The notes beneath the pieces were generated by a model. The model saw only the letters and a program-made list of their open reading frames with translations, had not been told where the DNA came from and searched no databases. A program made the translations under genes and the position numbers. 64,000 nt of DNA from Paludibacter sp. (lineage in GTDB: Bacteria > Bacteroidota > Bacteroidia > Bacteroidales > Paludibacteraceae), in assembly GCA_019163375.1 (NCBI GenBank), contig JAFLKK010000005.1, positions 283,511 to 347,510 of the forward strand, written 5' to 3'. This document shows, one piece after another, positions 1 through 64,000 of the stretch (within the stretch, counting starts at the first letter, position 1; the number at the start of each line of letters is the position of its first letter).

Positions 1-1
1 C

Positions 2-454
2 GAAAAAACCAGACATGCTACTGAAAGATTCCGGAGCGGATTCAACTGCTCTCAATCTGTGATATCGGCATTTGCCGAAGATTTTGGATTATCGAAAGAT
101 AGTTGCCTCCGACTGGCAAGCCCTTTCGGATCGGGCATTGCCCGCATGCAGGAAACCTGTGGAGCCATTACAGGGGCTTTAATGGCTATCGGACTCAAAT
201 ACGGCAAAGGCGAAAACGGTAGTGAAGACGATAAGGCATTAGCCTATAAACACTCGTTATTTCTTATCAATGAATTCAAAAGCCGGAACAACACAATTTG
301 TTGCCGCCAGTTGCTGGATGAGCATGATATAAATTCACCCGAAGGAATGGCTAAAATTATGGAATTGGATTTATACTACACCCATTGTTTGAAATACATT
401 CAGGATGCGGTTGAAATAACTGAGGCTGTCTTGTCTGACAAGGATACACATTAA
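2..454 (+). CDS. C_GCAxxG_C_C family redox-active protein (5' truncated by window edge)
   Basis: The reading frame is open from base 2, so the gene starts before the window; the GTG at 59 is probably internal because the upstream codons read GFNCSQSV, the usual N-terminal motif of this family. About 150 residues are visible. Cysteines follow the family pattern: the GFNCSQ cysteine, then CGAITGA (the CGAxxGA signature), then a CC pair before RQLL and a last Cys in HCLKY. Family members are small putative redox-active or metal-binding proteins, often sitting near oxidoreductases; no reaction has been assigned to most of them. The next gene starts 9 bases downstream on the same strand, so the two may be cotranscribed. 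The family assignment is fairly sure, the function is not. Confidence 0.8.
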   Translation, partial: EKTRHATERFRSGFNCSQSVISAFAEDFGLSKDSCLRLASPFGSGIARMQETCGAITGALMAIGLKYGKGENGSEDDKALAYKHSLFLINEFKSRNNTICCRQLLDEHDINSPEGMAKIMELDLYYTHCLKYIQDAVEITEAVLSDKDTH

Positions 455-463
455 AGAAAACGA

Positions 464-967
464 ATGATGTCCGGAGTAAATCACAGTAAACAATTACTGA
501 TAGCAGGCGCATTATTCACCTTGCATAATATTGAAGAGACGGTTGGATTGGTTCATTTTGTATATCCAACCCATTTACCTTTAGGTCTGCGTCCTCATAA
601 TTCCAATGCAGTGATCTTAGCCATTGGGTTGACGACTATCATTGCCTGGCTGCTTATTATGTGGGCCAATAGTCAACCAAAAGAATCGAACCGAAAAAAC
701 CTGCTGACCATATTGGTGTCGGTATTTATCGTCAATGCCGTGTTCCCGCATATTGTTGGAACAATTGTTCTACAACGTTATTTCCCGGCGGTGATCACAT
801 CGGTTGTGTTGTATCTTCCCTATTCGTTTTGGTTGATGCCAAAACTATATCGTTCGTATACATCACGCTTCGATTTTTATATCCTTATCACAGGAGGCTT
901 GTGTCTGGCCCTTGTTTTAGTTTTAGTGCTCCATTTCTTTGTAAATATTTATTTACATTATCTGTAA
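464..967 (+). CDS. HXXEE domain integral membrane protein
   Basis: A 167-residue, very hydrophobic protein with about five predicted membrane segments. The sequence HNIEE at residues 21-25, near the end of the first hydrophobic stretch, is the signature of the HXXEE domain family; later conserved-looking Asn and His residues (VNAVFPHIVG) sit in another membrane segment, as in that family, where they are thought to line a possible active or metal site within the membrane. The function of the family is unknown. Two ATG codons lie in tandem at 464 and 467 and either could be used. It follows the cysteine-rich redox protein by 9 bases, suggesting a two-gene transcript. Identification rests on the motif and topology. 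Confidence 0.75.
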   Translation: MMSGVNHSKQLLIAGALFTLHNIEETVGLVHFVYPTHLPLGLRPHNSNAVILAIGLTTIIAWLLIMWANSQPKESNRKNLLTILVSVFIVNAVFPHIVGTIVLQRYFPAVITSVVLYLPYSFWLMPKLYRSYTSRFDFYILITGGLCLALVLVLVLHFFVNIYLHYL

Positions 968-1058
968 TTTCACGAAAGCGGTTATTCAATTATAAATTTT
1001 TCTGAATAATTGTTCTCTAAAATATGGATTTGCTATTTCATAAAAACTAAAATTTCAG

Positions 1059-1066
1059 TACATTTG
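1059..1066 (+). promoter_or_regulatory. Putative -7 element for the MaoC-like gene
   Basis: TACATTTG matches the Bacteroidetes -7 consensus TAnnTTTG and lies 58 bases before the ATG at 1125. A TTTG at 1029-1032 is 26 bases upstream, longer than the usual 19 or so, so the -33 element is uncertain. Confidence 0.5.
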
Positions 1067-1124
1067 TACTCAAATTAATAGAAACATCACTTTATATCTT
1101 CAGAAATTAAACGCTTCAGAAATA

Positions 1125-1589
1125 ATGAGTAAAATTGTCATCAATAGCTTCGCCGAATTTGAAAAATTTATTGGTCAGGAATTAGGAGTATCAGATTATA
1201 TAACGATTTCGCAAGATCAGATTAATTTGTTTGCTGATGCCACCCTGGATCACCAATGGATACATATCGACACCGAAAAAGCTAAAAATGAGAGCCCTTA
1301 TAAAACAACCATCTCACATGGTTTTTTGAACATCTCAATAATGCCTTTTTTGTGGAATCAGATAGTAGAAGTAAATAACTCGAAACTAACTGTAAATTAT
1401 GGTATCGAAAGTCTTCGTTTTAATCAACCGGTGTTGGTAAACAGCGAAGTGCGTCTGCGTGCTAAACTAAAATCCTTATTAAATTTGAGAGGAATTGCAA
1501 AAGCTGAAATTCAGGTATCACTCGAAATAAAAGACAATCGTAAAACTGCTTTGGACGCAACCATCGTATTTTTGTATCACTTTATGTAA
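1125..1589 (+). CDS. MaoC family (R)-specific enoyl hydratase-like protein
   Basis: A 154-residue single hot-dog-fold protein. The hydratase-2 active-site pattern is present: D42 and H47 in LDHQWIHID, followed by the HG at residues 65-66 (TISHGFL), which is the order seen in (R)-specific enoyl-CoA hydratases and NodN-like proteins. Such enzymes hydrate trans-2-enoyl-CoA (or ACP) thioesters. The N-terminal segment (FEKFIGQELGVSDY) also matches NodN/MaoC-type proteins of Bacteroidetes. The gene stands alone, with its own probable promoter upstream and a strong terminator downstream, so the context gives no pathway. The substrate is unknown; NodN-like homologue is an equally acceptable label. 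Confidence 0.85.
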   Translation: MSKIVINSFAEFEKFIGQELGVSDYITISQDQINLFADATLDHQWIHIDTEKAKNESPYKTTISHGFLNISIMPFLWNQIVEVNNSKLTVNYGIESLRFNQPVLVNSEVRLRAKLKSLLNLRGIAKAEIQVSLEIKDNRKTALDATIVFLYHFM

Positions 1590-1638
1590 TTATTTTCGGG
1601 GATTAACTCCTCCTACCATTATACAAGTACCTATTCAG

Positions 1639-1686
1639 TCCACCCGTTTGTTGAAAAAAACTCAACAAATGGGTGGATTGTTTTGT
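1639..1686 (+). terminator. Rho-independent terminator after the MaoC-like gene
   Basis: The arms 1639-1654 and 1662-1677 pair over 16 bases with a single G-T wobble around a 7-base A-rich loop, followed by a T-rich tract (TTGTTTTGTT). Confidence 0.8.
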
Positions 1687-1843
1687 TATATTGTTTTTAA
1701 TCAACGAACTTCTAAACGAAACAAAAACGGCAGATTAGTAAGCATAACTTCCTGTTTTATATAAAATTATTACGTTTTGATTAAATAATCTTATCAACCA
1801 AAACCTTTTTCTTTTTCAACCGTTTTAGGCTGAAAAAGAACTT

Positions 1844-3871
1844 ATGTATACTACTCAACACAAACATACTAATCCACTTATTCTGCAAAGCAGTCCGTAC
1901 TTGCTGCAGCATGCTCATAACCCGGTAAACTGGTATCCATGGGGTGCCGAAGCATTGGAAAAAGCGAAGAAAGAAAATAAGTTGATACTCATCAGCATTG
2001 GTTATGCGGCTTGTCATTGGTGCCATGTAATGGAACACGAGAGTTTCGAAAACGAGCAGGTTGCCGATTTTATGAACGAGCATTTCGTATCCATAAAGGT
2101 AGACCGGGAAGAACGTCCCGACATTGATCAGGTATATATGAACGCTGTTCAGCTGCTAAGTGGTCGTGGAGGCTGGCCGCTCAACTGCATTGCCCTACCC
2201 GATGGGCGACCCATATACGGTGGTACTTATTTCCCCAAAGCAGAGTGGTTGGATATGCTGGCACAGGTTGCTAACTTTGTAACCAGCTATCCCGAAAAAG
2301 CTGAACTACAAGCCAAAACACTTACTGATGGTGTTCAGAATACCGAATTGATCTATAGTGCCAACTCAAAAAGCGAGCTAAGCATAAATGATTTGGATAC
2401 GGTTTTTGAGAACTGGAAAAAAGACATCGATTTTGTGTGGGGTGCCACTAAAGCTGCTCCTAAATTTCCCTTGCCTGCGGGACATCAATTTCTGTTGCAT
2501 TATCATCACCTCACCCACAACGCTGACGCACTAAAAGCAGTACTTGTAACGTTAGATAAAATGAGTGAAGGAGGTATTTACGACCAGATAGGTGGTGGTT
2601 TTTCGCGCTACTCGGTAGACGAGGTTTGGAAAGTGCCACATTTCGAAAAAATGCTGTACGACAATGCTCAATTGGTGAGCCTGTATTGTGCAGCCTATCA
2701 ACAAACAAAGAATCCCGTCTACAAACAGACAGTGATTGAAACACTGGCATTTGTTCAACGCGAATTAACGTCACCGGAAGGTGGATTTTATGCCTCGTTG
2801 GATGCCGATAGTGAGGGTGTAGAGGGCAAATTCTATGTTTGGACTTACGATGAACTGAAAATGATGTTAGGCTCTTCAGCCAACATAATAGGTGATTATT
2901 ACAGTGCTACACAAAAGGGAAATTGGGAAAAAGGACAGAATATTCTTCACCGAACTTCGTCCGACCGTGAAATTGCCCAAAAGTATTCTATTTCAGAAAC
3001 TGAACTGAATAAACTAGTTTTGAAAGCAAAACAGATCGTCCTAAATGAACGTGCGAATCGCATTCGTCCGGGTTTGGATGATAAATTACTGACTTCGTGG
3101 AATGCACTAATGATAAAAGGATATGTTGATGCTTACCGTGTTTTTGATATACAGGAGTATTTGGATATTGCACTGAGGAACGCTGAGTTGATACTTTCCA
3201 ACATCAAAACCACTGAATATTGCTTATCGCGAAATTTCAACATGGGCAATACAGCTATCAATGGCTTCTTAGACGATTATGGTTTCACAATTCAAGCATT
3301 TATCACTATCTACCAGGCCACCTTTGACGAAAAATGGTTGAATGAGGCGCAGCAATTGACTGCCTATGCTTTGGATCACTTTTATGATACGAAAAGTGGC
3401 ATGTTTTATTACACATCCGATGTTGATCCTTCGTTGATAGCCCGCAAAATGGAATTGTCGGACAATGTGATTCCGTCTTCCAATTCCGAAATGGCTAAGA
3501 ACCTGTTCATTTTGGGTCAATACCTGTACAATGACGACTATATTGAAAAAGCAACACAAATGCTCAACAATATAAAAGAAAACGCGATTGAACACGGCAC
3601 CTATTACGCCAATTGGGACGTTCTGATGGCTTGGATGGCGAGTGCACCTTACGAGATAGCGATAGTTGGAAACGACTGTGAAGCAATGCGCAGGGAATTT
3701 GACAACCATTATCTACCCAATGTGTTTTTGTCGGGTGGAAAAACCGAAGGAAGCTTAGAAATGCTTAGTGGCAAGTTAGTAGAAGGCGAAACAACAATTT
3801 ACGTGTGTAGAGACAAACAGTGTCAACGACCGGTGACAGAAGTGAGCGAAGCATTAAAACTAGTAAAATGA
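1844..3871 (+). CDS. DUF255 / thioredoxin-domain protein (YyaL, SSP411-like)
   Basis: A 675-residue protein, the usual full length of the family. The N-terminal part (about residues 5-165) is the DUF255 thioredoxin-like domain, with the conserved NPVNWYPWG segment and the CHWCHVM motif (Cys57 and Cys60) in place of a CxxC of standard thioredoxin. The rest resembles the alpha/alpha barrel of N-acylglucosamine 2-epimerase-type proteins (segments such as [17 protein letters not shown] and [14 protein letters not shown]). Homologues occur from bacteria to human spermatogenesis-associated protein 20; the biochemical role is unsettled. The protein has no signal peptide, so it is probably cytoplasmic. 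The gene is monocistronic, with a terminator before it. Confidence 0.9.
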
Positions 3872-4024
3872 TTTTGAGTGAATGAAATGAATAAAAACAA
3901 CCCAACCTACAACAGACACAATGGAATACAAATCATTCAGGTTGAAAAAACAAACGCTACAAAGTAAAAAATCAATCATGTAAACCGTTGTGCTGCTGTG
4001 GTTATAACAATAAAACGATTCGAA

Positions 4025-4720
4025 ATGAAAAATGTATTAATAATAAACGCCCATCCCGAGAAAGCATCTTTCTGTTCAAGTTTAAAAAACACAGCCCGAG
4101 AGTTTTTCTTAGCAAAGGGATATGAAGTAAAAGTGAGTGACCTGTATGCCATGAATTTCGATCCGGTTGGAGATAGATCTGATTTTAAATCGGTTGCCAA
4201 TCCTGAGTTTTTCAAATATCAGGCCGAACAGTTGAGTTCTTATCGTAACAACGATTTTGTGGATGCTTTAAAGGATGAAATGGACAAACTGGAGTGGTGT
4301 GATTTATTGATTTTCAATTTTCCACTTTGGTGGTTTGGTTTACCTGCCATTTTGAAAGGGTGGGTCGACCGTGTTTTTGCCATGGGATTTGCTTATGGAG
4401 GTGGTAAAGGCATCTATGACAAAGGTATTTTTAAGGATAAAAATGTATTTATTACCATGACTACCGGCGGCCCGAAACATACTTACACTGACGATGGAAA
4501 CAATGGAGATATCAATATGATATTATTCCCTATCCAACATGGTATATTTTATTTTACTGGCATGACAGTATTTCAACCGTTTATCAGTTGGGGTCCGGCT
4601 CGTGCCACAGAGCAAGAGTTGAAAGGTGAAATTGAACGTTACAAGGATTATCTGAATAACTTTGAGATGCAAAACCCTATATACACCAATAAAAAGGTAG
4701 AAATGAAGTACTACTTCTAA
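4025..4720 (+). CDS. NAD(P)H oxidoreductase, flavodoxin-like fold (NQO/MdaB type)
   Basis: The open frame starts at a GTG at 3998, but homologues begin with the beta strand NVLIINAHPE, so the ATG at 4025 (residue 10 of the longer frame) is taken as the start, giving 231 residues. The phosphate-binding region follows INAHPEKASFCSSL, and the second core segment is LIFNFPLWWFGLPAILKGW, typical of FMN- or FAD-dependent quinone reductases and the related KefF/KefG proteins. The expected activity is two-electron reduction of quinones or similar electrophiles with NAD(P)H in the cytoplasm. There is no partner gene next to it. It is followed by a terminator. Family is secure; the natural substrate is not. 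Confidence 0.88.
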   Translation: MKNVLIINAHPEKASFCSSLKNTAREFFLAKGYEVKVSDLYAMNFDPVGDRSDFKSVANPEFFKYQAEQLSSYRNNDFVDALKDEMDKLEWCDLLIFNFPLWWFGLPAILKGWVDRVFAMGFAYGGGKGIYDKGIFKDKNVFITMTTGGPKHTYTDDGNNGDINMILFPIQHGIFYFTGMTVFQPFISWGPARATEQELKGEIERYKDYLNNFEMQNPIYTNKKVEMKYYF

Positions 4721-4747
4721 CTAATTAATTGTATTTCAATAGTGAAT

Positions 4748-4789
4748 AAATTGGCCGGATTTCTTAATTGATTTTCGGCCAATTTGTTG
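4748..4789 (+). terminator. Terminator-like hairpin after the flavodoxin-fold oxidoreductase
   Basis: A perfect 10-base stem (4748-4757 with 4776-4785, AAATTGGCCG) with an 18-base T-rich loop, ending in TTTGTT. Confidence 0.65.
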
Positions 4790-4864
4790 CTTAATAATAC
4801 GTTCTATCGTTGTAATAGAGCAAAGTTTATGTTGAACAGAGGGAATCATGTAAAATAATGTTCA

Positions 4865-4872
4865 TATCTTTG
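4865..4872 (+). promoter_or_regulatory. Putative -7 element for the GNAT gene run
   Basis: TATCTTTG is an exact match to TAnnTTTG, 54 bases before the GTG at 4927. No clear -33 TTTG is seen at the expected distance. Confidence 0.5.
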
Positions 4873-4926
4873 TAAACATAAATACGCATAATTGAGTAAC
4901 CCGGTTTATCCGAAAAATAATAAGTA

Positions 4927-5439
4927 GTGAATAATCAAGAGGAATTCATTTATATCGAACCGAATCAAGATGTATCAGCGATAGTAAAAGTGTTGAACCT
5001 GTCTCACGGAACGATAGCCGGAGATTTTAATTTCACGAAAGAAGATAATCCCACAAACAATGCCTTCATCGACGAAAAAACGCTGAGAGAGCAATTAAAC
5101 AATGGAATAGAGCTCTACGGGTTGAAGATGAATAACCATTTAGTAGGCTGCATAGCTATCGAAAAATCAAAACGAGAACCCGGCACCTATTATATCGAAA
5201 AAGTATCCGTATTACCGGAGTTTCGTCATCAGGGAATTGGCGTTCGATTAATGGATTTTGCGACAGCAAAGATTAAAGATGCAGGTGGTCAGATTATTTC
5301 CATCGCCCTTATTGACTCCAACACTAAGCTTAAAAAGTGGTATTTATCGCAAGGATTTATAGAAACCGGGTTTAAAGATTTTGAACATTTACCATTTAGA
5401 GTTTGCTTTATGCGTAAAGAATCTATTGTTCAATACTAA
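4927..5439 (+). CDS. GNAT family N-acetyltransferase
   Basis: A 170-residue protein starting at GTG, which is the only plausible start (MNNQEEFIYIEPN). Residues around 95-115 carry motif A of the GNAT fold, VLPEFRHQGIGVRLM, with the Q-x-x-G-x-G acetyl-CoA pyrophosphate-binding loop, preceded by the beta strand YIEKVSV and followed by a helix and a conserved WYLSQGF-like segment near the C terminus. GNAT enzymes transfer an acetyl group from acetyl-CoA to an amine; the acceptor cannot be predicted. It leads a compact same-strand run with an unknown acidic protein (12-base gap), a second GNAT and a shikimate-dehydrogenase-like gene. Confidence 0.88.
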   Translation: MNNQEEFIYIEPNQDVSAIVKVLNLSHGTIAGDFNFTKEDNPTNNAFIDEKTLREQLNNGIELYGLKMNNHLVGCIAIEKSKREPGTYYIEKVSVLPEFRHQGIGVRLMDFATAKIKDAGGQIISIALIDSNTKLKKWYLSQGFIETGFKDFEHLPFRVCFMRKESIVQY

Positions 5440-5451
5440 AATTGTCGAGTT

Positions 5452-6252
5452 ATGTTTGAAGAGGAAGAAGATGAAGATGATTACAAAATGTCGGAATTAG
5501 AAAAATGGTACGACAATAATTTCGCCTATTTTAATCGAGCCTCTAAAACTGAGCCGGGGCTTGATCTGGACATTACGCTTTTTTACAACAACACTTATTG
5601 TCCGGTAATGAAAGAGTTTGCACCTGCTGTGCGTAAACTCATGTATAAACAGTATCCATTACTCGAAACGGAGTTCAGACCAATGGTGATGGATCATATC
5701 AACTGGATGGTTTCAAAGGCCGGACACCGACTTCTGTTGATGCTCAATATTTTAGTTCAGGATCAAAAAGAGGGAGTCAACCTTCGTGAAAAATATCCTG
5801 ATTTTGAAAGTTGGATTGATTTTTACGCCCGACCGCCCGAACCACCTGCTCCCGATTACCATTTTCTGGATAATAATCCATTATTGTTTAATGCACTAAC
5901 GGAGGAACAAATAAAAGAAATTGCGGAGGAAGAATGGGAATCTGACACTAAACATTTCAATAAAGTAGAAGGATTAAAAAAAGAGTATTATGATTTAATT
6001 CAGCCCCTTGTTCTCAAGTACTATCCGGCACTGCAAGATTTGGATTATGATGGGTGGATCATCTATGCCGTTGAAATACGCGAAGAGTATGAGGACTATA
6101 AACTTCGCTGTGAGCATGTCGACTCTTTTATTGAATATGAAATGGACGAAGAAGACATTCATCTGACTTACAAAGAATTTTATAAAAAATTCAGTCTTAA
6201 GTTTCATGAAAAATGGGAAAGAGATCATCCAACAACAGAACCTGAAAAATAA
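5452..6252 (+). CDS. Acidic hypothetical protein between two GNAT genes
   Basis: I do not recognise this 266-residue protein. It opens with a run of Glu and Asp (EEEEDEDDY), is acidic and rich in Tyr, Phe and Trp throughout, and has no signal peptide or membrane segment. Two halves have a similar rhythm (LMYKQYPLL near residue 65 and LVLKYYPAL near residue 185, each followed by a W-I or W-M segment), which suggests an internal duplication of a helical unit. An alternative start is the Met at residue 13. It lies 12 bases after the first GNAT, and its TAA shares its last base with the ATG of the next GNAT, so it is almost certainly translated as part of that operon. Confidence 0.75.
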   Translation: MFEEEEDEDDYKMSELEKWYDNNFAYFNRASKTEPGLDLDITLFYNNTYCPVMKEFAPAVRKLMYKQYPLLETEFRPMVMDHINWMVSKAGHRLLLMLNILVQDQKEGVNLREKYPDFESWIDFYARPPEPPAPDYHFLDNNPLLFNALTEEQIKEIAEEEWESDTKHFNKVEGLKKEYYDLIQPLVLKYYPALQDLDYDGWIIYAVEIREEYEDYKLRCEHVDSFIEYEMDEEDIHLTYKEFYKKFSLKFHEKWERDHPTTEPEK

Positions 6253-7073
6253 TGACTACAAAACCATTCACCATGCAATTCGAACCAATAAGCTATCATG
6301 ATCTGGAAGAAATACGGATTTTACAACCCCACGACTGGGCGGATATAGTCCCTGACATTGAGTTTTATATCCATTCATCGTTTTGTCACCCTATAAAAGC
6401 GGTAATCGACCATCGCATCGTTGGAACGGGGACATTGATTATTTTCGAAAACAGCTGTTGGATAGCCCATATCATTGTGGGTGACCGACACCGAAACAAA
6501 GGTATCGGCTCCGCCATTGTCAACGAATTGCTTATGACCATCCGCGATAAACCGATAGCCAGCTGTTCGCTTATTGCCACTGAACTTGGAAAGCCGGTGT
6601 ATATAAAAGCCGGATACAGAACTGTGGCGAGCTATTCTTTTATGGAAAGAGAAAAGCCATGGATGCCTGATCTTATCTCGGAAAATATAATTCCATTTGA
6701 GGAAAAATACCGCGCTATGGTTTACGAACTGGATCGACAAATATCCGGCGAAAAACGTGACGGACTCTTGAATGACTTTTTGCCAAACACAATACTATAC
6801 GTAGAAAACAACACCTTATTAGGATATTACGTGCCCGATCTAAAGGAAGGATTTATATTTGCAGACACAACCAAAGCAGGCTTAGCATTGATGCAACTTA
6901 AATATGCTGTGATTGATAAAGCTGTACTTCCTACTGAAAATACTGCCGGCGTTGAGTTTTTACGGAAAAACGGATTCGTAGAGCGACGAACCATGACGCG
7001 TATGATTCTTGGCGACGATCTCCCCTGGCAACCCCAAAAAGTATTTAGTAGAATTGGTGGAAATATGGGATAA
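6252..7073 (+). CDS. GNAT family N-acetyltransferase with C-terminal extension
   Basis: A 273-residue protein. The acetyl-CoA loop appears as VGDRHRNKGIGSAIV at about residues 76-90, with the usual W-I-A-H-I-I-V strand before it. The segment after residue 130 is a second domain that again ends in a GNAT-like strand/helix pattern (LMQLKYAVIDKAVLPTEN, then VEFLRKNGFVERR), so this may be a tandem GNAT in which only the first half keeps the binding loop. The start overlaps the upstream stop by one base (TAATG), indicating translational coupling. The acceptor substrate is unknown. Confidence 0.85.
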   Translation: MTTKPFTMQFEPISYHDLEEIRILQPHDWADIVPDIEFYIHSSFCHPIKAVIDHRIVGTGTLIIFENSCWIAHIIVGDRHRNKGIGSAIVNELLMTIRDKPIASCSLIATELGKPVYIKAGYRTVASYSFMEREKPWMPDLISENIIPFEEKYRAMVYELDRQISGEKRDGLLNDFLPNTILYVENNTLLGYYVPDLKEGFIFADTTKAGLALMQLKYAVIDKAVLPTENTAGVEFLRKNGFVERRTMTRMILGDDLPWQPQKVFSRIGGNMG

Positions 7074-7111
7074 GAAACGTTAGATTATGTACAATTAAAA
7101 AATAAAGCCAT

Positions 7112-7972
7112 ATGAGCCATCCACTAACAATAAGTAGTCAGACTGTTCCGCTAAATACGCAAACATTGTTTTTGCTATCTACATCGGGCAGCCAGTCGTC
7201 CATTGAGAAACACAACAAAGCCCTGCAGAAATTAGGTGCCAACATTGTTTACTTCACCTTTGGACATAAAATAACTGCCGAAAGCTATGCACATCTGCTT
7301 AGATCGCCCATCATGCTTGGTGGTGCCGTAACGGGACAAGGTTTAAAATCGAGCATTATACCTTATATCGATAAAATAGAGGAATTGGCAAAAAGCACCG
7401 GCGCTGTGAATACGGTAGTAAACATAGGCGGTAAGCTTTACGGATACAATACGGATGCTTTTGGTTTTGAAACGGCTTTGCAAAATCATTTCAAAAGTTC
7501 GGGTATCCACATCAAAACAGCTGTCATTTATGGCAATGGCGGCGTATCGGGTGTAGCGGCGCATGTACTTCGTAAGTTGGGCATAGATGTGACCATGACC
7601 GGTAGAAATGCCGAACGCGTAAAACCGAAAATGGAAGAGTTGCAGTTGAAGAAATTCGACGGACCTTATGATCTGGTCGTAAATGCCACTCAAGTGTCAT
7701 CGACCGACATTGATAATGTGCCCAGTCTTCTGGATGTACTGTCGGGTTGTAAAATGGTTTTCGATCATAATATGCCCGAAAAAGATGAGCGAACCAATTA
7801 TCTGAAGGAATATTGCGATAGCAATGGCATCTACTTTATTCCGGGAAAAAATATGTACGTTCCGCAAATGATTAAACAATGGAAACTGTTTCTGGATGGA
7901 GCCGATTGCAAAGGCTGTCAACTCAAGGTGACAGAAGAAAACATTGCCAAAACATGGGAACTGGAAGTGTAA
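7112..7972 (+). CDS. Shikimate dehydrogenase family protein (AroE-like)
   Basis: A 286-residue protein with the two AroE domains. The N-terminal substrate domain has an S-x-S...HN pattern (STSGSQSSIEKHN), a lysine at residue 79 in GQGLKSS that lines up with the catalytic Lys, and GAVNTVV at 97-103. YNTD at 112-115 supplies the catalytic Asp. The NADP domain begins at about 137 with VIYGNGGVSGVAAHVL, and the final helix keeps a Gln (PQMIKQWKLF). The substrate-binding strand normally ending in V-T-x-P-x-K is altered to GGAVTGQGLK, so this may be a paralogue acting on quinate or another hydroxy acid rather than the biosynthetic enzyme. It ends the GNAT gene run. Confidence 0.8.
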   Translation: MSHPLTISSQTVPLNTQTLFLLSTSGSQSSIEKHNKALQKLGANIVYFTFGHKITAESYAHLLRSPIMLGGAVTGQGLKSSIIPYIDKIEELAKSTGAVNTVVNIGGKLYGYNTDAFGFETALQNHFKSSGIHIKTAVIYGNGGVSGVAAHVLRKLGIDVTMTGRNAERVKPKMEELQLKKFDGPYDLVVNATQVSSTDIDNVPSLLDVLSGCKMVFDHNMPEKDERTNYLKEYCDSNGIYFIPGKNMYVPQMIKQWKLFLDGADCKGCQLKVTEENIAKTWELEV

Positions 7973-7991
7973 AAGCAATAGTCAAAAAACG

Positions 7992-8032
7992 AATCGGGCT
8001 GAATTTCAACGAAGAAATTCAGCCCGATTTGT
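7992..8032. terminator. Bidirectional terminator between convergent genes
   Basis: Perfect 16-base arms at 7992-8007 and 8014-8029 with a 6-base loop; it lies between the + strand AroE-like gene and the - strand ygiQ gene and could serve both. Confidence 0.75.
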
Positions 8033-8087
8033 AAATTAATCAGTATAGCTGACTTGTAACTATCAACTATCAACTCATAACTATTCT

Positions 8088-9914
8088 CTATCTATCAAAT
8101 AACTTCTTCAATAAATCCGGTCGTTTCAAGCGATTCAGGTCTTTTATAATCTGATTTTTGAATTCGCCTTTGTACCAGAAAAAGAACTTCCGTTGTTCCA
8201 GTTTTTCATCTTTTGTTTTGGCTGTAAACGTTGGTTCCAGCGTGTAGGGATGAAAACCCGAGTAATAGATTTCGGTAGCCAGCGTCATGGGTGTTGGCGT
8301 AAAATCCTGCACCTGTTCCAGTTTAAAGTCCAGCTTCTTCGTCTGAATAGCCAAATCAGCCATATCCTCGTTGTGACACCCCGGGTGACTGGAGATAAAA
8401 TACGGAATCAATTGCTGATTCAGTCCTGCTTCCCGGTTTATCCTCTCGAATTGCTGCTTGAACTGTCCGAAATAAGCAAACGAAGGTTTGCGCATCAAAT
8501 CCAGCACCGCATCCGACGTATGTTCGGGCGCCACCTTCAACCGTCCGGAAACGTGGTTCGTGATCAACTCGCGAATATATTCAATATGACTTTTATTAAA
8601 CTCATTGTTTTTGGTGTTGCTCAACAGCATATCGTAGCGCACACCACTACCGATAAACGATTTCTTAATGCCCGGCACTTTATCCACCGACCGGTAAATG
8701 TCCAGCAACGGAGTATGATCGGTATTGAGATTAAAGCATACCTTCGGGAATATACACGACGGCTTACGGCATTGTCGGCAGATGTGCTTCTTGATACCCT
8801 TCATGCCGTACATGTTTGCCGATGGGCCGCCCAAGTCGCTTAGATAACCTTTAAAATCGGGCATGGCTGTTATATTTTCCACCTCCTTCAAAATTGATTC
8901 CTTGGAACGCGAAACAATGTGCTTGCCCTGATGCGCCGAGATAGTACAAAACGAGCAACCACCAAAGCAACCCCTGTGCAAATTCACCGAGAACTTAATC
9001 ATTTCGTAAGCCGGAATGGTCTTGCCTTTATATTTCGGGTGAGGCACACGGGTGTAAGGCAAGTCATACGACGCATCCAGTTCGGCTGCGTTGAGCGGTT
9101 CGTAAGGTGGGTTCACCACTATCCAACGATTACCCGCCTTCTGAAGCAGACGTGCCGCATCATATTTATTCGATTCCTGCTCGATGTGCTTAAAGTTCGA
9201 AGCATATAGTTTTTTGTCGGTAAGGCACACATCGTGCGATACCAGCGTAATATCTTTCCATTTCGGGTGCTGAGGAATTTCCTTCGACGCAAATGAAGTC
9301 TGAGGAATATCCGTCATCTCGGCAAAGCTTTTACCTTCTTTGATCTGACGTACCAGTTCCACTACCGGCTTCTCTCCCATTCCGTAAATCAGCAAATCGG
9401 CTTTCGTATCCACCAATATGCTGGGCATTAATTTATCCGACCAATAGTCGTAATGCGTAAACCTACGCAGCGAAGCCTCAATACCCCCAATAAGCAAAGG
9501 TACTTCGGGATACAACTTTTTGATGATATTGGCATAGGTAATGGTGGCATAGTCGGGACGCATGCCCGATTTACCATCCGGTGTGTACGCATCGTCGGAA
9601 CGCAGGCGTTTGTTGGCAGTATAATGATTCACCATCGAGTCCATGTTTCCGGCCGAGATGGCAAAAAACATACGAGGCTTTCCCATTTTCTTGAAATCGC
9701 GCAAGTCGTCGCGCCAGTTTGGTTGTGGTACGATGGCCACCTGTAATCCCTGCGCTTCGAGTATTCGACCAATTACTGCCGCACCAAAAGCAGGATGATC
9801 GATATAGGCATCACCGCTAAAAAGAACGACATCCACCTCACTCCACCCGCGTATTTCGAGTTCTTTTTTGGTAGTGGGAAGGAAATCGGTTAGTTGATAT
9901 ATTTTTGATTGCAT
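8088..9914 (-). CDS. ygiQ: YgiQ family radical SAM protein
   Basis: The frame is open to 9956, but YgiQ proteins begin close to the segment IYQLTDFLPTTKKE, so the ATG at 9914 is chosen (608 residues). The early motif LFSGDAYIDHPAFG and the segment ASLRRFTHYDYW are family hallmarks. The radical SAM cluster motif CxxxCxxC is seen as GCFGGCSFC in the centre of the protein, followed by an accessory set of cysteines (CRQCRKPSC...CFNL) also typical of YgiQ. It therefore should bind one [4Fe-4S] cluster and S-adenosylmethionine and may hold further metal. The cellular reaction is not known. It is a single gene with its own promoter at 10026-10033 and shares a terminator with the convergent AroE-like gene. 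Confidence 0.93.
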   Translation of the reverse strand: MQSKIYQLTDFLPTTKKELEIRGWSEVDVVLFSGDAYIDHPAFGAAVIGRILEAQGLQVAIVPQPNWRDDLRDFKKMGKPRMFFAISAGNMDSMVNHYTANKRLRSDDAYTPDGKSGMRPDYATITYANIIKKLYPEVPLLIGGIEASLRRFTHYDYWSDKLMPSILVDTKADLLIYGMGEKPVVELVRQIKEGKSFAEMTDIPQTSFASKEIPQHPKWKDITLVSHDVCLTDKKLYASNFKHIEQESNKYDAARLLQKAGNRWIVVNPPYEPLNAAELDASYDLPYTRVPHPKYKGKTIPAYEMIKFSVNLHRGCFGGCSFCTISAHQGKHIVSRSKESILKEVENITAMPDFKGYLSDLGGPSANMYGMKGIKKHICRQCRKPSCIFPKVCFNLNTDHTPLLDIYRSVDKVPGIKKSFIGSGVRYDMLLSNTKNNEFNKSHIEYIRELITNHVSGRLKVAPEHTSDAVLDLMRKPSFAYFGQFKQQFERINREAGLNQQLIPYFISSHPGCHNEDMADLAIQTKKLDFKLEQVQDFTPTPMTLATEIYYSGFHPYTLEPTFTAKTKDEKLEQRKFFFWYKGEFKNQIIKDLNRLKRPDLLKKLFDR

Positions 9915-9955
9915 AACTTTTTCTGTAAAAAACACTTCTGTCGACTTTTGGTTCA

Positions 9956-9987
9956 AAAGCGAACAACCGCTTCGAGCGGTTTGTCGC
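9956..9987. repeat. 32-bp palindromic repeat, copy 1
   Basis: The copy begins AAAGCGAACAACCGCTTC and contains the palindromic core AACCGCT-TCG-AGCGGTT. It lies in the leader of ygiQ. Copies 2 and 3 are at 10064-10095 and 11753-11784. Confidence 0.85.
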
Positions 9988-10025
9988 CTTTACGCCGACA
10001 GAATATTGATTTGTTTGTGATGGTG

Positions 10026-10033
10026 CAAAGGTA
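10026..10033 (-). promoter_or_regulatory. Putative -7 element for ygiQ
   Basis: CAAAGGTA on the + strand reads TACCTTTG on the - strand, an exact TAnnTTTG match, about 110 bases before the ATG at 9914. The predicted leader contains repeat copy 1. Confidence 0.55.
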
Positions 10034-10063
10034 CGGAAATAATCGGGTACCGTAAAGTGAGCG

Positions 10064-10095
10064 AAAGCGAACAACCGCTTCAGGCGGTTTGTCGC
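10064..10095. repeat. 32-bp palindromic repeat, copy 2
   Basis: It differs from copy 1 only at the centre (CAGG instead of CGAG). Same orientation, 108 bases further on. Confidence 0.85.
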
Positions 10096-10125
10096 GTTTA
10101 TCATGCGCTGGATAATAGATAACAA

Positions 10126-10197
10126 ATGGGACTCGCTACTTTCAAGTCGCGTTTATTTATGTTGTAATATTCGCGACTTGGAAGTCGCGAGACCCAT
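10126..10197. repeat. Imperfect inverted repeat with nested CGCGACTT palindromes
   Basis: The arms 10126-10151 and 10172-10197 are reverse complements with three mismatches over 26 bases; the right arm is itself nearly palindromic (CGCGACTTGGAAGTCGCG). The 20-base spacer is AT-rich. No gene lies within it. Confidence 0.75.
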
Positions 10198-10227
10198 GCC
10201 AGAGCAAATAAATCTCAAAGACATTCA

Positions 10228-10268
10228 CCGCCCCCGCCGCACTTAGCGACGGGGGCGGTTTTGTTTTT
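10228..10268 (+). terminator. Strong terminator with no recognised upstream gene
   Basis: The 13-base GC-rich arms 10228-10240 and 10246-10258 pair with one G-T wobble across a 5-base loop, then TTTTGTTTTT. The only gene upstream, ygiQ, is on the other strand, so what is terminated here is not clear. Confidence 0.75.
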
Positions 10269-10539
10269 CGGGAGGATAAAAAGTCAGAACGTTAATATGC
10301 TATAATTGTTCAATTATTTTTCAGAAACACATACTTCACTATCATTAATTTCATATATTTGTAGCATTGCAAAACGATGCATATCCGCTCATATACAAAT
10401 AGTTACACACAAAGCATATAACACTTTTTAAGAGTTTTTCCTTGTAACTACAGCGTTTACGCGGAGTGATATTTTGATCCACTTTAGCCATTCTATCGGG
10501 CAGAGAGCTGATAAAAGCACTTCGTCGGAAGAAAATATG

Positions 10540-10559
10540 TTGTAGCAATTTTGCTACAA
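10540..10559. repeat. Short palindrome preceding the tandem array
   Basis: TTGTAGCAA and TTGCTACAA, perfect 9-base arms with a 2-base centre. It resembles the GCAGTTTTGC core of the following array in having a TTTTGC segment. Confidence 0.7.
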
Positions 10560-10585
10560 GGCGTAATAGAAGGCTGAAATAGTGC

Positions 10586-10639
10586 CGCAAAACTGCGGGA
10601 ACACTTCAGGCGTGCCTGAAGTGTTCCCGCAGTTTTGCG
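10586..10639. repeat. Near-perfect 54-bp palindrome (26-bp arms)
   Basis: Bases 10586-10611 and 10614-10639 are exact reverse complements with only GT between them, giving a very stable cruciform or RNA hairpin. The left arm is an inverted copy of the core found in the 42-bp units that follow; the right arm is the start of unit 1. Confidence 0.92.
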
Positions 10640-10806
10640 ACAGGGCATCCGGTGTCCCTGAAACCTTCCCGCAGTTTTGCAACAGTGCTTCCGGCGTCCC
10701 TGAAAGCTTCCCGCAGTTTTGCGACAAGACATCCGGCGTCCCTGAAACCTTGCCGCAGTTTTGCATCAGTGCTTCCGGCGCGCCGGATGTGTTCACGCAG
10801 TTTTGC
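10629..10806. repeat. 42-bp tandem array upstream of the DUF6261 gene
   Basis: The core GCAGTTTTGC starts at 10629, 10671, 10713, 10755 and 10797, exactly every 42 bases; the fifth unit is only its core. The intervening 32 bases alternate between two types: units 1 and 3 (GACA...CATCCGG) and units 2 and 4 (CAGTGCTTCCGG), so there is an 84-bp higher-order period. Unit 4 has changed to an internal palindrome (TCCGGCGCGCCGGA). There are no spacers of CRISPR kind. Because 42 is divisible by 3 several frames are open, but nothing suggests that they are translated. Confidence 0.92.
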
Positions 10807-10892
10807 AACGCGTGAATACCTAGGCAGACTTGTAACGCGTAACTATTTTGTTACCCTTTGTTTCGAACCCTAATTATTAATTTTAAATAAAA

Positions 10893-11633
10893 ATGTCTAT
10901 GAAGAAAATTAAAACAGTGGATTTTTCTAATTTCCAAAACAATGAACATGGTCAGTTTCATTCGGCAATAAGAGATGAAATTACAGCCCAAACTCCCGAA
11001 AAGTTGGGAATTATCAAGTTTTTTCCGTCTTATGTGGCTAATGTGACTGCCGAACTAACCTGTATTGAAGTAGAACAAGGCAGCCAGCATACCAAAGGGA
11101 TTGGAAAAGCGGATTTGTTCAGGGATCAGCTTTATAGGTCGTTTGTATTGCACATCCGCTCGGGTCTTATCGATTACGATCCTGCCATTCAGAGTGCTGC
11201 CGAACGTATTATCCGCATTGTCGATCAGATAGGCGATATGCGCAAAGAGCCGTACAACAAGGAAAGCGAAACGTTAAGCAGTTTTACAAATCAACTGAAT
11301 AGCAATTATGCGGCTGATGTAGCTTTATGCTCGGCAAATGAAAAGTTGAATAAACTGATAGAGGCCAACACTTCATTTATAGCTAACTTTGGTACACGTA
11401 CCGCCGAAGTAGCAGCACGCATAAGTGGAGATGTACGAGTGGCACGTGTTGCAACCGACGTTGACTACAAAAACATCGTCAGTGTAATAAATGCACTTGT
11501 TTTGCTCAATGGTGAAGCCGAATACAGTACATTTATCGATAAGGTAAACTATCAGATTGATTATTACAAAAACACTATCAACAACCGTCGCAGCAAAGGT
11601 ACGGACAAAGCTGAAAGCACTCCGACAATGTAA
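10893..11633 (+). CDS. DUF6261 family protein
   Basis: A 246-residue cytoplasmic protein starting MSMKKIKTVDFSNFQNNEH; the ATG at 10899 is an alternative. The beginning (a K-I-K-x-x-x-F-S-N-x-x-N-x-E-H pattern) and the all-helical composition fit the DUF6261 family of Bacteroidetes, whose function is unknown; the name is from memory of the family's N-terminal pattern and not from a search. No signal peptide, membrane segment or catalytic motif is visible. It follows a palindrome and a 42-bp tandem array by about 90 bases and is followed by a terminator, so it forms a self-contained unit with unusual upstream DNA. Confidence 0.7.
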   Translation: MSMKKIKTVDFSNFQNNEHGQFHSAIRDEITAQTPEKLGIIKFFPSYVANVTAELTCIEVEQGSQHTKGIGKADLFRDQLYRSFVLHIRSGLIDYDPAIQSAAERIIRIVDQIGDMRKEPYNKESETLSSFTNQLNSNYAADVALCSANEKLNKLIEANTSFIANFGTRTAEVAARISGDVRVARVATDVDYKNIVSVINALVLLNGEAEYSTFIDKVNYQIDYYKNTINNRRSKGTDKAESTPTM

Positions 11634-11639
11634 TGGACA

Positions 11640-11744
11640 CAGTAAGTTGCTAATCTTCTTGGCTTACTGTTTCACTCCCGCAAATGACCCATACACCGGC
11701 AGACATTCTGCTTCAAGTTAGGGCATTTGCGGGAGTTTTTATTT
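11640..11744 (+). terminator. Two hairpins, the second a terminator, after the DUF6261 gene
   Basis: CAGTAAG (11640-11646) pairs with CTTACTG (11663-11669). Then a perfect 12-base stem, 11675-11686 with 11724-11735, encloses a 37-base loop and is followed by TTTTTATTT. Confidence 0.7.
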
Positions 11745-11752
11745 AGAAAGCA

Positions 11753-11784
11753 AAAGCGAACAATCGCTTCAAGCGGTTTGTAGC
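11753..11784. repeat. 32-bp palindromic repeat, copy 3
   Basis: It begins AAAGCGAACAATCGCTTC and differs from copy 1 at three positions. Same orientation as copies 1 and 2, and it lies on the other side of the DUF6261 gene. Confidence 0.8.
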
Positions 11785-11806
11785 GGATAGAATTATTTGA
11801 TACAAC

Positions 11807-11989
11807 CACCCCTAAATCCCCTGAAGGGGACTTATAGCTACTTTCGACTCCTATAAGCTCGGTCTATAGATGAGTAGCGTTTATTTAACTCAGATTTAAT
11901 CAACACCTTTAATTAAAAGTAAATCATTTGGGGATACCATTCTTAAGCCCCTTCAGAGCTTGTCCGACTATTGGCGGAGGTTTGGGGTG
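11807..11989. repeat. MITE-like pair of inverted intergenic repeats
   Basis: 11807-11833 (CACCCC...CTGAAGGGGACTT) and 11945-11989 (AAGCCCCTTCAG...TTTGGGGTG) are inverted relative to each other; the right one carries an 18-base insertion. About 110 AT-rich bases separate them, with no gene. The rest of the 11634-12164 gap holds only the terminator, repeat copy 3 and the pepT promoter. Confidence 0.55.
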
Positions 11990-12109
11990 AAAACTAAATT
12001 TCGCAATACACCTTTATCAAGTCAGCTCCAAACCTACTCGTACCACTCCCTTTTTATCTCTCCAATTAACCATAAACATTCTGTCAATAAAAAACGTTTA
12101 AAAAACGAA

Positions 12110-12137
12110 TTTGTATACCATTTTTTGCGTATTTTTG
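12110..12137 (+). promoter_or_regulatory. Promoter of pepT
   Basis: TTTG at 12110-12113, 16 bases, then TATTTTTG at 12130-12137 (TAnnTTTG). The ATG is 27 bases downstream. Confidence 0.6.
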
Positions 12138-12164
12138 TGTTCAATTATAAAAAACCATACCAAT

Positions 12165-13388
12165 ATGAATATCACCGAACGTTTTTTGAAATATGTGAGT
12201 TTCACTACCACTTCCGATGAGAATACCAATATGACACCCAGCACACCGGGTCAAATGATTTTTGCTAACTACCTGGTGGATGAGCTGAAGTCAATTGGGC
12301 TAACCGAAGTGGATGTAGATAAAAATGGCTATATAATGGCCACTTTGCCGGCTAATATCCAAAAAGAAGTACCTACTATAGGGTTTATTGCTCACATGGA
12401 TACCAGTCCGGATATGAGTGGAAAAAACCCAAAACCGCGCATAGTTGCAAATTACGACGGAAACAATATCGTTCTTAACGAAGAAAAAGCCATAGTACTT
12501 GAAACTGCAAAATATCCGGAAATTCTGATGTATATTGGTCAGGATATCGTGGTAACCGATGGTAATACGCTACTTGGAGCTGATGACAAAGCGGGACTTG
12601 CCGAAATTGTAAGTGCCATGGAGTACCTGGTAGCACATCCCGAAATTAAACACGGAAAGATTCGCGTAGGCTTTACCCCCGACGAAGAAATCGGACAAGG
12701 TGCCGACCATTTCGATGTAGAGAAATTTGGAGCTGAATGGGCTTATACTATGGACGGTGGCGAAATAGGCGAGCTGGAATTTGAAAATTTCAACGCTGCT
12801 TCGGCAAAAGTAACCTTTAAAGGCGTAAACGTTCACCCGGGCTATGCTCGCCACAAAATGCTGAACTCTATGCGCGTGGCACATCAGTTTGCCAGCATGA
12901 TTCCTCGTCACGAAACACCCGAACATACCGAAGGCTACGAAGGCTTCTTCCACCTTACCAATATGGAAGGAACGGTTGAAAAATCATCGCTCAGCTATAT
13001 CATCCGCGACCACGACCGCGATCGTTTCGAACGTCGTAAAAAAGAATTTGCGCATTTGGTGAATAAAATCAATGCCGAGTTTGGCGATGGTACAGCCACG
13101 TTGGAGCTACGCGATCAATACTATAATATGCGCGAAAAAATTGAACCGGTAATGCACATTATCGACCTTGCCTTCAATGCCATGAATGATGTGGGTGTTA
13201 CACCAAAAGTGAAACCAATACGTGGTGGAACCGATGGTTCACGTCTGTCGTACATGGGACTTCCTTGTCCGAACATTTTTGCGGGTGGTCATAATTTCCA
13301 CGGTCGCTTCGAATTTGTACCCGTTCAATCGATGGAAAAAGCCATGCAGGTTATTGTCAAAATTGCCGAATCGGTTACACTAGATTAG
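12165..13388 (+). CDS. pepT: Peptidase T (tripeptide aminopeptidase)
   Basis: The open frame extends to 12111, but the first 18 codons overlap the promoter; the ATG at 12165 gives 407 residues, matching E. coli PepT (408). The M20 metallopeptidase ligands are seen in order: [11 protein letters not shown] (first His and catalytic Asp), [13 protein letters not shown] (bridging Asp), TPDEEIGQG (catalytic Glu and Glu ligand), and [15 protein letters not shown] near the C terminus (last His). The dimerisation domain lies between. PepT removes the N-terminal residue from tripeptides in the cytoplasm with two zinc ions. gcvT follows 56 bases later on the same strand and may be cotranscribed, although no functional link is evident. 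Confidence 0.95.
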
Positions 13389-13444
13389 TTCTATCAGAAA
13401 ATACATATATTAAAAACTGTCATCATACAATCCGACTTTTAGAA

Positions 13445-14518
13445 ATGAAAACAACTCCATTTACTGATCTTCACATTGCTTTAGGAGCGAAAATGCACGA
13501 ATTTGCTGGTTATAATATGCCTATCGAATATCCAAGCGGAATAACCGACGAACATCTGACCGTACGCGGTGGCGTGGGAGTTTTTGATGTTTCGCACATG
13601 GGTGAGTTCTGGGTAAAAGGCCCTAATGCATTGGCTTTTCTTCAGAAAGTAACCTCGAATGATGTTTCTATTCTGCCTATCGGCAAAGCGCAATACTCTT
13701 GTTTCCCGAACGGAAAAGGCGGTATTGTGGACGACCTGCTGGTTTACCACTACGAAAGCAACAAGTACTTATTGGTGGTCAACGCTTCGAATATTGAAAA
13801 AGACTGGAACTGGTGCGTAGCTAACAATACCGAAGGGGCCGTTCTCGAAAATGCATCCTATCATATGGCACAATTGGCTGTTCAGGGACCAAAAGCCACT
13901 GAACTACTTCAAAAACTAACCAAAGTTGACCTCTCAAAAATACCATACTACGGCTTTGCTGTTGGCGATTTTGCTGGTGTATACGAAGTTATTCTTTCGA
14001 ATACGGGTTATACCGGAGCAGGGGGATTTGAGTTGTATTTCTACAACGAATATGGTCCGAAAATTTGGGAAGCCCTTTTCACTGCAGGAGCTGAATTTGG
14101 TATTAAACCTATCGGACTGGGTGCGCGTGATTCATTGCGATTGGAAAAAGGTTATTGCTTATACGGCAATGATATCGACGATACCACTTCGCCGATTGAA
14201 GCAGGTTTAGGTTGGATCACTAAATTTGTGGACGGAAAAGATTTTATCGACCGCCCATTGCTCGAAAAACAAAAAGCCGAAGGTGTTACCCGCAAGTTGG
14301 TTCGCTTTGAACTGAAAGAGCGCGGAATTCCACGTCATGGCTACCAGATAGCAAATGAAAACGACGAAATCATTGGTGAAGTAAGTTCAGGTACCATGTT
14401 GCCCGATACAAAAGTAGGCATTGGTATGGGATATGTACAAGCTGCATACAGCAAACCGGGCTCAACGTTCTTTATCAAGATCAGAGCAAAAAATCTGGAA
14501 GCTACCGTAGTGAAATAA
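13445..14518 (+). CDS. gcvT: Glycine cleavage system T protein (aminomethyltransferase)
   Basis: A 357-residue protein covering the whole T-protein. The start [17 protein letters not shown] and the segment [28 protein letters not shown] are characteristic, as is the [11 protein letters not shown] segment near residue 185 and the [16 protein letters not shown] motif near residue 228. The enzyme transfers the methylene group of aminomethyl-lipoyl H protein to tetrahydrofolate, releasing ammonia. The genes for H and P proteins are not in the window, as is common in Bacteroidales where gcvT stands apart. I see no glycine riboswitch in the short gap before it. A bidirectional terminator follows. 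Confidence 0.96.
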
Positions 14519-14537
14519 TCACTCAGTTATACCATAT

Positions 14538-14576
14538 AAAAAAGGCTGTCTCAACTAATTGAAACAGCCTTTTTTG
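14538..14576. terminator. Bidirectional terminator between gcvT and gnd
   Basis: Arms 14538-14554 and 14559-14575 pair with one mismatch; A-tract on the left and T-tract on the right serve both strands. It closes both the pepT-gcvT unit and the long - strand run. Confidence 0.85.
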
Positions 14577-14592
14577 TATCTATTCTGGTAGC

Positions 14593-16047
14593 TTAAACAA
14601 TATACGTTGTAGAAGCAGTATCGCCACCGCGACCAGTCCAGTTGGTATGGAAAAATTCGCCACGTGGTTTATCAATGCGTTCGTAGGTATGAGCACCGAA
14701 GTAATCGCGTTGTGCCTGCAACAAGTTAGCAGGAAGTCTTTCGGTACGCAATCCGTCGAAGTAGCAAAGTGCTGAAGTCAATGCAGGAACAGGTATTCCG
14801 TTGGTAAGTGCAGCAGCACAAACACGACGCCAGCCGGCCTGAGCATTCTCAACAATGTCTTTGAAATGAGGATCCAGTAACAAGTTTTCGAGTGTTGGAT
14901 TTTTATCAAATGCTTTTTTGATGTCGCCCAGGAACACCGAACGGATAATACATCCACCGCGCCACATCAACGCAATGCCACCGTAGTTTAGATTCCACTT
15001 GTATTCGTTGGCAGCTTCCATCATCAGGTTGTAACCTTGTGCATACGAAATGATTTTTGCAGCGAATAGTGCATCTTTTAAGTCGTCAATCAATTGCTTT
15101 TTGTCACCTGTAAAGTTAACTACAGGACCGCTGATCGATTTCGAAGCCAATACGCGCATGTCTTTTTGAGCAGACAAACAACGGGCAAATACTGATTCGC
15201 CAATCAAGGTCAAGGGGATACCAAAGTCGAGTGCCGAAACGGCTGTCCACTTACCGGTACCTTTTTGTCCGGCAGTATCCAGAATTTTTTCTACCAATGG
15301 TGTTCCATCTACATCTTTTACGGCTAAGATATCACGTGTAATTTCAATAAGATACGAATCCAAATCGCCTTTGTTCCATTCTTTGAATACTTCGTGCATT
15401 TCGTCGGCACTTAGTCCAAGTAAATCTTTCATCACCTGATATGCTTCGTTGATAATTTGCATATCACCGTATTCAATACCGTTGTGCACCATTTTTACAA
15501 AATGACCGGCACCGCCTTCGCCTACCCAGTCGCAACAAGGAGTACCATCTTCCACTTTGGCAGATACAGCCTGGAAAATCTCTTTTACAGCAGGCCATGC
15601 AGCAGGCGAACCTCCCGGCATCATCGATGGGCCGAGCAATGCACCTTCTTCGCCACCCGAAACACCGGTACCAACAAATAGAAGACCTTTACTTTCGACA
15701 TATTTTGTTCTGCGGATCGTATCCGGAAAATGGGTATTTCCACCATCAATAATAATATCACCCGCTTCCAGATTCGGAATTAATTGCTCAATAAAATCAT
15801 CTACAGCCTGACCTGCTTTTACAAGCATCATCACCTTACGCGGTTTTTCCAATGAGTCACAAAGCTCTTTGATAGAATGTGCACCAATAAAGTTTTTTCC
15901 GGCGCCACGTCCTGCAATAAATTTATCAACTTTGTCTACCGAACGATTAAATACACCAACAGTAAAACCTTTACTTTCCATGTTCAAGACCAGGTTTTCG
16001 CCCATTACGGCTAAACCGATTAATCCAATATCTGCTAGTTTTTTCAT
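14593..16047 (-). CDS. gnd: 6-phosphogluconate dehydrogenase (decarboxylating)
   Basis: A 484-residue protein, the normal length. The N-terminal Rossmann fold has GLIGLAVMGENL, with the NADP-type NRS after the second strand. The substrate-binding signature GVSGGEEGALLGPSMMPGG and the catalytic Lys in HFVKMVHNGIEYGDMQ are intact, and the C-terminal segment (FFHTNWTGRGG) is complete. It oxidises 6-phosphogluconate to ribulose 5-phosphate and CO2 with reduction of NADP+. It is the last gene of the - strand run, 47 bases after pdxB. Since the run above it makes KDPG-pathway intermediates, its location may be incidental or may link pentose supply to growth on sugar acids. Confidence 0.96.
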   Translation of the reverse strand: MKKLADIGLIGLAVMGENLVLNMESKGFTVGVFNRSVDKVDKFIAGRGAGKNFIGAHSIKELCDSLEKPRKVMMLVKAGQAVDDFIEQLIPNLEAGDIIIDGGNTHFPDTIRRTKYVESKGLLFVGTGVSGGEEGALLGPSMMPGGSPAAWPAVKEIFQAVSAKVEDGTPCCDWVGEGGAGHFVKMVHNGIEYGDMQIINEAYQVMKDLLGLSADEMHEVFKEWNKGDLDSYLIEITRDILAVKDVDGTPLVEKILDTAGQKGTGKWTAVSALDFGIPLTLIGESVFARCLSAQKDMRVLASKSISGPVVNFTGDKKQLIDDLKDALFAAKIISYAQGYNLMMEAANEYKWNLNYGGIALMWRGGCIIRSVFLGDIKKAFDKNPTLENLLLDPHFKDIVENAQAGWRRVCAAALTNGIPVPALTSALCYFDGLRTERLPANLLQAQRDYFGAHTYERIDKPRGEFFHTNWTGRGGDTASTTYIV

Positions 16048-16094
16048 TTATAATTAATTTAATATTTTTATATATAAAATGAATGAATACATTT

Positions 16095-17213
16095 CTAATT
16101 AAATCCTAACTTTCTCAGTTTTTCAAGCACCAAAGCATCCACATTCTTTGCATGAATGGTAAATGCCGGAAACTCCCTGCGTACGGGATAGTCACCACGT
16201 TGTTGTTCAAAGCTTTCTGTATCATTTCTAAAAACACGATCATCATTGCGGATATCGTAAGTGGCAAGAATTGCTGTTGAGATAATTTCTTGTTCTGTCA
16301 AACCAGCACCGTCAATTTCAAGAGTTGGATGTATAGGTACTTCAACCCCTTTGGGCTGCCAATTGTTCAGTCCGAGATTAAAAAAATCGCTAATTGCTTT
16401 CACACTCATTTGCGTTCCGGTAGCCTTTCCGTCTTTGGAATAGCCGGCGATATGAGGAGTTGCAATGGTGGTCAAAGATAACAATTCCAAATCAATTGCC
16501 GGTTCATTTTCCCAGCAATCGCATACGAAATCAGAAAGCAGACCATTTTTCAGAGCCGACTTTACTGCATTTGTTTCAACCACCTCGCCTCTGCACGAAT
16601 TCATCAGCACCGGTTTTTTCTTTAATTTTGAAAAGAAATCATCGTTTCCTAAATGAAAAGTAGCATCAGCACCTTTCATATTCAGCGGAACATGTAAGGT
16701 GATGATATCGGCCTGTTCCATTACTTGCTGCAGGCTCACAAACCCAGATGATCCTTCGGCCCGTTCGCGTGGAGGGTCATTGAGCAATACTTTCATGCCC
16801 AGTATCTGACACACATTGGCCACTTTACTGCCCACATTGCCTACTCCCACTACTCCGATACACAAATCTTTCAATTGTAGTTTCTTTGTTTCGGCCAGCA
16901 CAAATAATGTTGAAGCAATATATTGTTCTACCGATTTTGAATTACAGCCAGGAGCATTTGTCCAGCTTATTCCGGCAGCCTGACAATAATCTGTATCGAT
17001 ATGATCATAACCAATGGTAGCGGTAGCAATGAATTTTACGCTTGAACCGGCCAATAATTTTTCGTTGCAAATGGTACGTGTTCTCGTCACAATAGCATCG
17101 GCATCTTTCACTACTTCGGAGGTAGTTTTAGCTCCCGGCAAATAAATCACCTCTGCTACTTCTTCGAAAGCTCCCTGAATATAAGGAATTTTATCGTCTA
17201 TTATTATCTTCAT
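16095..17213 (-). CDS. pdxB: 4-phosphoerythronate dehydrogenase
   Basis: A 372-residue D-2-hydroxyacid dehydrogenase. The start MKIIIDDKIPYIQGAFE, the NAD-binding GVVGVGNVGSKVA and the catalytic set (Arg in NSCRGEVV, Glu in CWENEP, His in TPHIAGYS) are all seen, and the C-terminal extension after about residue 285 corresponds to the PdxB dimerisation domain, which separates it from simple phosphoglycerate dehydrogenases. It catalyses the second step of the DXP-dependent pyridoxal 5'-phosphate pathway, oxidising 4-phosphoerythronate. It sits between a Gfo/Idh oxidoreductase (22-base gap) and gnd, all on the - strand. Confidence 0.92.
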   Translation of the reverse strand: MKIIIDDKIPYIQGAFEEVAEVIYLPGAKTTSEVVKDADAIVTRTRTICNEKLLAGSSVKFIATATIGYDHIDTDYCQAAGISWTNAPGCNSKSVEQYIASTLFVLAETKKLQLKDLCIGVVGVGNVGSKVANVCQILGMKVLLNDPPRERAEGSSGFVSLQQVMEQADIITLHVPLNMKGADATFHLGNDDFFSKLKKKPVLMNSCRGEVVETNAVKSALKNGLLSDFVCDCWENEPAIDLELLSLTTIATPHIAGYSKDGKATGTQMSVKAISDFFNLGLNNWQPKGVEVPIHPTLEIDGAGLTEQEIISTAILATYDIRNDDRVFRNDTESFEQQRGDYPVRREFPAFTIHAKNVDALVLEKLRKLGFN

Positions 17214-17235
17214 TCTTTAGTAATCGTCAATATTT

Positions 17236-18222
17236 CTATTTACTATAATACGATTTTACAATCTCTTCTAACACGTAATTTGTTCTGGCTGCAGAATACA
17301 TAGTACTCACACAGTCATTTTTGCCCTGCAAGGCTCCTACTAATTGTTGTACAAGAAGGAATGATATATTTTCAGGATTTGTAAAACTGAATTTTTGTGT
17401 TCCCTCTTTGGTCGTTAATTCTACGTTTCCCAAATCAAAGCAAGAAAACTTTATCTTACCAGTCGTTCCATGTATTTCGATACTGTCCTCTTCTGATTTT
17501 TCATCAACAACAAAACACCAACTTCCACTCCCCACTACACCTGAATCAAACGAAAAAGCTGCAGAAACAGTATCTTCAGCCTTGTAATAACCGGCAATAT
17601 TACGGGCTACTCCATTCACTTTTGTAACAGGGCCAAATACAAAATCTAAAAAATCAAATTGATGTGAACCCAAATCATAGAAATGACCAGCTCCGGCAAT
17701 TTCCGGGTTCACATGCCAACTTTGCTTATCAGGAAATTTATCCCGTTCACCAAAAGCTTTATAAAGTTTAATATTGACTGTAAGCGGTTTGCCTATACGT
17801 CCGTTATCAACAAGTTCTTTTACTTTCAGAAAAGTCGGAAGTGTGCGACGGTAATATGCGACATGTAACGGCATGTCTGTTTCTTCGGAAACACGTATCA
17901 TTTCCATACATTCAGCATAATTCCGGGCCATCGGTTTTTCTACATAAACTGATTTTCCCGCCTTCATGGCCTCAATAGCATATAATGCATGTGAGTCGGG
18001 AGGTGTAGCTATGTAAACAGCATTAACCTCAGAGTCATTGATCAACTCGCTGGCATCTGAATAAAACTTCGAGACATTATGTCGTTGGGCATAATCCTGT
18101 GCTAAAGCAGCATTTCGACGCATTACAGCAACGAGTTTAGAATCTTCAACTTTATTGAATGCAGGTCCGCTTTTCAATTCAGTCACATTACCACAACCGA
18201 TGATTCCCCATTTTATTTCCAT
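17236..18222 (-). CDS. Gfo/Idh/MocA family oxidoreductase
   Basis: The frame could start at a TTG at 18225, but the ATG at 18222 directly after it is preferred (328 residues). The NAD(P)-binding loop is KWGIIGCGNVTE, the second conserved strand is VYIATPPDSHALYA, and EKPMARN carries the conserved EKP catalytic Lys. The C-terminal domain starts around residue 125 and contains the H-F-Y-D-L-G-S-H segment with the likely active-site His. Family members oxidise or reduce sugars, inositols and related polyols with NAD(P). It starts 12 bases after the LarA-family gene, so the two are probably cotranscribed and may act on the same sugar acid. The substrate is unknown. Confidence 0.9.
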   Translation of the reverse strand: MEIKWGIIGCGNVTELKSGPAFNKVEDSKLVAVMRRNAALAQDYAQRHNVSKFYSDASELINDSEVNAVYIATPPDSHALYAIEAMKAGKSVYVEKPMARNYAECMEMIRVSEETDMPLHVAYYRRTLPTFLKVKELVDNGRIGKPLTVNIKLYKAFGERDKFPDKQSWHVNPEIAGAGHFYDLGSHQFDFLDFVFGPVTKVNGVARNIAGYYKAEDTVSAAFSFDSGVVGSGSWCFVVDEKSEEDSIEIHGTTGKIKFSCFDLGNVELTTKEGTQKFSFTNPENISFLLVQQLVGALQGKNDCVSTMYSAARTNYVLEEIVKSYYSK

Positions 18223-18237
18223 CAACCTTTCAAAAAT

Positions 18238-19527
18238 TTAATATTTAAACCTATCCTTAAATGCCCACAAGCCCAATGCAGGATTGGAAATATAGAATAT
18301 CTCTTCGCCATCGGCCATAGTGTTATACCCATCGCGAAGGGTTTCAGGATTGTATTTTGCAGTTACTTCTTCAATATCGGCATAGTTGAAACCCACACTT
18401 TCAATTTCTTTTCGGGTAAGATTATCGGCTCCTTTTCCCGGACAATAAGTAATGTTGAAACGACCTTCGGACGAACCATGAATTAAATGCGCTGCCGCAC
18501 TTAAATTGTCTCGAAGTTCTTCATTTTCATCACAGGCTTTCAGGGTTGCAGGTGTTCCAAAATAACCGTATTTCCGAATCAAACGATCAATCTCTTTATC
18601 TTCGCCAAATTCTTTCAATGCCGGGGCTAAAACGATCAATTCGCCTCCATTATCAATAGCCATACGGGTGCGGTAAATGGATTTATTGCCAAGCCAGGTG
18701 CTTTTAAATTCCGTTGGATCAAGATAAACAACCACTTTCGTAAGTGGTTTATCCAGCATTTCGAAGTTAACCAACAAAGCTAGCTTAGCTGCTTTATCAA
18801 ACACTTCAAAATCATCTCCAATAAACAAGCCGCGACATTTTATTTTTCCATCCGTTTTATCCAACCCAACTACCGTTTGCACATAAACAATTGGCATATG
18901 GTTGGTAAAATGATCTGATGCATAATTAAAAATACGACGAACCGGCGTATCAGCATGTCCCATCATTCGTTCCATGCCATAAGCAGCACCCACAAAGTGA
19001 CTTTTATTGATGCCTTCTACCCCACCGGTGCCAACAAAAACGTTCTTGTTATAATTGGCCATTCCCACCACTTCGTGAGGTACAACCTGCCCAATGGATA
19101 GAATTAAGTCAAAATTGCCATCCAAAAGTAGTTTATTTACCTGAGCCGGCCAAGGAAATTCGACAGCACCTTCCGAAACTTCTTTTACAAATTCGGCAGG
19201 AACAGTTCCTACTGTCACCACATCATTGCGCCAATCGTGTTCGCGAATAAGCGAGGCGGGTAGCGTTCCGAACATATGAGCTATTTGAGCATCGGTCATG
19301 GGACTGTGCGTACCCAAAGCAGGCAACACATCGGTTAAAGCGCTACCAAAGTACTGCCATGTGAATTCAGTAAGTTCACCCGCACGGCTGGGCAAGCGGG
19401 TATAATCAGGGGGGATAGCAAGAACTTTATGTATCTTACCAATTTTATCTAATGCTTCAAAAAGACCTTTTTTTAAATCTTCGGCATTCAGTTCGTGGTT
19501 TATTGAACCTATTTCGTAGTAAAGCAT
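18238..19527 (-). CDS. LarA family (nickel-pincer) racemase/epimerase-like protein
   Basis: A 429-residue lactate-racemase-domain protein. The DYTR segment (41-44), His74 (in GTHSPM), His151 (in VVPHEVVG), Lys161 (in NYNKNVFVG) and His177 (in NKSHFVGA) match, by motif order, the LarA residues that act in proton transfer and hold the nickel-pincer nucleotide cofactor (the Lys by covalent link). Lactate racemase moves a hydride at C2 of a 2-hydroxy acid; relatives act on malate, gluconate and others. The genes for cofactor synthesis (larB, larC, larE) are not here. The placement in a uronate operon, next to a Gfo/Idh protein, suggests a sugar-acid substrate (inference). Confidence 0.85.
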   Translation of the reverse strand: MLYYEIGSINHELNAEDLKKGLFEALDKIGKIHKVLAIPPDYTRLPSRAGELTEFTWQYFGSALTDVLPALGTHSPMTDAQIAHMFGTLPASLIREHDWRNDVVTVGTVPAEFVKEVSEGAVEFPWPAQVNKLLLDGNFDLILSIGQVVPHEVVGMANYNKNVFVGTGGVEGINKSHFVGAAYGMERMMGHADTPVRRIFNYASDHFTNHMPIVYVQTVVGLDKTDGKIKCRGLFIGDDFEVFDKAAKLALLVNFEMLDKPLTKVVVYLDPTEFKSTWLGNKSIYRTRMAIDNGGELIVLAPALKEFGEDKEIDRLIRKYGYFGTPATLKACDENEELRDNLSAAAHLIHGSSEGRFNITYCPGKGADNLTRKEIESVGFNYADIEEVTAKYNPETLRDGYNTMADGEEIFYISNPALGLWAFKDRFKY

Positions 19528-19548
19528 GATTTTGAGATTTACGATTTA

Positions 19549-19569
19549 TTCATTTACGATTTACTATTT
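19549..19569. repeat. Left 21-bp inverted repeat flanking the four-helix-bundle gene
   Basis: It begins TTCATTTACGATTTAC and is the exact reverse complement of 20027-20047. A partial copy of the same sequence lies immediately to its left (GATTTACGATTTA), and a looser one occurs near 22458. Confidence 0.88.
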
Positions 19570-19652
19570 AAAACAAAAACGATTCATCTGTATGTAACAG
19601 AACCTGTTTTATTGCTGAATAGTCAAATCAATAACTAAAATGAAAATCGGAC

Positions 19653-20021
19653 TTATTTGTTTACAGAATTCAGTTTTTTCTTCATTGTAATGATTGAACT
19701 AACAATAATTTTCAACAACTCTTGATTTTCATTCATCAAATCTTTGAGCAATTGCTCTTTGATTAAACCCGATTCTACAATTAGTTCTAACCAATAAAGT
19801 GTTTCATCCAATTCTTCTTCTACCATTTTCAACTTATTTAGGAAGTCTTTATCTGATTTACCTAAACAAGCTGAACGATAGTTTGCTCCGGGAGATGTTC
19901 CCGAGCGAATAATTTGGTTACCCAACGTTCGTCCGGTAACATTATTAGGTAAACTTTCTGAAAGCTTTATAATCCTCAGAGCGAATTCTTTCAATCTCCT
20001 TTTTAGTTCATCTGTTGTCAT
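19653..20021 (-). CDS. Four-helix bundle protein (23S rRNA-IVS type, TIGR02436)
   Basis: A 122-residue, all-helical, charged protein. The segments LSESLPNN, the G-N-Q-I-I-R-S-G-T-S-P-G-A-N-Y-R turn and EELDETLYWLELI are the family's conserved parts. Members are found inside 23S rRNA intervening sequences but also, as here, as dispersed stand-alone genes in Bacteroidetes; related bundles act as accessory proteins of diversity-generating retroelements. No reverse transcriptase is present nearby. The gene splits the operon between kdgK and the LarA-family gene and is bounded by perfect 21-bp inverted repeats, so it looks like an insertion. Molecular function is unknown. Confidence 0.88.
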   Translation of the reverse strand: MTTDELKRRLKEFALRIIKLSESLPNNVTGRTLGNQIIRSGTSPGANYRSACLGKSDKDFLNKLKMVEEELDETLYWLELIVESGLIKEQLLKDLMNENQELLKIIVSSIITMKKKLNSVNK

Positions 20022-20026
20022 ACCTA

Positions 20027-20047
20027 AAATAGTAAATCGTAAATGAA
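20027..20047. repeat. Right 21-bp inverted repeat flanking the four-helix-bundle gene
   Basis: Exact reverse complement of 19549-19569; it lies between the kdgK stop codon and the four-helix-bundle start codon, 6 bases before the latter. Confidence 0.88.
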
Positions 20048-20064
20048 GAAATTGTCACTGAATT

Positions 20065-21144
20065 TTATCGCTTCACTCTCGCATTTCCGCCCCAAATACT
20101 CCATACTTGTTCTTCATCTGCAGGCTGTGCGTAGTCGGTTAGGAAAGTGGTGGCTAATGCACCCGAAGCCCAACCAAATTGAGCCCATTTTTCTGATTCC
20201 CAACCTTTCATAATGGCATAAAGCATACCACCCACAAAACCATCACCACCACCAATACGGTCGAGCACGTTTATTTTACGGGGTTCGATAACTGTCCAGG
20301 TTTCACCATCGAGCATAATAGCACCCCAGAGATGTTCATTGGTGCTGATCACCTGACGCAAAGTCGTGGCATAAACCGATGCATTGGGGAAAGCTTCTTT
20401 CACACGGCCAATCATGCCTTTGAATCCATCAATTTCAGCTTCTATACCTTTTCCGCCGGCTTCCGGTCCTTCAATTCCTAAGCAGAGTTGAAAATCTTCT
20501 TCATTGCCAATTAAAATATCAGAAACCGAAGCTATTTCAGTAAATATATCACGTAATTCCTGATCACGTCCTTTCCAGAACGAAGCGCGGTAATTTAAAT
20601 CGAACGAGATGCGTGTTCCGTTTTTCTTTGCGAAACGGGCTAATTGCAGGCAAAATTCGCTTGTTTCGGGCGATAATGCTCCAATTAAACCGGATAAATG
20701 TAAAATTTGAACCCCTTCTTTTGCAAAGATACGATCCAAATCAAAATCTTTTACGTTCAATGTGCGTCCTACTTCACCGGCACGGTCGTTCAACACACGT
20801 GGACCGCGTGAACCGTAGCCACTATCGGCGATATTAAACTGATGACGATACCCCCATGGATCACCTTGCTCAACTTCAACACCTTCGTAGTCCAAATTAC
20901 GACTACGTAAGTCACTTTTAATCATTTGTGCAATGGGGCTATCTTTTACGAAAGTAGTCAACACTTTTACGGGAAGTCCTAAATAAGAGGAAATACTTGC
21001 CACATTTGTTTCGGCACTCGAAACCTCCATTTGGAATAATTTGCTGCTATGAACAGGTTGTCCGTTTACGGGAGTAATGCGAACTCCCATGCTGGTAGCT
21101 ACCAATAAAGAGTACGCACAATTTTGTTTTAATTCAATGCTCAT
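20065..21144 (-). CDS. kdgK: 2-dehydro-3-deoxygluconate (KDG) kinase, PfkB family
   Basis: The frame opens at 21177, but the ATG at 21144 (MSIELKQNCAYSLLVATSMG) is chosen, giving 359 residues. The C-terminal PfkB signature appears as DRIGGGDGFVGG, with the catalytic Asp in GGGD (GAGD in most members); the N-terminal strand and a GG pair typical of ribokinase are degenerate, as in Bacteroidales KDG kinases. The segment FDLNYRASFWKG is also typical. The predicted reaction is ATP-dependent phosphorylation of KDG to KDPG, where all branches of this locus converge. The KDPG aldolase is not in the window. It follows uxuA by 122 bases. Confidence 0.88.
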   Translation of the reverse strand: MSIELKQNCAYSLLVATSMGVRITPVNGQPVHSSKLFQMEVSSAETNVASISSYLGLPVKVLTTFVKDSPIAQMIKSDLRSRNLDYEGVEVEQGDPWGYRHQFNIADSGYGSRGPRVLNDRAGEVGRTLNVKDFDLDRIFAKEGVQILHLSGLIGALSPETSEFCLQLARFAKKNGTRISFDLNYRASFWKGRDQELRDIFTEIASVSDILIGNEEDFQLCLGIEGPEAGGKGIEAEIDGFKGMIGRVKEAFPNASVYATTLRQVISTNEHLWGAIMLDGETWTVIEPRKINVLDRIGGGDGFVGGMLYAIMKGWESEKWAQFGWASGALATTFLTDYAQPADEEQVWSIWGGNARVKR

Positions 21145-21266
21145 GATATTAGATTTAAAGCACTCTATTTCCTCCATTGGCTAACGGAAGAAATAGAGTT
21201 GCCAGATTATAATTTTTATTCAAATACATTGTCTTAAAGTCCCCAAAAACAGGAGATTTAAAAGGA

Positions 21267-22436
21267 CTAAAACAATGTTCTCGAGATACCTAATTCCAGA
21301 CCTCTTAGTTCAGCCATTCCTCTAAGCATTCCGATACCGGAGTATCCCGGATTTGTTTTTTTGTGCAAATCGTCCAACATTTGATGTCCGTGATCGGGAC
21401 GCATTGGAATATTGCGTTTATAAGTATACTGAACAACCAGCAAAGCTTTCATTGCTTCGTACATATCTACGTCGCCCTCCAGGTGATTGTCTTCGTAAAA
21501 ATCACCATCCTCGTTGCGACGGGTGCTACGGAAATGAACATAATACAAACGTTCGCCAAATTCGCGTAACATCGACGTCAAATCATTTACCGACGAAACA
21601 CCAAACGAACCGGTGCACAAACAAATTCCGTTAGATAAACTAGGAACAGCAGTAAAAAGTTTACGAACATCTTCGGCAGTACTCAAAATTCTTGGCAGTC
21701 CGAGGATAGAACGCGGAGGATCATCAGGGTGAATGGCCATTTGTACTCCCACCTCATCGGCTACCGTTGTAATTTCGTTGATAAAATAAAATAAGTTATT
21801 ACGCAATTGATCATCGGTAATTCCATCGTAGGTGTCAAGAGCTTTTTGGAATTGCTCAATAGTAAAGCTTTCCTCAGCTCCCGGCAAACCGGCAATCATA
21901 TTGCGAACAAGCGTTTCCTTTTCTTCTTCAGTCATGCCATCAAATCGGGCTTTGGCTTTAGAGATTTGCTCAACGGTGTAATCCTTTTCAGCATTTGGAC
22001 GTTTCAATAAATATAAATCGAACGCCACAAAAGCCGCCATTTCAAAACGCAATGCTTTAGATCTGTCGGGCATGGTGTAAGCCAAATCGGTACGTGTCCA
22101 GTCGAGAATAGGCATAAAATTGTAGGTCACAATGAAAATACCACATTCAGCCAGGTTACGAACGGTTTGTTTGTAATTATCAATATACTGTTTGTAGTTC
22201 CCGGTGCGTTTTTTAATGTCCTCGTGTACCGGAACACTTTCCACCACCGACCAAATTAAGCCTGCTTCAGCAATTATTTTCTTCCGATACTTAATGGCTT
22301 CTATTGGCCATACTTCCCCGTTGGGGATCTGGTGTAATGCCGTAACAATGTCGGTTGCACCTGCTTGACGAATGTCCCAAAGTGATACAGGATCATTCGG
22401 CCCGTACCATCTCCATGATTGTTTACATAAATACAT
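21267..22436 (-). CDS. uxuA: Mannonate dehydratase
   Basis: A 389-residue TIM-barrel enzyme, the usual UxuA length. The beginning ([21 protein letters not shown]) and the segments [14 protein letters not shown] and [18 protein letters not shown] are the conserved parts; the His and Asp of HPDDPP and Cys/His residues further on ([24 protein letters not shown]) are the expected metal and substrate ligands. It dehydrates D-mannonate to KDG with Fe2+ or Mn2+. It lies downstream of the SDR-type reductase that should supply mannonate and upstream of kdgK, in pathway order. Confidence 0.96.
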
Positions 22437-22548
22437 AATCTTATTTTCTATTTTTTAATTTACAATTTACTATTTGTGTAGTAAAAAAATACGAATACCT
22501 TTTATCTGTATTCTCTTGTCTTTATTCTTTTGTCTTTGCTCTTTTTTC

Positions 22549-23361
22549 TTAAATACAAAAAGCATCAAATCCACCATCAATAACCGTAAGTGTTCCGGTT
22601 ACAAATTTAGATGCATCGCTGGCTAACCAGTGTAACGTCCCAAGCAATTCTTCAGGTTCGCCAAAACGACCGAAAGGTGTGTGTGCTAGAATAGTATTTC
22701 CTCTGGCGGTAAATGTTCCATCGGTATTGGTCAACAATGCACGGTTTTGCTCCGAAATAAAAAAGCCCGGTGCCATTGCATTTACACGCAAACCTTCTCC
22801 ATATTTTGTTGCCAGTTCAATGGCTAAGTATTTGGTAAAATTAGTAACTGCCGCTTTAGCAGCACCGTAACCAACTACGCGGGTCAACGGGCGAAGTGCA
22901 GATTCTGAAGAGATATTGATAATGTTGCCTTGTTTTTGTTCTACCATCACTTTAGCAAAAACCATGGTAGGAATAACGGTACCAAACAAATTCAAATCAA
23001 CTACTTTTTTAAAAGCATCAACATCTAAATCGAAAATTGTTTTATCCGGTCCGATGGTGGCGCCCGGCATATTTCCACCTGCTCCATTTACAAGTACATC
23101 GATGCGACCATATTTTGCCACAATATCAACAGCGTTTTGTTCCAACACGGCCTTGTCATTTACATCCGACTGTAAAAACAAAGCTTCATGTCCCTTCGCT
23201 TTTATATTTTCAACAAAACTTTCGCCGTGTTCTTTATTTCTGGCAAGCACAACCACTTTTGCACCTTGTTCAGCCATGTATTCAGCCATTTTTCCGCAAA
23301 GTACTCCGGTTCCTCCGGTAATAACTACCACTTTGTCTTTTATATCAAAAAGGTTTTTCAT
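22549..23361 (-). CDS. SDR-type D-mannonate oxidoreductase (fructuronate reductase)
   Basis: A 270-residue classical short-chain dehydrogenase: TGGTGVLCG for the dinucleotide, NGAGG, the catalytic Ser in ISSESA, and YGAAK for the Tyr/Lys pair. Bacteroidetes and Bacillus uronate clusters use an SDR of this kind in place of the E. coli UxuB, which belongs to the mannitol-dehydrogenase family, so the assignment comes largely from context: uxaE precedes it and uxuA follows it. The expected reaction is NAD(P)H-dependent reduction of D-fructuronate to D-mannonate. Another sugar-acid dehydrogenase role cannot be excluded from sequence alone. Confidence 0.85.
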   Translation of the reverse strand: MKNLFDIKDKVVVITGGTGVLCGKMAEYMAEQGAKVVVLARNKEHGESFVENIKAKGHEALFLQSDVNDKAVLEQNAVDIVAKYGRIDVLVNGAGGNMPGATIGPDKTIFDLDVDAFKKVVDLNLFGTVIPTMVFAKVMVEQKQGNIINISSESALRPLTRVVGYGAAKAAVTNFTKYLAIELATKYGEGLRVNAMAPGFFISEQNRALLTNTDGTFTARGNTILAHTPFGRFGEPEELLGTLHWLASDASKFVTGTLTVIDGGFDAFCI

Positions 23362-23418
23362 TTCACAGATTTTTTATATTCCCGGCCTCCATCAATTGAC
23401 GAAGACCGGGGATTATAT

Positions 23419-24666
23419 TTATAAATTAAACAAGCGTTTTAGATGACGATCGTAGATATTTTCTTCTACGCATGCTCCAACTACGTCAGCATATTTATCG
23501 AGCAAGCTGGTATAAGTTACACCTAGTTCGGCAGCAACTTTATAGGCCACGTGAATCAATTGACGGAAATTCGGATTATAATCAGGATGTCCAGGAATAT
23601 GCCGCAATGTATTGGCGAACTTATCGCTACTCCAGCTGTTTACTTCAACTACCGAAGGAAGTTTTGATTCATCGATATCAATTACATCGGCGTAGGGTGC
23701 ACATAACTCATCTTTCCTACCAAGTGAATTGGCATAAATCTGTTTTGCCAACACAAGTCCATCACCACCGGCAACAGCCAGTCCGATAACTTCTTCGAGC
23801 CAGGTGGTTCCTGCTGTTTTTACGTGTAATCCCTTGTCGTGTTTAAGAATGACAGCAGCCATTATCGGATAAATGGAGAATTTATCACTTCCGGAGTGTA
23901 CGCTTAATTTAATTTCGGCAGGAAGCCCAAATTCTTTGACACAATAATCAAGCACCAATACATCTTCTTCAAATTCTTTGGCAAATTGATCTAAATCGCC
24001 GGTATAATCTACTCCTTTGTTGAAACGTCCTGTAAATTTTGGTGCAATTGTCTGAACGGGCACCCCTTTATCGGCTAACATTTTCAGAATAAATAATAAC
24101 TCAACCGGAGTCTGCGGACTTTCAACCTCGTCCATCGAAACTTCAGTAACAAAATTTTCAGCGCCTTTTTCTTCTTTCAGAAAAGTATAAATTTCAGCAG
24201 CTTGTTTGGTGGCGGCTAAAAATTTAGAGGCAATTTTACGCAATAATTCATCAGTAACAACTAAAGGATGTCCAATTCCCGGAACTTTTAAGTCCCCGAT
24301 ATAGTTGGCACAAGAAGCCACAAAAGCGTTCACATCTTCCGGACTACTTTCCTTACCTATAAATGAAGCCACATCCAAAGTAAAGAAGTCAGCAGTGGCA
24401 ACAAAAGGTGCCACTGTTGACAAATTTATATGATCGGCATCAACAAAATATTTTCCAACAAAACCCAATTTAGCTACTGCTGCATCGGCTTCTTTGCGGA
24501 CATCCGCCGGATGAGAATGAACATAGATATGTTCACGATTCGATTTATTCCAAACGGGGCAAATATCCAAACCTGATTGGTTTGCTTTTACAATTGCCCT
24601 TAATTGCGCAACACCTTGATGAGAAAACCTGTCGCCAAGTCCAATACTGAATTTTCCTAATTTCAT
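23419..24666 (-). CDS. uxaE: Tagaturonate epimerase
   Basis: A 415-residue protein of the UxaE family. The opening GKFSIGLGDRFSHQG, the segments DADHINLSTVAPFV, APKFTGRFNKGVDYTGD and KLSVHSGSDKFSIYP, and the C-terminal NPNFRQLIHVAYKVAAE are characteristic; several His and Asp residues there are likely metal and catalytic residues. UxaE interconverts D-tagaturonate and D-fructuronate, joining the galacturonate and glucuronate branches. In this locus it stands between uxaA and the SDR reductase, so either branch can drain through altronate or mannonate. The ATG at 24666 gives the usual start. Confidence 0.92.
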   Translation of the reverse strand: MKLGKFSIGLGDRFSHQGVAQLRAIVKANQSGLDICPVWNKSNREHIYVHSHPADVRKEADAAVAKLGFVGKYFVDADHINLSTVAPFVATADFFTLDVASFIGKESSPEDVNAFVASCANYIGDLKVPGIGHPLVVTDELLRKIASKFLAATKQAAEIYTFLKEEKGAENFVTEVSMDEVESPQTPVELLFILKMLADKGVPVQTIAPKFTGRFNKGVDYTGDLDQFAKEFEEDVLVLDYCVKEFGLPAEIKLSVHSGSDKFSIYPIMAAVILKHDKGLHVKTAGTTWLEEVIGLAVAGGDGLVLAKQIYANSLGRKDELCAPYADVIDIDESKLPSVVEVNSWSSDKFANTLRHIPGHPDYNPNFRQLIHVAYKVAAELGVTYTSLLDKYADVVGACVEENIYDRHLKRLFNL

Positions 24667-24774
24667 GATAAAAAAATTAATTGGTTAATATATAGCAGTT
24701 CAAATCATTTAAATCAAAAAAGTGTGTAAGCAATAGAACGTTTGAAAATAGTTAGTCGAAAAAGATACTCGTTA

Positions 24775-26259
24775 TTATAATGTTACTCCAGTTTTAAAAA
24801 TCGCTATTTCGCGATAATTTTTCTTCTCATTATTTACCAATTCACCACTTGCCACACTGACAATGTAATCAACAAAACGATCTTTAACTTGTTCAATCGA
24901 TTCGTTTTCTACAATGGTTCCGGCATTAAAATCTATCCAGCCACGCTTCTTATTGTACAAAGCTGTGTTGGTAGAAATTTTCATTGTGGGTACAAAACTT
25001 CCGAATGGAGTACCACGACCGGTAGTAAACAACACAATCTGACAACCGCTTGACGCTAAAGCTGTAGCGGCCACTAAATCATTTCCGGGGGCACTTAACA
25101 AGTTCAATCCTTTCGTTTTCAGACGTTCGCTATACATAAGCACATCTTTCACCAGGGATTTTCCGCATTTCTGAGTGCAACCAAGCGATTTTTCTTCCAA
25201 CGTTGAGATACCACCTGCTTTGTTTCCCGGAGATGGGTTTTCGTAAATAGGTTGATTGTTTTGTTCGAAGTAATGTTTGAAATCATTGATCAACAAAACT
25301 GTTTTATCAAACATATTTCTGTTCACACAACGGTTCATCAAAATGGTTTCGGCACCAAACATTTCAGGTACTTCCGTCAAAATGGTACTACCACCTTGAG
25401 CAATAAGAAAATCGGAGAAAACTCCCAACAAAGGATTTGCAGTAATTCCTGAGAAACCGTCGGAACCTCCACATTTCAACCCGATTTTTAGTTCAGAAAT
25501 GGGTACATCCACGCGTTGATCTTTCGATACAACTTCATAAATTTCGCGCAACAACTCCATGCCTGTTTCGTCTTCGTCATCCACTTTTTGCGTTTCCATA
25601 AATTTGATACGCGATTCATCTATATCGCCCAGCATTTCGCGGAAAGCTTTTACCTGATTGTTTTCACAGCCTAAGCCTACGATTAATACACCACCGGCAT
25701 TGGGATGCATCACCATGTCGCGAAGAATTTTGCGGGTATTCTCGTGATCATCGCCCAATTGTGAACAACCGTAATTATGCGGATAAGCAACGATTGCGTC
25801 CACACCTTTACCTTGAGTTTCAGCACGAAGCGTTTCAGCCAGCGAATTGATAGTACCGTTTACACAACCTACCGTTGGGATAACCCAGATTTCGTTCCTC
25901 ACCCCTACTTCACCATTCGCACGTTTATAACCTTTGAAAGTAATGTCTTTTTTTGGTATATCCAACGAAACTTCATGTGGTTGATATTCATAATCAAGCA
26001 CGCTATCCAGGTTTGTTTTAATCGTTTTTTCGTTTACCCAATCTCCCTGAGCAATGTCCTCACGAGCGTGTCCGATAGGATAACCGTATTTGATAATATG
26101 AGAATTAGCCGGCAACGCAGTCAGGGCAAATTTATGCCCGGCCGGTATGTCTGCATTAATCGTTATTTCTACTCCGTCGACCGTTATTTTCTCAGCTTTT
26201 TGCAAGTCTACCAAAGCCACAGCAACATTGTCGGAGACATTTATTTTTATATATTTCAT
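24775..26259 (-). CDS. uxaA: Altronate dehydratase
   Basis: A 494-residue full-length enzyme: an N-terminal SAF domain (residues 1 to about 90, with HIIKYGYPIGHAREDI), a linker, and the C-terminal dehydratase domain from about 105 (FKGYKRANGEVGVRNEI), with conserved Cys and His residues in YGCSQLGDDHENT, KCGGSDGFSG and LGCTQKCGKS that are expected to bind iron. It dehydrates D-altronate to KDG. The gene follows uxaB and precedes uxaE on the - strand, with gaps around 110 bases that contain no terminator. Confidence 0.96.
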   Translation of the reverse strand: MKYIKINVSDNVAVALVDLQKAEKITVDGVEITINADIPAGHKFALTALPANSHIIKYGYPIGHAREDIAQGDWVNEKTIKTNLDSVLDYEYQPHEVSLDIPKKDITFKGYKRANGEVGVRNEIWVIPTVGCVNGTINSLAETLRAETQGKGVDAIVAYPHNYGCSQLGDDHENTRKILRDMVMHPNAGGVLIVGLGCENNQVKAFREMLGDIDESRIKFMETQKVDDEDETGMELLREIYEVVSKDQRVDVPISELKIGLKCGGSDGFSGITANPLLGVFSDFLIAQGGSTILTEVPEMFGAETILMNRCVNRNMFDKTVLLINDFKHYFEQNNQPIYENPSPGNKAGGISTLEEKSLGCTQKCGKSLVKDVLMYSERLKTKGLNLLSAPGNDLVAATALASSGCQIVLFTTGRGTPFGSFVPTMKISTNTALYNKKRGWIDFNAGTIVENESIEQVKDRFVDYIVSVASGELVNNEKKNYREIAIFKTGVTL

Positions 26260-26370
26260 TTTTATAAAGTAAACGAGTTTATGTGTAAACAGCTACACAG
26301 TCTATTATATTGTCAATAAGCATACAAGTAAACAGCCTGTTTTACTCGTATGCTTATACCAAATATGTAT

Positions 26371-27810
26371 TTAAATAATTGCTTTTACAGTTTCGTACAT
26401 ACCTTTTTCCTGAATTGATGTCAAATTCTCAACTATTTTGGCAGTCAATCCTTCAACAAGATTCAAATCTTCGCCCCAGATAAAATCTGCAGCTAAAACG
26501 CCCTGAGCAACTTTTGCCACATCGCCGGTACTCCAAAGTTCTGTCAACAAGTCGGTAATGGCTTTGTCATCGTTAGGTACAATCTCTACATCGCCACGTT
26601 TACCTCCTTTGTAGTAAGTAATAATACCGGCCAAACCAAGCACTAATCCTTCAGGTAATTTACCCTGACGATCCAGATAAATTTTCAAACCAGGTAAATC
26701 GCGGGTTTTAAATTTAGGGAATGAATTAAGCATAATACTTGTGTAGAAATGCTTTACAAAAGGATTTTTGAAACGGTCAAGCACATCAGCACCAAATTTT
26801 TCGAGTTCTGCTTTTGGCAAATCAAGTGTTTCGAGCAATTCTTTGAACATTACTTTATCCACAAATTTTGCAATAACATCGTCTTTAAGACCTTCGCTAA
26901 CAGTATCAATACCCGACAAATAAGCTACCGGAGACATTACAGTGTGAGGTCCGTTGAGTAAAGTTACTTTACGGTCGTGGTATGGTTTTTCACTTGGAAC
27001 AAACAATACATTCAATCCGGCTTTATCAGCAGGGAATTCTTTTGCAACCGACTCCGGAGCTTCGATTACCCACAAGTGAAAGATTTCTGCTTTCACTACC
27101 ATTTTGTCTTCCAACTGTACTTTTTCAAGAATTTCATTGATAGTATCGCGTGGATAACCAGGTACAATACGGTCTACCAACGTACAATAAACACCACAAG
27201 CCTTTTCGAACCATTGTGCAAACTCTTCGCCCAAATTCCAAAATGCGATATATTGTTCGATACATTTTTTCAATTCTGTTCCGTTATGGAAAATCAATTC
27301 GCAAGGCAACATTATCAGTCCCTTATCCATTGCACCATCGAAGGTTTTGAAACGGTGATAAAGCAATTGTGTTAGTTTACCGGGGAATGAACTGGCCGGT
27401 GCATCATCCAGTTTACATGATTCATCGAAAGCAATACCGGCTTCGGTAGTGTTCGAAATCACAAAACGCATGTCGGGGTTTTCGGCTAATTTTAAATAAT
27501 CCTGAAATTGAGAATAAGGATTAAGACAACGACTTACAACGTCAATTAATTCAATACTATCAACAGCTTTTCCTTTGTCTAAGCCTTGTAGGTTAAGGTG
27601 ATATAAACCATCCTGATCATTCAGCATGTCAATCATTCCATTCGCCAAAGGCTGAACAATAACTACACTTGAATTAAAATCTGCTTTGTTATTCATGTTG
27701 AACACAATCCAGTCGACAAATGCTCTTAAGAAATTACCTTCTCCAAACTGAATAATACGTTCCGGATAAGTCTTAGTTACATTGGCCGATTTTCTACTTA
27801 ATTTTTCCAT
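26371..27810 (-). CDS. uxaB: Tagaturonate reductase (altronate oxidoreductase)
   Basis: A 479-residue member of the mannitol-dehydrogenase-type long-chain family. The Rossmann strand is RIIQFGEGNFLRAFVDW, the substrate region has LNGPHTVMSPVAYLSG, and the Lys-rich catalytic region lies around VKHFYTSIMLNSFPKFKTRD. UxaB reduces D-tagaturonate to D-altronate with NADH. A fructuronate-reductase assignment is less likely because uxaA is the next gene and an SDR covers that step. It starts 78 bases after the LacI-family regulator, so the regulator gene probably leads the operon. Confidence 0.93.
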   Translation of the reverse strand: MEKLSRKSANVTKTYPERIIQFGEGNFLRAFVDWIVFNMNNKADFNSSVVIVQPLANGMIDMLNDQDGLYHLNLQGLDKGKAVDSIELIDVVSRCLNPYSQFQDYLKLAENPDMRFVISNTTEAGIAFDESCKLDDAPASSFPGKLTQLLYHRFKTFDGAMDKGLIMLPCELIFHNGTELKKCIEQYIAFWNLGEEFAQWFEKACGVYCTLVDRIVPGYPRDTINEILEKVQLEDKMVVKAEIFHLWVIEAPESVAKEFPADKAGLNVLFVPSEKPYHDRKVTLLNGPHTVMSPVAYLSGIDTVSEGLKDDVIAKFVDKVMFKELLETLDLPKAELEKFGADVLDRFKNPFVKHFYTSIMLNSFPKFKTRDLPGLKIYLDRQGKLPEGLVLGLAGIITYYKGGKRGDVEIVPNDDKAITDLLTELWSTGDVAKVAQGVLAADFIWGEDLNLVEGLTAKIVENLTSIQEKGMYETVKAII

Positions 27811-27888
27811 GAGAGAGAACTTTTTTTTATTTGTTTATATATTAATTAGTTGAACTTTATATTTATTGTGTATAGTTACGAGTTACTT

Positions 27889-28962
27889 TTATTCTTTAAA
27901 TCTTGAATAATAATCGATATTCTCTTTCATCAAAACATCGATGGGAACGTAATTTATTGTTGAAACTTTCTGCTTAAAAATCAGCTCTTTACACATATCG
28001 CGAACCGTACAATAAGCCTGTTTCTCCGGACGTTGAGCAATTAAATAGGCAATCATGCCCTTTTTGAGGTAGTCCACATTTTGTTCCAACAAATCATACC
28101 CGATCAACTGCACATCCAATTTTTTCAATGTTTCCAAATGCATAGCCAACCGGTATGCTTTTGAATTAAAGGTGATAGCCGCTTTTATAGTAGTATGCGT
28201 TGCAAATACTTCGCGTAACACTTCCAGGTTCGCCATTTCATCATCATCCTTAAACTCCACATTTATCAATTCCAGCTTTTCAGCAAGACCATTATCATTA
28301 ATGTATTGCATAAAACCACTATTCCGGTTCAGGGTTTGATTAGACATTGCTCCTTTTCGCTGCGTTCTGATAATCAAAATTTTATTATTCGCACAACCCG
28401 AATGAAGCAATAACTTGGCAGCAATGTACCCGCTTTGAAACGAATGCTGACCGTAATAGGTCACGAAGTCCGTTTCTTCAATCATAGAGTCGATATACGA
28501 AAACGGGATCTGAAGCTCTACTAATTTTGATGTAAATTGCAAGGTCTCATTTCTGAAGATAGGAGCAATAAATACCGCATCGGGTTTTGTTTCCAATATT
28601 TCATTGGAAGTAGCTATAAAAGTCTGCGCATCAAACTGATTAAAATACTTTTTCTCTATCTGAACATTATGGTGAAGAAATTCATCAGCTGCCATATTAA
28701 ATCCATCATTTATACTTTGCCAATAATCAGTCGGTTGATGAGCCGGAAATAGACAAACAAAACGATAGTGTTTTTTAGAAGCCAACGATCGTGCCATCAA
28801 ATTTGGCATATAGTTGATCTCTTCCAGCACTTTGTTTACTGCTTCGAGACTCTTTGCCGAAACATCACCACGCTGATGCAGTACGCGGTCAACCGTTCCC
28901 TCCGAGACACCTGCCAAAACGGCAATGTCTTTTATACGTATTTTTGACTTTATTTCTTTCAT
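27889..28962 (-). CDS. LacI family transcriptional regulator of the uronate locus
   Basis: The frame begins with a TTG at 28980, but the ATG at 28962 (MKEIKSKIRIKDIAVLAGVS) is preferred, giving 357 residues. The helix-turn-helix and hinge are in the first 55 residues (IKDIAVLAGVSEGTVDRVL, then YMPNLMARSLASKK); SEGTVDRVLHQRG is a Bacteroidetes variant of the usual VSxSTVSRVLN. Residues from about 60 form a periplasmic-binding-protein-like sensor domain. It lies between uxaB (same strand) and the divergent kduI, so it should control one or both; by analogy with KdgR-type proteins the effector could be KDG or KDPG, which is inference. Confidence 0.9.
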   Translation of the reverse strand: MKEIKSKIRIKDIAVLAGVSEGTVDRVLHQRGDVSAKSLEAVNKVLEEINYMPNLMARSLASKKHYRFVCLFPAHQPTDYWQSINDGFNMAADEFLHHNVQIEKKYFNQFDAQTFIATSNEILETKPDAVFIAPIFRNETLQFTSKLVELQIPFSYIDSMIEETDFVTYYGQHSFQSGYIAAKLLLHSGCANNKILIIRTQRKGAMSNQTLNRNSGFMQYINDNGLAEKLELINVEFKDDDEMANLEVLREVFATHTTIKAAITFNSKAYRLAMHLETLKKLDVQLIGYDLLEQNVDYLKKGMIAYLIAQRPEKQAYCTVRDMCKELIFKQKVSTINYVPIDVLMKENIDYYSRFKE

Positions 28963-29011
28963 TTGGTCCCAATATTTCAAATCCGTGTTCGCACACAGAA
29001 AAATTTACTTG

Positions 29012-29041
29012 CAAAAGTAATACATATTTTCTAACTACAAA
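29012..29041 (-). promoter_or_regulatory. Promoter of the LacI gene and probably the uxa/uxu operon
   Basis: On the - strand: TTTG (29041-29038), 18 bases, then TACTTTTG (29019-29012), a full match to the Bacteroidetes consensus. The -7 element ends 49 bases before the ATG at 28962. Confidence 0.75.
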
Positions 29042-29370
29042 ATGATTAATCAGAATGTCTTAGCGATTGAGTAAATATTTATTCCGATTCGTATAAACGA
29101 TTGAATTAAATTGCAATGATGCAGTATAAATAAGGGCTCAGTTTCATTAAAAAAAAACTACATAACAGGGTGAAATTTCGTTTAGACTTTCTCTACACCC
29201 CATCTGATTGGTTTCATATATCAAGACGAATAACTGACTAATAATGTACCGTGGGTTCAATTAGCACGCAACGTAGATTCATGCAAATACATATAAATGC
29301 AATATACAACTGACATACAGAAAAATAGCAATAGCGAATAATAAATCAGTTTTCCCAATAATTCAAAAAC

Positions 29371-29384
29371 ATGTTGTACAACAT
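29371..29384. promoter_or_regulatory. Candidate operator, perfect 14-bp palindrome
   Basis: ATGTTGTACAACAT is a perfect palindrome with a central TA/GTAC and TTGT/ACAA half-sites, of the size and form bound by LacI-type dimers. It lies 35 bases upstream of the predicted -7 box of kduI. Binding by the neighbouring regulator is inferred. Confidence 0.55.
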
Positions 29385-29418
29385 AAAAATGAAGCCCTGT
29401 TATCATTTTTATTATTAG

Positions 29419-29426
29419 TAATTTTG
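29419..29426 (+). promoter_or_regulatory. Putative -7 element for the kduI operon
   Basis: TAATTTTG matches TAnnTTTG. The -33 region is poor (CTGTTA), compatible with a regulated promoter. The leader to the ATG at 29551 would be about 117 bases. Confidence 0.5.
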
Positions 29427-29550
29427 GTCAACCAATTTTAAAGCAGTTTGAATAAACAATATTTAACTCACAACAGGTGTTCAGTTATCATTTTCATTCA
29501 GCAACTGTAATCAATTATCAAAATAAATAAAACAACTCAAAAATAAAAAA

Positions 29551-30393
29551 ATGAAGACAAACTATGAGGTTCGCTATGCTTCTCATCCCGAAGATGCGAA
29601 AAAGTATGACACAGCACGTTTACGTAAAGAACATTTGATTGAAACAGTTTTTACAACAAATGAAGTAAACATGGTCTACACACTTTACGACAGATTAGTG
29701 GTAGGTGGTGCAATGCCTGTTAACGAAACGTTGAGTCTTGAAACCATCGACCCGTTGAAATCTGAATTTTTCCTATCGCGCCGCGAATTTGGAACGTTCA
29801 ATGTAGGTGGAGCGGGTAAAATAACAGTAGATGGCGTTGTGTACGAATTGGGTTACAAAGAAGCATTATACATTGGTGCGGGCGATCGTGTTGTTACTTT
29901 CGAAAGCAATGATGCAGCTCATCCTGCTAAATTTTATTTCAACTCTGCCCCTGCTCACAAAACTTTCCCTGATAAAAAAATCACGAAAGCCGATGCGGTT
30001 GTTGCCGAAATGGGATCATTAGAAGGTTCAAATCACCGCAATATCAACAAAATGCTTGTTTGTCAGGTATTGGAAACATGTCAATTGCAAATGGGTATGA
30101 CCGAACTGGCTCCGGGTAGCGTTTGGAACACCATGCCGGCGCATACACACAGCCGCAGAATGGAAGCATATTTCTATTTCGAAGTTCCCGAAGGACAAGC
30201 GGTTTGTCACTTTATGGGCGAACCTACCGAAACGCGTCACATTTGGATGAAAGGTGACGAAGCCGTAATTTCTCCTGAATGGTCTATTCACTCGGCTGCA
30301 GCCACCAGCAATTATACGTTTATTTGGGGTATGGCCGGCGAAAATCTTGATTACAGCGATCAAAATTTTTACAAACACACCGAATTACGCTAA
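29551..30393 (+). CDS. kduI: 5-dehydro-4-deoxy-D-glucuronate isomerase
   Basis: A 280-residue cupin, the normal KduI length. The metal-binding cupin motif is [15 protein letters not shown] (two His and a Glu) with the later His in TETRHIWM; the conserved [16 protein letters not shown] is in the N-terminal half. It isomerises the linear form of the unsaturated uronate released by polysaccharide lyases (4-deoxy-5-keto-uronate) to 2,5-diketo-3-deoxygluconate. It starts the + strand operon kduI-kduD-DUF4861, divergent from the regulator. Confidence 0.96.
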
Positions 30394-30433
30394 GAATTTC
30401 AATTAAAATATACATTTAAAATTAAATAAGAAT

Positions 30434-31213
30434 ATGAGTCAATTTAGTTTAGAAGGAAAAGTTGCATTAATCACAGGTGCATCGTATGGTATTGGTTACG
30501 GACTGGCAACTGCTTATGCTGCTGCCGGAGCAACAATTGTATTTAATGATTTGAGCCAGGAAAGCGTTGATAAAGCAATTGCTGCTTACAAAGCCGATGG
30601 TATCACTGCTCACGGTTATGTGTGCGACGTTACCGACGAAGACGGTGTATATGCCATGGTTGAAAAAATCACCAAAGAAGTGGGTGTTATTGACATATTG
30701 GTTAACAATGCAGGAATTATCAAACGTATTCCGGCTATCGAAATGTCAGCTAAAGATTTCCGTCAGGTAATTGATATCGATTTGAATGGACCATTTATCG
30801 TTTCTAAAGCTGTAGCTCCGGGAATGATTGCAAAAGGTGCCGGAAAAATTATCAATATCTGCTCTATGATGAGCGAATTAGGACGCGAAACAGTTTCGGC
30901 CTATGCTGCTGCAAAAGGTGGTTTGAAAATGTTGACAAAAAATCTTGCCTGCGAATGGGCAGAATTCAACATCCAGGTAAACGGAATCGGACCTGGTTAT
31001 ATCGCCACTCCACAAACGGCTCCATTACGCGAAGATGGTCATCCTTTCAATACATTTATCATCGGACGTACTCCTGCAGCGCGTTGGGGAACACCAAAAG
31101 ACCTTGAAGGGCCTGCAGTATTCTTAGCTTCAGAAGCTTCTGACTTCGTAAACGGACATATTTTGTACGTTGATGGTGGTATTTTAGCGTATATTGGAAA
31201 ACAACCTAAATAA
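30434..31213 (+). CDS. kduD: 2-dehydro-3-deoxy-D-gluconate 5-dehydrogenase (SDR)
   Basis: A 259-residue short-chain dehydrogenase with TGASYGIGYG, NNAGI, the catalytic Ser in CSMMSE and the Tyr/Lys pair in YAAAKGG. It follows kduI by 40 bases and ends IGKQPK, as is common in KduD or gluconate 5-dehydrogenase proteins of Bacteroidetes. The expected reaction is reduction of 2,5-diketo-3-deoxygluconate to KDG, the step after KduI. The paralogue at 22549-23361 differs markedly in its substrate region, which agrees with a separate role. Confidence 0.92.
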   Translation: MSQFSLEGKVALITGASYGIGYGLATAYAAAGATIVFNDLSQESVDKAIAAYKADGITAHGYVCDVTDEDGVYAMVEKITKEVGVIDILVNNAGIIKRIPAIEMSAKDFRQVIDIDLNGPFIVSKAVAPGMIAKGAGKIINICSMMSELGRETVSAYAAAKGGLKMLTKNLACEWAEFNIQVNGIGPGYIATPQTAPLREDGHPFNTFIIGRTPAARWGTPKDLEGPAVFLASEASDFVNGHILYVDGGILAYIGKQPK

Positions 31214-31331
31214 GTAGTTAGTTACGAGCTTGCCTGCACTAGGCAGGTTACAAGTCTTATTATCTTGAAGCTACTCTAAAATAATATCAATAATTATTTA
31301 TTATTACTTCAATTAGCGCAATAAAAAAGTT

Positions 31332-32462
31332 ATGAAAAAAATAACATTATCTATAATTGCTTCACTCCTGTTTATTTCTACCGTTGTTGGTCAACGCGCA
31401 ATCGTACTCACTAACCCGTCGGGCAATGATAGAGCCGGCGAAATGGTGGAAGTAAATGCTTTGAAACTGAAAGCAAATTTCCAGTCGAAATCATACATTT
31501 TAAAAAATGACAAAAACGAAGAAATTGCTTATCAGCTCAGCTACAATGGCAAGAAAAAAGCACAATCGCTTATCTTTCAAGCCACTGTAAAGGCAAATTC
31601 TTCAACAACTTACACACTTACCGAAGGTAAACCGGCAACTGTAAAGCCCAAAACGGCTGCATTTTTTGTGCCGGAACGCAAAGACGATATGGCATGGGAA
31701 AATGACATTGCGGCTTACCGCATGTATGGACCGGCTTTAGCCAACGAAAATCCAAGTAACGGGGTGGATATGTGGGTAAAGAAAACCGATGAAGTATTTA
31801 TGGCAAAAATGTATAATGACGAACTTCATAACAAATTATCGTATCATCTCGATCGAGGTCAGGGAATGGATTGTTATAAAGTGGGACATACCTTAGGTGC
31901 AGGAGGCGTGGCTCCTTACGCTGCCGATTCATTGTGGGTTGGAAATCAATTCAGCCGCTACAAGATATTGGAAGTAGGTCCGCTTCGTTCATCATTTACC
32001 CTTACCTACGATTCGGTAAAAGTGGGAACTGGTTATTACAAACAAGAAATCACCATTACCACCACAGCCGGTTCGATGTTGAACAAAGCTGTAGTGAAAT
32101 TCACAGGACCATCTCAAAAAATGGAATTGGGAACCGGTATTTTCTTGCACGATGGAAAGGGTAACCTACAATTAAACGCTGCGAATGGGACTGTTGCATA
32201 TGCAGAGGAAGCCATTTCGGAGTTTAAAATTCCCTCGGGACGCGATTATGTAGGCGTTTTTGTTCCTGTTCAGACCAATAAAGCTATTCGCAAGGGTGTA
32301 CATGGTTTATTGCTCACAAATTACCGTGTTGGCGATAAATTTACCTACTATTTTGGAGCCGGTTGGAACAAATGGTTATTCCCAACCGACGAAGATTGGT
32401 TTAATGCGCTAAACAACTATCGCGAGTCGGTACTCAATCCGATAATCGTGAAATTGAAATAA
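31332..32462 (+). CDS. DUF4861 domain secreted protein
   Basis: A 376-residue protein with a signal peptide (KKITLSIIASLLFISTVVG, cleavage near residue 20, before QRAIV). The rest is a beta-rich DUF4861 domain; the recurring segments are NDIAAYRMYGPAL, KLSYHLDRGQGMDCYKVG and the C-terminal YFGAGWNKW. These proteins are common in polysaccharide utilisation loci for uronate-containing glycans and probably act in the periplasm on uronate oligosaccharides, which is suggested here by cotranscription with kduI and kduD. The conserved Arg, Tyr, His and Asp residues in DRGQG and its surroundings are possible active-site residues. The exact reaction is not known to me. Confidence 0.85.
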   Translation: MKKITLSIIASLLFISTVVGQRAIVLTNPSGNDRAGEMVEVNALKLKANFQSKSYILKNDKNEEIAYQLSYNGKKKAQSLIFQATVKANSSTTYTLTEGKPATVKPKTAAFFVPERKDDMAWENDIAAYRMYGPALANENPSNGVDMWVKKTDEVFMAKMYNDELHNKLSYHLDRGQGMDCYKVGHTLGAGGVAPYAADSLWVGNQFSRYKILEVGPLRSSFTLTYDSVKVGTGYYKQEITITTTAGSMLNKAVVKFTGPSQKMELGTGIFLHDGKGNLQLNAANGTVAYAEEAISEFKIPSGRDYVGVFVPVQTNKAIRKGVHGLLLTNYRVGDKFTYYFGAGWNKWLFPTDEDWFNALNNYRESVLNPIIVKLK

Positions 32463-32484
32463 AATTCTTTTTCTCCTTTCAAAC

Positions 32485-32524
32485 AATCCTCGCTCACTTA
32501 ACCGGAGCGGGGATTTGTTTTTTT
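32485..32524 (+). terminator. Terminator after the DUF4861 gene
   Basis: AATCCTCGCTC (32485-32495) pairs with GAGCGGGGATT (32505-32515) with one wobble, then TGTTTTTTTT. It closes the kduI operon. Confidence 0.8.
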
Positions 32525-32541
32525 CATTCGGCTAAAATGCG

Positions 32542-32549
32542 TAATTTTG
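32542..32549 (+). promoter_or_regulatory. Putative -7 element for tsaB
   Basis: TAATTTTG, 31 bases before the ATG at 32581. A TTTG at 32514-32517 is 24 bases upstream, within the preceding terminator. Confidence 0.5.
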
Positions 32550-32580
32550 TACCATTGTTCAACTTCTTAACCCGATTAAA

Positions 32581-33261
32581 ATGATCATTCTACATATTGA
32601 AACATCAACCAACATATGTTCCATTGCCATAAGCGAGAACGGCCAGTGTATATTCACCAAATCCGATTCGGAAGGTATGAATCATGCAGCTTTACTCAGC
32701 GTTTTTATAGCCGAAGCTATGGAGTTTCTGAAAATATCGTCCCAAAAACCGGATGCCATTGCAGTGAGCAGTGGCCCCGGTTCATACACAGGTTTGCGAA
32801 TTGGAGTATCAACAGCCAAAGGAATTTGCTATGGCTTAGACATTCCGTTAATCGCTGTCAGCACACTGGAGGTACTGACTGCAAATGCGTTTCAAATTAC
32901 AGGAACAGCAACTAACTCACTGTTTTGCCCAATGATAGATGCCCGCAGAATGGAAGTATACGCTGCATTTTACAGTCAGGAAGGGATCATTCAACGTGAA
33001 ATTTCGGCCGATGTCATCGACGAAAATTCGTACAGCGAGATACTTGAGAATCACAGTGTTTATTTCTTCGGAAACGGTGCTGAGAAATGCAAAACAACGC
33101 TCACCCACCCCAACGCAAAATTTATTGACGGCATGTACCCATTGGCCCAAAACATGATCGTATTGGCCGAAAAAGCGTATGCCGAAAAGAAATTTGTAGA
33201 TGTAGCTTACTTTGAACCTTTTTATTTAAAAGAGTTTTATACCACTGCTGCTAAAATTTAA
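32581..33261 (+). CDS. tsaB: tRNA threonylcarbamoyladenosine biosynthesis protein TsaB
   Basis: A 226-residue protein of the ASKHA fold. The first strand and phosphate-like loop are ILHIETSTNICSIAI, and the conserved segment is VSSGPGSYTGLRIGVSTAKG, found in all TsaB proteins. It is the scaffold partner that dimerises with TsaD in the TsaBDE complex making t6A37 in tRNAs that read ANN codons. It has its own promoter and stands alone between the uronate locus and a tandem-repeat region. The full length matches other Bacteroidales TsaB. Confidence 0.95.
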   Translation: MIILHIETSTNICSIAISENGQCIFTKSDSEGMNHAALLSVFIAEAMEFLKISSQKPDAIAVSSGPGSYTGLRIGVSTAKGICYGLDIPLIAVSTLEVLTANAFQITGTATNSLFCPMIDARRMEVYAAFYSQEGIIQREISADVIDENSYSEILENHSVYFFGNGAEKCKTTLTHPNAKFIDGMYPLAQNMIVLAEKAYAEKKFVDVAYFEPFYLKEFYTTAAKI

Positions 33262-33313
33262 GTTTGCTGTCAGATTCAAAAACAAGCAGTTTGAAGTGGA
33301 CGTAAATACCTAT

Positions 33314-33567
33314 CGGATGTTTTTATAGGTACAACCCTCTAAAACATTCGACAAAGGATCTAAAAGATAGGATTTCGGATGTTTTTATAGGTACAACCTT
33401 CTAAAACATTCGACATAGGCTCTAAAAGATAGGATTTCGGATGTTTTTATGGGTATAACCTTCTAAAACACTCGGCATAGGCTCTAAAAGATAGGATTTC
33501 GGATGTTTTTATGGGTATAACCCTCTAAAACATTCGACATAGGGTCCAAAAGATAGGATTTCGAGTG
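33314..33567. repeat. 62-bp tandem array (four full units and a start of a fifth)
   Basis: CGGATGTTTTTAT starts at 33314, 33376, 33438 and 33500, exactly 62 bases apart, with a diverged fifth start at 33562. Units differ by a few bases. Each has an inverted pair AAAACATTCG / CGGATGTTTT across the unit junction, able to fold as RNA. It lies between tsaB and a TonB-domain gene; 33568-33696 beyond it shows nothing recognisable. Confidence 0.92.
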
Positions 33568-33696
33568 ATATATTGCAACTATACAAATACTTTCACAAGA
33601 AAAGAACTCGTTAGGACTATTTTTATCCCATTATCAAAATTGAGAATGAAAATGAGAAATGGTTGATGACTGAAATTACTTTAAAAGAAAACAAAC

Positions 33697-34158
33697 ATGA
33701 TAAATAGGTTGCACTCAATAGATAAGAAATTGAAAAGTCTAACTATTATTCTGACTACATTGTTTATGTGTTTCATCAGTTTGAATTGTTTCGGACAAGA
33801 ACAAGACACAACAATATATTTAAACCAGGACATTGAACCTGAGTTTAAATATGAAAACTGTTTAAACACGCCTGATGCTTGCAAGAATTTTTTTATCAAG
33901 AATTTCAAAATGCCCAAAATATTAGAAGCTAATGGTTATCATGGTGGAATTATAGTTTCGTTTATAGTCGAAAAGGACAGCTCAATAAGTCAAATTCGTT
34001 TGATTAGAGGAATGAGGGATGCTCTTGACAAATATGTCCTTGAAACAGTCAAAACAATGCGAAAATGGACTCCGGGATATATAAATGGAAAAAAAGTAAG
34101 AAGTCAAGTTATTTTACCTGTATCGCTTCGTTGGTTGTACGGCAACGGTGAGGAATAA
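33697..34158 (+). CDS. TonB C-terminal domain protein
   Basis: A 153-residue protein. An N-terminal hydrophobic stretch (LTIILTTLFMCFISLNCFGQ) looks like a signal peptide; the remainder holds a TonB C-terminal domain, with GGIIVSFIVEKDSSISQIRLIRG followed by a helix and MRKWTPGYINGKKV. Stand-alone periplasmic TonB_C domains are frequent in Bacteroidetes and bind peptidoglycan or partner proteins, but with no proline-rich linker and no ExbB/ExbD nearby this is unlikely to be the energy-coupling TonB. The gene follows a tandem repeat array and has no clear operon partner. Confidence 0.78.
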   Translation: MINRLHSIDKKLKSLTIILTTLFMCFISLNCFGQEQDTTIYLNQDIEPEFKYENCLNTPDACKNFFIKNFKMPKILEANGYHGGIIVSFIVEKDSSISQIRLIRGMRDALDKYVLETVKTMRKWTPGYINGKKVRSQVILPVSLRWLYGNGEE

Positions 34159-34694
34159 ACTAAAAAAAAGAATAATTTGGAATACTTGTCCTAGCGGAAA
34201 TATAATCATTACTTTCACAAAAGTGATGGTTGGTCGGTGGGACCTGCCTGCCGCAGACGAGTTCTCAATCCCACCGACTTGTATTCTTAGTATTTTTAAA
34301 GGTGCAGACACTCAACATACTCGCATTTAGAGCTACGAAATAGCTACCCATATAATCTAGTTGATAGCTATACTGTTTGAGTAATACTAACCGCACCGGT
34401 CGCAAAACTGGGCGGTTTTTTTTTGTGGCCTTACACCTAGCTGGGATGCTAACTTAATGTAGAGAAGTTTGAAAACATTATTTTTAATTACAATTTAAAA
34501 AAACTGAATAAATAGTTGGATGTATTAACTAAAATGCTTATGTTTGTAAAATCAAAATAAAGACTTAAAGATTTCTGGTATATCCGTTTAAAAACGAGTA
34601 CTAATAGCAAAAATACCAAAAAATAAAGTTTATATATGGTCACCAAGGTATAGATATAAGTTATTAACTGCCATTTTAAAACAGACAACCGATA
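34159..34694. other. Non-coding stretch with a hairpin and a terminator
   Basis: GTCGGTGGGA (34233-34242) and TCCCACCGAC (34269-34278) form a perfect 10-base stem enclosing a CCTGCCTGCCGCAGACGAG-type segment also seen near 31240 and 61350. The stretch from 34430 to 34694 is very AT-rich with no gene seen. Confidence 0.55.
34389..34424 (+). terminator. Terminator-like hairpin downstream of the TonB-domain gene
   Basis: AACCGC (34389-34394) pairs with GCGGTT (34412-34417), with a second inner pairing CCGGT/ACTGG, followed by nine T residues. It is 230 bases from the stop of the gene. Confidence 0.6.
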
Positions 34695-35345
34695 GTGAGA
34701 CAACAAAAGATTAGAGGATTTAATAGACGATTTCGAGACATAGAAATCTGGAGATTAGGGAATCTTGATTTGCGGCTTGATTTGATTGAAAGATACAATC
34801 GGGAATATGCAGAGATTAGCGTTCACCCGTGGTGTGACATTTCAACAATTAACAGTAAGATTCCAGAGCCAAAAGGGACAACAAAAAAATTAATGCTTAG
34901 TGGATTGCTTGATATTTATGAATCTTGGAAAGTTCGATTAGATAAATTAGGTAAACCTTATTACTTAAAGATTTGGCTCTTTGAACCAAGATTCTCTAAA
35001 TCACAAGTTGTTTGTGCAGTTGCTGATAAAATTAATTTCTATGAAAATAATTTCTTTAAACCAGATATTAAAAAACAACTAAACCCAAGCAATTACGGAC
35101 AATTAAGTGAGAGACTTCAAAAATTCGATTGGGATTACAGATTAGATGAGGACCATTATGACAATAATTTTATCGGAGAACCTGATTTATATGGTTCAAG
35201 ACAGGATTATGATGATTCAATAATTTGGTTTAATAGACATTTAAAAAAAACTCATAGATTGATTAAGTTCGACGAACCGATTGGAGAAGCAACTGAATCA
35301 TACTCTTTTAACCAAGGTGATTTATGGATTGGAGGACAAAAATAA
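34695..35345 (+). CDS. Hypothetical protein, GTG start
   Basis: I do not recognise this 216-residue protein. It is soluble, rich in Trp, Tyr and Asp, has no signal peptide, and starts with a basic stretch (RQQKIRGFNRRFRDIEIW). The centre (SWKVRLDKLGKPYYLKIWLFEPRFSKSQVVCAV) looks like a beta-alpha-beta unit, and the end is Asp/Tyr-rich. Base composition is AT-rich like its surroundings. No Shine-Dalgarno site supports the GTG at 34695. The repeat copy A begins directly after its stop codon, so it may be the cassette-like unit preceding the BspA-like gene. Confidence 0.6.
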   Translation: MRQQKIRGFNRRFRDIEIWRLGNLDLRLDLIERYNREYAEISVHPWCDISTINSKIPEPKGTTKKLMLSGLLDIYESWKVRLDKLGKPYYLKIWLFEPRFSKSQVVCAVADKINFYENNFFKPDIKKQLNPSNYGQLSERLQKFDWDYRLDEDHYDNNFIGEPDLYGSRQDYDDSIIWFNRHLKKTHRLIKFDEPIGEATESYSFNQGDLWIGGQK

Positions 35346-35356
35346 AATAAAAACGC

Positions 35357-35560
35357 CAGCTACGCACGCCTCGTATGCGAATTGACTGGCTGACCCCGAT
35401 AAATCGTGACAAGCTGTGCATTCCGCCAATTTTGCTCCTGCCTACCGCAAGCAAGCCAGCGTTTACTTTGTCGTTTCACGACAGCGAATTGAAAATCAGC
35501 GAAGCTAATGCTCCCTCCGTCAGCAAACCGCCAAATGCCCATAGCCTCGGTCGTTATGGG
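35357..35560. repeat. Dispersed attC-like repeat, copy A
   Basis: It shares TGGCTGACCCCGATAA (35386-35401), GACAAGCTGTGCATTCCG, and CAAATGCCCATAGCCTCGGT (35532-35551) with copies B and C, and ends CGTTATGGG. It is longer than the others because of an internal insert of about 75 bases between TTTTGCTCC and GCAAACCG. The left terminal TAAC is not preserved. Confidence 0.75.
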
Positions 35561-35601
35561 AAGGTGTAAAAAAAATGTAGTTTATATAGAATTAAAACAA
35601 T

Positions 35602-38600
35602 ATGAAAAGAAGAAAACCAATTTTATTGCTATTTTGCGTATTCCTTTTTACTTTAGGGCAAGCACAGGTCTCAAAAACCATAAATATTACAGCGGGAACT
35701 TTAGCAGGATCATTCACTCCGGCTGAGAATAAAACAATAACCAATCTTAAAGTAACAGGCACCTTAAACACGTCCGATTTCTTTTTTATTCGTGATAGTC
35801 TATCTGTTATTCAGATATTGGATTTGAGCGAAGCAAGGATTATTAGTCCGCTTGATACTATACCTGATAAGGCGTTTTACTATAAGAGAACGCTACAAAA
35901 AATATCTTTCCCAACCAATTTAGTCCGAATTGGATACGCAGCATTTTATAATTGTAGCGGATTGTTGTCGGTGGAAGTTCCGGCAACTGTTACTTCAATG
36001 GGAGCATCCGCATTTTCAAGTTGTGGTCTCAAATCTGTGATATTGCCTCCAACTAAGATTTCTTATTATGGATGGGCCTTTGACAATTGCGATTCTTTAG
36101 TTACTGCAACCACACCATATACAAATGATGGTGGTAACATATTTATGGGTAGTAATAACTTACGAACTATCATAGTGCCTGAAGGAGTAACGGCTATTAA
36201 GGCAAGTGCTTTTTATCAGTTATCGAGCATGACTAATATTAAACTTCCTTCAACATTAACTTCTATTGGAACTCAGGCTTTTTATAATTGTACAGCTCTT
36301 GATTCAATTACAATACCCGAAGGAGTTACTTCTATTGAGGATGGTGCATTTTGGGAATGCAATAAAATGAAATCGGTTAGGTTGCCCAAATCGTTAGTCA
36401 CCATTAAAAGCACAGGGTTTGCACATTGCCGTTCGTTAACTTCAATTGAAATACCTTCAACCGCAACTGCTATTGAAAGTGAGGCTTTCAGAGCTTGTAC
36501 AGGATTGGTCACTGTCACGGCAGCTTCGGGGACTGCCACTTACGGTGGAAATATATTCAGTTATTGTACAAATATAAAAAACATCATTATACCTGAAGGA
36601 ACTTCGTCAATTAAGAACAATGCATTCAGCAGTAATTTTGGATCTGTAACTTCCATCAAAATACCTGTTTCGGTTAAAAGCATCGGCGATCAAGCTTTCT
36701 CGGGCTGTAGCGGTATTGTATCTATTTCTATACCTGATAGTGTAAGTTCTATCGGGGCGAATGCTTTTTCGGGTTGCACCGGATTAAAATCAGTAACAAT
36801 ACCGAATTTAGTTACAAAACTGGGAATTTATTCATTCCAGAATTGCAGTAATCTAAGTTCAGTAACCTTGCCTACGTCTTTGACAAGCATTGATGAAGGA
36901 GTCTTTTCGGGTTGTGTAAAGCTACCAACTGTCAGTTTTCCCAACTCACTGGTTTCTTTAGGTAATTCAGCTTTTTCAGGTTGTACTCTACTTGATTTAA
37001 TCACTATTCCGTCTACAGTGAACTCTATAGGCCAATCTTGCTTTTCAGGTTGTATATCGTTAAAAGCTATTGTCATTCCGTCATTAGTAAGTACGATTAA
37101 TACGACTGTATTTTCAGGATGTACCGGTTTGACTTCTGTTCAATTTCCGAGCTCCCTTACCTCAATAGCCTATCAGGCATTTTTAGGTTGTAACGCTCTT
37201 ACTTCTATCACTATTCCTGCCAATACAACGATTAGCTATAACGCTTTTCAAAATTGTAAAGGACTTGTGCAGGCTACTACACCTTATGCTTATAATTCGG
37301 GGAATATCTTTGCCGGATGTGATAATCTGAAGACCATATTAATTCCTTCGGGAACAGTTTCAATATGTAGTAATGGATTTTATAATTGTAGCACGTTGGA
37401 TTCAATTAGCATCCCTTCATCAGTTCAAACAATTGGTAATTATGCTTTTTACGGCTGCAGTAGTTTGAAGAAATTTAATCTGCCAAAGAATCTACTAACT
37501 ATTGGCGACTATGGTTTGGCAAATTGCAGCAGTCTGACTTCGATAAGTTTACCTACAACAATTAGTGCTATTAATTCCAATGCATTTCAGGGATGTACAG
37601 GTTTAACTTCAATTTCAGTCAACAACTCTTTTCCTATAGACCTGACACAATCTACTTCAGTATTTAATAATGTAAACAAAACCATTTGTCAGTTGAATGT
37701 ACCTTATGGAACAAAATTACGGTATAGTGCCACTAATCAATGGAGCGATTTCGCTAATATAGTTGAAAAATCAACCGGTATTTTTGTCAGTTCCAATAAA
37801 GCTGAACTTTCAGCTAACCCGGGCAGTACTATTACTGTTGATGTAAAAGCCAATGTAGCCTGGACAGCCAGTTCCAATCAAACATGGTTAACAGTGAGTC
37901 CTGCTTCCGGTACAAGTGATAACATACTTACTTTTACCTCGGATAATACTCAGATTACGACTGTCCGAAATGCAGTAGTCACAGTGTCTGCTCCCGGCTT
38001 CATTTCTCAAACTGTTGTAGTATACCAAAAACTAGCTCCAAAAACAATAAGTATTTCAGCAGGGGGACTTTCAGCCGCTTTGACAGCCAATGAGCTAAGT
38101 TCCCTTTCAACACTTATTGTTACCGGCACCATGGATGCACGTGATTTTAAAACTATGCGCGATAGTATGCCTCAGTTGACTGATTTAGATTTAACGGGAG
38201 TTTCAATTGCAGCTTATACCGGAATCAATGGTACTTATCCTAATTCGATAACTTATCCTGCCAATATTTTTCCAATATATGCTTTTTATAATGGCACTAC
38301 AGCAATTGGGAAAACAACCTTGAAGACTGTAAAATTACCATCAACAATTACCTCAATAGGTTCTAATGCATTTGGAGGTTGTAGTGGGTTAACTACTACA
38401 ATATCGATCCCTTCATCAGTGGTTTCAATAAGCAGTAATGCTTTTTATAATTGTACAGGGCTAAGCTCAATTACCATTCCCACATCGGTAAGTACCATTG
38501 GTAGTTATGCTTTTTACAACTGTACGGGATTGACTTCAATTATCGTGAATTCAAGCTATCCGATTGACATAACCAGCCCTACTTATGTGTTTTATAATAT

Positions 38601-41600
38601 AAATAAAACGACCTGTTTATTATATGTGCCTTATGGATCAAAATCACTTTATGCTGCTTTAACCCAATGGAAAGACTTTGCTAACATAGTGGAAAATGCA
38701 ACAGGTTTTATACTAAGTACAAATAAATTAAAATTACCTTATAATACAGGAAGTAGCGTTAATGTTGATTTAAAGTCCAATGTGGCCTGGACAGTCAGCT
38801 CTGACCAACCGTGGCTTACGGTGAATCCTGGTTCAGGCTCGGGGAACTACACACTGGTAGTCACTGCTAAGACAAATACTACTTCAACCACAAGAAAAGC
38901 GATTATCACTGTGTCAGCTCCCAGTTGTATCTCTCAAATAGTAGAAGTTACACAAAACATAGCCCCAAAAGCTATCGATATCACTGCAGGAGGATTATCT
39001 ACAGTTCTCACAACTGAAGAGCTCGGTTCACTTTCATCGCTAACTCTAACAGGTACAATGGATGCCCGTGATTTTAAAACTTTACGGGATAAAATGCCTT
39101 TGTTGACCAATCTTGATTTTACTGGCACTTCAATCCTCGCTTATACGGGAACAGATGGTACATATCCGTCTTCAACTTCAACAATCTATCCTGCTAATAC
39201 TATTCCACAATATGCATTTTACGGAAAAACAATTTTAAAATCGGTTGTAATACCATCAACAGTTACTGCTATTGGGAATTATGTATTTCAAAGTTGTAGC
39301 AGTTTGACTTCTTTTATCATTCCGTCAACCGTTAATTCAATAGGAGCCTATACTTTTTATGGTTGTACCGGTTTAACATCAATCTATTCAAACTCCTCTT
39401 ATCCCATTGATTTAAGTAATTCCTATAGTGTGTTTTATAATGTAAATAAAACTACCTGTACTCTGAATGTGCCCTATAAAGCAAAAACACTTTATGCTGC
39501 TGCTTATCAATGGAGTGATTTTAACCAAATTGTCGAAAGTACGCAAGGGTTTATGACCGGTACAGATAAAGTGAAAATTGCTTATATGAAAGAATCAACC
39601 GGAACTGTTGATGTTGTAGCTAATGTGGGCTGGACAGTAACTTCAGACCAACCATGGCTTACCGTAAGCCCTGCTTTAGGTTCAGGCGATTCAAAGTTGA
39701 CTTTTACAGCAGATAAAAATGATTCAACAGCCCGACGTTACGCTAAAGTAATTGTTACTTCTCCCGGTTATGGCTCTCAGATTATTACTGTTACCCAAAC
39801 AGGCTCCCCGAAAACGATCAACATCATAGCAGGAAGTTTATCAAAAAGCTTAACTGCCGAAGAACTGAGTTCAATAGCCGACCTCAATATTACCGGGACA
39901 ATGGATGCCCGCGATTTCAGAACTCTCAGAGACAAAATGCCTGAATTAGCCCGATTGGATATTAGTAAGGTTAGTATTGCTGCATTTAACGGTACTGGTG
40001 GAACGTATGATTTTAGTGCGGGATATTCAGCCAATGCTGTACCACCAAGTGCATTTTATACATACTCTCCGGAATGGTCAAAAACAAGTCTGATCTCCAT
40101 TAAATTGCCATCAACATTAAAGTCTATTGGCTCTTCCGCTTTTCAGTGTTGTACAGGTTTGACTTCAGTTTATATTAACTCTGCTTATCCAATAGATTTT
40201 ACTACCTCAGGCGATCCATTTTCTAAAACAAATAAAGCCGGTTGTACACTTTATGTACCTTATGCAACGAAACCTTACTTCTCAGCTGCCGCAGTATGGA
40301 AAGACTTTATGAATATAGTGGAAAATGCTCAGGGATTTTTAGTTAGTCAAAGGGCAATCAAATTTACTGCTTCTACTATAAGTAAAAGTATCTCAATTGC
40401 AGTTAAAAGCAATGTGGCATGGACGACACAATCAAATCAACCATGGTTGGTTACAAGTAGCAATGACAGCATAATAACACTTACTGCTGAAGCCAATCCT
40501 GCTGATACAATACGAGAAGCAACAGTTACAGTATCTTCACCGGGATTTGATTCACACTTTGTGCTTGTAACGCAAGCCGCTGCTCCCCGAAAAGTTACAG
40601 CCGGCGGGCTTTCATCTGTTTTGACTTCTACTGAACTAAGTACTGTAACTGATTTAGCGTTGATGGGAACAGTGGATGCTCGCGATTTTAAAACCATGCG
40701 GGATAATATGCCGGCATTAGCGAATATAGATTTGAGTGCAGTAAATGTAAGTGCTTATGAAGGTCCGAATTGTGATCTATGGGGAGATAGTGGTATAAAA
40801 AAATATCCTGCCAACGAAATCCCGCGTCAGGCATTTTATATGTCAAAAAAAATAAAATCAATGATAATGCCCCAAACGGTTACATCTGTTGGTGAATATG
40901 CTTTTGGTTATACTTCATTATCTTCTGTTTTATTTGCCAAGAGCATTAGGTCTATCGGAATTTATGCTTTTAGTGTTTGTACTGATTTAAATTCTGTTAC
41001 TTTGCCTGATTCACTTATTTCTATAGGCGATGAGGCTTTTTCAGGAAGTGGTTTAAGTGGACAATTATATTTTCCTTCAACATTAAAGAAAATAGGTGCA
41101 TCTGCATTTTATTATTGTTCTGGACTAACAGGTTTATTGACAATCCCTGCATCTGTAGATTCAATTGGTGGTTCTTCATTCAATAATTGCTATGGTTTAT
41201 CCTCTTTAATTGTTAATTCTGTTGATCCAATTATCGGAACAAATGCATTTTCAAGTTGCTCAGGGTTGAAATCAATCACATTACCTACAACACTTACAAC
41301 AATTGGTGAAGGTGCTTTTGGGTATTGTGTGAATTTGAAATCAATCACTCTACCACCATCATTAAAGCTTATCGGCTCAAAAGCATTTCAGGTTTGCATG
41401 GGAATTACTTCCATCGATTTTCCGGCATCTCTTACAACAATTGGTGATTATACTTTTACAAATTCCGGATTGATTAATCTAACCATACCTTCTACGCTAA
41501 CTAATATTGGTACATATGCATTTTCATCATGTGCGAACCTGAACTCTGTTTCGTTTCCTTCAACACTAAAAAAGATAAGTAATGGACTGTTTTACAATTG

Positions 41601-43128
41601 CAAGAACTTAAATTCGATAACTTTTCCTTCTGGATTAGAAGCAATTGGAAATGATGTTTTTAACAACTGTACTGCTTTGACTAATATCGAACTTCCTATT
41701 TCGTTGACAAAAATTGGTGATTATGCTTTTCAGTATTGTACGGGTTTAAACTATATAAACTTGCCCATTAACCTAACTTCAATCGGATCCTGTTCATTTT
41801 CATCATGTACAGGATTGACTGGAATTGTAATCCCTAATTTAGTTAGTTCAGTAGGAAGTAGTGCTTTTAGTAATTGTACAGGATTACAAAACATAACTTT
41901 TGGAAATTCACTAATTGGAATTGCTGATTATACATTTAATAGTTGTTCGGCTCTGATCAATATTACGATTCCAAATACCATTAAATCTATTGGAGATGAT
42001 GCATTTAATTCTTGTACCGGACTGACAACAATAACAATTCCGAATTCTGTAACTTCAATTGGCAATGAGGCATTCAAGTATTGCAATAGCCTGAACAAAG
42101 TGATAATTCCAAATTCAATTACGTCAATTAAATCAGGAACATTTAGTAATTGTACCGGATTGAAGAATATTGATATTCCTAATTCCATTCAAACAATTGG
42201 AAATTCTGCTTTTTCGCATTGTACGAGCTTAAATAATCTGACGATTCCTAATTCGGTTACTTATATTACTGATGCAGCATTTGAGTATTGTAGCTCACTT
42301 ACAAGTGTTATTATACCGAACTTAATTACTACTTTAAAATATAATACATTTAGTCATTGCACAAAACTCAGTAGCGTTACAATACCGAATTCATTAAAAA
42401 CAACAGAAGCTTCGGTTTTTGAATATTGTACCGCACTGACCAACATCAATCTTCCAGAATCCCTGACTAATATAGGTCACTATTTCTTTTCAAATTGTAC
42501 GGCATTATCCAGTATTATAATTCCAAATTCAGTGACTGTAATAAATACAGGGGCATTTGAATACTGTAGTAGTCTTAAAAGTGTTACTATTGGAAATTCG
42601 GTAAAAAGTATTGAAGATGGAGTATTTAAAAACTGTAATTCCTTACCAAGTATCTCTATACCAGCATCTGTTACATCTTTAGGATCAGCTTCATTCTCCT
42701 GTTCTGGTTTAAACTCAATTTACGTTTATTCCCAAACTCCGATTCAGGTTTATAGTTGGATTTCAGTTTTTGAGAATGTAAATAAGAGTATATGTATGCT
42801 TTATGTACCGGTTGGTTCAAAGTCTCTTTATAAGTCAGCATATCTTTGGCAAGATTTTGTTAATATAATTGAATCGCCTACAGCAGTTCCAGCATTAAAT
42901 GCAGAAAAAATTTGTATTTATCTAAATCCGGTTTCAGAATCATTAAGTATTCATGGAATAGAAGGAACAAGTACCATTTCAATTTATGACTTGAATGGTA
43001 GAGCTTTGCTTTGCAAACAAGTACAACTAGATGAAAATATCTCAATAAGTAATTTTCCAACAGGATTGTATATCGTTCGAATTATTACGAAGGAAGGAAG
43101 GATAGAAAAGAAAGTTTTGAAGAACTGA
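35602..43128 (+). CDS. Giant BspA-like leucine-rich-repeat protein with BACON domains and T9SS signal
   Basis: A 2508-residue secreted protein. Residues 1-21 are a signal peptide (ending GQAQ). About residues 60-720 and 1720-2400 are dense BspA-type leucine-rich repeats (LRR_5) of roughly 23 residues with a recurring FSGCTGLKSVTIP pattern. Between lie four modules, each with a BACON-type domain (about 725-810, 1035-1120, 1313-1400, 1577-1660; core WTVSSDQPWLTV), then a conserved segment SAGGLSxxLTxxEL...MDARDFKTMRD and a short LRR block. The last 80 residues are a type A type IX secretion signal (YDLNGRALL, GLYIVRI). It should be exported through the outer membrane and mediate adhesion or ligand binding. 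Flanked by repeat copies A and B. Confidence 0.93.
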   Translation: MKRRKPILLLFCVFLFTLGQAQVSKTINITAGTLAGSFTPAENKTITNLKVTGTLNTSDFFFIRDSLSVIQILDLSEARIISPLDTIPDKAFYYKRTLQKISFPTNLVRIGYAAFYNCSGLLSVEVPATVTSMGASAFSSCGLKSVILPPTKISYYGWAFDNCDSLVTATTPYTNDGGNIFMGSNNLRTIIVPEGVTAIKASAFYQLSSMTNIKLPSTLTSIGTQAFYNCTALDSITIPEGVTSIEDGAFWECNKMKSVRLPKSLVTIKSTGFAHCRSLTSIEIPSTATAIESEAFRACTGLVTVTAASGTATYGGNIFSYCTNIKNIIIPEGTSSIKNNAFSSNFGSVTSIKIPVSVKSIGDQAFSGCSGIVSISIPDSVSSIGANAFSGCTGLKSVTIPNLVTKLGIYSFQNCSNLSSVTLPTSLTSIDEGVFSGCVKLPTVSFPNSLVSLGNSAFSGCTLLDLITIPSTVNSIGQSCFSGCISLKAIVIPSLVSTINTTVFSGCTGLTSVQFPSSLTSIAYQAFLGCNALTSITIPANTTISYNAFQNCKGLVQATTPYAYNSGNIFAGCDNLKTILIPSGTVSICSNGFYNCSTLDSISIPSSVQTIGNYAFYGCSSLKKFNLPKNLLTIGDYGLANCSSLTSISLPTTISAINSNAFQGCTGLTSISVNNSFPIDLTQSTSVFNNVNKTICQLNVPYGTKLRYSATNQWSDFANIVEKSTGIFVSSNKAELSANPGSTITVDVKANVAWTASSNQTWLTVSPASGTSDNILTFTSDNTQITTVRNAVVTVSAPGFISQTVVVYQKLAPKTISISAGGLSAALTANELSSLSTLIVTGTMDARDFKTMRDSMPQLTDLDLTGVSIAAYTGINGTYPNSITYPANIFPIYAFYNGTTAIGKTTLKTVKLPSTITSIGSNAFGGCSGLTTTISIPSSVVSISSNAFYNCTGLSSITIPTSVSTIGSYAFYNCTGLTSIIVNSSYPIDITSPTYVFYNINKTTCLLYVPYGSKSLYAALTQWKDFANIVENATGFILSTNKLKLPYNTGSSVNVDLKSNVAWTVSSDQPWLTVNPGSGSGNYTLVVTAKTNTTSTTRKAIITVSAPSCISQIVEVTQNIAPKAIDITAGGLSTVLTTEELGSLSSLTLTGTMDARDFKTLRDKMPLLTNLDFTGTSILAYTGTDGTYPSSTSTIYPANTIPQYAFYGKTILKSVVIPSTVTAIGNYVFQSCSSLTSFIIPSTVNSIGAYTFYGCTGLTSIYSNSSYPIDLSNSYSVFYNVNKTTCTLNVPYKAKTLYAAAYQWSDFNQIVESTQGFMTGTDKVKIAYMKESTGTVDVVANVGWTVTSDQPWLTVSPALGSGDSKLTFTADKNDSTARRYAKVIVTSPGYGSQIITVTQTGSPKTINIIAGSLSKSLTAEELSSIADLNITGTMDARDFRTLRDKMPELARLDISKVSIAAFNGTGGTYDFSAGYSANAVPPSAFYTYSPEWSKTSLISIKLPSTLKSIGSSAFQCCTGLTSVYINSAYPIDFTTSGDPFSKTNKAGCTLYVPYATKPYFSAAAVWKDFMNIVENAQGFLVSQRAIKFTASTISKSISIAVKSNVAWTTQSNQPWLVTSSNDSIITLTAEANPADTIREATVTVSSPGFDSHFVLVTQAAAPRKVTAGGLSSVLTSTELSTVTDLALMGTVDARDFKTMRDNMPALANIDLSAVNVSAYEGPNCDLWGDSGIKKYPANEIPRQAFYMSKKIKSMIMPQTVTSVGEYAFGYTSLSSVLFAKSIRSIGIYAFSVCTDLNSVTLPDSLISIGDEAFSGSGLSGQLYFPSTLKKIGASAFYYCSGLTGLLTIPASVDSIGGSSFNNCYGLSSLIVNSVDPIIGTNAFSSCSGLKSITLPTTLTTIGEGAFGYCVNLKSITLPPSLKLIGSKAFQVCMGITSIDFPASLTTIGDYTFTNSGLINLTIPSTLTNIGTYAFSSCANLNSVSFPSTLKKISNGLFYNCKNLNSITFPSGLEAIGNDVFNNCTALTNIELPISLTKIGDYAFQYCTGLNYINLPINLTSIGSCSFSSCTGLTGIVIPNLVSSVGSSAFSNCTGLQNITFGNSLIGIADYTFNSCSALINITIPNTIKSIGDDAFNSCTGLTTITIPNSVTSIGNEAFKYCNSLNKVIIPNSITSIKSGTFSNCTGLKNIDIPNSIQTIGNSAFSHCTSLNNLTIPNSVTYITDAAFEYCSSLTSVIIPNLITTLKYNTFSHCTKLSSVTIPNSLKTTEASVFEYCTALTNINLPESLTNIGHYFFSNCTALSSIIIPNSVTVINTGAFEYCSSLKSVTIGNSVKSIEDGVFKNCNSLPSISIPASVTSLGSASFSCSGLNSIYVYSQTPIQVYSWISVFENVNKSICMLYVPVGSKSLYKSAYLWQDFVNIIESPTAVPALNAEKICIYLNPVSESLSIHGIEGTSTISIYDLNGRALLCKQVQLDENISISNFPTGLYIVRIITKEGRIEKKVLKN

Positions 43129-43261
43129 CAATAGATGAATACATTGGAAGTCTTAAATTACAACTCTTTGTTAAAAAACGGGATGAACAGGAATCACTCA
43201 TCGGGTGGTAAACAGAAATAAAGACAAATGAAGTAACTAATTTTTAATACAAATAATTTGG

Positions 43262-43386
43262 AATAACCATAGAATTCCTCGTTCATTGGCTGGCCGACCC
43301 CGATAAGTCGGGACAAGCTGTGCATTCCGTTGGTTTTGCTCCCGCAAACCGCCAAATGCCCATAGCCTCGGTCATTAGCGGTTATT
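43262..43386. repeat. Dispersed attC-like repeat, copy B
   Basis: The terminal inverted repeats AATAACC (43262-43268) and GGTTATT (43380-43386) bound the element. The inside includes TGGCTGGCCGACCCCGATAA, the hairpin CCGAC/GTCGG, and CAAATGCCCATAGCCTCGGT (43353-43372), all shared with copies A and C. It lies between the BspA-like gene and the lipoprotein gene. Confidence 0.82.
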
Positions 43387-43434
43387 GTAGAAAAAATGAA
43401 AAACCAATATTGTTCAACTAAAACAGATAAAATT

Positions 43435-43821
43435 ATGAAAAGAGACTGGAAAAGAAAAATTATTGGAGGACTTTGTTTAACCTCAGTTGCATTTGTATTT
43501 CAAGCTTGCTATGGTACTCCACAAGACTTTGGGAATGACTTATTAGTTGAGGGATTAGTAAAATCAAAAAAGACTGGTCTTCCTATCAAAGGAATTAAGG
43601 TTTCGGTTGACGAAAGAGTACAATATGCGAATACTGATGAAAATGGGAAGTTCTCATTATACATTGATAAACTTCAACATGCAAATATCAAATTTAAAGA
43701 TGTAGACTCTACCCAGAATATCTGGTTTTCCAATAAAGACACATTGATCACAATCAATGAATCGGTACTTACGAGTAAGCAACCTAAAGTCTATTTGAAC
43801 ATTGAACTGGAAAATAAGTAA
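43435..43821 (+). CDS. Radical SAM-associated putative lipoprotein (rSAM/lipoprotein system)
   Basis: The frame opens at 43396, but the ATG at 43435 places a normal lipoprotein signal at the N terminus (KIIGGLCLTSVAFVFQAC; lipobox FQAC), giving 128 residues. The mature protein begins CYGTPQDF, matching the C-x-YGTP start that I recall for the lipoproteins paired with a Bacteroidetes radical SAM enzyme (rSAM/lipoprotein system). The rest is a small beta-sandwich, carboxypeptidase-regulatory-like domain (GLPIKGIKVSV, NTDENGKFSLYI). The radical SAM gene begins immediately after its stop, so the two are translated together. The lipoprotein is the obvious candidate substrate. Confidence 0.85.
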   Translation: MKRDWKRKIIGGLCLTSVAFVFQACYGTPQDFGNDLLVEGLVKSKKTGLPIKGIKVSVDERVQYANTDENGKFSLYIDKLQHANIKFKDVDSTQNIWFSNKDTLITINESVLTSKQPKVYLNIELENK

Positions 43822-44886
43822 ATGGTTACAATGCTAAAACAAGCTTTATTTAGGGTATTCAGAAAATTAGAAACAAAACACCATGAACTCAATTATCTTT
43901 TTTGGGAATGTACAACAAGGTGTAATCTGAATTGTAGACATTGCGGAAGTGATTGTTCAAAAGATAGTTTTTATAAAGACATGCCTCTTGACGACTTTTT
44001 AAAAGCTCTTGATACGATTGAATCTCCTTCTGAGCACTTCACTGTAGTACTGACCGGAGGAGAACCTCTTTTGCGAAAAGATATTGAACTTTGCGGTCGG
44101 GAAATCAGAAAACGTGGCATGCGTTGGAGTATGGTTTCCAATGGTTATTTGTATAACAACGAGAAACATATATCTTTGCTGAATGCCGGACTTGGAGCAC
44201 TTACAATAAGCATTGATGGTTTAGAAAGCTCGCATAACTGGCTAAGGAATAATGACAAGAGTTTTGAACGGGTTGATATTGCAATTGGTCTTGCTGCAAG
44301 TTCTTCACGACTTAACTTTGATGTGGTGACGTGCGTAAATAAACGCAACTTTCAAGAACTGGAAGAAATACGAACATATCTAATTCAGAAAGGAGTAAAA
44401 GCATGGCGACTATTTACAATCGTTCCCATTGGAAGAGCAAAAGAGGATGATGAAATGTTTTTGACAGATCATCAATTTAGAGAGTTGATGGACTTTATCA
44501 GTGAATCAAGAACAAGAAAAGATATTGACGTAAAATTTAGTTGTGAAGGTTTTGTTGGCGAGTACGAATCGAAAGTACGTGACTCGAATTTCTTCTGTCG
44601 TGCAGGTATAAATATTGGCTCGATATTAATTGACGGCTCAATTTCTGCTTGTCCGAACATTGACCGAACATTTTCACAAGGAAATATCTACAAAGACAAT
44701 TTTTTTTCTGTTTGGCAGACAAAGTACGAGTTATTCAGAGACAGAAGTTGGACGAAAACTGGAAAGTGCACCGAATGTAAGGATTATAAAAACTGTCAGG
44801 GAAATGGATTTCATTACTGGCATGGCGAAAAGAAAAATGTACTCGTTTGTCATAACGAACGACTAAAGAAAACAACAAATTGCTAA
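43822..44886 (+). CDS. Radical SAM/SPASM enzyme of the rSAM/lipoprotein system
   Basis: A 354-residue protein. The radical SAM motif is CNLNCRHC (CxxxCxxC) at about residues 36-43, followed by the GGEPL glycine-rich strand near residue 78. The C-terminal part is a SPASM-like domain with cysteines in FFCRAG, SACPN, GKCTECKDYKNCQGNGFHYWHG and VCHNE, enough for auxiliary iron-sulfur clusters. SPASM enzymes usually modify peptides. The start at 43822 directly abuts the lipoprotein stop (a second ATG is at 43831), so the pair is a tight operon and the likely job is modification or maturation of the lipoprotein. Its stop codon lies inside the left end of repeat copy C. Confidence 0.9.
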   Translation: MVTMLKQALFRVFRKLETKHHELNYLFWECTTRCNLNCRHCGSDCSKDSFYKDMPLDDFLKALDTIESPSEHFTVVLTGGEPLLRKDIELCGREIRKRGMRWSMVSNGYLYNNEKHISLLNAGLGALTISIDGLESSHNWLRNNDKSFERVDIAIGLAASSSRLNFDVVTCVNKRNFQELEEIRTYLIQKGVKAWRLFTIVPIGRAKEDDEMFLTDHQFRELMDFISESRTRKDIDVKFSCEGFVGEYESKVRDSNFFCRAGINIGSILIDGSISACPNIDRTFSQGNIYKDNFFSVWQTKYELFRDRSWTKTGKCTECKDYKNCQGNGFHYWHGEKKNVLVCHNERLKKTTNC

Positions 44887-44944
44887 CAAACGCTTTGTTC
44901 ATTGGCTGTCTGACTGACAAATGCCCATAGCCTCGGTTGTTAGC
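44882..44944. repeat. Dispersed attC-like repeat, copy C (short form)
   Basis: Perfect 8-base terminal inverted repeats GCTAACAA (44882-44889) and TTGTTAGC (44937-44944). It retains GTTCATTGGCTG and CAAATGCCCATAGCCTCGGT (44918-44937) but lacks the central part of copies A and B, giving a 63-base element, a typical attC length. Confidence 0.82.
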
Positions 44945-44968
44945 CGCATATTAGAAAAGAAACAGACA

Positions 44969-45964
44969 ATGAAACAAGTACTTACGATAACTTTACTTTT
45001 AGTTTTAACGCTAGCAACTTTCGGGCAAACGAAGACAGCAAAAGACTATGGATTCATTCATTTACAGTTTGATTACAAATCAGATAAGGTGGACATTTTG
45101 ATAAAATCAAAAAAAGGAGACGAAAACAAACGGAAACCATTGTTCTTTTTTTGTCAGGGAAGTTTACCTAAACCATTAATAAAATACGATGGAAAAGGTA
45201 TTTACGGAGTCTTTTCATTTAATCCTGATAGTTTGGCAATTAAGTATCACTTAGTAATAGTTGGTAAGCCGTATATACCCTTAATTATGAACGTCAAAGA
45301 ACTGAGCAAAAGCTTTGACTTCATTGACAGCACCGGACATTATCCAAAACAGTATTCTGATAGAAATCTGTTGAACTATTATGTTGACAGAAATCTGAAA
45401 ATTATTAAATACCTACAAAGACTAAGTTGGGTTTCGAATAAACAACTTGTTGTATCCGGGCATTCTGAAGGAAGTACAGTAGCTGCAAAAATGGCAATTA
45501 GCTCCCATTTGGTGACTCATTTAATTTATTCTGGTGGTAATCCAATGGGGCGAATTATGTCAATTATACAACAAGACAGAGCTACTGAAAATGATAGTGT
45601 ACAAAGTGCGGAAAATGACATTGAATACTGGCAAAATGTGGTTCAAAACAAAACGAATATGGATGCGACACACGGCGACAGCAATAAAGCTACCTATGAA
45701 TTTTCGACCCCACCAATTGAGTATTTGAGGAAAATGAAAATCCCGGTACTTGTCTGTTATGGAACAAAAAATTGGTGCGCACCATTTGTCGACTTTATGA
45801 GAGTTGATTTTATACGAAAAGGAAAAACTAACTTTCAATTCAATCCATATATTGGAACTGAACATAATTATTTCCCATTGACGAAAGAAAACAAACCAAA
45901 TTACGATTTGTTTAATTGGGATAAAGTTGCTAACGATTGGCTGAAATGGTTAAACGAGAAATAA
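44969..45964 (+). CDS. Secreted alpha/beta hydrolase
   Basis: The frame extends upstream into repeat copy C, but the ATG at 44969 starts a proper signal peptide (KQVLTITLLLVLTLATFGQ), giving 331 residues. The nucleophile elbow is VVSGHSEGSTVAAKMA (GHSEG, Ser nucleophile), and the C-terminal GTEHNYFPL supplies the probable catalytic His; an Asp lies in the CYGTKNWCAPFVDF segment. The fold is that of dienelactone-hydrolase or prolyl-oligopeptidase-like enzymes, acting in the periplasm. The substrate is unknown. It looks like the third unit bounded by the dispersed repeat; no repeat is seen after it. Confidence 0.83.
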   Translation: MKQVLTITLLLVLTLATFGQTKTAKDYGFIHLQFDYKSDKVDILIKSKKGDENKRKPLFFFCQGSLPKPLIKYDGKGIYGVFSFNPDSLAIKYHLVIVGKPYIPLIMNVKELSKSFDFIDSTGHYPKQYSDRNLLNYYVDRNLKIIKYLQRLSWVSNKQLVVSGHSEGSTVAAKMAISSHLVTHLIYSGGNPMGRIMSIIQQDRATENDSVQSAENDIEYWQNVVQNKTNMDATHGDSNKATYEFSTPPIEYLRKMKIPVLVCYGTKNWCAPFVDFMRVDFIRKGKTNFQFNPYIGTEHNYFPLTKENKPNYDLFNWDKVANDWLKWLNEK

Positions 45965-46056
45965 AATCGTTGGCCTATTCCACCCTCTCGGACTTTTGCA
46001 CCTGAGAGATACGTAAATAGAAAAAACTGATTTCACAAACATTTATTTTTAAAAAC

Positions 46057-46650
46057 ATGACTAAAAAGGTACTCTTATTTTTGGCTCAGGGGTTTGAAGC
46101 GTACGAAGCTAGCACCTTTACCGATGTATTTGGTTGGAGCAGGGAATCAGGGCTGGAATCTGTTGATATGATTACTACCGCCTTACGACCAACGATAAAA
46201 TGCTATTGGAATCTGATTGTACAACCGGAAATGGCCTTCGATCAGATAAACGTTGATGACTTTGATGCGTTGGCTATTCCGGGTGGCGCGGGTGAAGCCG
46301 GCTTTTACGAAGATGCATATGACGAACGGTTTCTTGATCTGATAAGGGAATTCGATAAAAAGGGAAAGTGTATTGCTTCCATTTGTGTGGGAGCTTTACC
46401 CATTGGCAAAGCAGGTGTATTAAAAAACCGGAATGCTACTACCTGGGATTTGAATGAAGGGGCAAGACGAAAACAGTTAGCTGATTTCGGAGCAAATGTG
46501 CAGGATAAGCAAATGGTTGTCGACAAAAATATTATTACATCAACCGGTCCTGCCACCAGCATTGATGTGGCTTTTCAATTGCTTGAGATGCTAACGGATA
46601 TTCAAAACGTAAATGAGATAAAAAGAAATATGCGCTTTATAGTGGATTGA
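46057..46650 (+). CDS. DJ-1/PfpI family protein
   Basis: A 197-residue protein of the DJ-1/ThiJ/PfpI fold. The nucleophile Cys is in ASICVGALPIGKAG, preceded by AIPGGAGEAGFYED and a Glu in the first helix region (FEAYEAS), the usual triad neighbourhood. The family includes deglycase/chaperone, glyoxalase III and isonitrile hydratase-type enzymes. It precedes a DapB-like gene by 45 bases (same strand) and may share its transcript. A specific activity cannot be given. Confidence 0.88.
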   Translation: MTKKVLLFLAQGFEAYEASTFTDVFGWSRESGLESVDMITTALRPTIKCYWNLIVQPEMAFDQINVDDFDALAIPGGAGEAGFYEDAYDERFLDLIREFDKKGKCIASICVGALPIGKAGVLKNRNATTWDLNEGARRKQLADFGANVQDKQMVVDKNIITSTGPATSIDVAFQLLEMLTDIQNVNEIKRNMRFIVD

Positions 46651-46695
46651 TATTGTTATCATTCTATGAATAGCAAAAAGAATAATAAGTACAAA

Positions 46696-47382
46696 ATGGA
46701 GAAAATAAAAATATTTGTTGCCGGTTCGGGAAAGTTAGCCAATGCGATACTAAGTTCAGGTTTGTCGTTTCAATCGTGCGAAATACGAAAATGGGATACA
46801 TACTACCAAACGCTTAATGAAAAGGCAATATTGGTGCACGCAGGTTCAGGGAGGCAACTAAAGGAATGTATGGAATTCTGCGCCAGAACAAAAACTATAT
46901 TTATTGAACTGTCCACCGGCTTGGAAACAGAAACACTGAATGCTGATTTTCCGCTTATCATTTGTCCCAACACGTCCATCCTGGTGTTGAAAACATTAAA
47001 TATGCTCAAAGCAAATGGTCGGAACTTTGAAAATTATTCGATTTCCATCACTGAATCTCATCAATCAACAAAAAAGACTGAACCCGGAACAGCCTATGCT
47101 TTTGCTAATGCGTTAAAATTTCCGGTCGACAAAATCGTATCAGTACGCAATCCTGAGATGCAACAAAACATGATAGGAATACCCGAAGAATACCTGGGAA
47201 AACATGCTTATCATAAAATTAGTATCAGTGATGGAAGCGACGAGCTAACACTAGAAACAAAGGTATTGGGACATGATTCTTACGCAAAAGGCGTTAAACT
47301 GATAATCGAAACGGCTTTGATTAATAATTTGGAAAATAAAAGATATACGGTGCTGGAGTTGATTGAGAAGAATATGCTGTGA
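46696..47382 (+). CDS. Dihydrodipicolinate reductase-like protein
   Basis: The frame opens at 46666; the ATG at 46696 (MEKIKIFVAGSGKLANAIL) fits the Rossmann start and is preferred, giving 228 residues. The nucleotide loop is VAGSGKLANAI, and the C-terminal half has SITESHQSTKKTEPGTAYAFA, which resembles the E-x-H-x-x-x-K-x-D-x-P-S-G-T motif of DapB, with the catalytic His and Lys at the right spacing. The protein is shorter than DapB and the DAP genes are absent here, so it is more likely a paralogue than the lysine-pathway enzyme. It follows the DJ-1 family gene. Confidence 0.65.
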   Translation: MEKIKIFVAGSGKLANAILSSGLSFQSCEIRKWDTYYQTLNEKAILVHAGSGRQLKECMEFCARTKTIFIELSTGLETETLNADFPLIICPNTSILVLKTLNMLKANGRNFENYSISITESHQSTKKTEPGTAYAFANALKFPVDKIVSVRNPEMQQNMIGIPEEYLGKHAYHKISISDGSDELTLETKVLGHDSYAKGVKLIIETALINNLENKRYTVLELIEKNML

Positions 47383-47465
47383 AATGGCCTGCACTCAGGA
47401 GGCTTTGCTCCCACTTTCAGCTCGGTCTAAAGTTGTTGAGATAGTGGATGTAATCTTATTTTTAT

Positions 47466-47473
47466 TAAATTTG
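47466..47473 (+). promoter_or_regulatory. Putative -7 element for the T9SS protein gene
   Basis: TAAATTTG, 55 bases before the ATG at 47528; no well-spaced -33 TTTG. Confidence 0.45.
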
Positions 47474-47527
47474 CAGGCGCTATAAATAAACGCTATAGTT
47501 TGCTAACCCTAAATTATTTATAAAGAT

Positions 47528-48979
47528 ATGATTATGTCTCACAAAAGAATGCTCCTGACCACGGTCGTTTTTTTCTTCGGGTTGTTTCTGATAACTGCAC
47601 ATGCGCAAACAACAACCTACGGCGATACCATCTTTTTTGATGATTTTGGGCAACACATTACCCGTGTAACCACACCTTATATGCCCGGTGGAAGTTACGC
47701 GTTTGCCGATGCCAGCGGTAACAGCAACGAAAAGGAAATTCAGGACAATTATTACGCAGTTGTCGATCCACGACACATTGCAGATGCAGGTCAATCTTCC
47801 TATTTCTGGACTTCTACAAGTCCCACTGTCACCTTGCCCGGAGGTGCCAAATCCTATTATGCCACTGATCACACCGGCAATGCGGATGGTGCAGTAATGG
47901 TGATAAATGCAGGTACTACAGTGAATTACATATATAAACGTCCGGTAATTCTAAAAACAGGATTCCGCTATCAGTTTTCATTTTGGATATACGTGGTGGC
48001 ACGCAGTTCGCAATTTTCCATGGAGGTGGTAAATCAAAACAACAATACAACCAAAACATTTGCTGGTCCTGTACTCGATGCCGAGGGTGTCTGGTCGAAA
48101 TACACATTAGTCTTTCCGGTTCCATTATCGACAACAGCAACTTTAAATAATGTTACCGCCGGACTGCAAAATAAATTTTCGCTGGTGAATGGAAACGATT
48201 ATTATATAGATGACATCTTATTAAGTACGCTGTATACCGATCCGGTGGCAATAACGGCTAGCAATATCAGTCCGGTGTGCCAGGGACAGCCCATTCAGTT
48301 TAACGCAGTTCCGAAAGGTGATGCCATACCATTTGTTTATGCATGGACAGGCCCAAACGGTTTCACGTCCACCGATCAGAATCCGGTACTCACCAATACC
48401 ACTACTGCGGCAACGGGAACCTATACTGTTACTGTAACTGATGCACTCGGGCAAACAGCTATTGCTACCACTAACGCCATCGTAAATCCTGCTCCCAACA
48501 GCAATTTTACGGTTTCAGCCGAGACGATTGATCTCAGGCATAATTCAGTAACGCTTAGCATCACACCCGAAAAAAATGTTGTCTACGATTGGGATCTGGG
48601 TGATGGAACAACCGCTAATCAAACCACCATCAATTATGCCTATACAATTGCCGGAAACATACCCGAATACACGATCACACTGACGGCTAAGGACAGTATT
48701 GGTTGTAGCAGCACCAGCACAAAAAAAATTGAAGTAGTACCTTTTATCCCTAATGTTTTTTCTCCAAACGGAGATGGAGTGAACGATCTGTTTATGGCAG
48801 GATATGAAGTGCAGGTTTTTGACCGGAATGGTATAGTACTCTACAAGGGCAATGCCGGTTGGAATGGAACACACAAAGGCAAAAAAGTAGACAACGATAC
48901 CTATTACTATTACCTGAATTTCAACGATATAAACAATAACGTTCAGACGCGTAAAGGATTTGTAACCTTGAAAAGATAA
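47528..48979 (+). CDS. T9SS type B sorting domain protein (gliding-motility C-terminal domain) with PKD/Ig repeats
   Basis: A 483-residue secreted protein. The signal peptide is MLLTTVVFFFGLFLITAHAQ, within the first 30 residues. Residues about 35-235 form a jelly-roll, carbohydrate-binding-like region; about 240-325 an Ig-like domain (SPVCQGQPIQFNAVPKGD, GTYTVTVTDALGQT); about 330-400 a PKD domain (VYDWDLGDGTTANQTTINY). The last 85 residues are the gliding-motility-associated C-terminal domain: IPNVFSPNGDGVNDLF, VQVFDRNGIVLY, NDTYYYYLNF. This is the type B signal for the type IX secretion system. The likely role is an extracellular binding protein; the ligand is unknown. Confidence 0.92.
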   Translation: MIMSHKRMLLTTVVFFFGLFLITAHAQTTTYGDTIFFDDFGQHITRVTTPYMPGGSYAFADASGNSNEKEIQDNYYAVVDPRHIADAGQSSYFWTSTSPTVTLPGGAKSYYATDHTGNADGAVMVINAGTTVNYIYKRPVILKTGFRYQFSFWIYVVARSSQFSMEVVNQNNNTTKTFAGPVLDAEGVWSKYTLVFPVPLSTTATLNNVTAGLQNKFSLVNGNDYYIDDILLSTLYTDPVAITASNISPVCQGQPIQFNAVPKGDAIPFVYAWTGPNGFTSTDQNPVLTNTTTAATGTYTVTVTDALGQTAIATTNAIVNPAPNSNFTVSAETIDLRHNSVTLSITPEKNVVYDWDLGDGTTANQTTINYAYTIAGNIPEYTITLTAKDSIGCSSTSTKKIEVVPFIPNVFSPNGDGVNDLFMAGYEVQVFDRNGIVLYKGNAGWNGTHKGKKVDNDTYYYYLNFNDINNNVQTRKGFVTLKR

Positions 48980-48988
48980 ACAATCAAA

Positions 48989-49447
48989 ATGATGAGAAGA
49001 AAGGATAGAGCAATAACAGAAGATGAAGCCATTGAAATACTGATAAAAGGTGAACACGGAATACTCTCGATGTGTACTCCGGAGAACGAAGGCTATGGAA
49101 TACCGCTGAACTACGTTTTGGACAATCATCAAATTTACTTTCATTGTGCTGCTACAGGTTCGAAACTTGATTATTTACGCACCAACAATAAAGTTTCTTT
49201 TTGCGTGGTTGGAAATACGACCATAATACCCTCAGACTTTGGAACGCTCTACGAAAGCACTATTGTATCAGGCATAACATCAGAAGTGGATGGAAATGAA
49301 AAAAGGGATGCATTAATCAAAATCATTGAAAAATATTCTGTCGATTTCATCAAAGAAGGAAATGAATATATTGATAAATTATATGACAGAGTGTGCGTTA
49401 TAAAACTTTCAATACAGTCTATTACCGGCAAAGCAAAGAGGCAATAG
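48989..49447 (+). CDS. Pyridoxamine 5'-phosphate oxidase family protein (NimA-like)
   Basis: A 152-residue flavin-binding split-barrel protein. The start RRKDRAITEDEAIEIL, GILSMCTPENEGYGIPLNYVL and IYFHCAATGSKLDYLRTNNKVSFCVVG are the family signature; it resembles the Nim-type nitroimidazole reductases and related FMN proteins of Bacteroidetes. There are ATG codons in tandem at 48989 and 48992. The gene lies 9 bases after the T9SS protein but has no functional tie to it. Whether it reduces nitroimidazoles cannot be told; generic PPOX-family is the safe label. Confidence 0.87.
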   Translation: MMRRKDRAITEDEAIEILIKGEHGILSMCTPENEGYGIPLNYVLDNHQIYFHCAATGSKLDYLRTNNKVSFCVVGNTTIIPSDFGTLYESTIVSGITSEVDGNEKRDALIKIIEKYSVDFIKEGNEYIDKLYDRVCVIKLSIQSITGKAKRQ

Positions 49448-49548
49448 ATTCTACGTGATTAACATTTTCAGACTATTGCTATTTCTATCAGGTTCACGTT
49501 AATTTATGATAAATAAGGCTATTAAGGCTAATTTTATTCGTATCAGTA

Positions 49549-49579
49549 TTTGATAAGCAGAAGATAGGCACTACATTTG
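49549..49579 (+). promoter_or_regulatory. Promoter of the serine hydrolase gene
   Basis: TTTG (49549-49552), 19 bases, TACATTTG (49572-49579): the best consensus promoter in the window. The ATG is 84 bases downstream. Confidence 0.75.
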
Positions 49580-49663
49580 TACCATAAAATGGAATGGAAA
49601 TACTGAAGTACAAAAATTGTATCATCGAAAATTATTTCCTGAAAAAGTAAGAAACTGTGAACA

Positions 49664-51028
49664 ATGAAGAAAGTACTAACGCTTATATTAATCCTTTTAT
49701 TTTCGAGTATTCTGAGCGATCAGGAAGGAAATAGTTCATCTGCGCTTGCCAAAAATAACATCCCCGCTCCTACTCTCTACTCGTCCGACGCTGTTGGGAT
49801 GAGTTCTTCAACCTTATCCCGAATTGATTCTATAGTAAAAGCGGGCATCAAAGAAAGAGCTTTTCCGGGTTGTCAGGTTATGGTAATGAAAGAAGGTAAA
49901 CCTGTTTATGACAAATGTTTTGGAAACTACACCTACGAATCGGCGCAAAATGTAAAGCCAACAACCCTGTACGATTTAGCTTCACTTTCCAAAACTACCG
50001 GAACATTGCTTGCCATCATGAAACTCTATGATGACAACAAGCTCAAAATTACCGATAAGGCATCCAACTATCTAACTTTCCTTCGGGGCACAAACAAGGA
50101 AAATATAACGATAAAAGAACTGTTGTTTCACGAATCGGGCTTGCCGGCTGGACTCCCATTCTATAAACTGACGATAGAGAAAAACAACACGCCTGCATTC
50201 TTAGCAGGAACCAAAGATACAATGCATACGGTAAGGTTGAATAGCAAAACTATGAAATACAAACCGGACTGGGTATCTAAAATTCAGGGTGCTGACTTCC
50301 AATTGCAAGTGTCGGACAGTTTTTATATTTCTAACCGCTTTCATAAAGCAGCCATGCAGATGATAGCAGATACGCGCCTGAACAGCAAAGCGTACGTTTA
50401 CAGTTGCGTGAACTTTATTTTGCTGAAAGAAATTGTAGAAACCATCAGTGGCATACGGATGGACGAGTTTCTCAACAAAGAATTCTTCGTCCCAATGAAA
50501 CTAAGCAGCATGACTTATTTGCCACTGCGCACTCACAACAAAGATGAAATAGCACCGACCTTGAAAAGGGATTTTTTGCGTAACGGAATAGTTCAGGGAT
50601 ATGTGCATGATCCCGATGCCGCTTTTTTGGGAGGTGTATCGGGTAATGCCGGATTGTTTGCTTGTGCCCGCGATGTGGCAACAGTGTATCAAATGCTACT
50701 GAACAAAGGAGAACTGGATGGAAAACGCTACCTGAGTGCGGAGACCTGCCACTTTTTTACTACTACTACCTCACCAAGCGGACGACGCGGTTTGGGCTAC
50801 GATAAACCTGTACCAGCACCAAAGCCAAGTCCGTGCTGCACCACTGCTCCATCTACGGTTTACGGACATACAGGCTATACAGGAACATGTTGCTGGGTCG
50901 ATCCGACAAACAATTTAATCTATGTTTTCCTGAGCAACCGCACTTATCCCAACGACGGTGTCAATAAGCTGGCCAGAACAGGCGTTAGAACAAAAATTCA
51001 GGAGGTGATTTATCAATCAATGAAATAA
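49664..51028 (+). CDS. Serine hydrolase, beta-lactamase class C family
   Basis: A 454-residue exported protein; the N terminus (KKVLTLILILLFSSILS) is a signal sequence. The S-x-x-K motif is ASLSKTTG, the second motif is YSCVNFILLKEIVE (the usual YxN appears as YSC, with Asn two residues later), and the C-terminal HTGYTGT stands for the K/H-T-G motif. This is the pattern of esterases, D-aminopeptidases and glycoside-associated hydrolases related to penicillin-binding proteins rather than of true AmpC enzymes. In Bacteroidales such domains often accompany a beta-N-acetylhexosaminidase, but none is fused here. The substrate is unknown. Confidence 0.88.
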   Translation: MKKVLTLILILLFSSILSDQEGNSSSALAKNNIPAPTLYSSDAVGMSSSTLSRIDSIVKAGIKERAFPGCQVMVMKEGKPVYDKCFGNYTYESAQNVKPTTLYDLASLSKTTGTLLAIMKLYDDNKLKITDKASNYLTFLRGTNKENITIKELLFHESGLPAGLPFYKLTIEKNNTPAFLAGTKDTMHTVRLNSKTMKYKPDWVSKIQGADFQLQVSDSFYISNRFHKAAMQMIADTRLNSKAYVYSCVNFILLKEIVETISGIRMDEFLNKEFFVPMKLSSMTYLPLRTHNKDEIAPTLKRDFLRNGIVQGYVHDPDAAFLGGVSGNAGLFACARDVATVYQMLLNKGELDGKRYLSAETCHFFTTTTSPSGRRGLGYDKPVPAPKPSPCCTTAPSTVYGHTGYTGTCCWVDPTNNLIYVFLSNRTYPNDGVNKLARTGVRTKIQEVIYQSMK

Positions 51029-51090
51029 AAACCAATCTAACTCGTGCTTAAGTATCAATATGCTATTTTTAATTTATAACACATAATAGT

Positions 51091-51975
51091 ATGATCAGAA
51101 AAGTTATTATTCCAGTTATTCTTGTTTTAATTGCATCAATTGCAATTGATATTGTTTTACAACAAACCATTGGTTATGTGCCCGTAGAGCTGGCACGTAT
51201 AAAAATACTTGTACTGGCTTGTATTTATTTTATCTCATTTTTTTCTCAAAAACTCCGACCATTATCCGGTTTTTTGTTGATATTGCTAGCCATACTGACT
51301 ATCAACATGCTCACCGGGTTTATCCAAACAACAAGTTTTTGGAAATCAGCCTTTAATACCGCTTCCTTTGCCGGAAATTTCGGAAGCTCCATCCTTCTGA
51401 AAATCATAGGTATACTACCAATTCTTACAATTCTGTTATTAATCTTTCGTTCGCGCAGCGAATTTTATCTTTGTATTGGAGATTTAAAACAAAAAGCCAG
51501 TAGAATTAACTGGTTGGGCATAAAAGAAAATCAAATTACCTGGGGAAAACTGGCTATTATCTCCGGCCTGCTTATTTCAACAGGAACGATATTGCTCACC
51601 ATTATTACCGTAACCAATGTTTCTGAAATAAAAGGAATTGGAAATTGGTTGAATTATCTTCCATTGATTTTGGTACTGGCTTTGGCAAATTCTTTTTGCG
51701 AAGGACTTATATTTCGTTCGGCAATAATGGCAACTTTGAAGGATGAACTTCCTAAAAATCAACTTGTATTGGTTGCAGCACTATTTTTTGGCATTTCTCA
51801 TTTCTACGGAGCACCCGGTGGTCCGCTAGGCGTGGTAATGAGCGGACTGTTGGGTTGGTACATGTGCCGAAGCATGTACGAAACAAAAGGATTTGTATCA
51901 TCCTTGATGATTCATGCCATGCAGGATGTGGTTATTTTTTCCACCCTATTTCTGTTAGGAAATTTTGCAAGCTAA
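51091..51975 (+). CDS. CPBP family intramembrane metalloprotease
   Basis: A 294-residue membrane protein with about eight hydrophobic segments. Motif 1 appears as FCEGLIFRSAIM, where the usual EExxxR has only one Glu (CEGLIFR), motif 2 as FFGISHFYG and motif 3 as SLMIHAMQDVV (His). These are the Abi/CPBP residues that bind metal in CAAX-processing and bacteriocin-self-immunity proteins. The Cys in place of the first Glu may mean reduced or altered activity. It is a single gene after the serine hydrolase. Substrate unknown. Confidence 0.8.
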   Translation: MIRKVIIPVILVLIASIAIDIVLQQTIGYVPVELARIKILVLACIYFISFFSQKLRPLSGFLLILLAILTINMLTGFIQTTSFWKSAFNTASFAGNFGSSILLKIIGILPILTILLLIFRSRSEFYLCIGDLKQKASRINWLGIKENQITWGKLAIISGLLISTGTILLTIITVTNVSEIKGIGNWLNYLPLILVLALANSFCEGLIFRSAIMATLKDELPKNQLVLVAALFFGISHFYGAPGGPLGVVMSGLLGWYMCRSMYETKGFVSSLMIHAMQDVVIFSTLFLLGNFAS

Positions 51976-52089
51976 AGAAAACGAGCTCTTTTTAATCACA
52001 GATATGTGGGCAAACGATAAAAAATCAATTATTTATCATTTATTTTAGCTAATATGAATTAATAATTATGAACTTAGCCGATTTACCAC

Positions 52090-52097
52090 TATCTTTG
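52090..52097 (+). promoter_or_regulatory. Putative -7 element for the cold-shock-domain gene
   Basis: TATCTTTG matches TAnnTTTG; the 68-base A-rich leader to the ATG at 52166 is similar in kind to leaders of cold-shock genes. Confidence 0.5.
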
Positions 52098-52165
52098 TAA
52101 AAACTACAGTTTTTTACACTAAAACTGCAAATAAATTAGAAACACGTAAAAACAAAAATAGATAA

Positions 52166-52615
52166 ATGGCGAAATCGCAAGTAAGTAGTACAAAGAAAGA
52201 AAAAGAAACCAAACGTTTAAAAAAGATTAAAGACAAGCAACAAAGAAGTGAAGACCGCAAGAAAAATTCTGTTGGTGGTGCACTTGAGGATATGTTTGCC
52301 TATGTGGATGAGTATGGTAATTTAACAGATACTCCACCGGATCCGACTAAGAAAAAAATAGTTGTTGATGTTAACAGCATTGTACTTGGTGTTAGAAAAA
52401 GAGAAGATGAAGAAACCTCACCGATTAAAAAGGGAAAGGTAGAATTTTACAACGATTCAAAAGGATTTGGTTTTATTAAAGAACTGGATACTCAGGAAAA
52501 ATATTTTGTACATGTCAACGGATTGATTGACCCAATCAAAGAAAACGACATGGTTACATTCGAACTGGAACGCGGATTAAAAGGCATGAATGCCGTAAGA
52601 GTAACCAAAGCGTAA
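52166..52615 (+). CDS. Cold shock domain protein with basic N-terminal extension
   Basis: A 149-residue protein. Residues 1-35 are highly basic (KKEKETKRLKKIKDKQ), then a linker, and from about residue 88 a cold shock domain (KGKVEFYNDSKGFGFIKE, with the RNP1 motif KGFGFI, and KYFVHVNGL for RNP2, where the usual F-F-H-x-S is changed). Such longer CSD proteins are typical of Bacteroidetes; they bind single-stranded RNA or DNA and may help at the ribosome or as RNA chaperones. A strong hairpin follows the gene. Confidence 0.92.
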   Translation: MAKSQVSSTKKEKETKRLKKIKDKQQRSEDRKKNSVGGALEDMFAYVDEYGNLTDTPPDPTKKKIVVDVNSIVLGVRKREDEETSPIKKGKVEFYNDSKGFGFIKELDTQEKYFVHVNGLIDPIKENDMVTFELERGLKGMNAVRVTKA

Positions 52616-52643
52616 ACTCACACCGGTTTCCAACTAAAATAAT

Positions 52644-52695
52644 AAATAGCACGGTACACTGTTACTTTTTTTAAAGACAGTGCTCCGTGCTATTT
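52644..52695 (+). terminator. Long hairpin after the cold-shock gene
   Basis: AAATAGCACGG (52644-52654) pairs with 52685-52695, then after a 2-base bulge on each side CACTG pairs with CAGTG. The loop has a T7 run. A following T-tract is weak (TATGTCT), so it may be a 3' stabilising structure or a terminator. Confidence 0.6.
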
Positions 52696-52781
52696 ATGTC
52701 TAACAACACTACACATACATTTCGACCCCAAACAGTTAGAAGCCTAAAATATTATAAAACGTGGCAATTACATACTCGATA

Positions 52782-52815
52782 TTTGGCATGTTCCTATTTG
52801 TTTTCACTATTTTTG
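52782..52815 (+). promoter_or_regulatory. Promoter of the Pif1/HRDC helicase gene
   Basis: TTTG (52782-52785), 22 bases, TATTTTTG (52808-52815); the ATG at 52844 is 28 bases on. Confidence 0.6.
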
Positions 52816-52843
52816 CGTCAGATAACTAATCAGATATACCATA

Positions 52844-55288
52844 ATGCAAACGCCTTCACCTTACTATCAACTAGCGCAAGATTTTGCCTTGCTTACCAAT
52901 CGTTCCATTTTCCTTACCGGAAAGGCAGGAACGGGAAAGACAACTTTTCTGCATAATTTAAAAAAAGCAACTAAAAAACAAATGGCTGTTGTTGCGCCAA
53001 CGGGTGTTGCTGCCATCAATGCAGGTGGCACTACCATGCACTCCTTCTTTCAATTGCCGTTCACTCCTTTTGTACCAACCGTAGAAGGACGTAAAAATCT
53101 GATTGAGAAGATGAAAATGCAGGGCAATCGTCGTAAGGTGCTGCAAGAGCTTGAACTGCTGGTTATCGACGAAATAAGTATGGTACGCGCCGATGTGCTC
53201 GATTCTGTCGATACTATCCTGCGTCACGTACGATACCGCAACAATGAGCCTTTTGGTGGCGTACAAGTCATTTTCATTGGTGATATGTTTCAATTGTCGC
53301 CGGTGGCTACGGATGAAGAATGGCGCTTGCTGAGCCAGTATTACTCCAGTCCCTATTTCTTTCATAGTCAGGCTATCCTGCAGCAGCAGCCGGTCTATAT
53401 AGAACTGGACAAGATATTTCGTCAAAGCAATGTAGATTTTATCAGCGTACTCAACGAAGTTCGTAACAACCGTCTTTCGGATAAAGGATTGACATTACTT
53501 CAGAGTCGATACAATCCACTCTTTGTGCCACCAAGCGACGATACATTCATCACCCTCACAACGCACAACCGCAAAGCCGACCAGATAAACGCCGAAGAGC
53601 TGATGAAAGTAAAAGGTAAAACCTATACTTTTGATGCCGAAATACAAGGCGAATATCCCGAAAAAAGCTATCCGACGGAGAAAGAACTGGTATTGAAAAT
53701 TGGTGCTAAAGTAATGTTCCTGAAAAACGATACAGAAACTCCTCGCCGCTTCTTTAATGGCAAAATTGGTGTGGTTGAAAGTGTAGAAGATGAATCGATA
53801 AGCATAAAATGCCCCGGAGACGATGAGACCATCGAGCTTAGCAAAGCTGTTTGGGAAAATATCCGCTATTCCACCAATCCTACCACCAAGCAGATCGAAG
53901 AGGATGAACTGGGTAAATTTATTCAGTACCCACTGCGATTGGCATGGGCTATTACCATTCATAAAAGCCAGGGCTTGACTTTTGATAAGGCGGTAATTGA
54001 TGCCGGAGCGGCTTTTGCATCCGGTCAGGTATATGTTGCACTGAGCCGTTGCAGGTCGCTTGAAGGCATGGTTTTATTAAGCAAGATAAACCCGGGAAGT
54101 ATTCAAAACGACCATCAGATTGTAGCGCACGAACGCAATAAACTTCCAATAGAAGAACTTGAAATACAGCTGAATGAATCACGAAATCTATATCGTAACT
54201 TTATCCTTATGCAACTCTTCGATTTCAAGAATGCTATAGGGCAAACGTCGCGTTTGATAAAAGAAACTACCGATGTAAAAAGCTCGTTTAATGAAGAAAC
54301 ATTTCCGTTTTTAGACGATGTATTGCGTCAAACACAAGCCCTGCAAGAAGTGGGTGCTAAATTCCAGGGACAATTGCAGCGTATCCTTCAGGAACGACCC
54401 GTTGAAGAAGAACATTTGCAAAGTCGCATCACGGCTGCCGCAGATTTTTTCAATGATAAGATGAATAATCTGATAGAGACCCTGCGTCAATCGCCGGCTA
54501 CTACCGATAGCAAGCAAAATGCATCGGAATACAACGACATTATTCGCATGATTTTTTCCAACATTGCTCAGAAAAGCTTCTTAATGAGAGGTTTAAAAAG
54601 CAAATTTACAGTGGAAGATTATTTCATTCTGAAAAACACCTTTACCCTACCCGACTTTACCCTAAATGCCTATGCCAAAAACAGTTCCAACAAACCATTG
54701 GAAACGCGACAACCCAAACTGTTCAATCAATTATTGCATCTTCGCAATAAATTATGTGAACCTAAAGATCTGCCCATATATATTGTTGCAGGCAGCAAGA
54801 CACTTATCGAAATGTCGGACTATTTACCTCAAAATGAAAAGGATCTATTGCATATAAATGGCTTTGGACCTGCCAAAGTAGAGAAATATGGCAAGGTATT
54901 TTTGGATGTAATTCTAGCCTATTGCAAAGAAAATAAGCTTTCATCCTTGATGCACGAAAAAGAAAAAGGGAAAGAGAAAAAGGAGAAAAAACCGGTTGGC
55001 GAAACGATGAGAACAAGCTTATCGATGTACAATCAGGGAATGTCCATTGAAGATATAGCAACCAGTCGCAATCTTGGTATTTCTACTATTGCCACTCACC
55101 TGGGTAAATATATCGGCACCGGCGAATTAGACATCAATAACTTTGTAACAAAAGAAAAACGCGATAAAGCTGTAAAAGTAATGGAAAACACAGCCGAAAT
55201 CGGTTCTGTATACCAGATGCTAGGTGGAATAATGACTCAACCTGAAATTTCGATATTTATGGCTTGGTTAAGAAGCGGTCGGAAATAA
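52844..55288 (+). CDS. Pif1-like helicase with C-terminal HRDC and HTH_40 domains
   Basis: An 814-residue protein. Residues 1 to about 430 are a superfamily 1B helicase: Walker A GKAGTGKT (26-33), VVAPTGVAAINAGGTT, Walker B LVIDEISM, GDMFQLSPV and the C-terminal motif AWAITIHKSQGLTFDKAVID...YVALSRC. From about 600 is an HRDC domain (LRNKLCEPKDLPIYIVAG, INGFGPAKVEKYG), then a Lys/Glu-rich linker and an HTH_40 domain (SMYNQGMSIEDIATSRNLGIST). HRDC plus HTH_40 is the tail of Bacteroidetes RecQ, so this is a Pif1 motor on a RecQ-type tail. Expected role: unwinding structured DNA in replication or repair. Confidence 0.92.
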   Translation: MQTPSPYYQLAQDFALLTNRSIFLTGKAGTGKTTFLHNLKKATKKQMAVVAPTGVAAINAGGTTMHSFFQLPFTPFVPTVEGRKNLIEKMKMQGNRRKVLQELELLVIDEISMVRADVLDSVDTILRHVRYRNNEPFGGVQVIFIGDMFQLSPVATDEEWRLLSQYYSSPYFFHSQAILQQQPVYIELDKIFRQSNVDFISVLNEVRNNRLSDKGLTLLQSRYNPLFVPPSDDTFITLTTHNRKADQINAEELMKVKGKTYTFDAEIQGEYPEKSYPTEKELVLKIGAKVMFLKNDTETPRRFFNGKIGVVESVEDESISIKCPGDDETIELSKAVWENIRYSTNPTTKQIEEDELGKFIQYPLRLAWAITIHKSQGLTFDKAVIDAGAAFASGQVYVALSRCRSLEGMVLLSKINPGSIQNDHQIVAHERNKLPIEELEIQLNESRNLYRNFILMQLFDFKNAIGQTSRLIKETTDVKSSFNEETFPFLDDVLRQTQALQEVGAKFQGQLQRILQERPVEEEHLQSRITAAADFFNDKMNNLIETLRQSPATTDSKQNASEYNDIIRMIFSNIAQKSFLMRGLKSKFTVEDYFILKNTFTLPDFTLNAYAKNSSNKPLETRQPKLFNQLLHLRNKLCEPKDLPIYIVAGSKTLIEMSDYLPQNEKDLLHINGFGPAKVEKYGKVFLDVILAYCKENKLSSLMHEKEKGKEKKEKKPVGETMRTSLSMYNQGMSIEDIATSRNLGISTIATHLGKYIGTGELDINNFVTKEKRDKAVKVMENTAEIGSVYQMLGGIMTQPEISIFMAWLRSGRK

Positions 55289-55382
55289 TGCTACTACATT
55301 GTTTCTGAAAACGATATCCAACCCAGCTTATTAAACAACATACATGTTCTGAGTATATATTTATCAAATAATTAATCATATT

Positions 55383-56129
55383 ATGAATAAAATTGTAAAA
55401 CGGGTTTTAATTGTAATTGGTACAGTACTGATTATTTTTCTCTTGATCATGGTTGGTTTTTACTTTAAATTTAAATCAGAAATATCGCAAATGCATGTCA
55501 CCGAAACCAAAGAAGTGACTCACAATGTATATGCTATCAAGGACTCATTTGTAAATATGTTTCTGGTAAAAGATAGTGATAATTACATAGCCATTGATGC
55601 CGGAAATGACACAACTGTCATAGCTACTGAACTTAAAAAGATGAATATCAACGTTGATAAAGTAGTTGCAGTACTTCTCACGCATGGCGACGGTGATCAT
55701 ACAGCTTCGCTTCCATTATTCAGAAATGCTAAAGTATACCTCTCACGCCAGGAAGAGCAAATGATAAATGGTAAAACTGCTAAACTAATGTTCTTTCACA
55801 ATAAGCTATCCACTAGTAATTACATATTGTTGGATGATCAACAAACGCTGAAAATTGGAAATATATCTATCAGAGGAATTGAAACACCGGGTCATACTCC
55901 CGGGTCGATGAGTTATTTGGTGAATAATCAGTATTTATTTGTTGGTGATGCCTTTGGGTTAAATAATGGAAAAATTGATAAGCCCAATAAATTCTTCAGT
56001 GGAGATATGGAAACCGCTATCAAATCGTTTGATAATATCTCAGATCTATCAGACGTTGAATACATTTTCACGGCACACAATGGCTACAGCGATAACTATA
56101 AAAATGCAGTCAGTGCTAAGTTGAAATAA
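55383..56129 (+). CDS. Membrane-anchored metallo-beta-lactamase-fold hydrolase
   Basis: A 248-residue protein. Residues 7-28 are a single membrane anchor (VLIVIGTVLIIFLLIMVGFY). The MBL motifs are LLTHGDGDHTA (HxxDH), GHTPGSMSY, VGDAFG and TAHNGY, giving the His, Asp, His and last His metal ligands. The domain is expected outside the cytoplasmic membrane. Such proteins hydrolyse thioesters, lactones or phosphoesters; no substrate is indicated. It has its own downstream terminator and is thus separate from the TetR operon. Confidence 0.88.
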   Translation: MNKIVKRVLIVIGTVLIIFLLIMVGFYFKFKSEISQMHVTETKEVTHNVYAIKDSFVNMFLVKDSDNYIAIDAGNDTTVIATELKKMNINVDKVVAVLLTHGDGDHTASLPLFRNAKVYLSRQEEQMINGKTAKLMFFHNKLSTSNYILLDDQQTLKIGNISIRGIETPGHTPGSMSYLVNNQYLFVGDAFGLNNGKIDKPNKFFSGDMETAIKSFDNISDLSDVEYIFTAHNGYSDNYKNAVSAKLK

Positions 56130-56171
56130 ATATATTAAGTATAATCGGGTTGATTTTTAATATAATTGAAG

Positions 56172-56207
56172 CATTGTTGGTTGAAATAGCCGGCAATGTT
56201 TTTTTAT
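56172..56207 (+). terminator. Terminator after the MBL-fold gene
   Basis: CATTGTTGG (56172-56180) pairs with CCGGCAATG (56190-56198) with two wobbles, followed by TTTTTTTATTTT. Confidence 0.75.
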
Positions 56208-56233
56208 TTTGAATAATTTTGAACAAAATTACA

Positions 56234-56249
56234 GAATAAACGTTCATTC
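56234..56249. promoter_or_regulatory. TetR operator O1 (autoregulation)
   Basis: GAATAAACGTTCATTC is a 16-base palindrome with one mismatch pair. It covers the expected -33 position of the tetR promoter, and its core RAACGTTCRTT recurs at O2 downstream of the same gene. Confidence 0.75.
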
Positions 56250-56264
56250 ATTAGCTTGTATTTA

Positions 56265-56272
56265 TATCTTTG
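56265..56272 (+). promoter_or_regulatory. -7 element of the tetR gene
   Basis: TATCTTTG, an exact TAnnTTTG match, 16 bases after O1 and 33 bases before the ATG at 56306. Confidence 0.6.
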
Positions 56273-56305
56273 TATAGAAAATAAACATTAAAACAAAAAG
56301 TAATT

Positions 56306-56878
56306 ATGAAAGAGAAAGTAAACGATAAATATACAGCACTGCTTCAAGCAACACTCACCCTGGTAAATAACCATGGTTTTCACGACACTCCGATGTCGAA
56401 AATTGCTAAACTGGCCGGAGTTTCGCCTGCTACTATCTATTTGTATTTTGAAAACAAACAAGATTTAATCAATAAACTCTATCTCGAAGTGAAAGCCTCA
56501 TTTTGCAGCTATGCACTGCAGGGTTACAGCTCAGAACTTCCTGTAAAAAAGGGATTTGAAGTAATCTGGTACAACATAGCAGAGTACAAACTGAACAAAG
56601 TTGAAGAAGCAATGTTTCTATCGCAGTGTGATAACACGCCTATGATAGATGAAGCAAGCGTGCAGGAAGGATTAAAACATCTCCAACCCTTGCTCGATTT
56701 ATGGGAAAGAGGAAAAAAAGAAGGAATTATTAAGTCTATATCTCCCTATTTGTTATATGCTTACACTGTTTATCCATTGTCATTTTTACTGGCAATGCAC
56801 GTAAAAGGGATTTGTAAAGTAACAGAAGTGGATCGATTAGAGGCCTTTCAGGCTGCATGGGACTCCATAAAAGTTTAA
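56306..56878 (+). CDS. TetR/AcrR family regulator of the detoxification gene group
   Basis: A 190-residue repressor. The helix-turn-helix is in residues 27-48 (TPMSKIAKLAGVSPATIYLYF); the rest is the ligand-binding helical domain. Three cysteines (67, 108, 170) could take part in sensing. The gene is flanked by two related palindromes, one over its own promoter and one in front of the following oxidoreductase genes, so it likely represses both itself and the four downstream enzymes. The arrangement, with an Old Yellow Enzyme in the regulated group, recalls E. coli NemR, which senses electrophiles by cysteine; that analogy is inference. Confidence 0.92.
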   Translation: MKEKVNDKYTALLQATLTLVNNHGFHDTPMSKIAKLAGVSPATIYLYFENKQDLINKLYLEVKASFCSYALQGYSSELPVKKGFEVIWYNIAEYKLNKVEEAMFLSQCDNTPMIDEASVQEGLKHLQPLLDLWERGKKEGIIKSISPYLLYAYTVYPLSFLLAMHVKGICKVTEVDRLEAFQAAWDSIKV

Positions 56879-56895
56879 TTTTTTCAACAAAAAAA

Positions 56896-56911
56896 GAATG
56901 AACGTTCGTTA
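56896..56911. promoter_or_regulatory. TetR operator O2 (in front of the detoxification genes)
   Basis: GAATGAACGTTCGTTA carries the same core as O1 (GAATRAACGTTCRTT). It lies 17 bases after the tetR stop and 33 before the next ATG. Confidence 0.75.
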
Positions 56912-56944
56912 TTGAACCATCAATAAAATAAATCCAAAATAAAC

Positions 56945-57940
56945 ATGAATAAAACAATTATTTTAGAAAAAAGACCTGTTGGGAAACCACAACTGTCCGA
57001 TTTCAAATTCACAGATACCGAACTTCCTCAAATTGGAGCCAACGAAGTACTACTTAAAACAAGTTTAGTTTCTGTTGATCCCTACCTGAGAGGTAGAATG
57101 AGTGATGCCAAATCATACTCTGCTCCTTTTCAACTACAAAAACCAATCAGCTCGGGCATTGTAGCCGAGGTGATGGAGTCAAACAATGCCGCATACACGA
57201 AAGGTGACTATGTATCAGGACTTCTTGAATGGAAAGAATTTCAAAAATCAGAAGGTAAAAGACTGCTTAAAGTAGACGCCGCAAAAGCTCCATTATCAGC
57301 TTATTTGGGAGTATTAGGAATGACCGGTTTAACGGCTTATTTAGGTCTTACTGAAATTGGGAAACCTAAAAAAGGAGAGACTCTGGTTGTATCGGGTGCT
57401 GCTGGTGCTGTTGGAAGCGTAGTAGGGCAGATTGGAAAGTTATTAGGTTGTCGAGTTGTTGGTATTGCCGGAACCGACGAAAAAGCAGAAATGCTGAAAG
57501 CAAAGTACGGTTTTGATGCAGCCATAAATTACACAACTACTTCCAATATGATAGAAGCCATTGCAACTGCCTGTCCGGACGGTGTTGATGTTTATTTCGA
57601 CAACGTAGGTGGTGAGATAACCGATGGCGTATTAGCCAATATCAATCAATTGGCAAGAATCATTATTTGCGGCTCCATTTCAGTATACAACGAAACCTCA
57701 GTACCCATGGGACCACGGGTAGAAACTACCCTGATAAAAAATAGTGCCTTGATGCAAGGATTTATTGTAAGCAATTATGCTGCTAAGTTTCCTGAGGCTA
57801 TTATTCAATTATCCAGCTGGCTACAAGCCGGAAAGCTCACCTACTCCGAAACAATTATTGATGGATTTGATCAGATCCCTCAAGCATTCATAGGACTTTT
57901 CGAAGGTCAGAACAATGGCAAAATGATAGTAAAAATCTAA
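56945..57940 (+). CDS. NADP-dependent oxidoreductase, MDR family (CurA/LTB4DH type)
   Basis: A 331-residue zinc-free medium-chain dehydrogenase. The N-terminal segment VDPYLRGRMSDAKSY and the cofactor loop VSGAAGAVGSVVGQIGKLLG (about residues 149-168), then GVDVYFDNVGGEI, are the hallmarks of the leukotriene B4 12-hydroxydehydrogenase/CurA/YfmJ group. These enzymes use NADPH to reduce the C=C bond of alpha,beta-unsaturated aldehydes and ketones. First of four consecutive enzyme genes behind operator O2, with gaps of 34, 35 and 14 bases. Confidence 0.93.
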   Translation: MNKTIILEKRPVGKPQLSDFKFTDTELPQIGANEVLLKTSLVSVDPYLRGRMSDAKSYSAPFQLQKPISSGIVAEVMESNNAAYTKGDYVSGLLEWKEFQKSEGKRLLKVDAAKAPLSAYLGVLGMTGLTAYLGLTEIGKPKKGETLVVSGAAGAVGSVVGQIGKLLGCRVVGIAGTDEKAEMLKAKYGFDAAINYTTTSNMIEAIATACPDGVDVYFDNVGGEITDGVLANINQLARIIICGSISVYNETSVPMGPRVETTLIKNSALMQGFIVSNYAAKFPEAIIQLSSWLQAGKLTYSETIIDGFDQIPQAFIGLFEGQNNGKMIVKI

Positions 57941-57974
57941 CATATAATACTTTATAAATTTAAGCATAACAAAA

Positions 57975-59108
57975 ATGAATTCTAATTTTAAAAACTTACT
58001 ATCTCCTTTTACTTTTCCTATTTCGGGTATAGAAGTGTCTAACCGCATAGTGTTGGCTCCCATGACTACCTTTTCGGGAAATGATGATGGTACTACTACA
58101 GATGCCGAAGTGGCATATTATAAAGAGCGAAACCTGTCAGCAGGACTACTAATTACTGCTTGTGCTTATGTGATTAAGCATGGTAAAGGATTTCACGGAC
58201 AGATAGGTGCTGATACCGATGAACTTATTCCTAGTCTGAAAAGAATTGCCGAAACCTTAAAAGCAAACGGCAACAAAGCGGTGCTTCAGATCTATCATGG
58301 AGGACGCATGTCACCTCCCGAAGAACTGGTTGATGGACAATCGGTAAGTGCCAGTGCTGTAGCTGCCGAAAGAGAAGGTGCTCAGATTCCGCGTGAAATG
58401 ACAGAGTCAGAAATCGAAGAAACCATTGTGGCTTTCGGTGAAGCAACCCGCAGAGCTATTGCAGCCGGTTTTGATGGCGTAGAAATACATGGAGCAAATA
58501 CATATCTGTTACAACAATTTTTCTCACCGCATTCTAATCGCCGCACCGATAAGTGGGGAGGTGATTTGATAAAGAGAATGACTTTCCCGTTAGCCGTAGT
58601 TGATGCTGTAAAACAAGCAGCTGCACTTGCAAGTCATCCATTTTTGGTTGGCTACCGCATATCGCCAGAAGAAATGGAAAATCCCGGAATTACAATGGAA
58701 GATACACTTCAGTTGGTAGAAGCTCTTTCTCATAAACAACTGGACTATTTGCATGTATCCGTCATGGATTTCTGGGCTGCATCTATGCGCAATAAGGAAG
58801 ATACTACTGCCCGTGCTCAACTAATTGCGGCTAAAGTAGGACATATTCTTCCTGTTATTGGAGTTGGTGGTTTTCATACACCCGAAGATGCTGAAAAAGT
58901 CCTTGCACTGGGTATTCCGTTAGTAGCTATGGGACGCGAACTTTTAATGGATCCACATTGGTTGACGAAAGTAAAAGAAAATGCCGTTGACAAAATAGAA
59001 ACAGAACTGGATATAAATGCTCAAGATGCATTGAAGATCCCTGATCCACTTTGGCAAGGACTTGTTTTAAGAACAGGTTGGATGCCATTGAAAAAACAAC
59101 TAATATAA
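57975..59108 (+). CDS. NADH-dependent flavin oxidoreductase (Old Yellow Enzyme family)
   Basis: A 377-residue TIM-barrel flavoprotein. The FMN-binding start is FPISGIEVSNRIVLAPMTTFSG, the active-site region VEIHGANTYLLQQFFSPHSNRRTDKWGG, and the phosphate-binding end VIGVGGFHTPEDAEKVLALG followed by MGRELLMDP. Enzymes of this group reduce activated alkenes, nitro compounds and N-ethylmaleimide-like electrophiles. The second member of the TetR-controlled group. Confidence 0.94.
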   Translation: MNSNFKNLLSPFTFPISGIEVSNRIVLAPMTTFSGNDDGTTTDAEVAYYKERNLSAGLLITACAYVIKHGKGFHGQIGADTDELIPSLKRIAETLKANGNKAVLQIYHGGRMSPPEELVDGQSVSASAVAAEREGAQIPREMTESEIEETIVAFGEATRRAIAAGFDGVEIHGANTYLLQQFFSPHSNRRTDKWGGDLIKRMTFPLAVVDAVKQAAALASHPFLVGYRISPEEMENPGITMEDTLQLVEALSHKQLDYLHVSVMDFWAASMRNKEDTTARAQLIAAKVGHILPVIGVGGFHTPEDAEKVLALGIPLVAMGRELLMDPHWLTKVKENAVDKIETELDINAQDALKIPDPLWQGLVLRTGWMPLKKQLI

Positions 59109-59143
59109 ACAATTGAATTACAAATATTTAAAGCAATACTATT

Positions 59144-60304
59144 ATGAACAATTTTGAGTTTAAAAATCCAACTAAAATTATATTTGGAAAAGATAAAATT
59201 GCAAATCTGGCCAAAGAAATACCGGCCAATGCTAAAATACTCATGCTTTACGGAGGTGGAAGCATTAAAAGCAATGGCATATATGATCAAGTAAAAAAAT
59301 CAATCTCTGCCTTTGAAGTGGTTGAGTTTGGCGGAATACCTGCCAATCCGGAATATGCTGTATTATTGGAAGCCCTACAAATAATTAAAACACAAAAGAT
59401 TACATTCCTATTGGCAATTGGTGGTGGTTCAGTAATCGACGGTACAAAATTCTTATCGGCAGCAGCTGTATATGAAGGAGAAACTCCTTGGGAAATACTT
59501 ACCGGAGGGAAACCTATACTAAAAGGAATGCCATTTGGCGCTGTGCTCACCTTGCCTGCAACCGGATCTGAAATGAATTCAGGATTTGTGCTTACCCGTA
59601 AAGAAACAAAAGAAAAACTGGCTTCGGGCGGTCCAGCCTTGTATCCGCAGTTTTCTATTCTCGATCCGCAAGTTGTAAGCTCAATTCCTCAAAAACAAAT
59701 TGCAAACGGCCTGGCAGATGCATTTACTCATGTTTTGGAGCAATACATGACCTATCCAAGCGATTCGTTGCTGCAGGATCGTTTTGCTGAAAGCATACTT
59801 CAAACGCTTGTTGAGGTTGCTCCTGCTATTCTAAAAAATGCATCAGATTATAATGCTGCTTCCAATTTTATGTGGAGTTGTACCATGGCATTGAATGGAC
59901 TTATCGGTCAGGGAGTTCCTCAGGATTGGGCGGTACATATGATGGGACACGAATTAACTGCTTTGTTTGGTATTGACCATGCACGCACATTGGCTATCAT
60001 TGCTCCAAGTCATTACCGTTATAACATTGAAACAAAGAAAGAGAAACTCGCACAATATGCAGAGCGTGTTTGGGGTGTAACTGAGGGAACAACAGAAGAA
60101 AAAGCAAAAGCCGGTATCGATAAAACCGAAGATTTCTTCCATTCCCTGGGTATTAAAACCAAACTATCGGAATACACTTCCGATTACTCCGGAACTGCTG
60201 AAATAGTTTCAAAACGCTTTACCGATCGCGGTTGGTTAGGCTTGGGTGAACACCGTAAATTAGCTCCGGCCGATGCAGCTAAAATTATTGAAATGAGTTA
60301 TTAA
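59144..60304 (+). CDS. Iron-containing alcohol dehydrogenase (YqhD/BdhA type)
   Basis: A 386-residue group III alcohol dehydrogenase. NAD(P)-binding GGGSIKSNGIYDQV and LLAIGGGSVIDGTKF in the N-terminal half; the metal ligands lie in GLADAFTHVLEQY (Asp and His) and GHELTALFGIDHARTLAII (two His). The GGGS and K-x-N-G-I-Y-D arrangement is of the butanol dehydrogenase or YqhD type, which reduces a broad range of aldehydes with NADPH and protects against lipid-peroxidation aldehydes and glyoxals. Third in the group. Confidence 0.94.
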   Translation: MNNFEFKNPTKIIFGKDKIANLAKEIPANAKILMLYGGGSIKSNGIYDQVKKSISAFEVVEFGGIPANPEYAVLLEALQIIKTQKITFLLAIGGGSVIDGTKFLSAAAVYEGETPWEILTGGKPILKGMPFGAVLTLPATGSEMNSGFVLTRKETKEKLASGGPALYPQFSILDPQVVSSIPQKQIANGLADAFTHVLEQYMTYPSDSLLQDRFAESILQTLVEVAPAILKNASDYNAASNFMWSCTMALNGLIGQGVPQDWAVHMMGHELTALFGIDHARTLAIIAPSHYRYNIETKKEKLAQYAERVWGVTEGTTEEKAKAGIDKTEDFFHSLGIKTKLSEYTSDYSGTAEIVSKRFTDRGWLGLGEHRKLAPADAAKIIEMSY

Positions 60305-60318
60305 ACAAATAAAAAAAA

Positions 60319-61008
60319 ATGAACACAATACTAAAAGTACTCATTGTACTAACTTCGCACAGCGATTTAGGCAATACCGGACACAAAACAGGGTTTTGGA
60401 TTGAGGAATTTGTCGCTCCTTATTACGTACTGGCAGATGCCGGAGTACAAATCACCTTGGTATCTCCTCTGGGTGGTCAACCTCCTATCGATCCTAAAAG
60501 TGCATTACCCGAGTCTCAGACAGCAGCAACCCGTCGGTTTGATGGTGATGTAGCACTGCAAGAAAAACTGGCGCATACAATGAAACTGACTGATGTGAAA
60601 GTAGAAGATTATGATGCTGTGTTCTATCCCGGCGGACACGGACCACTGTGGGATTTGGCAAACGATGCAAATTCAATAGCATTGATAGAAAGCTTCTACA
60701 ATCATAAGAAACCAATTGCTTTTGTGTGCCATGCTCCCGGAGTATTGATAAAAACCAAATTACAAAACGGTGAGCCATTGGTTAAAGGGAAAGAAGTTAC
60801 CGGTTTTTCCAATTCGGAGGAAGAAGCCGTTCAATTAACTAAAGTGGTGCCTTTTTTACTGGAAGATGAATTTAAAAAACTAGGTGCTGACTACAGTAAA
60901 GGTCCGGATTGGGGCTCGTATGTAAAAGTGGATGGCTTATTAATTACCGGACAAAATCCGGGATCGTCAGAAGCTGCAGCTAAAGAACTAATTAAATTAT
61001 TGAAGTAA
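60319..61008 (+). CDS. Hsp31-like class I glutamine amidotransferase/DJ-1 family protein
   Basis: A 229-residue protein of the DJ-1 superfamily, larger GATase1_Hsp31-like group. The nucleophile Cys is in AFVCHAPGVL, the oxyanion segment is YPGGHGPLWDLAN, and the Glu is in GFWIEEFVAPY. Relatives have glyoxalase III (methylglyoxal to lactate) or chaperone activity. It is the last gene of the TetR-controlled group, 14 bases after the alcohol dehydrogenase, and is followed by a terminator. Distinct from the shorter DJ-1/PfpI paralogue at 46057-46650. Confidence 0.92.
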   Translation: MNTILKVLIVLTSHSDLGNTGHKTGFWIEEFVAPYYVLADAGVQITLVSPLGGQPPIDPKSALPESQTAATRRFDGDVALQEKLAHTMKLTDVKVEDYDAVFYPGGHGPLWDLANDANSIALIESFYNHKKPIAFVCHAPGVLIKTKLQNGEPLVKGKEVTGFSNSEEEAVQLTKVVPFLLEDEFKKLGADYSKGPDWGSYVKVDGLLITGQNPGSSEAAAKELIKLLK

Positions 61009-61593
61009 AACACCTATTAAATACTAAAGCGATTACATGATCAATATCAGGTAGTCGCTTTTTTATTTATATGCAGATAGTCGGATTTTTAGAATCATTG
61101 TCCACATTTTCATACTTCCAGAACGCCTTCATGATTGTAATTTTGTATCATCAAATAATTGATCATAATTAGTTTAAACAAATAAAAACAATCCCTCCGG
61201 AATATCTATCTTATTGTTTGCAGAATGTTTCTGACTGGTTGTTGGGAACCAACCCGCACCTTTTGCAGGCAAGTAATGGTTATATATCTGTGAGGACAAG
61301 AGAGAAAATCCGTATAAAAGTCCGCTATACCAGCGTTTATCCGCGCCTGCCTGCGGTAGGCAGGTTCCATTCTTCTATTTCTTCTTCTTTGATTATAGCA
61401 CATTATATCTTTTCTGCTACTTATTTTGCTTTAGATGAAAAAAATATCGTCTCAGATTGTTTTTATTGTATTTTAGTTTGGTTCTATCGCTTCTCAGATG
61501 CTTAGAATATTGTCTCAGATTGTTTTTTTTGCTTCTCAGATGCTTCTGATTTCATTTTAGATGGAAAATATTACTCCTCAGATTACTATCTTT
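61009..61593. other. Non-coding stretch with hairpin and degenerate T-rich repeats
   Basis: After the terminator at 61026 there is CCTGCCTGCGGTAGGCAGG (61349-61367), a short dispersed hairpin, and then a low-GC part (61440-61592) with GTCTCAGATTGTTTTT at 61449 and 61512 and CTTCTCAGATGCTT at 61490 and 61532. The frame 61218-61505 has no homology signs and is not called. Nothing else is seen. Confidence 0.6.
61026..61066 (+). terminator. Terminator of the TetR-controlled gene group
   Basis: AAAGCGATTAC (61026-61036) pairs with GTAGTCGCTTT (61051-61061), one mismatch, then TTTTATTTAT. Confidence 0.8.
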
Positions 61594-63174
61594 TCAATTT
61601 AGATGATTTTGATTGCTTTGCAGATTTGTTTTCCAATCTTTAGATGCCCATTGGCTGATAGTATCGTAGGCATCTTGAATTAATGCATCCGGATAACCAC
61701 TCATTTTCAATATTTTGATAGCATTAAACGATGTCAGCTTCCCCGGTTTAAGCAAATAATCGAAAGCCACCTCGGTGGAGCTGATATGTTCGCAAAAATG
61801 GTAAAGCGCATATTGGGTATGCAACAACTCAGCCAGTTCGATATCGTGGGTTGACACAAAAACAAGATTTTCGTTCTTTATGAGTTGAGCCAGTACCGCT
61901 TTTGCAGCCGCCACCCGTTCCAAGGTATTGGTGCCCTTAAAAATTTCGTCCAATAGGAAAAGGTGTTGCCCTGTTTCGCAGGCGTCCAGCATCTCCTTCA
62001 CCGAAAGCACTTCCTCGAAAAACAAACTTTTACTATTTATCAAGTCATCACCCACGGTTATCATCGACTGCAAAGTGAGGCGGTGCTTTAGCTTAAACTC
62101 CTTCGCAAAACAGGTATTTATGTTTTGAGCCAACAGCGTATTCACACCCACCGTTCGGATAAATGTCGACTTTCCTGACATGTTCGAGCCGGTAAGCAAT
62201 ATTGATTTATCCCGCACAGCGAGGTCATTGGCCACACAGCCCTCAATCAGCGGGTGATATAAACCGGAAAAAGAAAGTCGGTCATTTCGCTCATCAATGG
62301 TTGGCAGGCAAATATCACTGTCCAACTTGCGGATGTGAGCAATGGCCAGCAGCGAATCTATCTCGCCTACGAAACTGTATAAGATTTCAATCTCCTGCTG
62401 TTTACCATTAATCAGCTTTATTGTTTTGTGAAACAGATAAGGCTCGGTTAGAAACACTATTCGGAATAATTCCATTATCAACCAGGCCAAAGCCGCCAGT
62501 TCGCTTTGCAATAATTGCTCCACTCTGAACAATGAAGAGATCTTATTAATCGGTTTCAGCGATTCCAATGCCTCAGGAACATCCGTAGTAATACTATCAA
62601 AACGTGAGTCCTTTACCAAAACCTGACAAACCTTATGAAGTTTCATTAGTTGAGGTATGGAGTTTTGAAAAGGAATCTGAAGACTTTTGTTTGAATAATG
62701 AAAAAGTGCATTCACAATAAGTGATACAAAAGTTAAAATAAAAAAGAACTGAGAAGGGAACAAAACGGTTAGCCCCACGCACATGAAAGGTACAAATCGC
62801 AAAACATTGATCAAAAAGTAATACAACTCCGTAACGGTTGGAAGCGTTTTAGAAAACAATGAAATAATGCTGAACGCATCATTCTTACTCAATTTAATCA
62901 ATTGTTTCTCGGTTTCCTGAGCGAAACCCGCATCTGCTGCAAACTGTTGAGTTATCGCCTCATGCCTATCGGGATAGGGAGACAGTTCATTCGAACGCAA
63001 CTTGGCGTAGAAATATTGCTTACCCACTTTGGAAGTCGTAAGATCAAGGTAACCAAATAGCTCTTCGAAATTCAAATCACCGGCCGTTTTATCCGACAAA
63101 ACAGCCACTCCGCGCGTCGTTGAAAGATAGCGTGCATACCTCTCTATTTCTGGATCATCAATATCATGTTTCAT
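61594..63174 (-). CDS. MutS-like ATPase with membrane segments
   Basis: A 526-residue protein of the MutS domain III/V type without the mismatch-recognition domain I. Two hydrophobic segments at about residues 118-155 (FVPFMCVGLTVLFPSQFFFI...) suggest membrane association. The ATPase half starts around residue 325, with Walker A GSNMSGKSTFIRT, LLAQNINTCFA, the Walker B region HLFLLDEIFKGTN and FVSTHDIELAELL. Proteins of this architecture are widespread in Bacteroidetes and annotated as DNA mismatch repair protein, but a role in mismatch repair is unproven. It is a single gene; TATTTTTG at 63252-63245 on the - strand is its likely -7 box. Confidence 0.9.
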   Translation of the reverse strand: MKHDIDDPEIERYARYLSTTRGVAVLSDKTAGDLNFEELFGYLDLTTSKVGKQYFYAKLRSNELSPYPDRHEAITQQFAADAGFAQETEKQLIKLSKNDAFSIISLFSKTLPTVTELYYFLINVLRFVPFMCVGLTVLFPSQFFFILTFVSLIVNALFHYSNKSLQIPFQNSIPQLMKLHKVCQVLVKDSRFDSITTDVPEALESLKPINKISSLFRVEQLLQSELAALAWLIMELFRIVFLTEPYLFHKTIKLINGKQQEIEILYSFVGEIDSLLAIAHIRKLDSDICLPTIDERNDRLSFSGLYHPLIEGCVANDLAVRDKSILLTGSNMSGKSTFIRTVGVNTLLAQNINTCFAKEFKLKHRLTLQSMITVGDDLINSKSLFFEEVLSVKEMLDACETGQHLFLLDEIFKGTNTLERVAAAKAVLAQLIKNENLVFVSTHDIELAELLHTQYALYHFCEHISSTEVAFDYLLKPGKLTSFNAIKILKMSGYPDALIQDAYDTISQWASKDWKTNLQSNQNHLN

Positions 63175-63271
63175 TATTCCAACATTAAGTTACTGTAAAA
63201 TGAAGTAACCAACTATGCGTTTGTATTTTCATTTTCTCACAATGCAAAAATACACAATAATTTAATATAAA

Positions 63272-63310
63272 AAAAGTGGAAGCCAGACTTTTCATCTTAC
63301 TTCCACTTTT
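63272..63310 (-). terminator. Terminator of the kup gene
   Basis: On the - strand AAAAGTGGAAG (63310-63300) pairs perfectly with 63282-63272, followed by TTTTT. It lies 20 bases after the kup stop. Confidence 0.8.
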
Positions 63311-63329
63311 CATGTTTATTGCCTGAGCG

Positions 63330-64000
63330 TTAAGCTTCCTGTATTCTTTTAATTTTGTACTTATGATCAGTCCTGATGACTAATGGCACTGATTCCACAC
63401 TTACATTACTGGTATCTAACCCATAAGCTTTAGTATCCGGAATACCCAAATGCCTTATCAGCCTGTAAAAATTCATAGTCATACGCTCTCTGAACGCAAA
63501 GCCCTGATTCTGATTATACACACGATGAATGATAATAAAGCGGAAATCGCCGGGGATGTTATTCTTTCTCAAAGATGGATAATTACTGGTAAGATCAAAT
63601 TCTTTATTCTGTACCAATTCATCAATAATCTGTCGGAAATAAACATTAATCAAAGGCTGTACCTGAAAACCAAGCCTTATATTTACACGGTAAAGTGTAT
63701 CCGGAATTAGCTTTTCGAACGTGTATTCGAGCGTCGTCGGATCATCCACATGGTCGATATGAAGAATCCAGTAATTATCAGCACGCTTGGGCTGCTTGTT
63801 GATCATCGAATAAATAATCTTTCCTTCCACTTCGGTTTGCAGGTTTGCTTTACTCAGATACACCAGGTTGGTGGAGTATTTGGGAATGGTGGTATCGGCA
63901 CTTAAGTCGGAAATAATCTTATAAAACGATGATATTTTCAGAAACTGAACATATTTATTTTTAATAATCCGTGCATTGTACCAATCAAACATTACTGCAA
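63330..64000 (-). CDS. kup: Kup potassium transporter, C-terminal part (5' end beyond window)
   Basis: The frame is open to the right edge; the ATG at 63992 is internal because the codons before it stay open and the sequence VMFDWYNARIIKNKYVQF is the usual junction between the last membrane segment and the cytoplasmic tail of KUP/HAK/KT proteins. The visible 223 residues are the cytoplasmic domain: YSTNLVYLSKAN, NKQPKRADNYWILHID, VNIRLGFQVQPLINVYFR, YPSLRKNNIPGDFRF and the end SVESVPLVI. The transporter takes up K+ with protons. The membrane domain lies outside. Confidence 0.92.
   Translation of the reverse strand, partial: AVMFDWYNARIIKNKYVQFLKISSFYKIISDLSADTTIPKYSTNLVYLSKANLQTEVEGKIIYSMINKQPKRADNYWILHIDHVDDPTTLEYTFEKLIPDTLYRVNIRLGFQVQPLINVYFRQIIDELVQNKEFDLTSNYPSLRKNNIPGDFRFIIIHRVYNQNQGFAFRERMTMNFYRLIRHLGIPDTKAYGLDTSNVSVESVPLVIRTDHKYKIKRIQEA

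What the first reader, a model, noticed from the sequence alone, without database searches (positions are those of the whole stretch)
35346..44968. Three copies of an attC-like repeat delimit cassette-like units without an integrase
Copies A (35357-35560), B (43262-43386) and C (44882-44944) share TGGCTG- and CAAATGCCCATAGCCTCGGT segments in one orientation. B and C each end in inverted repeats that match within the copy but not between copies (AATAACC/GGTTATT; GCTAACAA/TTGTTAGC), while the triplets AAC on the left and GTT on the right are constant. That covariation is the hallmark of folded attC sites recognised by structure. Each separates one complete unit: BspA-like gene; lipoprotein plus rSAM; alpha/beta hydrolase. 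The rSAM stop codon lies in the left end of copy C, as cassette stops often do. I propose a cassette array lacking an integrase gene (CALIN-like), or an unnamed Bacteroidetes element that moves genes in the same manner.
Basis: partly seen in the sequence, partly recalled or inferred. Interest (0 to 1): 0.78.

Follow-up and report, generated by a model that had tools for sequence, protein, structure and literature searches.

The report
Bacteroidota integron cassettes with unrecognised integrase
The three repeats are worn recombination sites of an integron, a gene-capturing device, and related bacteria carry such arrays headed by an unusual, apparently undescribed integrase that usual definitions of integrons would miss.

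Summary
The three repeats are real. They belong to an attC-like family found in about ten clusters in this genome and in 33 of 48 genomes of its genus (apparently Paludibacter). The units between sites behave like integron cassettes: the first bases of a unit (GTTA...) complement the last bases of the same unit (...TAAC), not the other end of the same site. Of 8 bases, 5.20 match within units, 2.98 within sites, 2.96 at random; 0 of 10,000 permutations reach this. A cassette shared by two genomes starts exactly at GTT in both. In the window only copy C still folds; A and B are decayed.

This genome shows no integron integrase. Relatives carry a tyrosine recombinase that lacks the IntI-specific insertion and bears HARP-like N-terminal modules. 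In five arrays it lies upstream on the same strand and the first cassette starts 126-243 nt after its stop codon. A motif-free test finds chains of three or more cassettes downstream of it in 14 of 32 loci, upstream in 0 of 68. That this enzyme moves the cassettes is inferred. I read it as an undescribed integron class of Bacteroidota, the window holding an integrase-less remnant.

The parts
35359..35560 (+). Copy A: decayed attC-like site; left end CTACGCACGC (35360-35369), right box GTTA at 35553-35556; starts unit 1
   Evidence: right half matches the family, left end degenerate, no outer arm pairs
35553..43267 (+). Unit 1 (cassette): BspA-type LRR/BACON protein with Por-secretion tail, ORF 35602-43128 (2508 aa)
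   Evidence: ends GTTATGGG... / ...GGAATAAC match 7 of 11
43260..43385 (+). Copy B: decayed attC-like site; left TAAC 43264-43267, right box mutated to ATTA at 43374-43377
43374..44887 (+). Unit 2 (cassette): small lipoprotein-like protein with weak carboxypeptidase-regulatory-like match (ORF 43396-43821, or from 43435) plus radical SAM protein (43822-44886)
   Evidence: ends ATTAGC... / ...GCTAAC match 7 of 11
44880..44949 (+). Copy C: best kept, short attC-like site (TAAC 44884-44887, GTTA 44939-44942) that folds on the bottom strand
   Evidence: complete site, 2 mismatches; 18 pairs between outer 30 bases
44939..45964 (+). Unit 3: alpha/beta-hydrolase-like protein (44969-45964); no right-hand site found, array ends here
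   Evidence: Abhydrolase_5 and BAAT_C, both under the curated cut-off
34893..35345 (+). Gene before copy A (probable remnant of a preceding unit); no Pfam match at E 0.01; its own start site not identified

Best explanation
The three copies are worn attC sites of an integron system of Bacteroidota. Units (mostly one gene) are excised as circles and inserted by cutting at G/TT in a site that folds from one DNA strand. The enzyme in relatives is a tyrosine recombinase of Xer/IntI type with N-terminal HARP-like modules (three in the long form) and without the IntI-specific insertion. Its gene lies upstream of the array on the same strand, and the first cassette starts at an attI-like point after its stop codon. 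In the window genome the integrase is absent and A and B no longer fold, so this is an integrase-less remnant. Shown: sites, arrays, unit boundaries, end complementarity, location of the recombinase. Inferred: that this recombinase does the cutting, that it grips the folded single strand, and that the HARP-like modules help in this.
For: Genus-wide site family (35 of 100 genomes, 33 of them among the 48 of the genus). End complementarity within units, 5.20 of 8 against 2.98 within sites and 2.96 at random, 0 of 10,000 permutations. Arm covariation: own arms score 16.6 against 13.9 when swapped between sites, 0 of 1000; bottom-strand arm-arm pairs 12.9 against 3.3 shuffled. Shared cassettes: one 82% identical in two genomes, similarity starting exactly at GTTAGCAGCC after an attC in one and after unrelated sequence in the other; another with a compensatory change at its two ends. 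Recombinase-attI-array order in L099, L101, L103, L104, L111, first cassette 237, 219, 243, 126 and 240 nt after the stop codon. Motif-free chains of 3 or more downstream of the recombinase: 14 of 32 loci with at least 3 kb, against 0 of 68 upstream and 2 of 160 local shuffles. HARP-like modules: best PDB profile hit is the SMARCAL1-type chain 4o66 (E 0.0013); beta-beta-alpha-beta-beta-alpha three times in the model.
Against: No experiment. Site-rich genomes such as G016 (one contig), G018, G022, G028 and G033 have no match to the recombinase at E 1e-60. Of 17 long-recombinase loci fetched (L099-L115), my Paludibacter regex saw sites in the expected place in 5 (L101 only a half site at the contig edge); 8 of the other 12 end within 1.3 kb downstream, but L107, L109, L110 and L113 have room and show at most isolated two-mismatch left-end hits. 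In single-contig genomes chains of 3 or more were found in 6 of 15 HARP-bearing loci, one doubtful (L302), and upstream in 1 of 20. HARP matches stay under Pfam's cut-off; another family, DUF5710, matches as often (20 of 49 proteins each). A strict module regex found no module in 37 of the 76 recombinases it could read, among them most flavobacterial forms, where I read one module by eye. RNAalifold on the MAFFT alignment gave no site fold. In this genome's own arrays outside the window the unit ends match at 3 to 10 of 11 positions, so several are decayed.
Confidence: 0.76

Rival explanations
1. Ordinary CALIN: the sites are true attC but were moved by a classical IntI in trans or in the past; the HARP-bearing recombinase near arrays is incidental.
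For: Classical IntI exists in Bacteroidales: G066 has one over the cut-off and a search with it listed 120 close relatives, two of them named Bacteroidales or Bacteroidia. CALINs are common and can be used by exogenous IntI (PMC9668308, passages).
Against: Only 1 of 100 genomes (this one included) has IntI over the cut-off, and it is in another family, whereas the HARP-bearing recombinase sits at the array head, with the first cassette starting after its stop codon, in several Bacteroidota groups.
Confidence: 0.15
2. The sites are targets of the housekeeping XerC/XerD, comparable to plasmid pdif modules.
For: The genome has Xer-like recombinases in frames of 312 and 316 aa; the recombinase part of the long protein is closest to Xer folds.
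Against: Most sites are 59-170 nt with a long covarying hairpin and one orientation per array, not short double-stranded sites; arrays are headed by a different recombinase.
Confidence: 0.05
3. Dispersed intergenic repeats (REP or MITE-like) without a role in gene movement.
For: Half sites and single copies occur away from arrays in this genome.
Against: Complementarity joins the two ends of a unit rather than of a repeat; a shared gene unit starts at the same base in two contexts; single orientation within each multi-site cluster of this genome.
Confidence: 0.03

Closest known systems
Classical integrons (IntI, attI, attC cassettes; sedentary chromosomal integrons)
   Same: Cassettes cut at G/TT, ends AAC/GTT, folded attC with covarying arms, mostly one gene per cassette in array orientation, attI-like start beside the integrase; the solved sequence closest to the recombinase is IntI4 2a3v (E 1.5e-38), only just ahead of XerA 5hxy (3.8e-37)
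   Different: Integrase lacks the IntI-specific insertion, has N-terminal HARP-like modules, lies outside the IntI clade in the tree, and its gene points the same way as the array with the attI-like point after its stop codon
Spirochaete integrons with reversed intI
   Same: Reverse orientation of intI relative to the usual layout (stated in a PMC9668308 passage)
   Different: Those integrases are counted as IntI in that paper; here the IntI domain is absent and HARP-like modules are present
CALIN (cluster of attC sites lacking integrase, IntegronFinder)
   Same: The window array, and the array contigs fetched, show no recombinase of this family
   Different: IntegronFinder was not run; A-B spacing is 7.9 kb and A and B are decayed; many of those contigs end within the array
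XerA/XerD-type recombinases (NF040815, archaeal Xer 4a8e)
   Same: Catalytic and core-binding domains; NF040815 is over its cut-off for 3 of 6 proteins
   Different: N-terminal HARP-like modules and association with cassette arrays

Membership tests
Integron (classical) | IntI with the additional domain around patch III | tested here: not met
   Own genome: best stretch 75 bits against cut-off 265. Relatives' recombinase 209-222 bits, two stretches with positions about 180-240 missing; insertion absent in 13 of 13 family members aligned with one classical IntI
Integron (classical) | Array of cassettes separated by attC sites in one orientation | tested here: met
   61 adjacent same-strand pairs in relatives, unit-wise complementarity; 58 of 61 ORFs on the array strand
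Integron (classical) | attC folds as a single strand with covarying arms and AAC/GTT ends | tested here: met
   For the family: 59 of 92 sites with at least 8 arm-arm pairs against 51 of 276 shuffles. In the window C met, A and B not met
Integron (classical) | attI beside the integrase where the first cassette starts | tested here: met
   By position only: five arrays (126-243 nt after the stop codon); first unit starts 38-102 nt after the recombinase match end in 9 loci, and 44 nt after the stop codon in L295 and L296
Integron (classical) | Integrase-catalysed recombination of attC | not testable with these tools
   Needs an assay
CALIN | At least two attC sites found by the attC covariance model without intI nearby | tested here: inconclusive
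   IntegronFinder/HattCI not available; no intI over the cut-off; own finder accepts only C as complete in the window
HARP domain (PF07443) | Score over Pfam's gathering cut-off | tested here: not met
   Among the six proteins best 21.2 bits against 25; 20 of 49 proteins and 10 of 33 modules match weakly (best E 4e-4 and 3e-4), DUF5710 20 of 49 and 6 of 33; PDB profile hit 4o66 E 0.0013. HARP-like, not a listed member
Xer/dif (pdif) modules | Short double-stranded core sites used by XerC/XerD (recalled) | tested here: not met
   Most sites 59-170 nt with hairpin, one orientation per array

The most novel reading that the evidence does not exclude
Bacteroidota (and a few bins labelled Cloacimonadota, Delongbacteria and Armatimonadetes) carry a second lineage of integrons whose integrase arose from a Xer-like recombinase separately from IntI and uses HARP-like modules, in place of the IntI-specific domain, to hold the folded single-stranded attC. 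It is widespread but has been missed because surveys define integrons by the IntI domain.
Probability: 0.58. Interest if true: 0.92.

Novelty: new variant of a known kind. Interest (0 to 1): 0.82.

Why it matters
One genome-wide survey found in Bacteroidetes only In0 elements and then one complete integron, in Salinibacter (PMC9024848, passages); classical IntI genes do occur in the phylum. If this reading holds, Bacteroidota have a gene-capturing system of their own, with an integrase that shows another way of recognising a folded DNA strand. A catalytic-domain relative occurs in 89 of 296 phylum genomes, though many of those hits do not extend over the HARP-like modules. It makes testable whether the IntI-specific domain is the only route to structure-specific recombination. 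A remnant of this recombinase family also lies next to tet(X3) on an Acinetobacter plasmid.

Tried and rejected
Rejected: B's AATAACC/GGTTATT as R boxes (displaced by 6 nt). Rejected: covariation within a copy as the main signal; it is between unit ends. Rfam on window 30000-50000 gave only a sub-threshold IS009 match inside the rSAM gene. RNAalifold on the MAFFT alignment A3 gave no site fold, I think because palindromes misalign; replaced by single-site folding and arm swapping. Empty site for the window array not resolved: genes 29551-32462 are syntenic in 13 of 13 relative loci fetched around that gene (13 of the 37 relatives with a match), gene 32581 in 8 of 13; none of the 13 has a complete attC there (isolated one-mismatch left halves in three), but downstream sequence differs, and gene 46666 matches in only 2 of 47 relatives, elsewhere. 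No cassette ends (up to 2 mismatches) were found round tet(X3). In the structure comparison the rows cover the recombinase part; no HARP structure is listed, which says nothing about the N-terminal modules. Tree: IntI is a separate clade (100/100) and none of 25 hand-picked HARP-bearing rows falls in it, but the HARP rows need 3 changes, so a single origin is not shown; the bootstrap had not settled; the 13 IntI rows are all close relatives of one Bacteroidales IntI. Paper searches (CC-licensed PMC only, no bioRxiv) listed no paper whose title or abstract describes this system; absence there is weak evidence.
Full report
What was checked. The window is G000:C7:283511-347510 of a 4.66 Mb genome in 29 contigs, 99.99% complete. 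The three copies exist in one orientation. A DNA search of the genome with copy B gave 18 matches, itself included, and a motif search added the cluster C1:455-456k (two of its 12 hits, on C3 and C4, look like chance); together they make about ten clusters on contigs C1, C7, C8 and C13. In each cluster with several sites the orientation is uniform. Reading these copies gives a consensus: nnnTAACACACGC..(hairpin)..CCCATAGCCTCGGTCGTTAnnn. The named protein relatives point to Paludibacter, Bacteroidales; the genome's own name was not seen.

The sites in relatives. The right-end motif (at most 1 mismatch) occurs in 35 of 100 genomes including this one, in 3 of 53 genera, up to 27 times per genome, and the reversed control pattern gave 0 in every row listed. 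From 60 fetched loci (L099-L118, L148-L187) a two-ended finder gave 102 complete sites and 61 adjacent same-strand pairs less than 6 kb apart. Cassettes have a median length of 1021 nt; the longest ORF is on the array strand in 58 of 61, opposite in 1, and absent (60 aa or more) in 2.

The key test. If units are excised as circles at G/TT, the start of a unit must pair with its own end. Over the 8 bases beyond GTTA the match is 5.20 within units, 2.98 within sites and 2.96 for random pairs; 0 of 10,000 permutations reached the observed sum. This is the behaviour expected of integron cassettes (recalled from the integron literature). In the window the ends of unit 1 match at 7 of 11 positions and those of unit 2 at 7 of 11; for five other neighbouring pairs of this genome the values are 3, 10, 8, 9 and 6 of 11, in keeping with decay.

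Folding. For 92 distinct sites the bottom strand has on average 12.9 pairs between the two outer arms against 3.3 in mononucleotide shuffles; at least 8 such pairs in 59 of 92 against 51 of 276. Own arms are more complementary than arms swapped between sites (16.6 against 13.9; 0 of 1000 permutations), so the arms covary. The alignment shows the variants (CATTGGC/GCCAATG, CACCTGC/GCAGGTG, CACAGGC/GCCCGTG). In the window C has 18 pairs between its outer 30 bases, A and B none.

Precise movement. A 0.7 kb cassette is 81-82% identical in G022 (L157) and G018 (L151). The similarity starts exactly at GTTAGCAGCC, preceded by an attC in the first and by unrelated sequence in the second. A second cassette shared by G022 (L158) and G028 (L161), 82% identical, differs at both ends in a compensating way (GTTAGCAGC/GCTGCTAAC and GTTACCAGC/GCTGGTAAC). 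These are two cases; I did not count how often shared cassettes occur.

The integrase. The integron-integrase model TIGR02249 gives nothing over its cut-off in this genome (best stretch 75 of 265 bits) and in 99 of 100 genomes of the relatives search, this one included. But a recombinase of about 545-575 aa stands at the head of arrays: L099 (G017), L101 (G015, half site at the contig edge), L103 (G037), L111 (G024) and L104 (G061, another family). In all five the first cassette starts with a GTTA 126-243 nt after the recombinase's stop codon, complementary to its own end. The long form with at least part of its N-terminal modules is found in 14 of 48 genus genomes (17 of 48 have some match at E 1e-60) and not in this genome. 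Of the 17 long-recombinase loci fetched (L099-L115), 5 show sites by the Paludibacter regex, 8 end within 1.3 kb downstream, and 4 (L107, L109, L110, L113) have room and show at most isolated two-mismatch left-end hits. Several site-rich genomes have no match to it.

Across the phylum. A scan with the recombinase alignment gave 80 named loci (the best of 571 candidates), nearly all Bacteroidota, among them isolates Arundinibacter roseus, Algoriphagus aquimarinus, Gillisia limnaea, Rufibacter, Arenibacter and Maribacter. A motif-free chain test (unit starts and ends complementary over 8 bases with at most 1 mismatch, next unit 12-260 nt later) found chains of 3 or more downstream in 14 of 78 loci, or 14 of the 32 with at least 3 kb downstream, upstream in 0 of 68 with at least 3 kb, and in 2 of 160 local shuffles; all 14 are labelled as Bacteroidota. 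The test is strand-symmetric, so strand is not independent evidence, and single members of a chain can be chance. In the ten loci printed the gaps are 38-245 nt and many are visibly palindromic. Contigs end within 1.5 kb downstream in 42 of 78 loci and upstream in 4 of 78, as repeated arrays would cause. In 20 loci from single-contig genomes (20 of the 23 such matches; prediction noted beforehand) chains of 3 or more occurred downstream in 6 of 15 loci with a HARP-like N-terminus by eye (L302 doubtful), in 0 of 4 without, and the one locus without an intact frame had 2; upstream in 1 of 20. So the association is supported but not universal. In 296 phylum genomes 89 have a match at E 1e-70; many of these hits do not extend over the HARP-like modules, and whether the modules are there was not checked beyond those 20.

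What is known. IntegronFinder 2.0 reports In0 and one complete integron in Bacteroidetes (PMC9024848, passages). IntIs are selected by the additional domain (PMC2426708; PMC9668308; passages). One tyrosine-recombinase survey notes that this insertion is not fully conserved in its integron-like subgroup (PMC8138268, passages), so some members of the present family may sit there unnoticed. NCBI's model NF040815, which passes its cut-off for 3 of 6 proteins tested, is described as 'site-specific tyrosine recombinase/integron integrase', and some database proteins bear that name, so the name exists as an automatic label. Ten paper searches (listed under Tried and rejected) listed no paper whose title or abstract describes the system.

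Verdict. The window holds an integrase-less, decayed stretch of three attC sites (two whole units and a third without a right-hand site). The larger finding is a Bacteroidota integron type with an integrase that bears HARP-like modules and lacks the IntI domain. The mechanism is inferred from anatomy and comparison; no recombination was shown.

Noticed in passing
L164 (two), L149, L166, L182: Five minimal sites close to TAACACACGCCTCGGTCGTTA (at most 2 mismatches) in which the whole hairpin is missing but both end boxes are kept. Unexplained.
   Followed up: partly
L294:6028-8049 (Acinetobacter indicus plasmid NZ_CP041297.1): A 221-aa remnant of the recombinase family (similar to residues 333-562, 72% identical) lies 189 nt upstream of tet(X3) on the same strand; matches of this family at E 1e-60 occur in 62 plasmid records, 50 of them Acinetobacter. 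Only this one record's neighbours were looked at; no cassette ends found round tet(X3) in it.
   Followed up: partly
L283-L293: Eleven IMG/VR viral contigs carry the exact attC right-end motif; whether phages carry cassettes was not examined.
   Followed up: no
window 33251-33622: Tandem repeat with a 62-nt spacing, inner copies 90-94% identical to the reference copy, outer ones 61-64%, upstream of the array region.
   Followed up: no
L116: Single-contig genome G016 holds an array of about a dozen attC sites but has no match to the long recombinase at E 1e-60.
   Followed up: partly
window 35553-43267: The first unit, 7.7 kb with a 2508-aa BspA-like gene, is very large for a cassette (median of 61 cassettes in relatives 1021 nt).
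   Followed up: no
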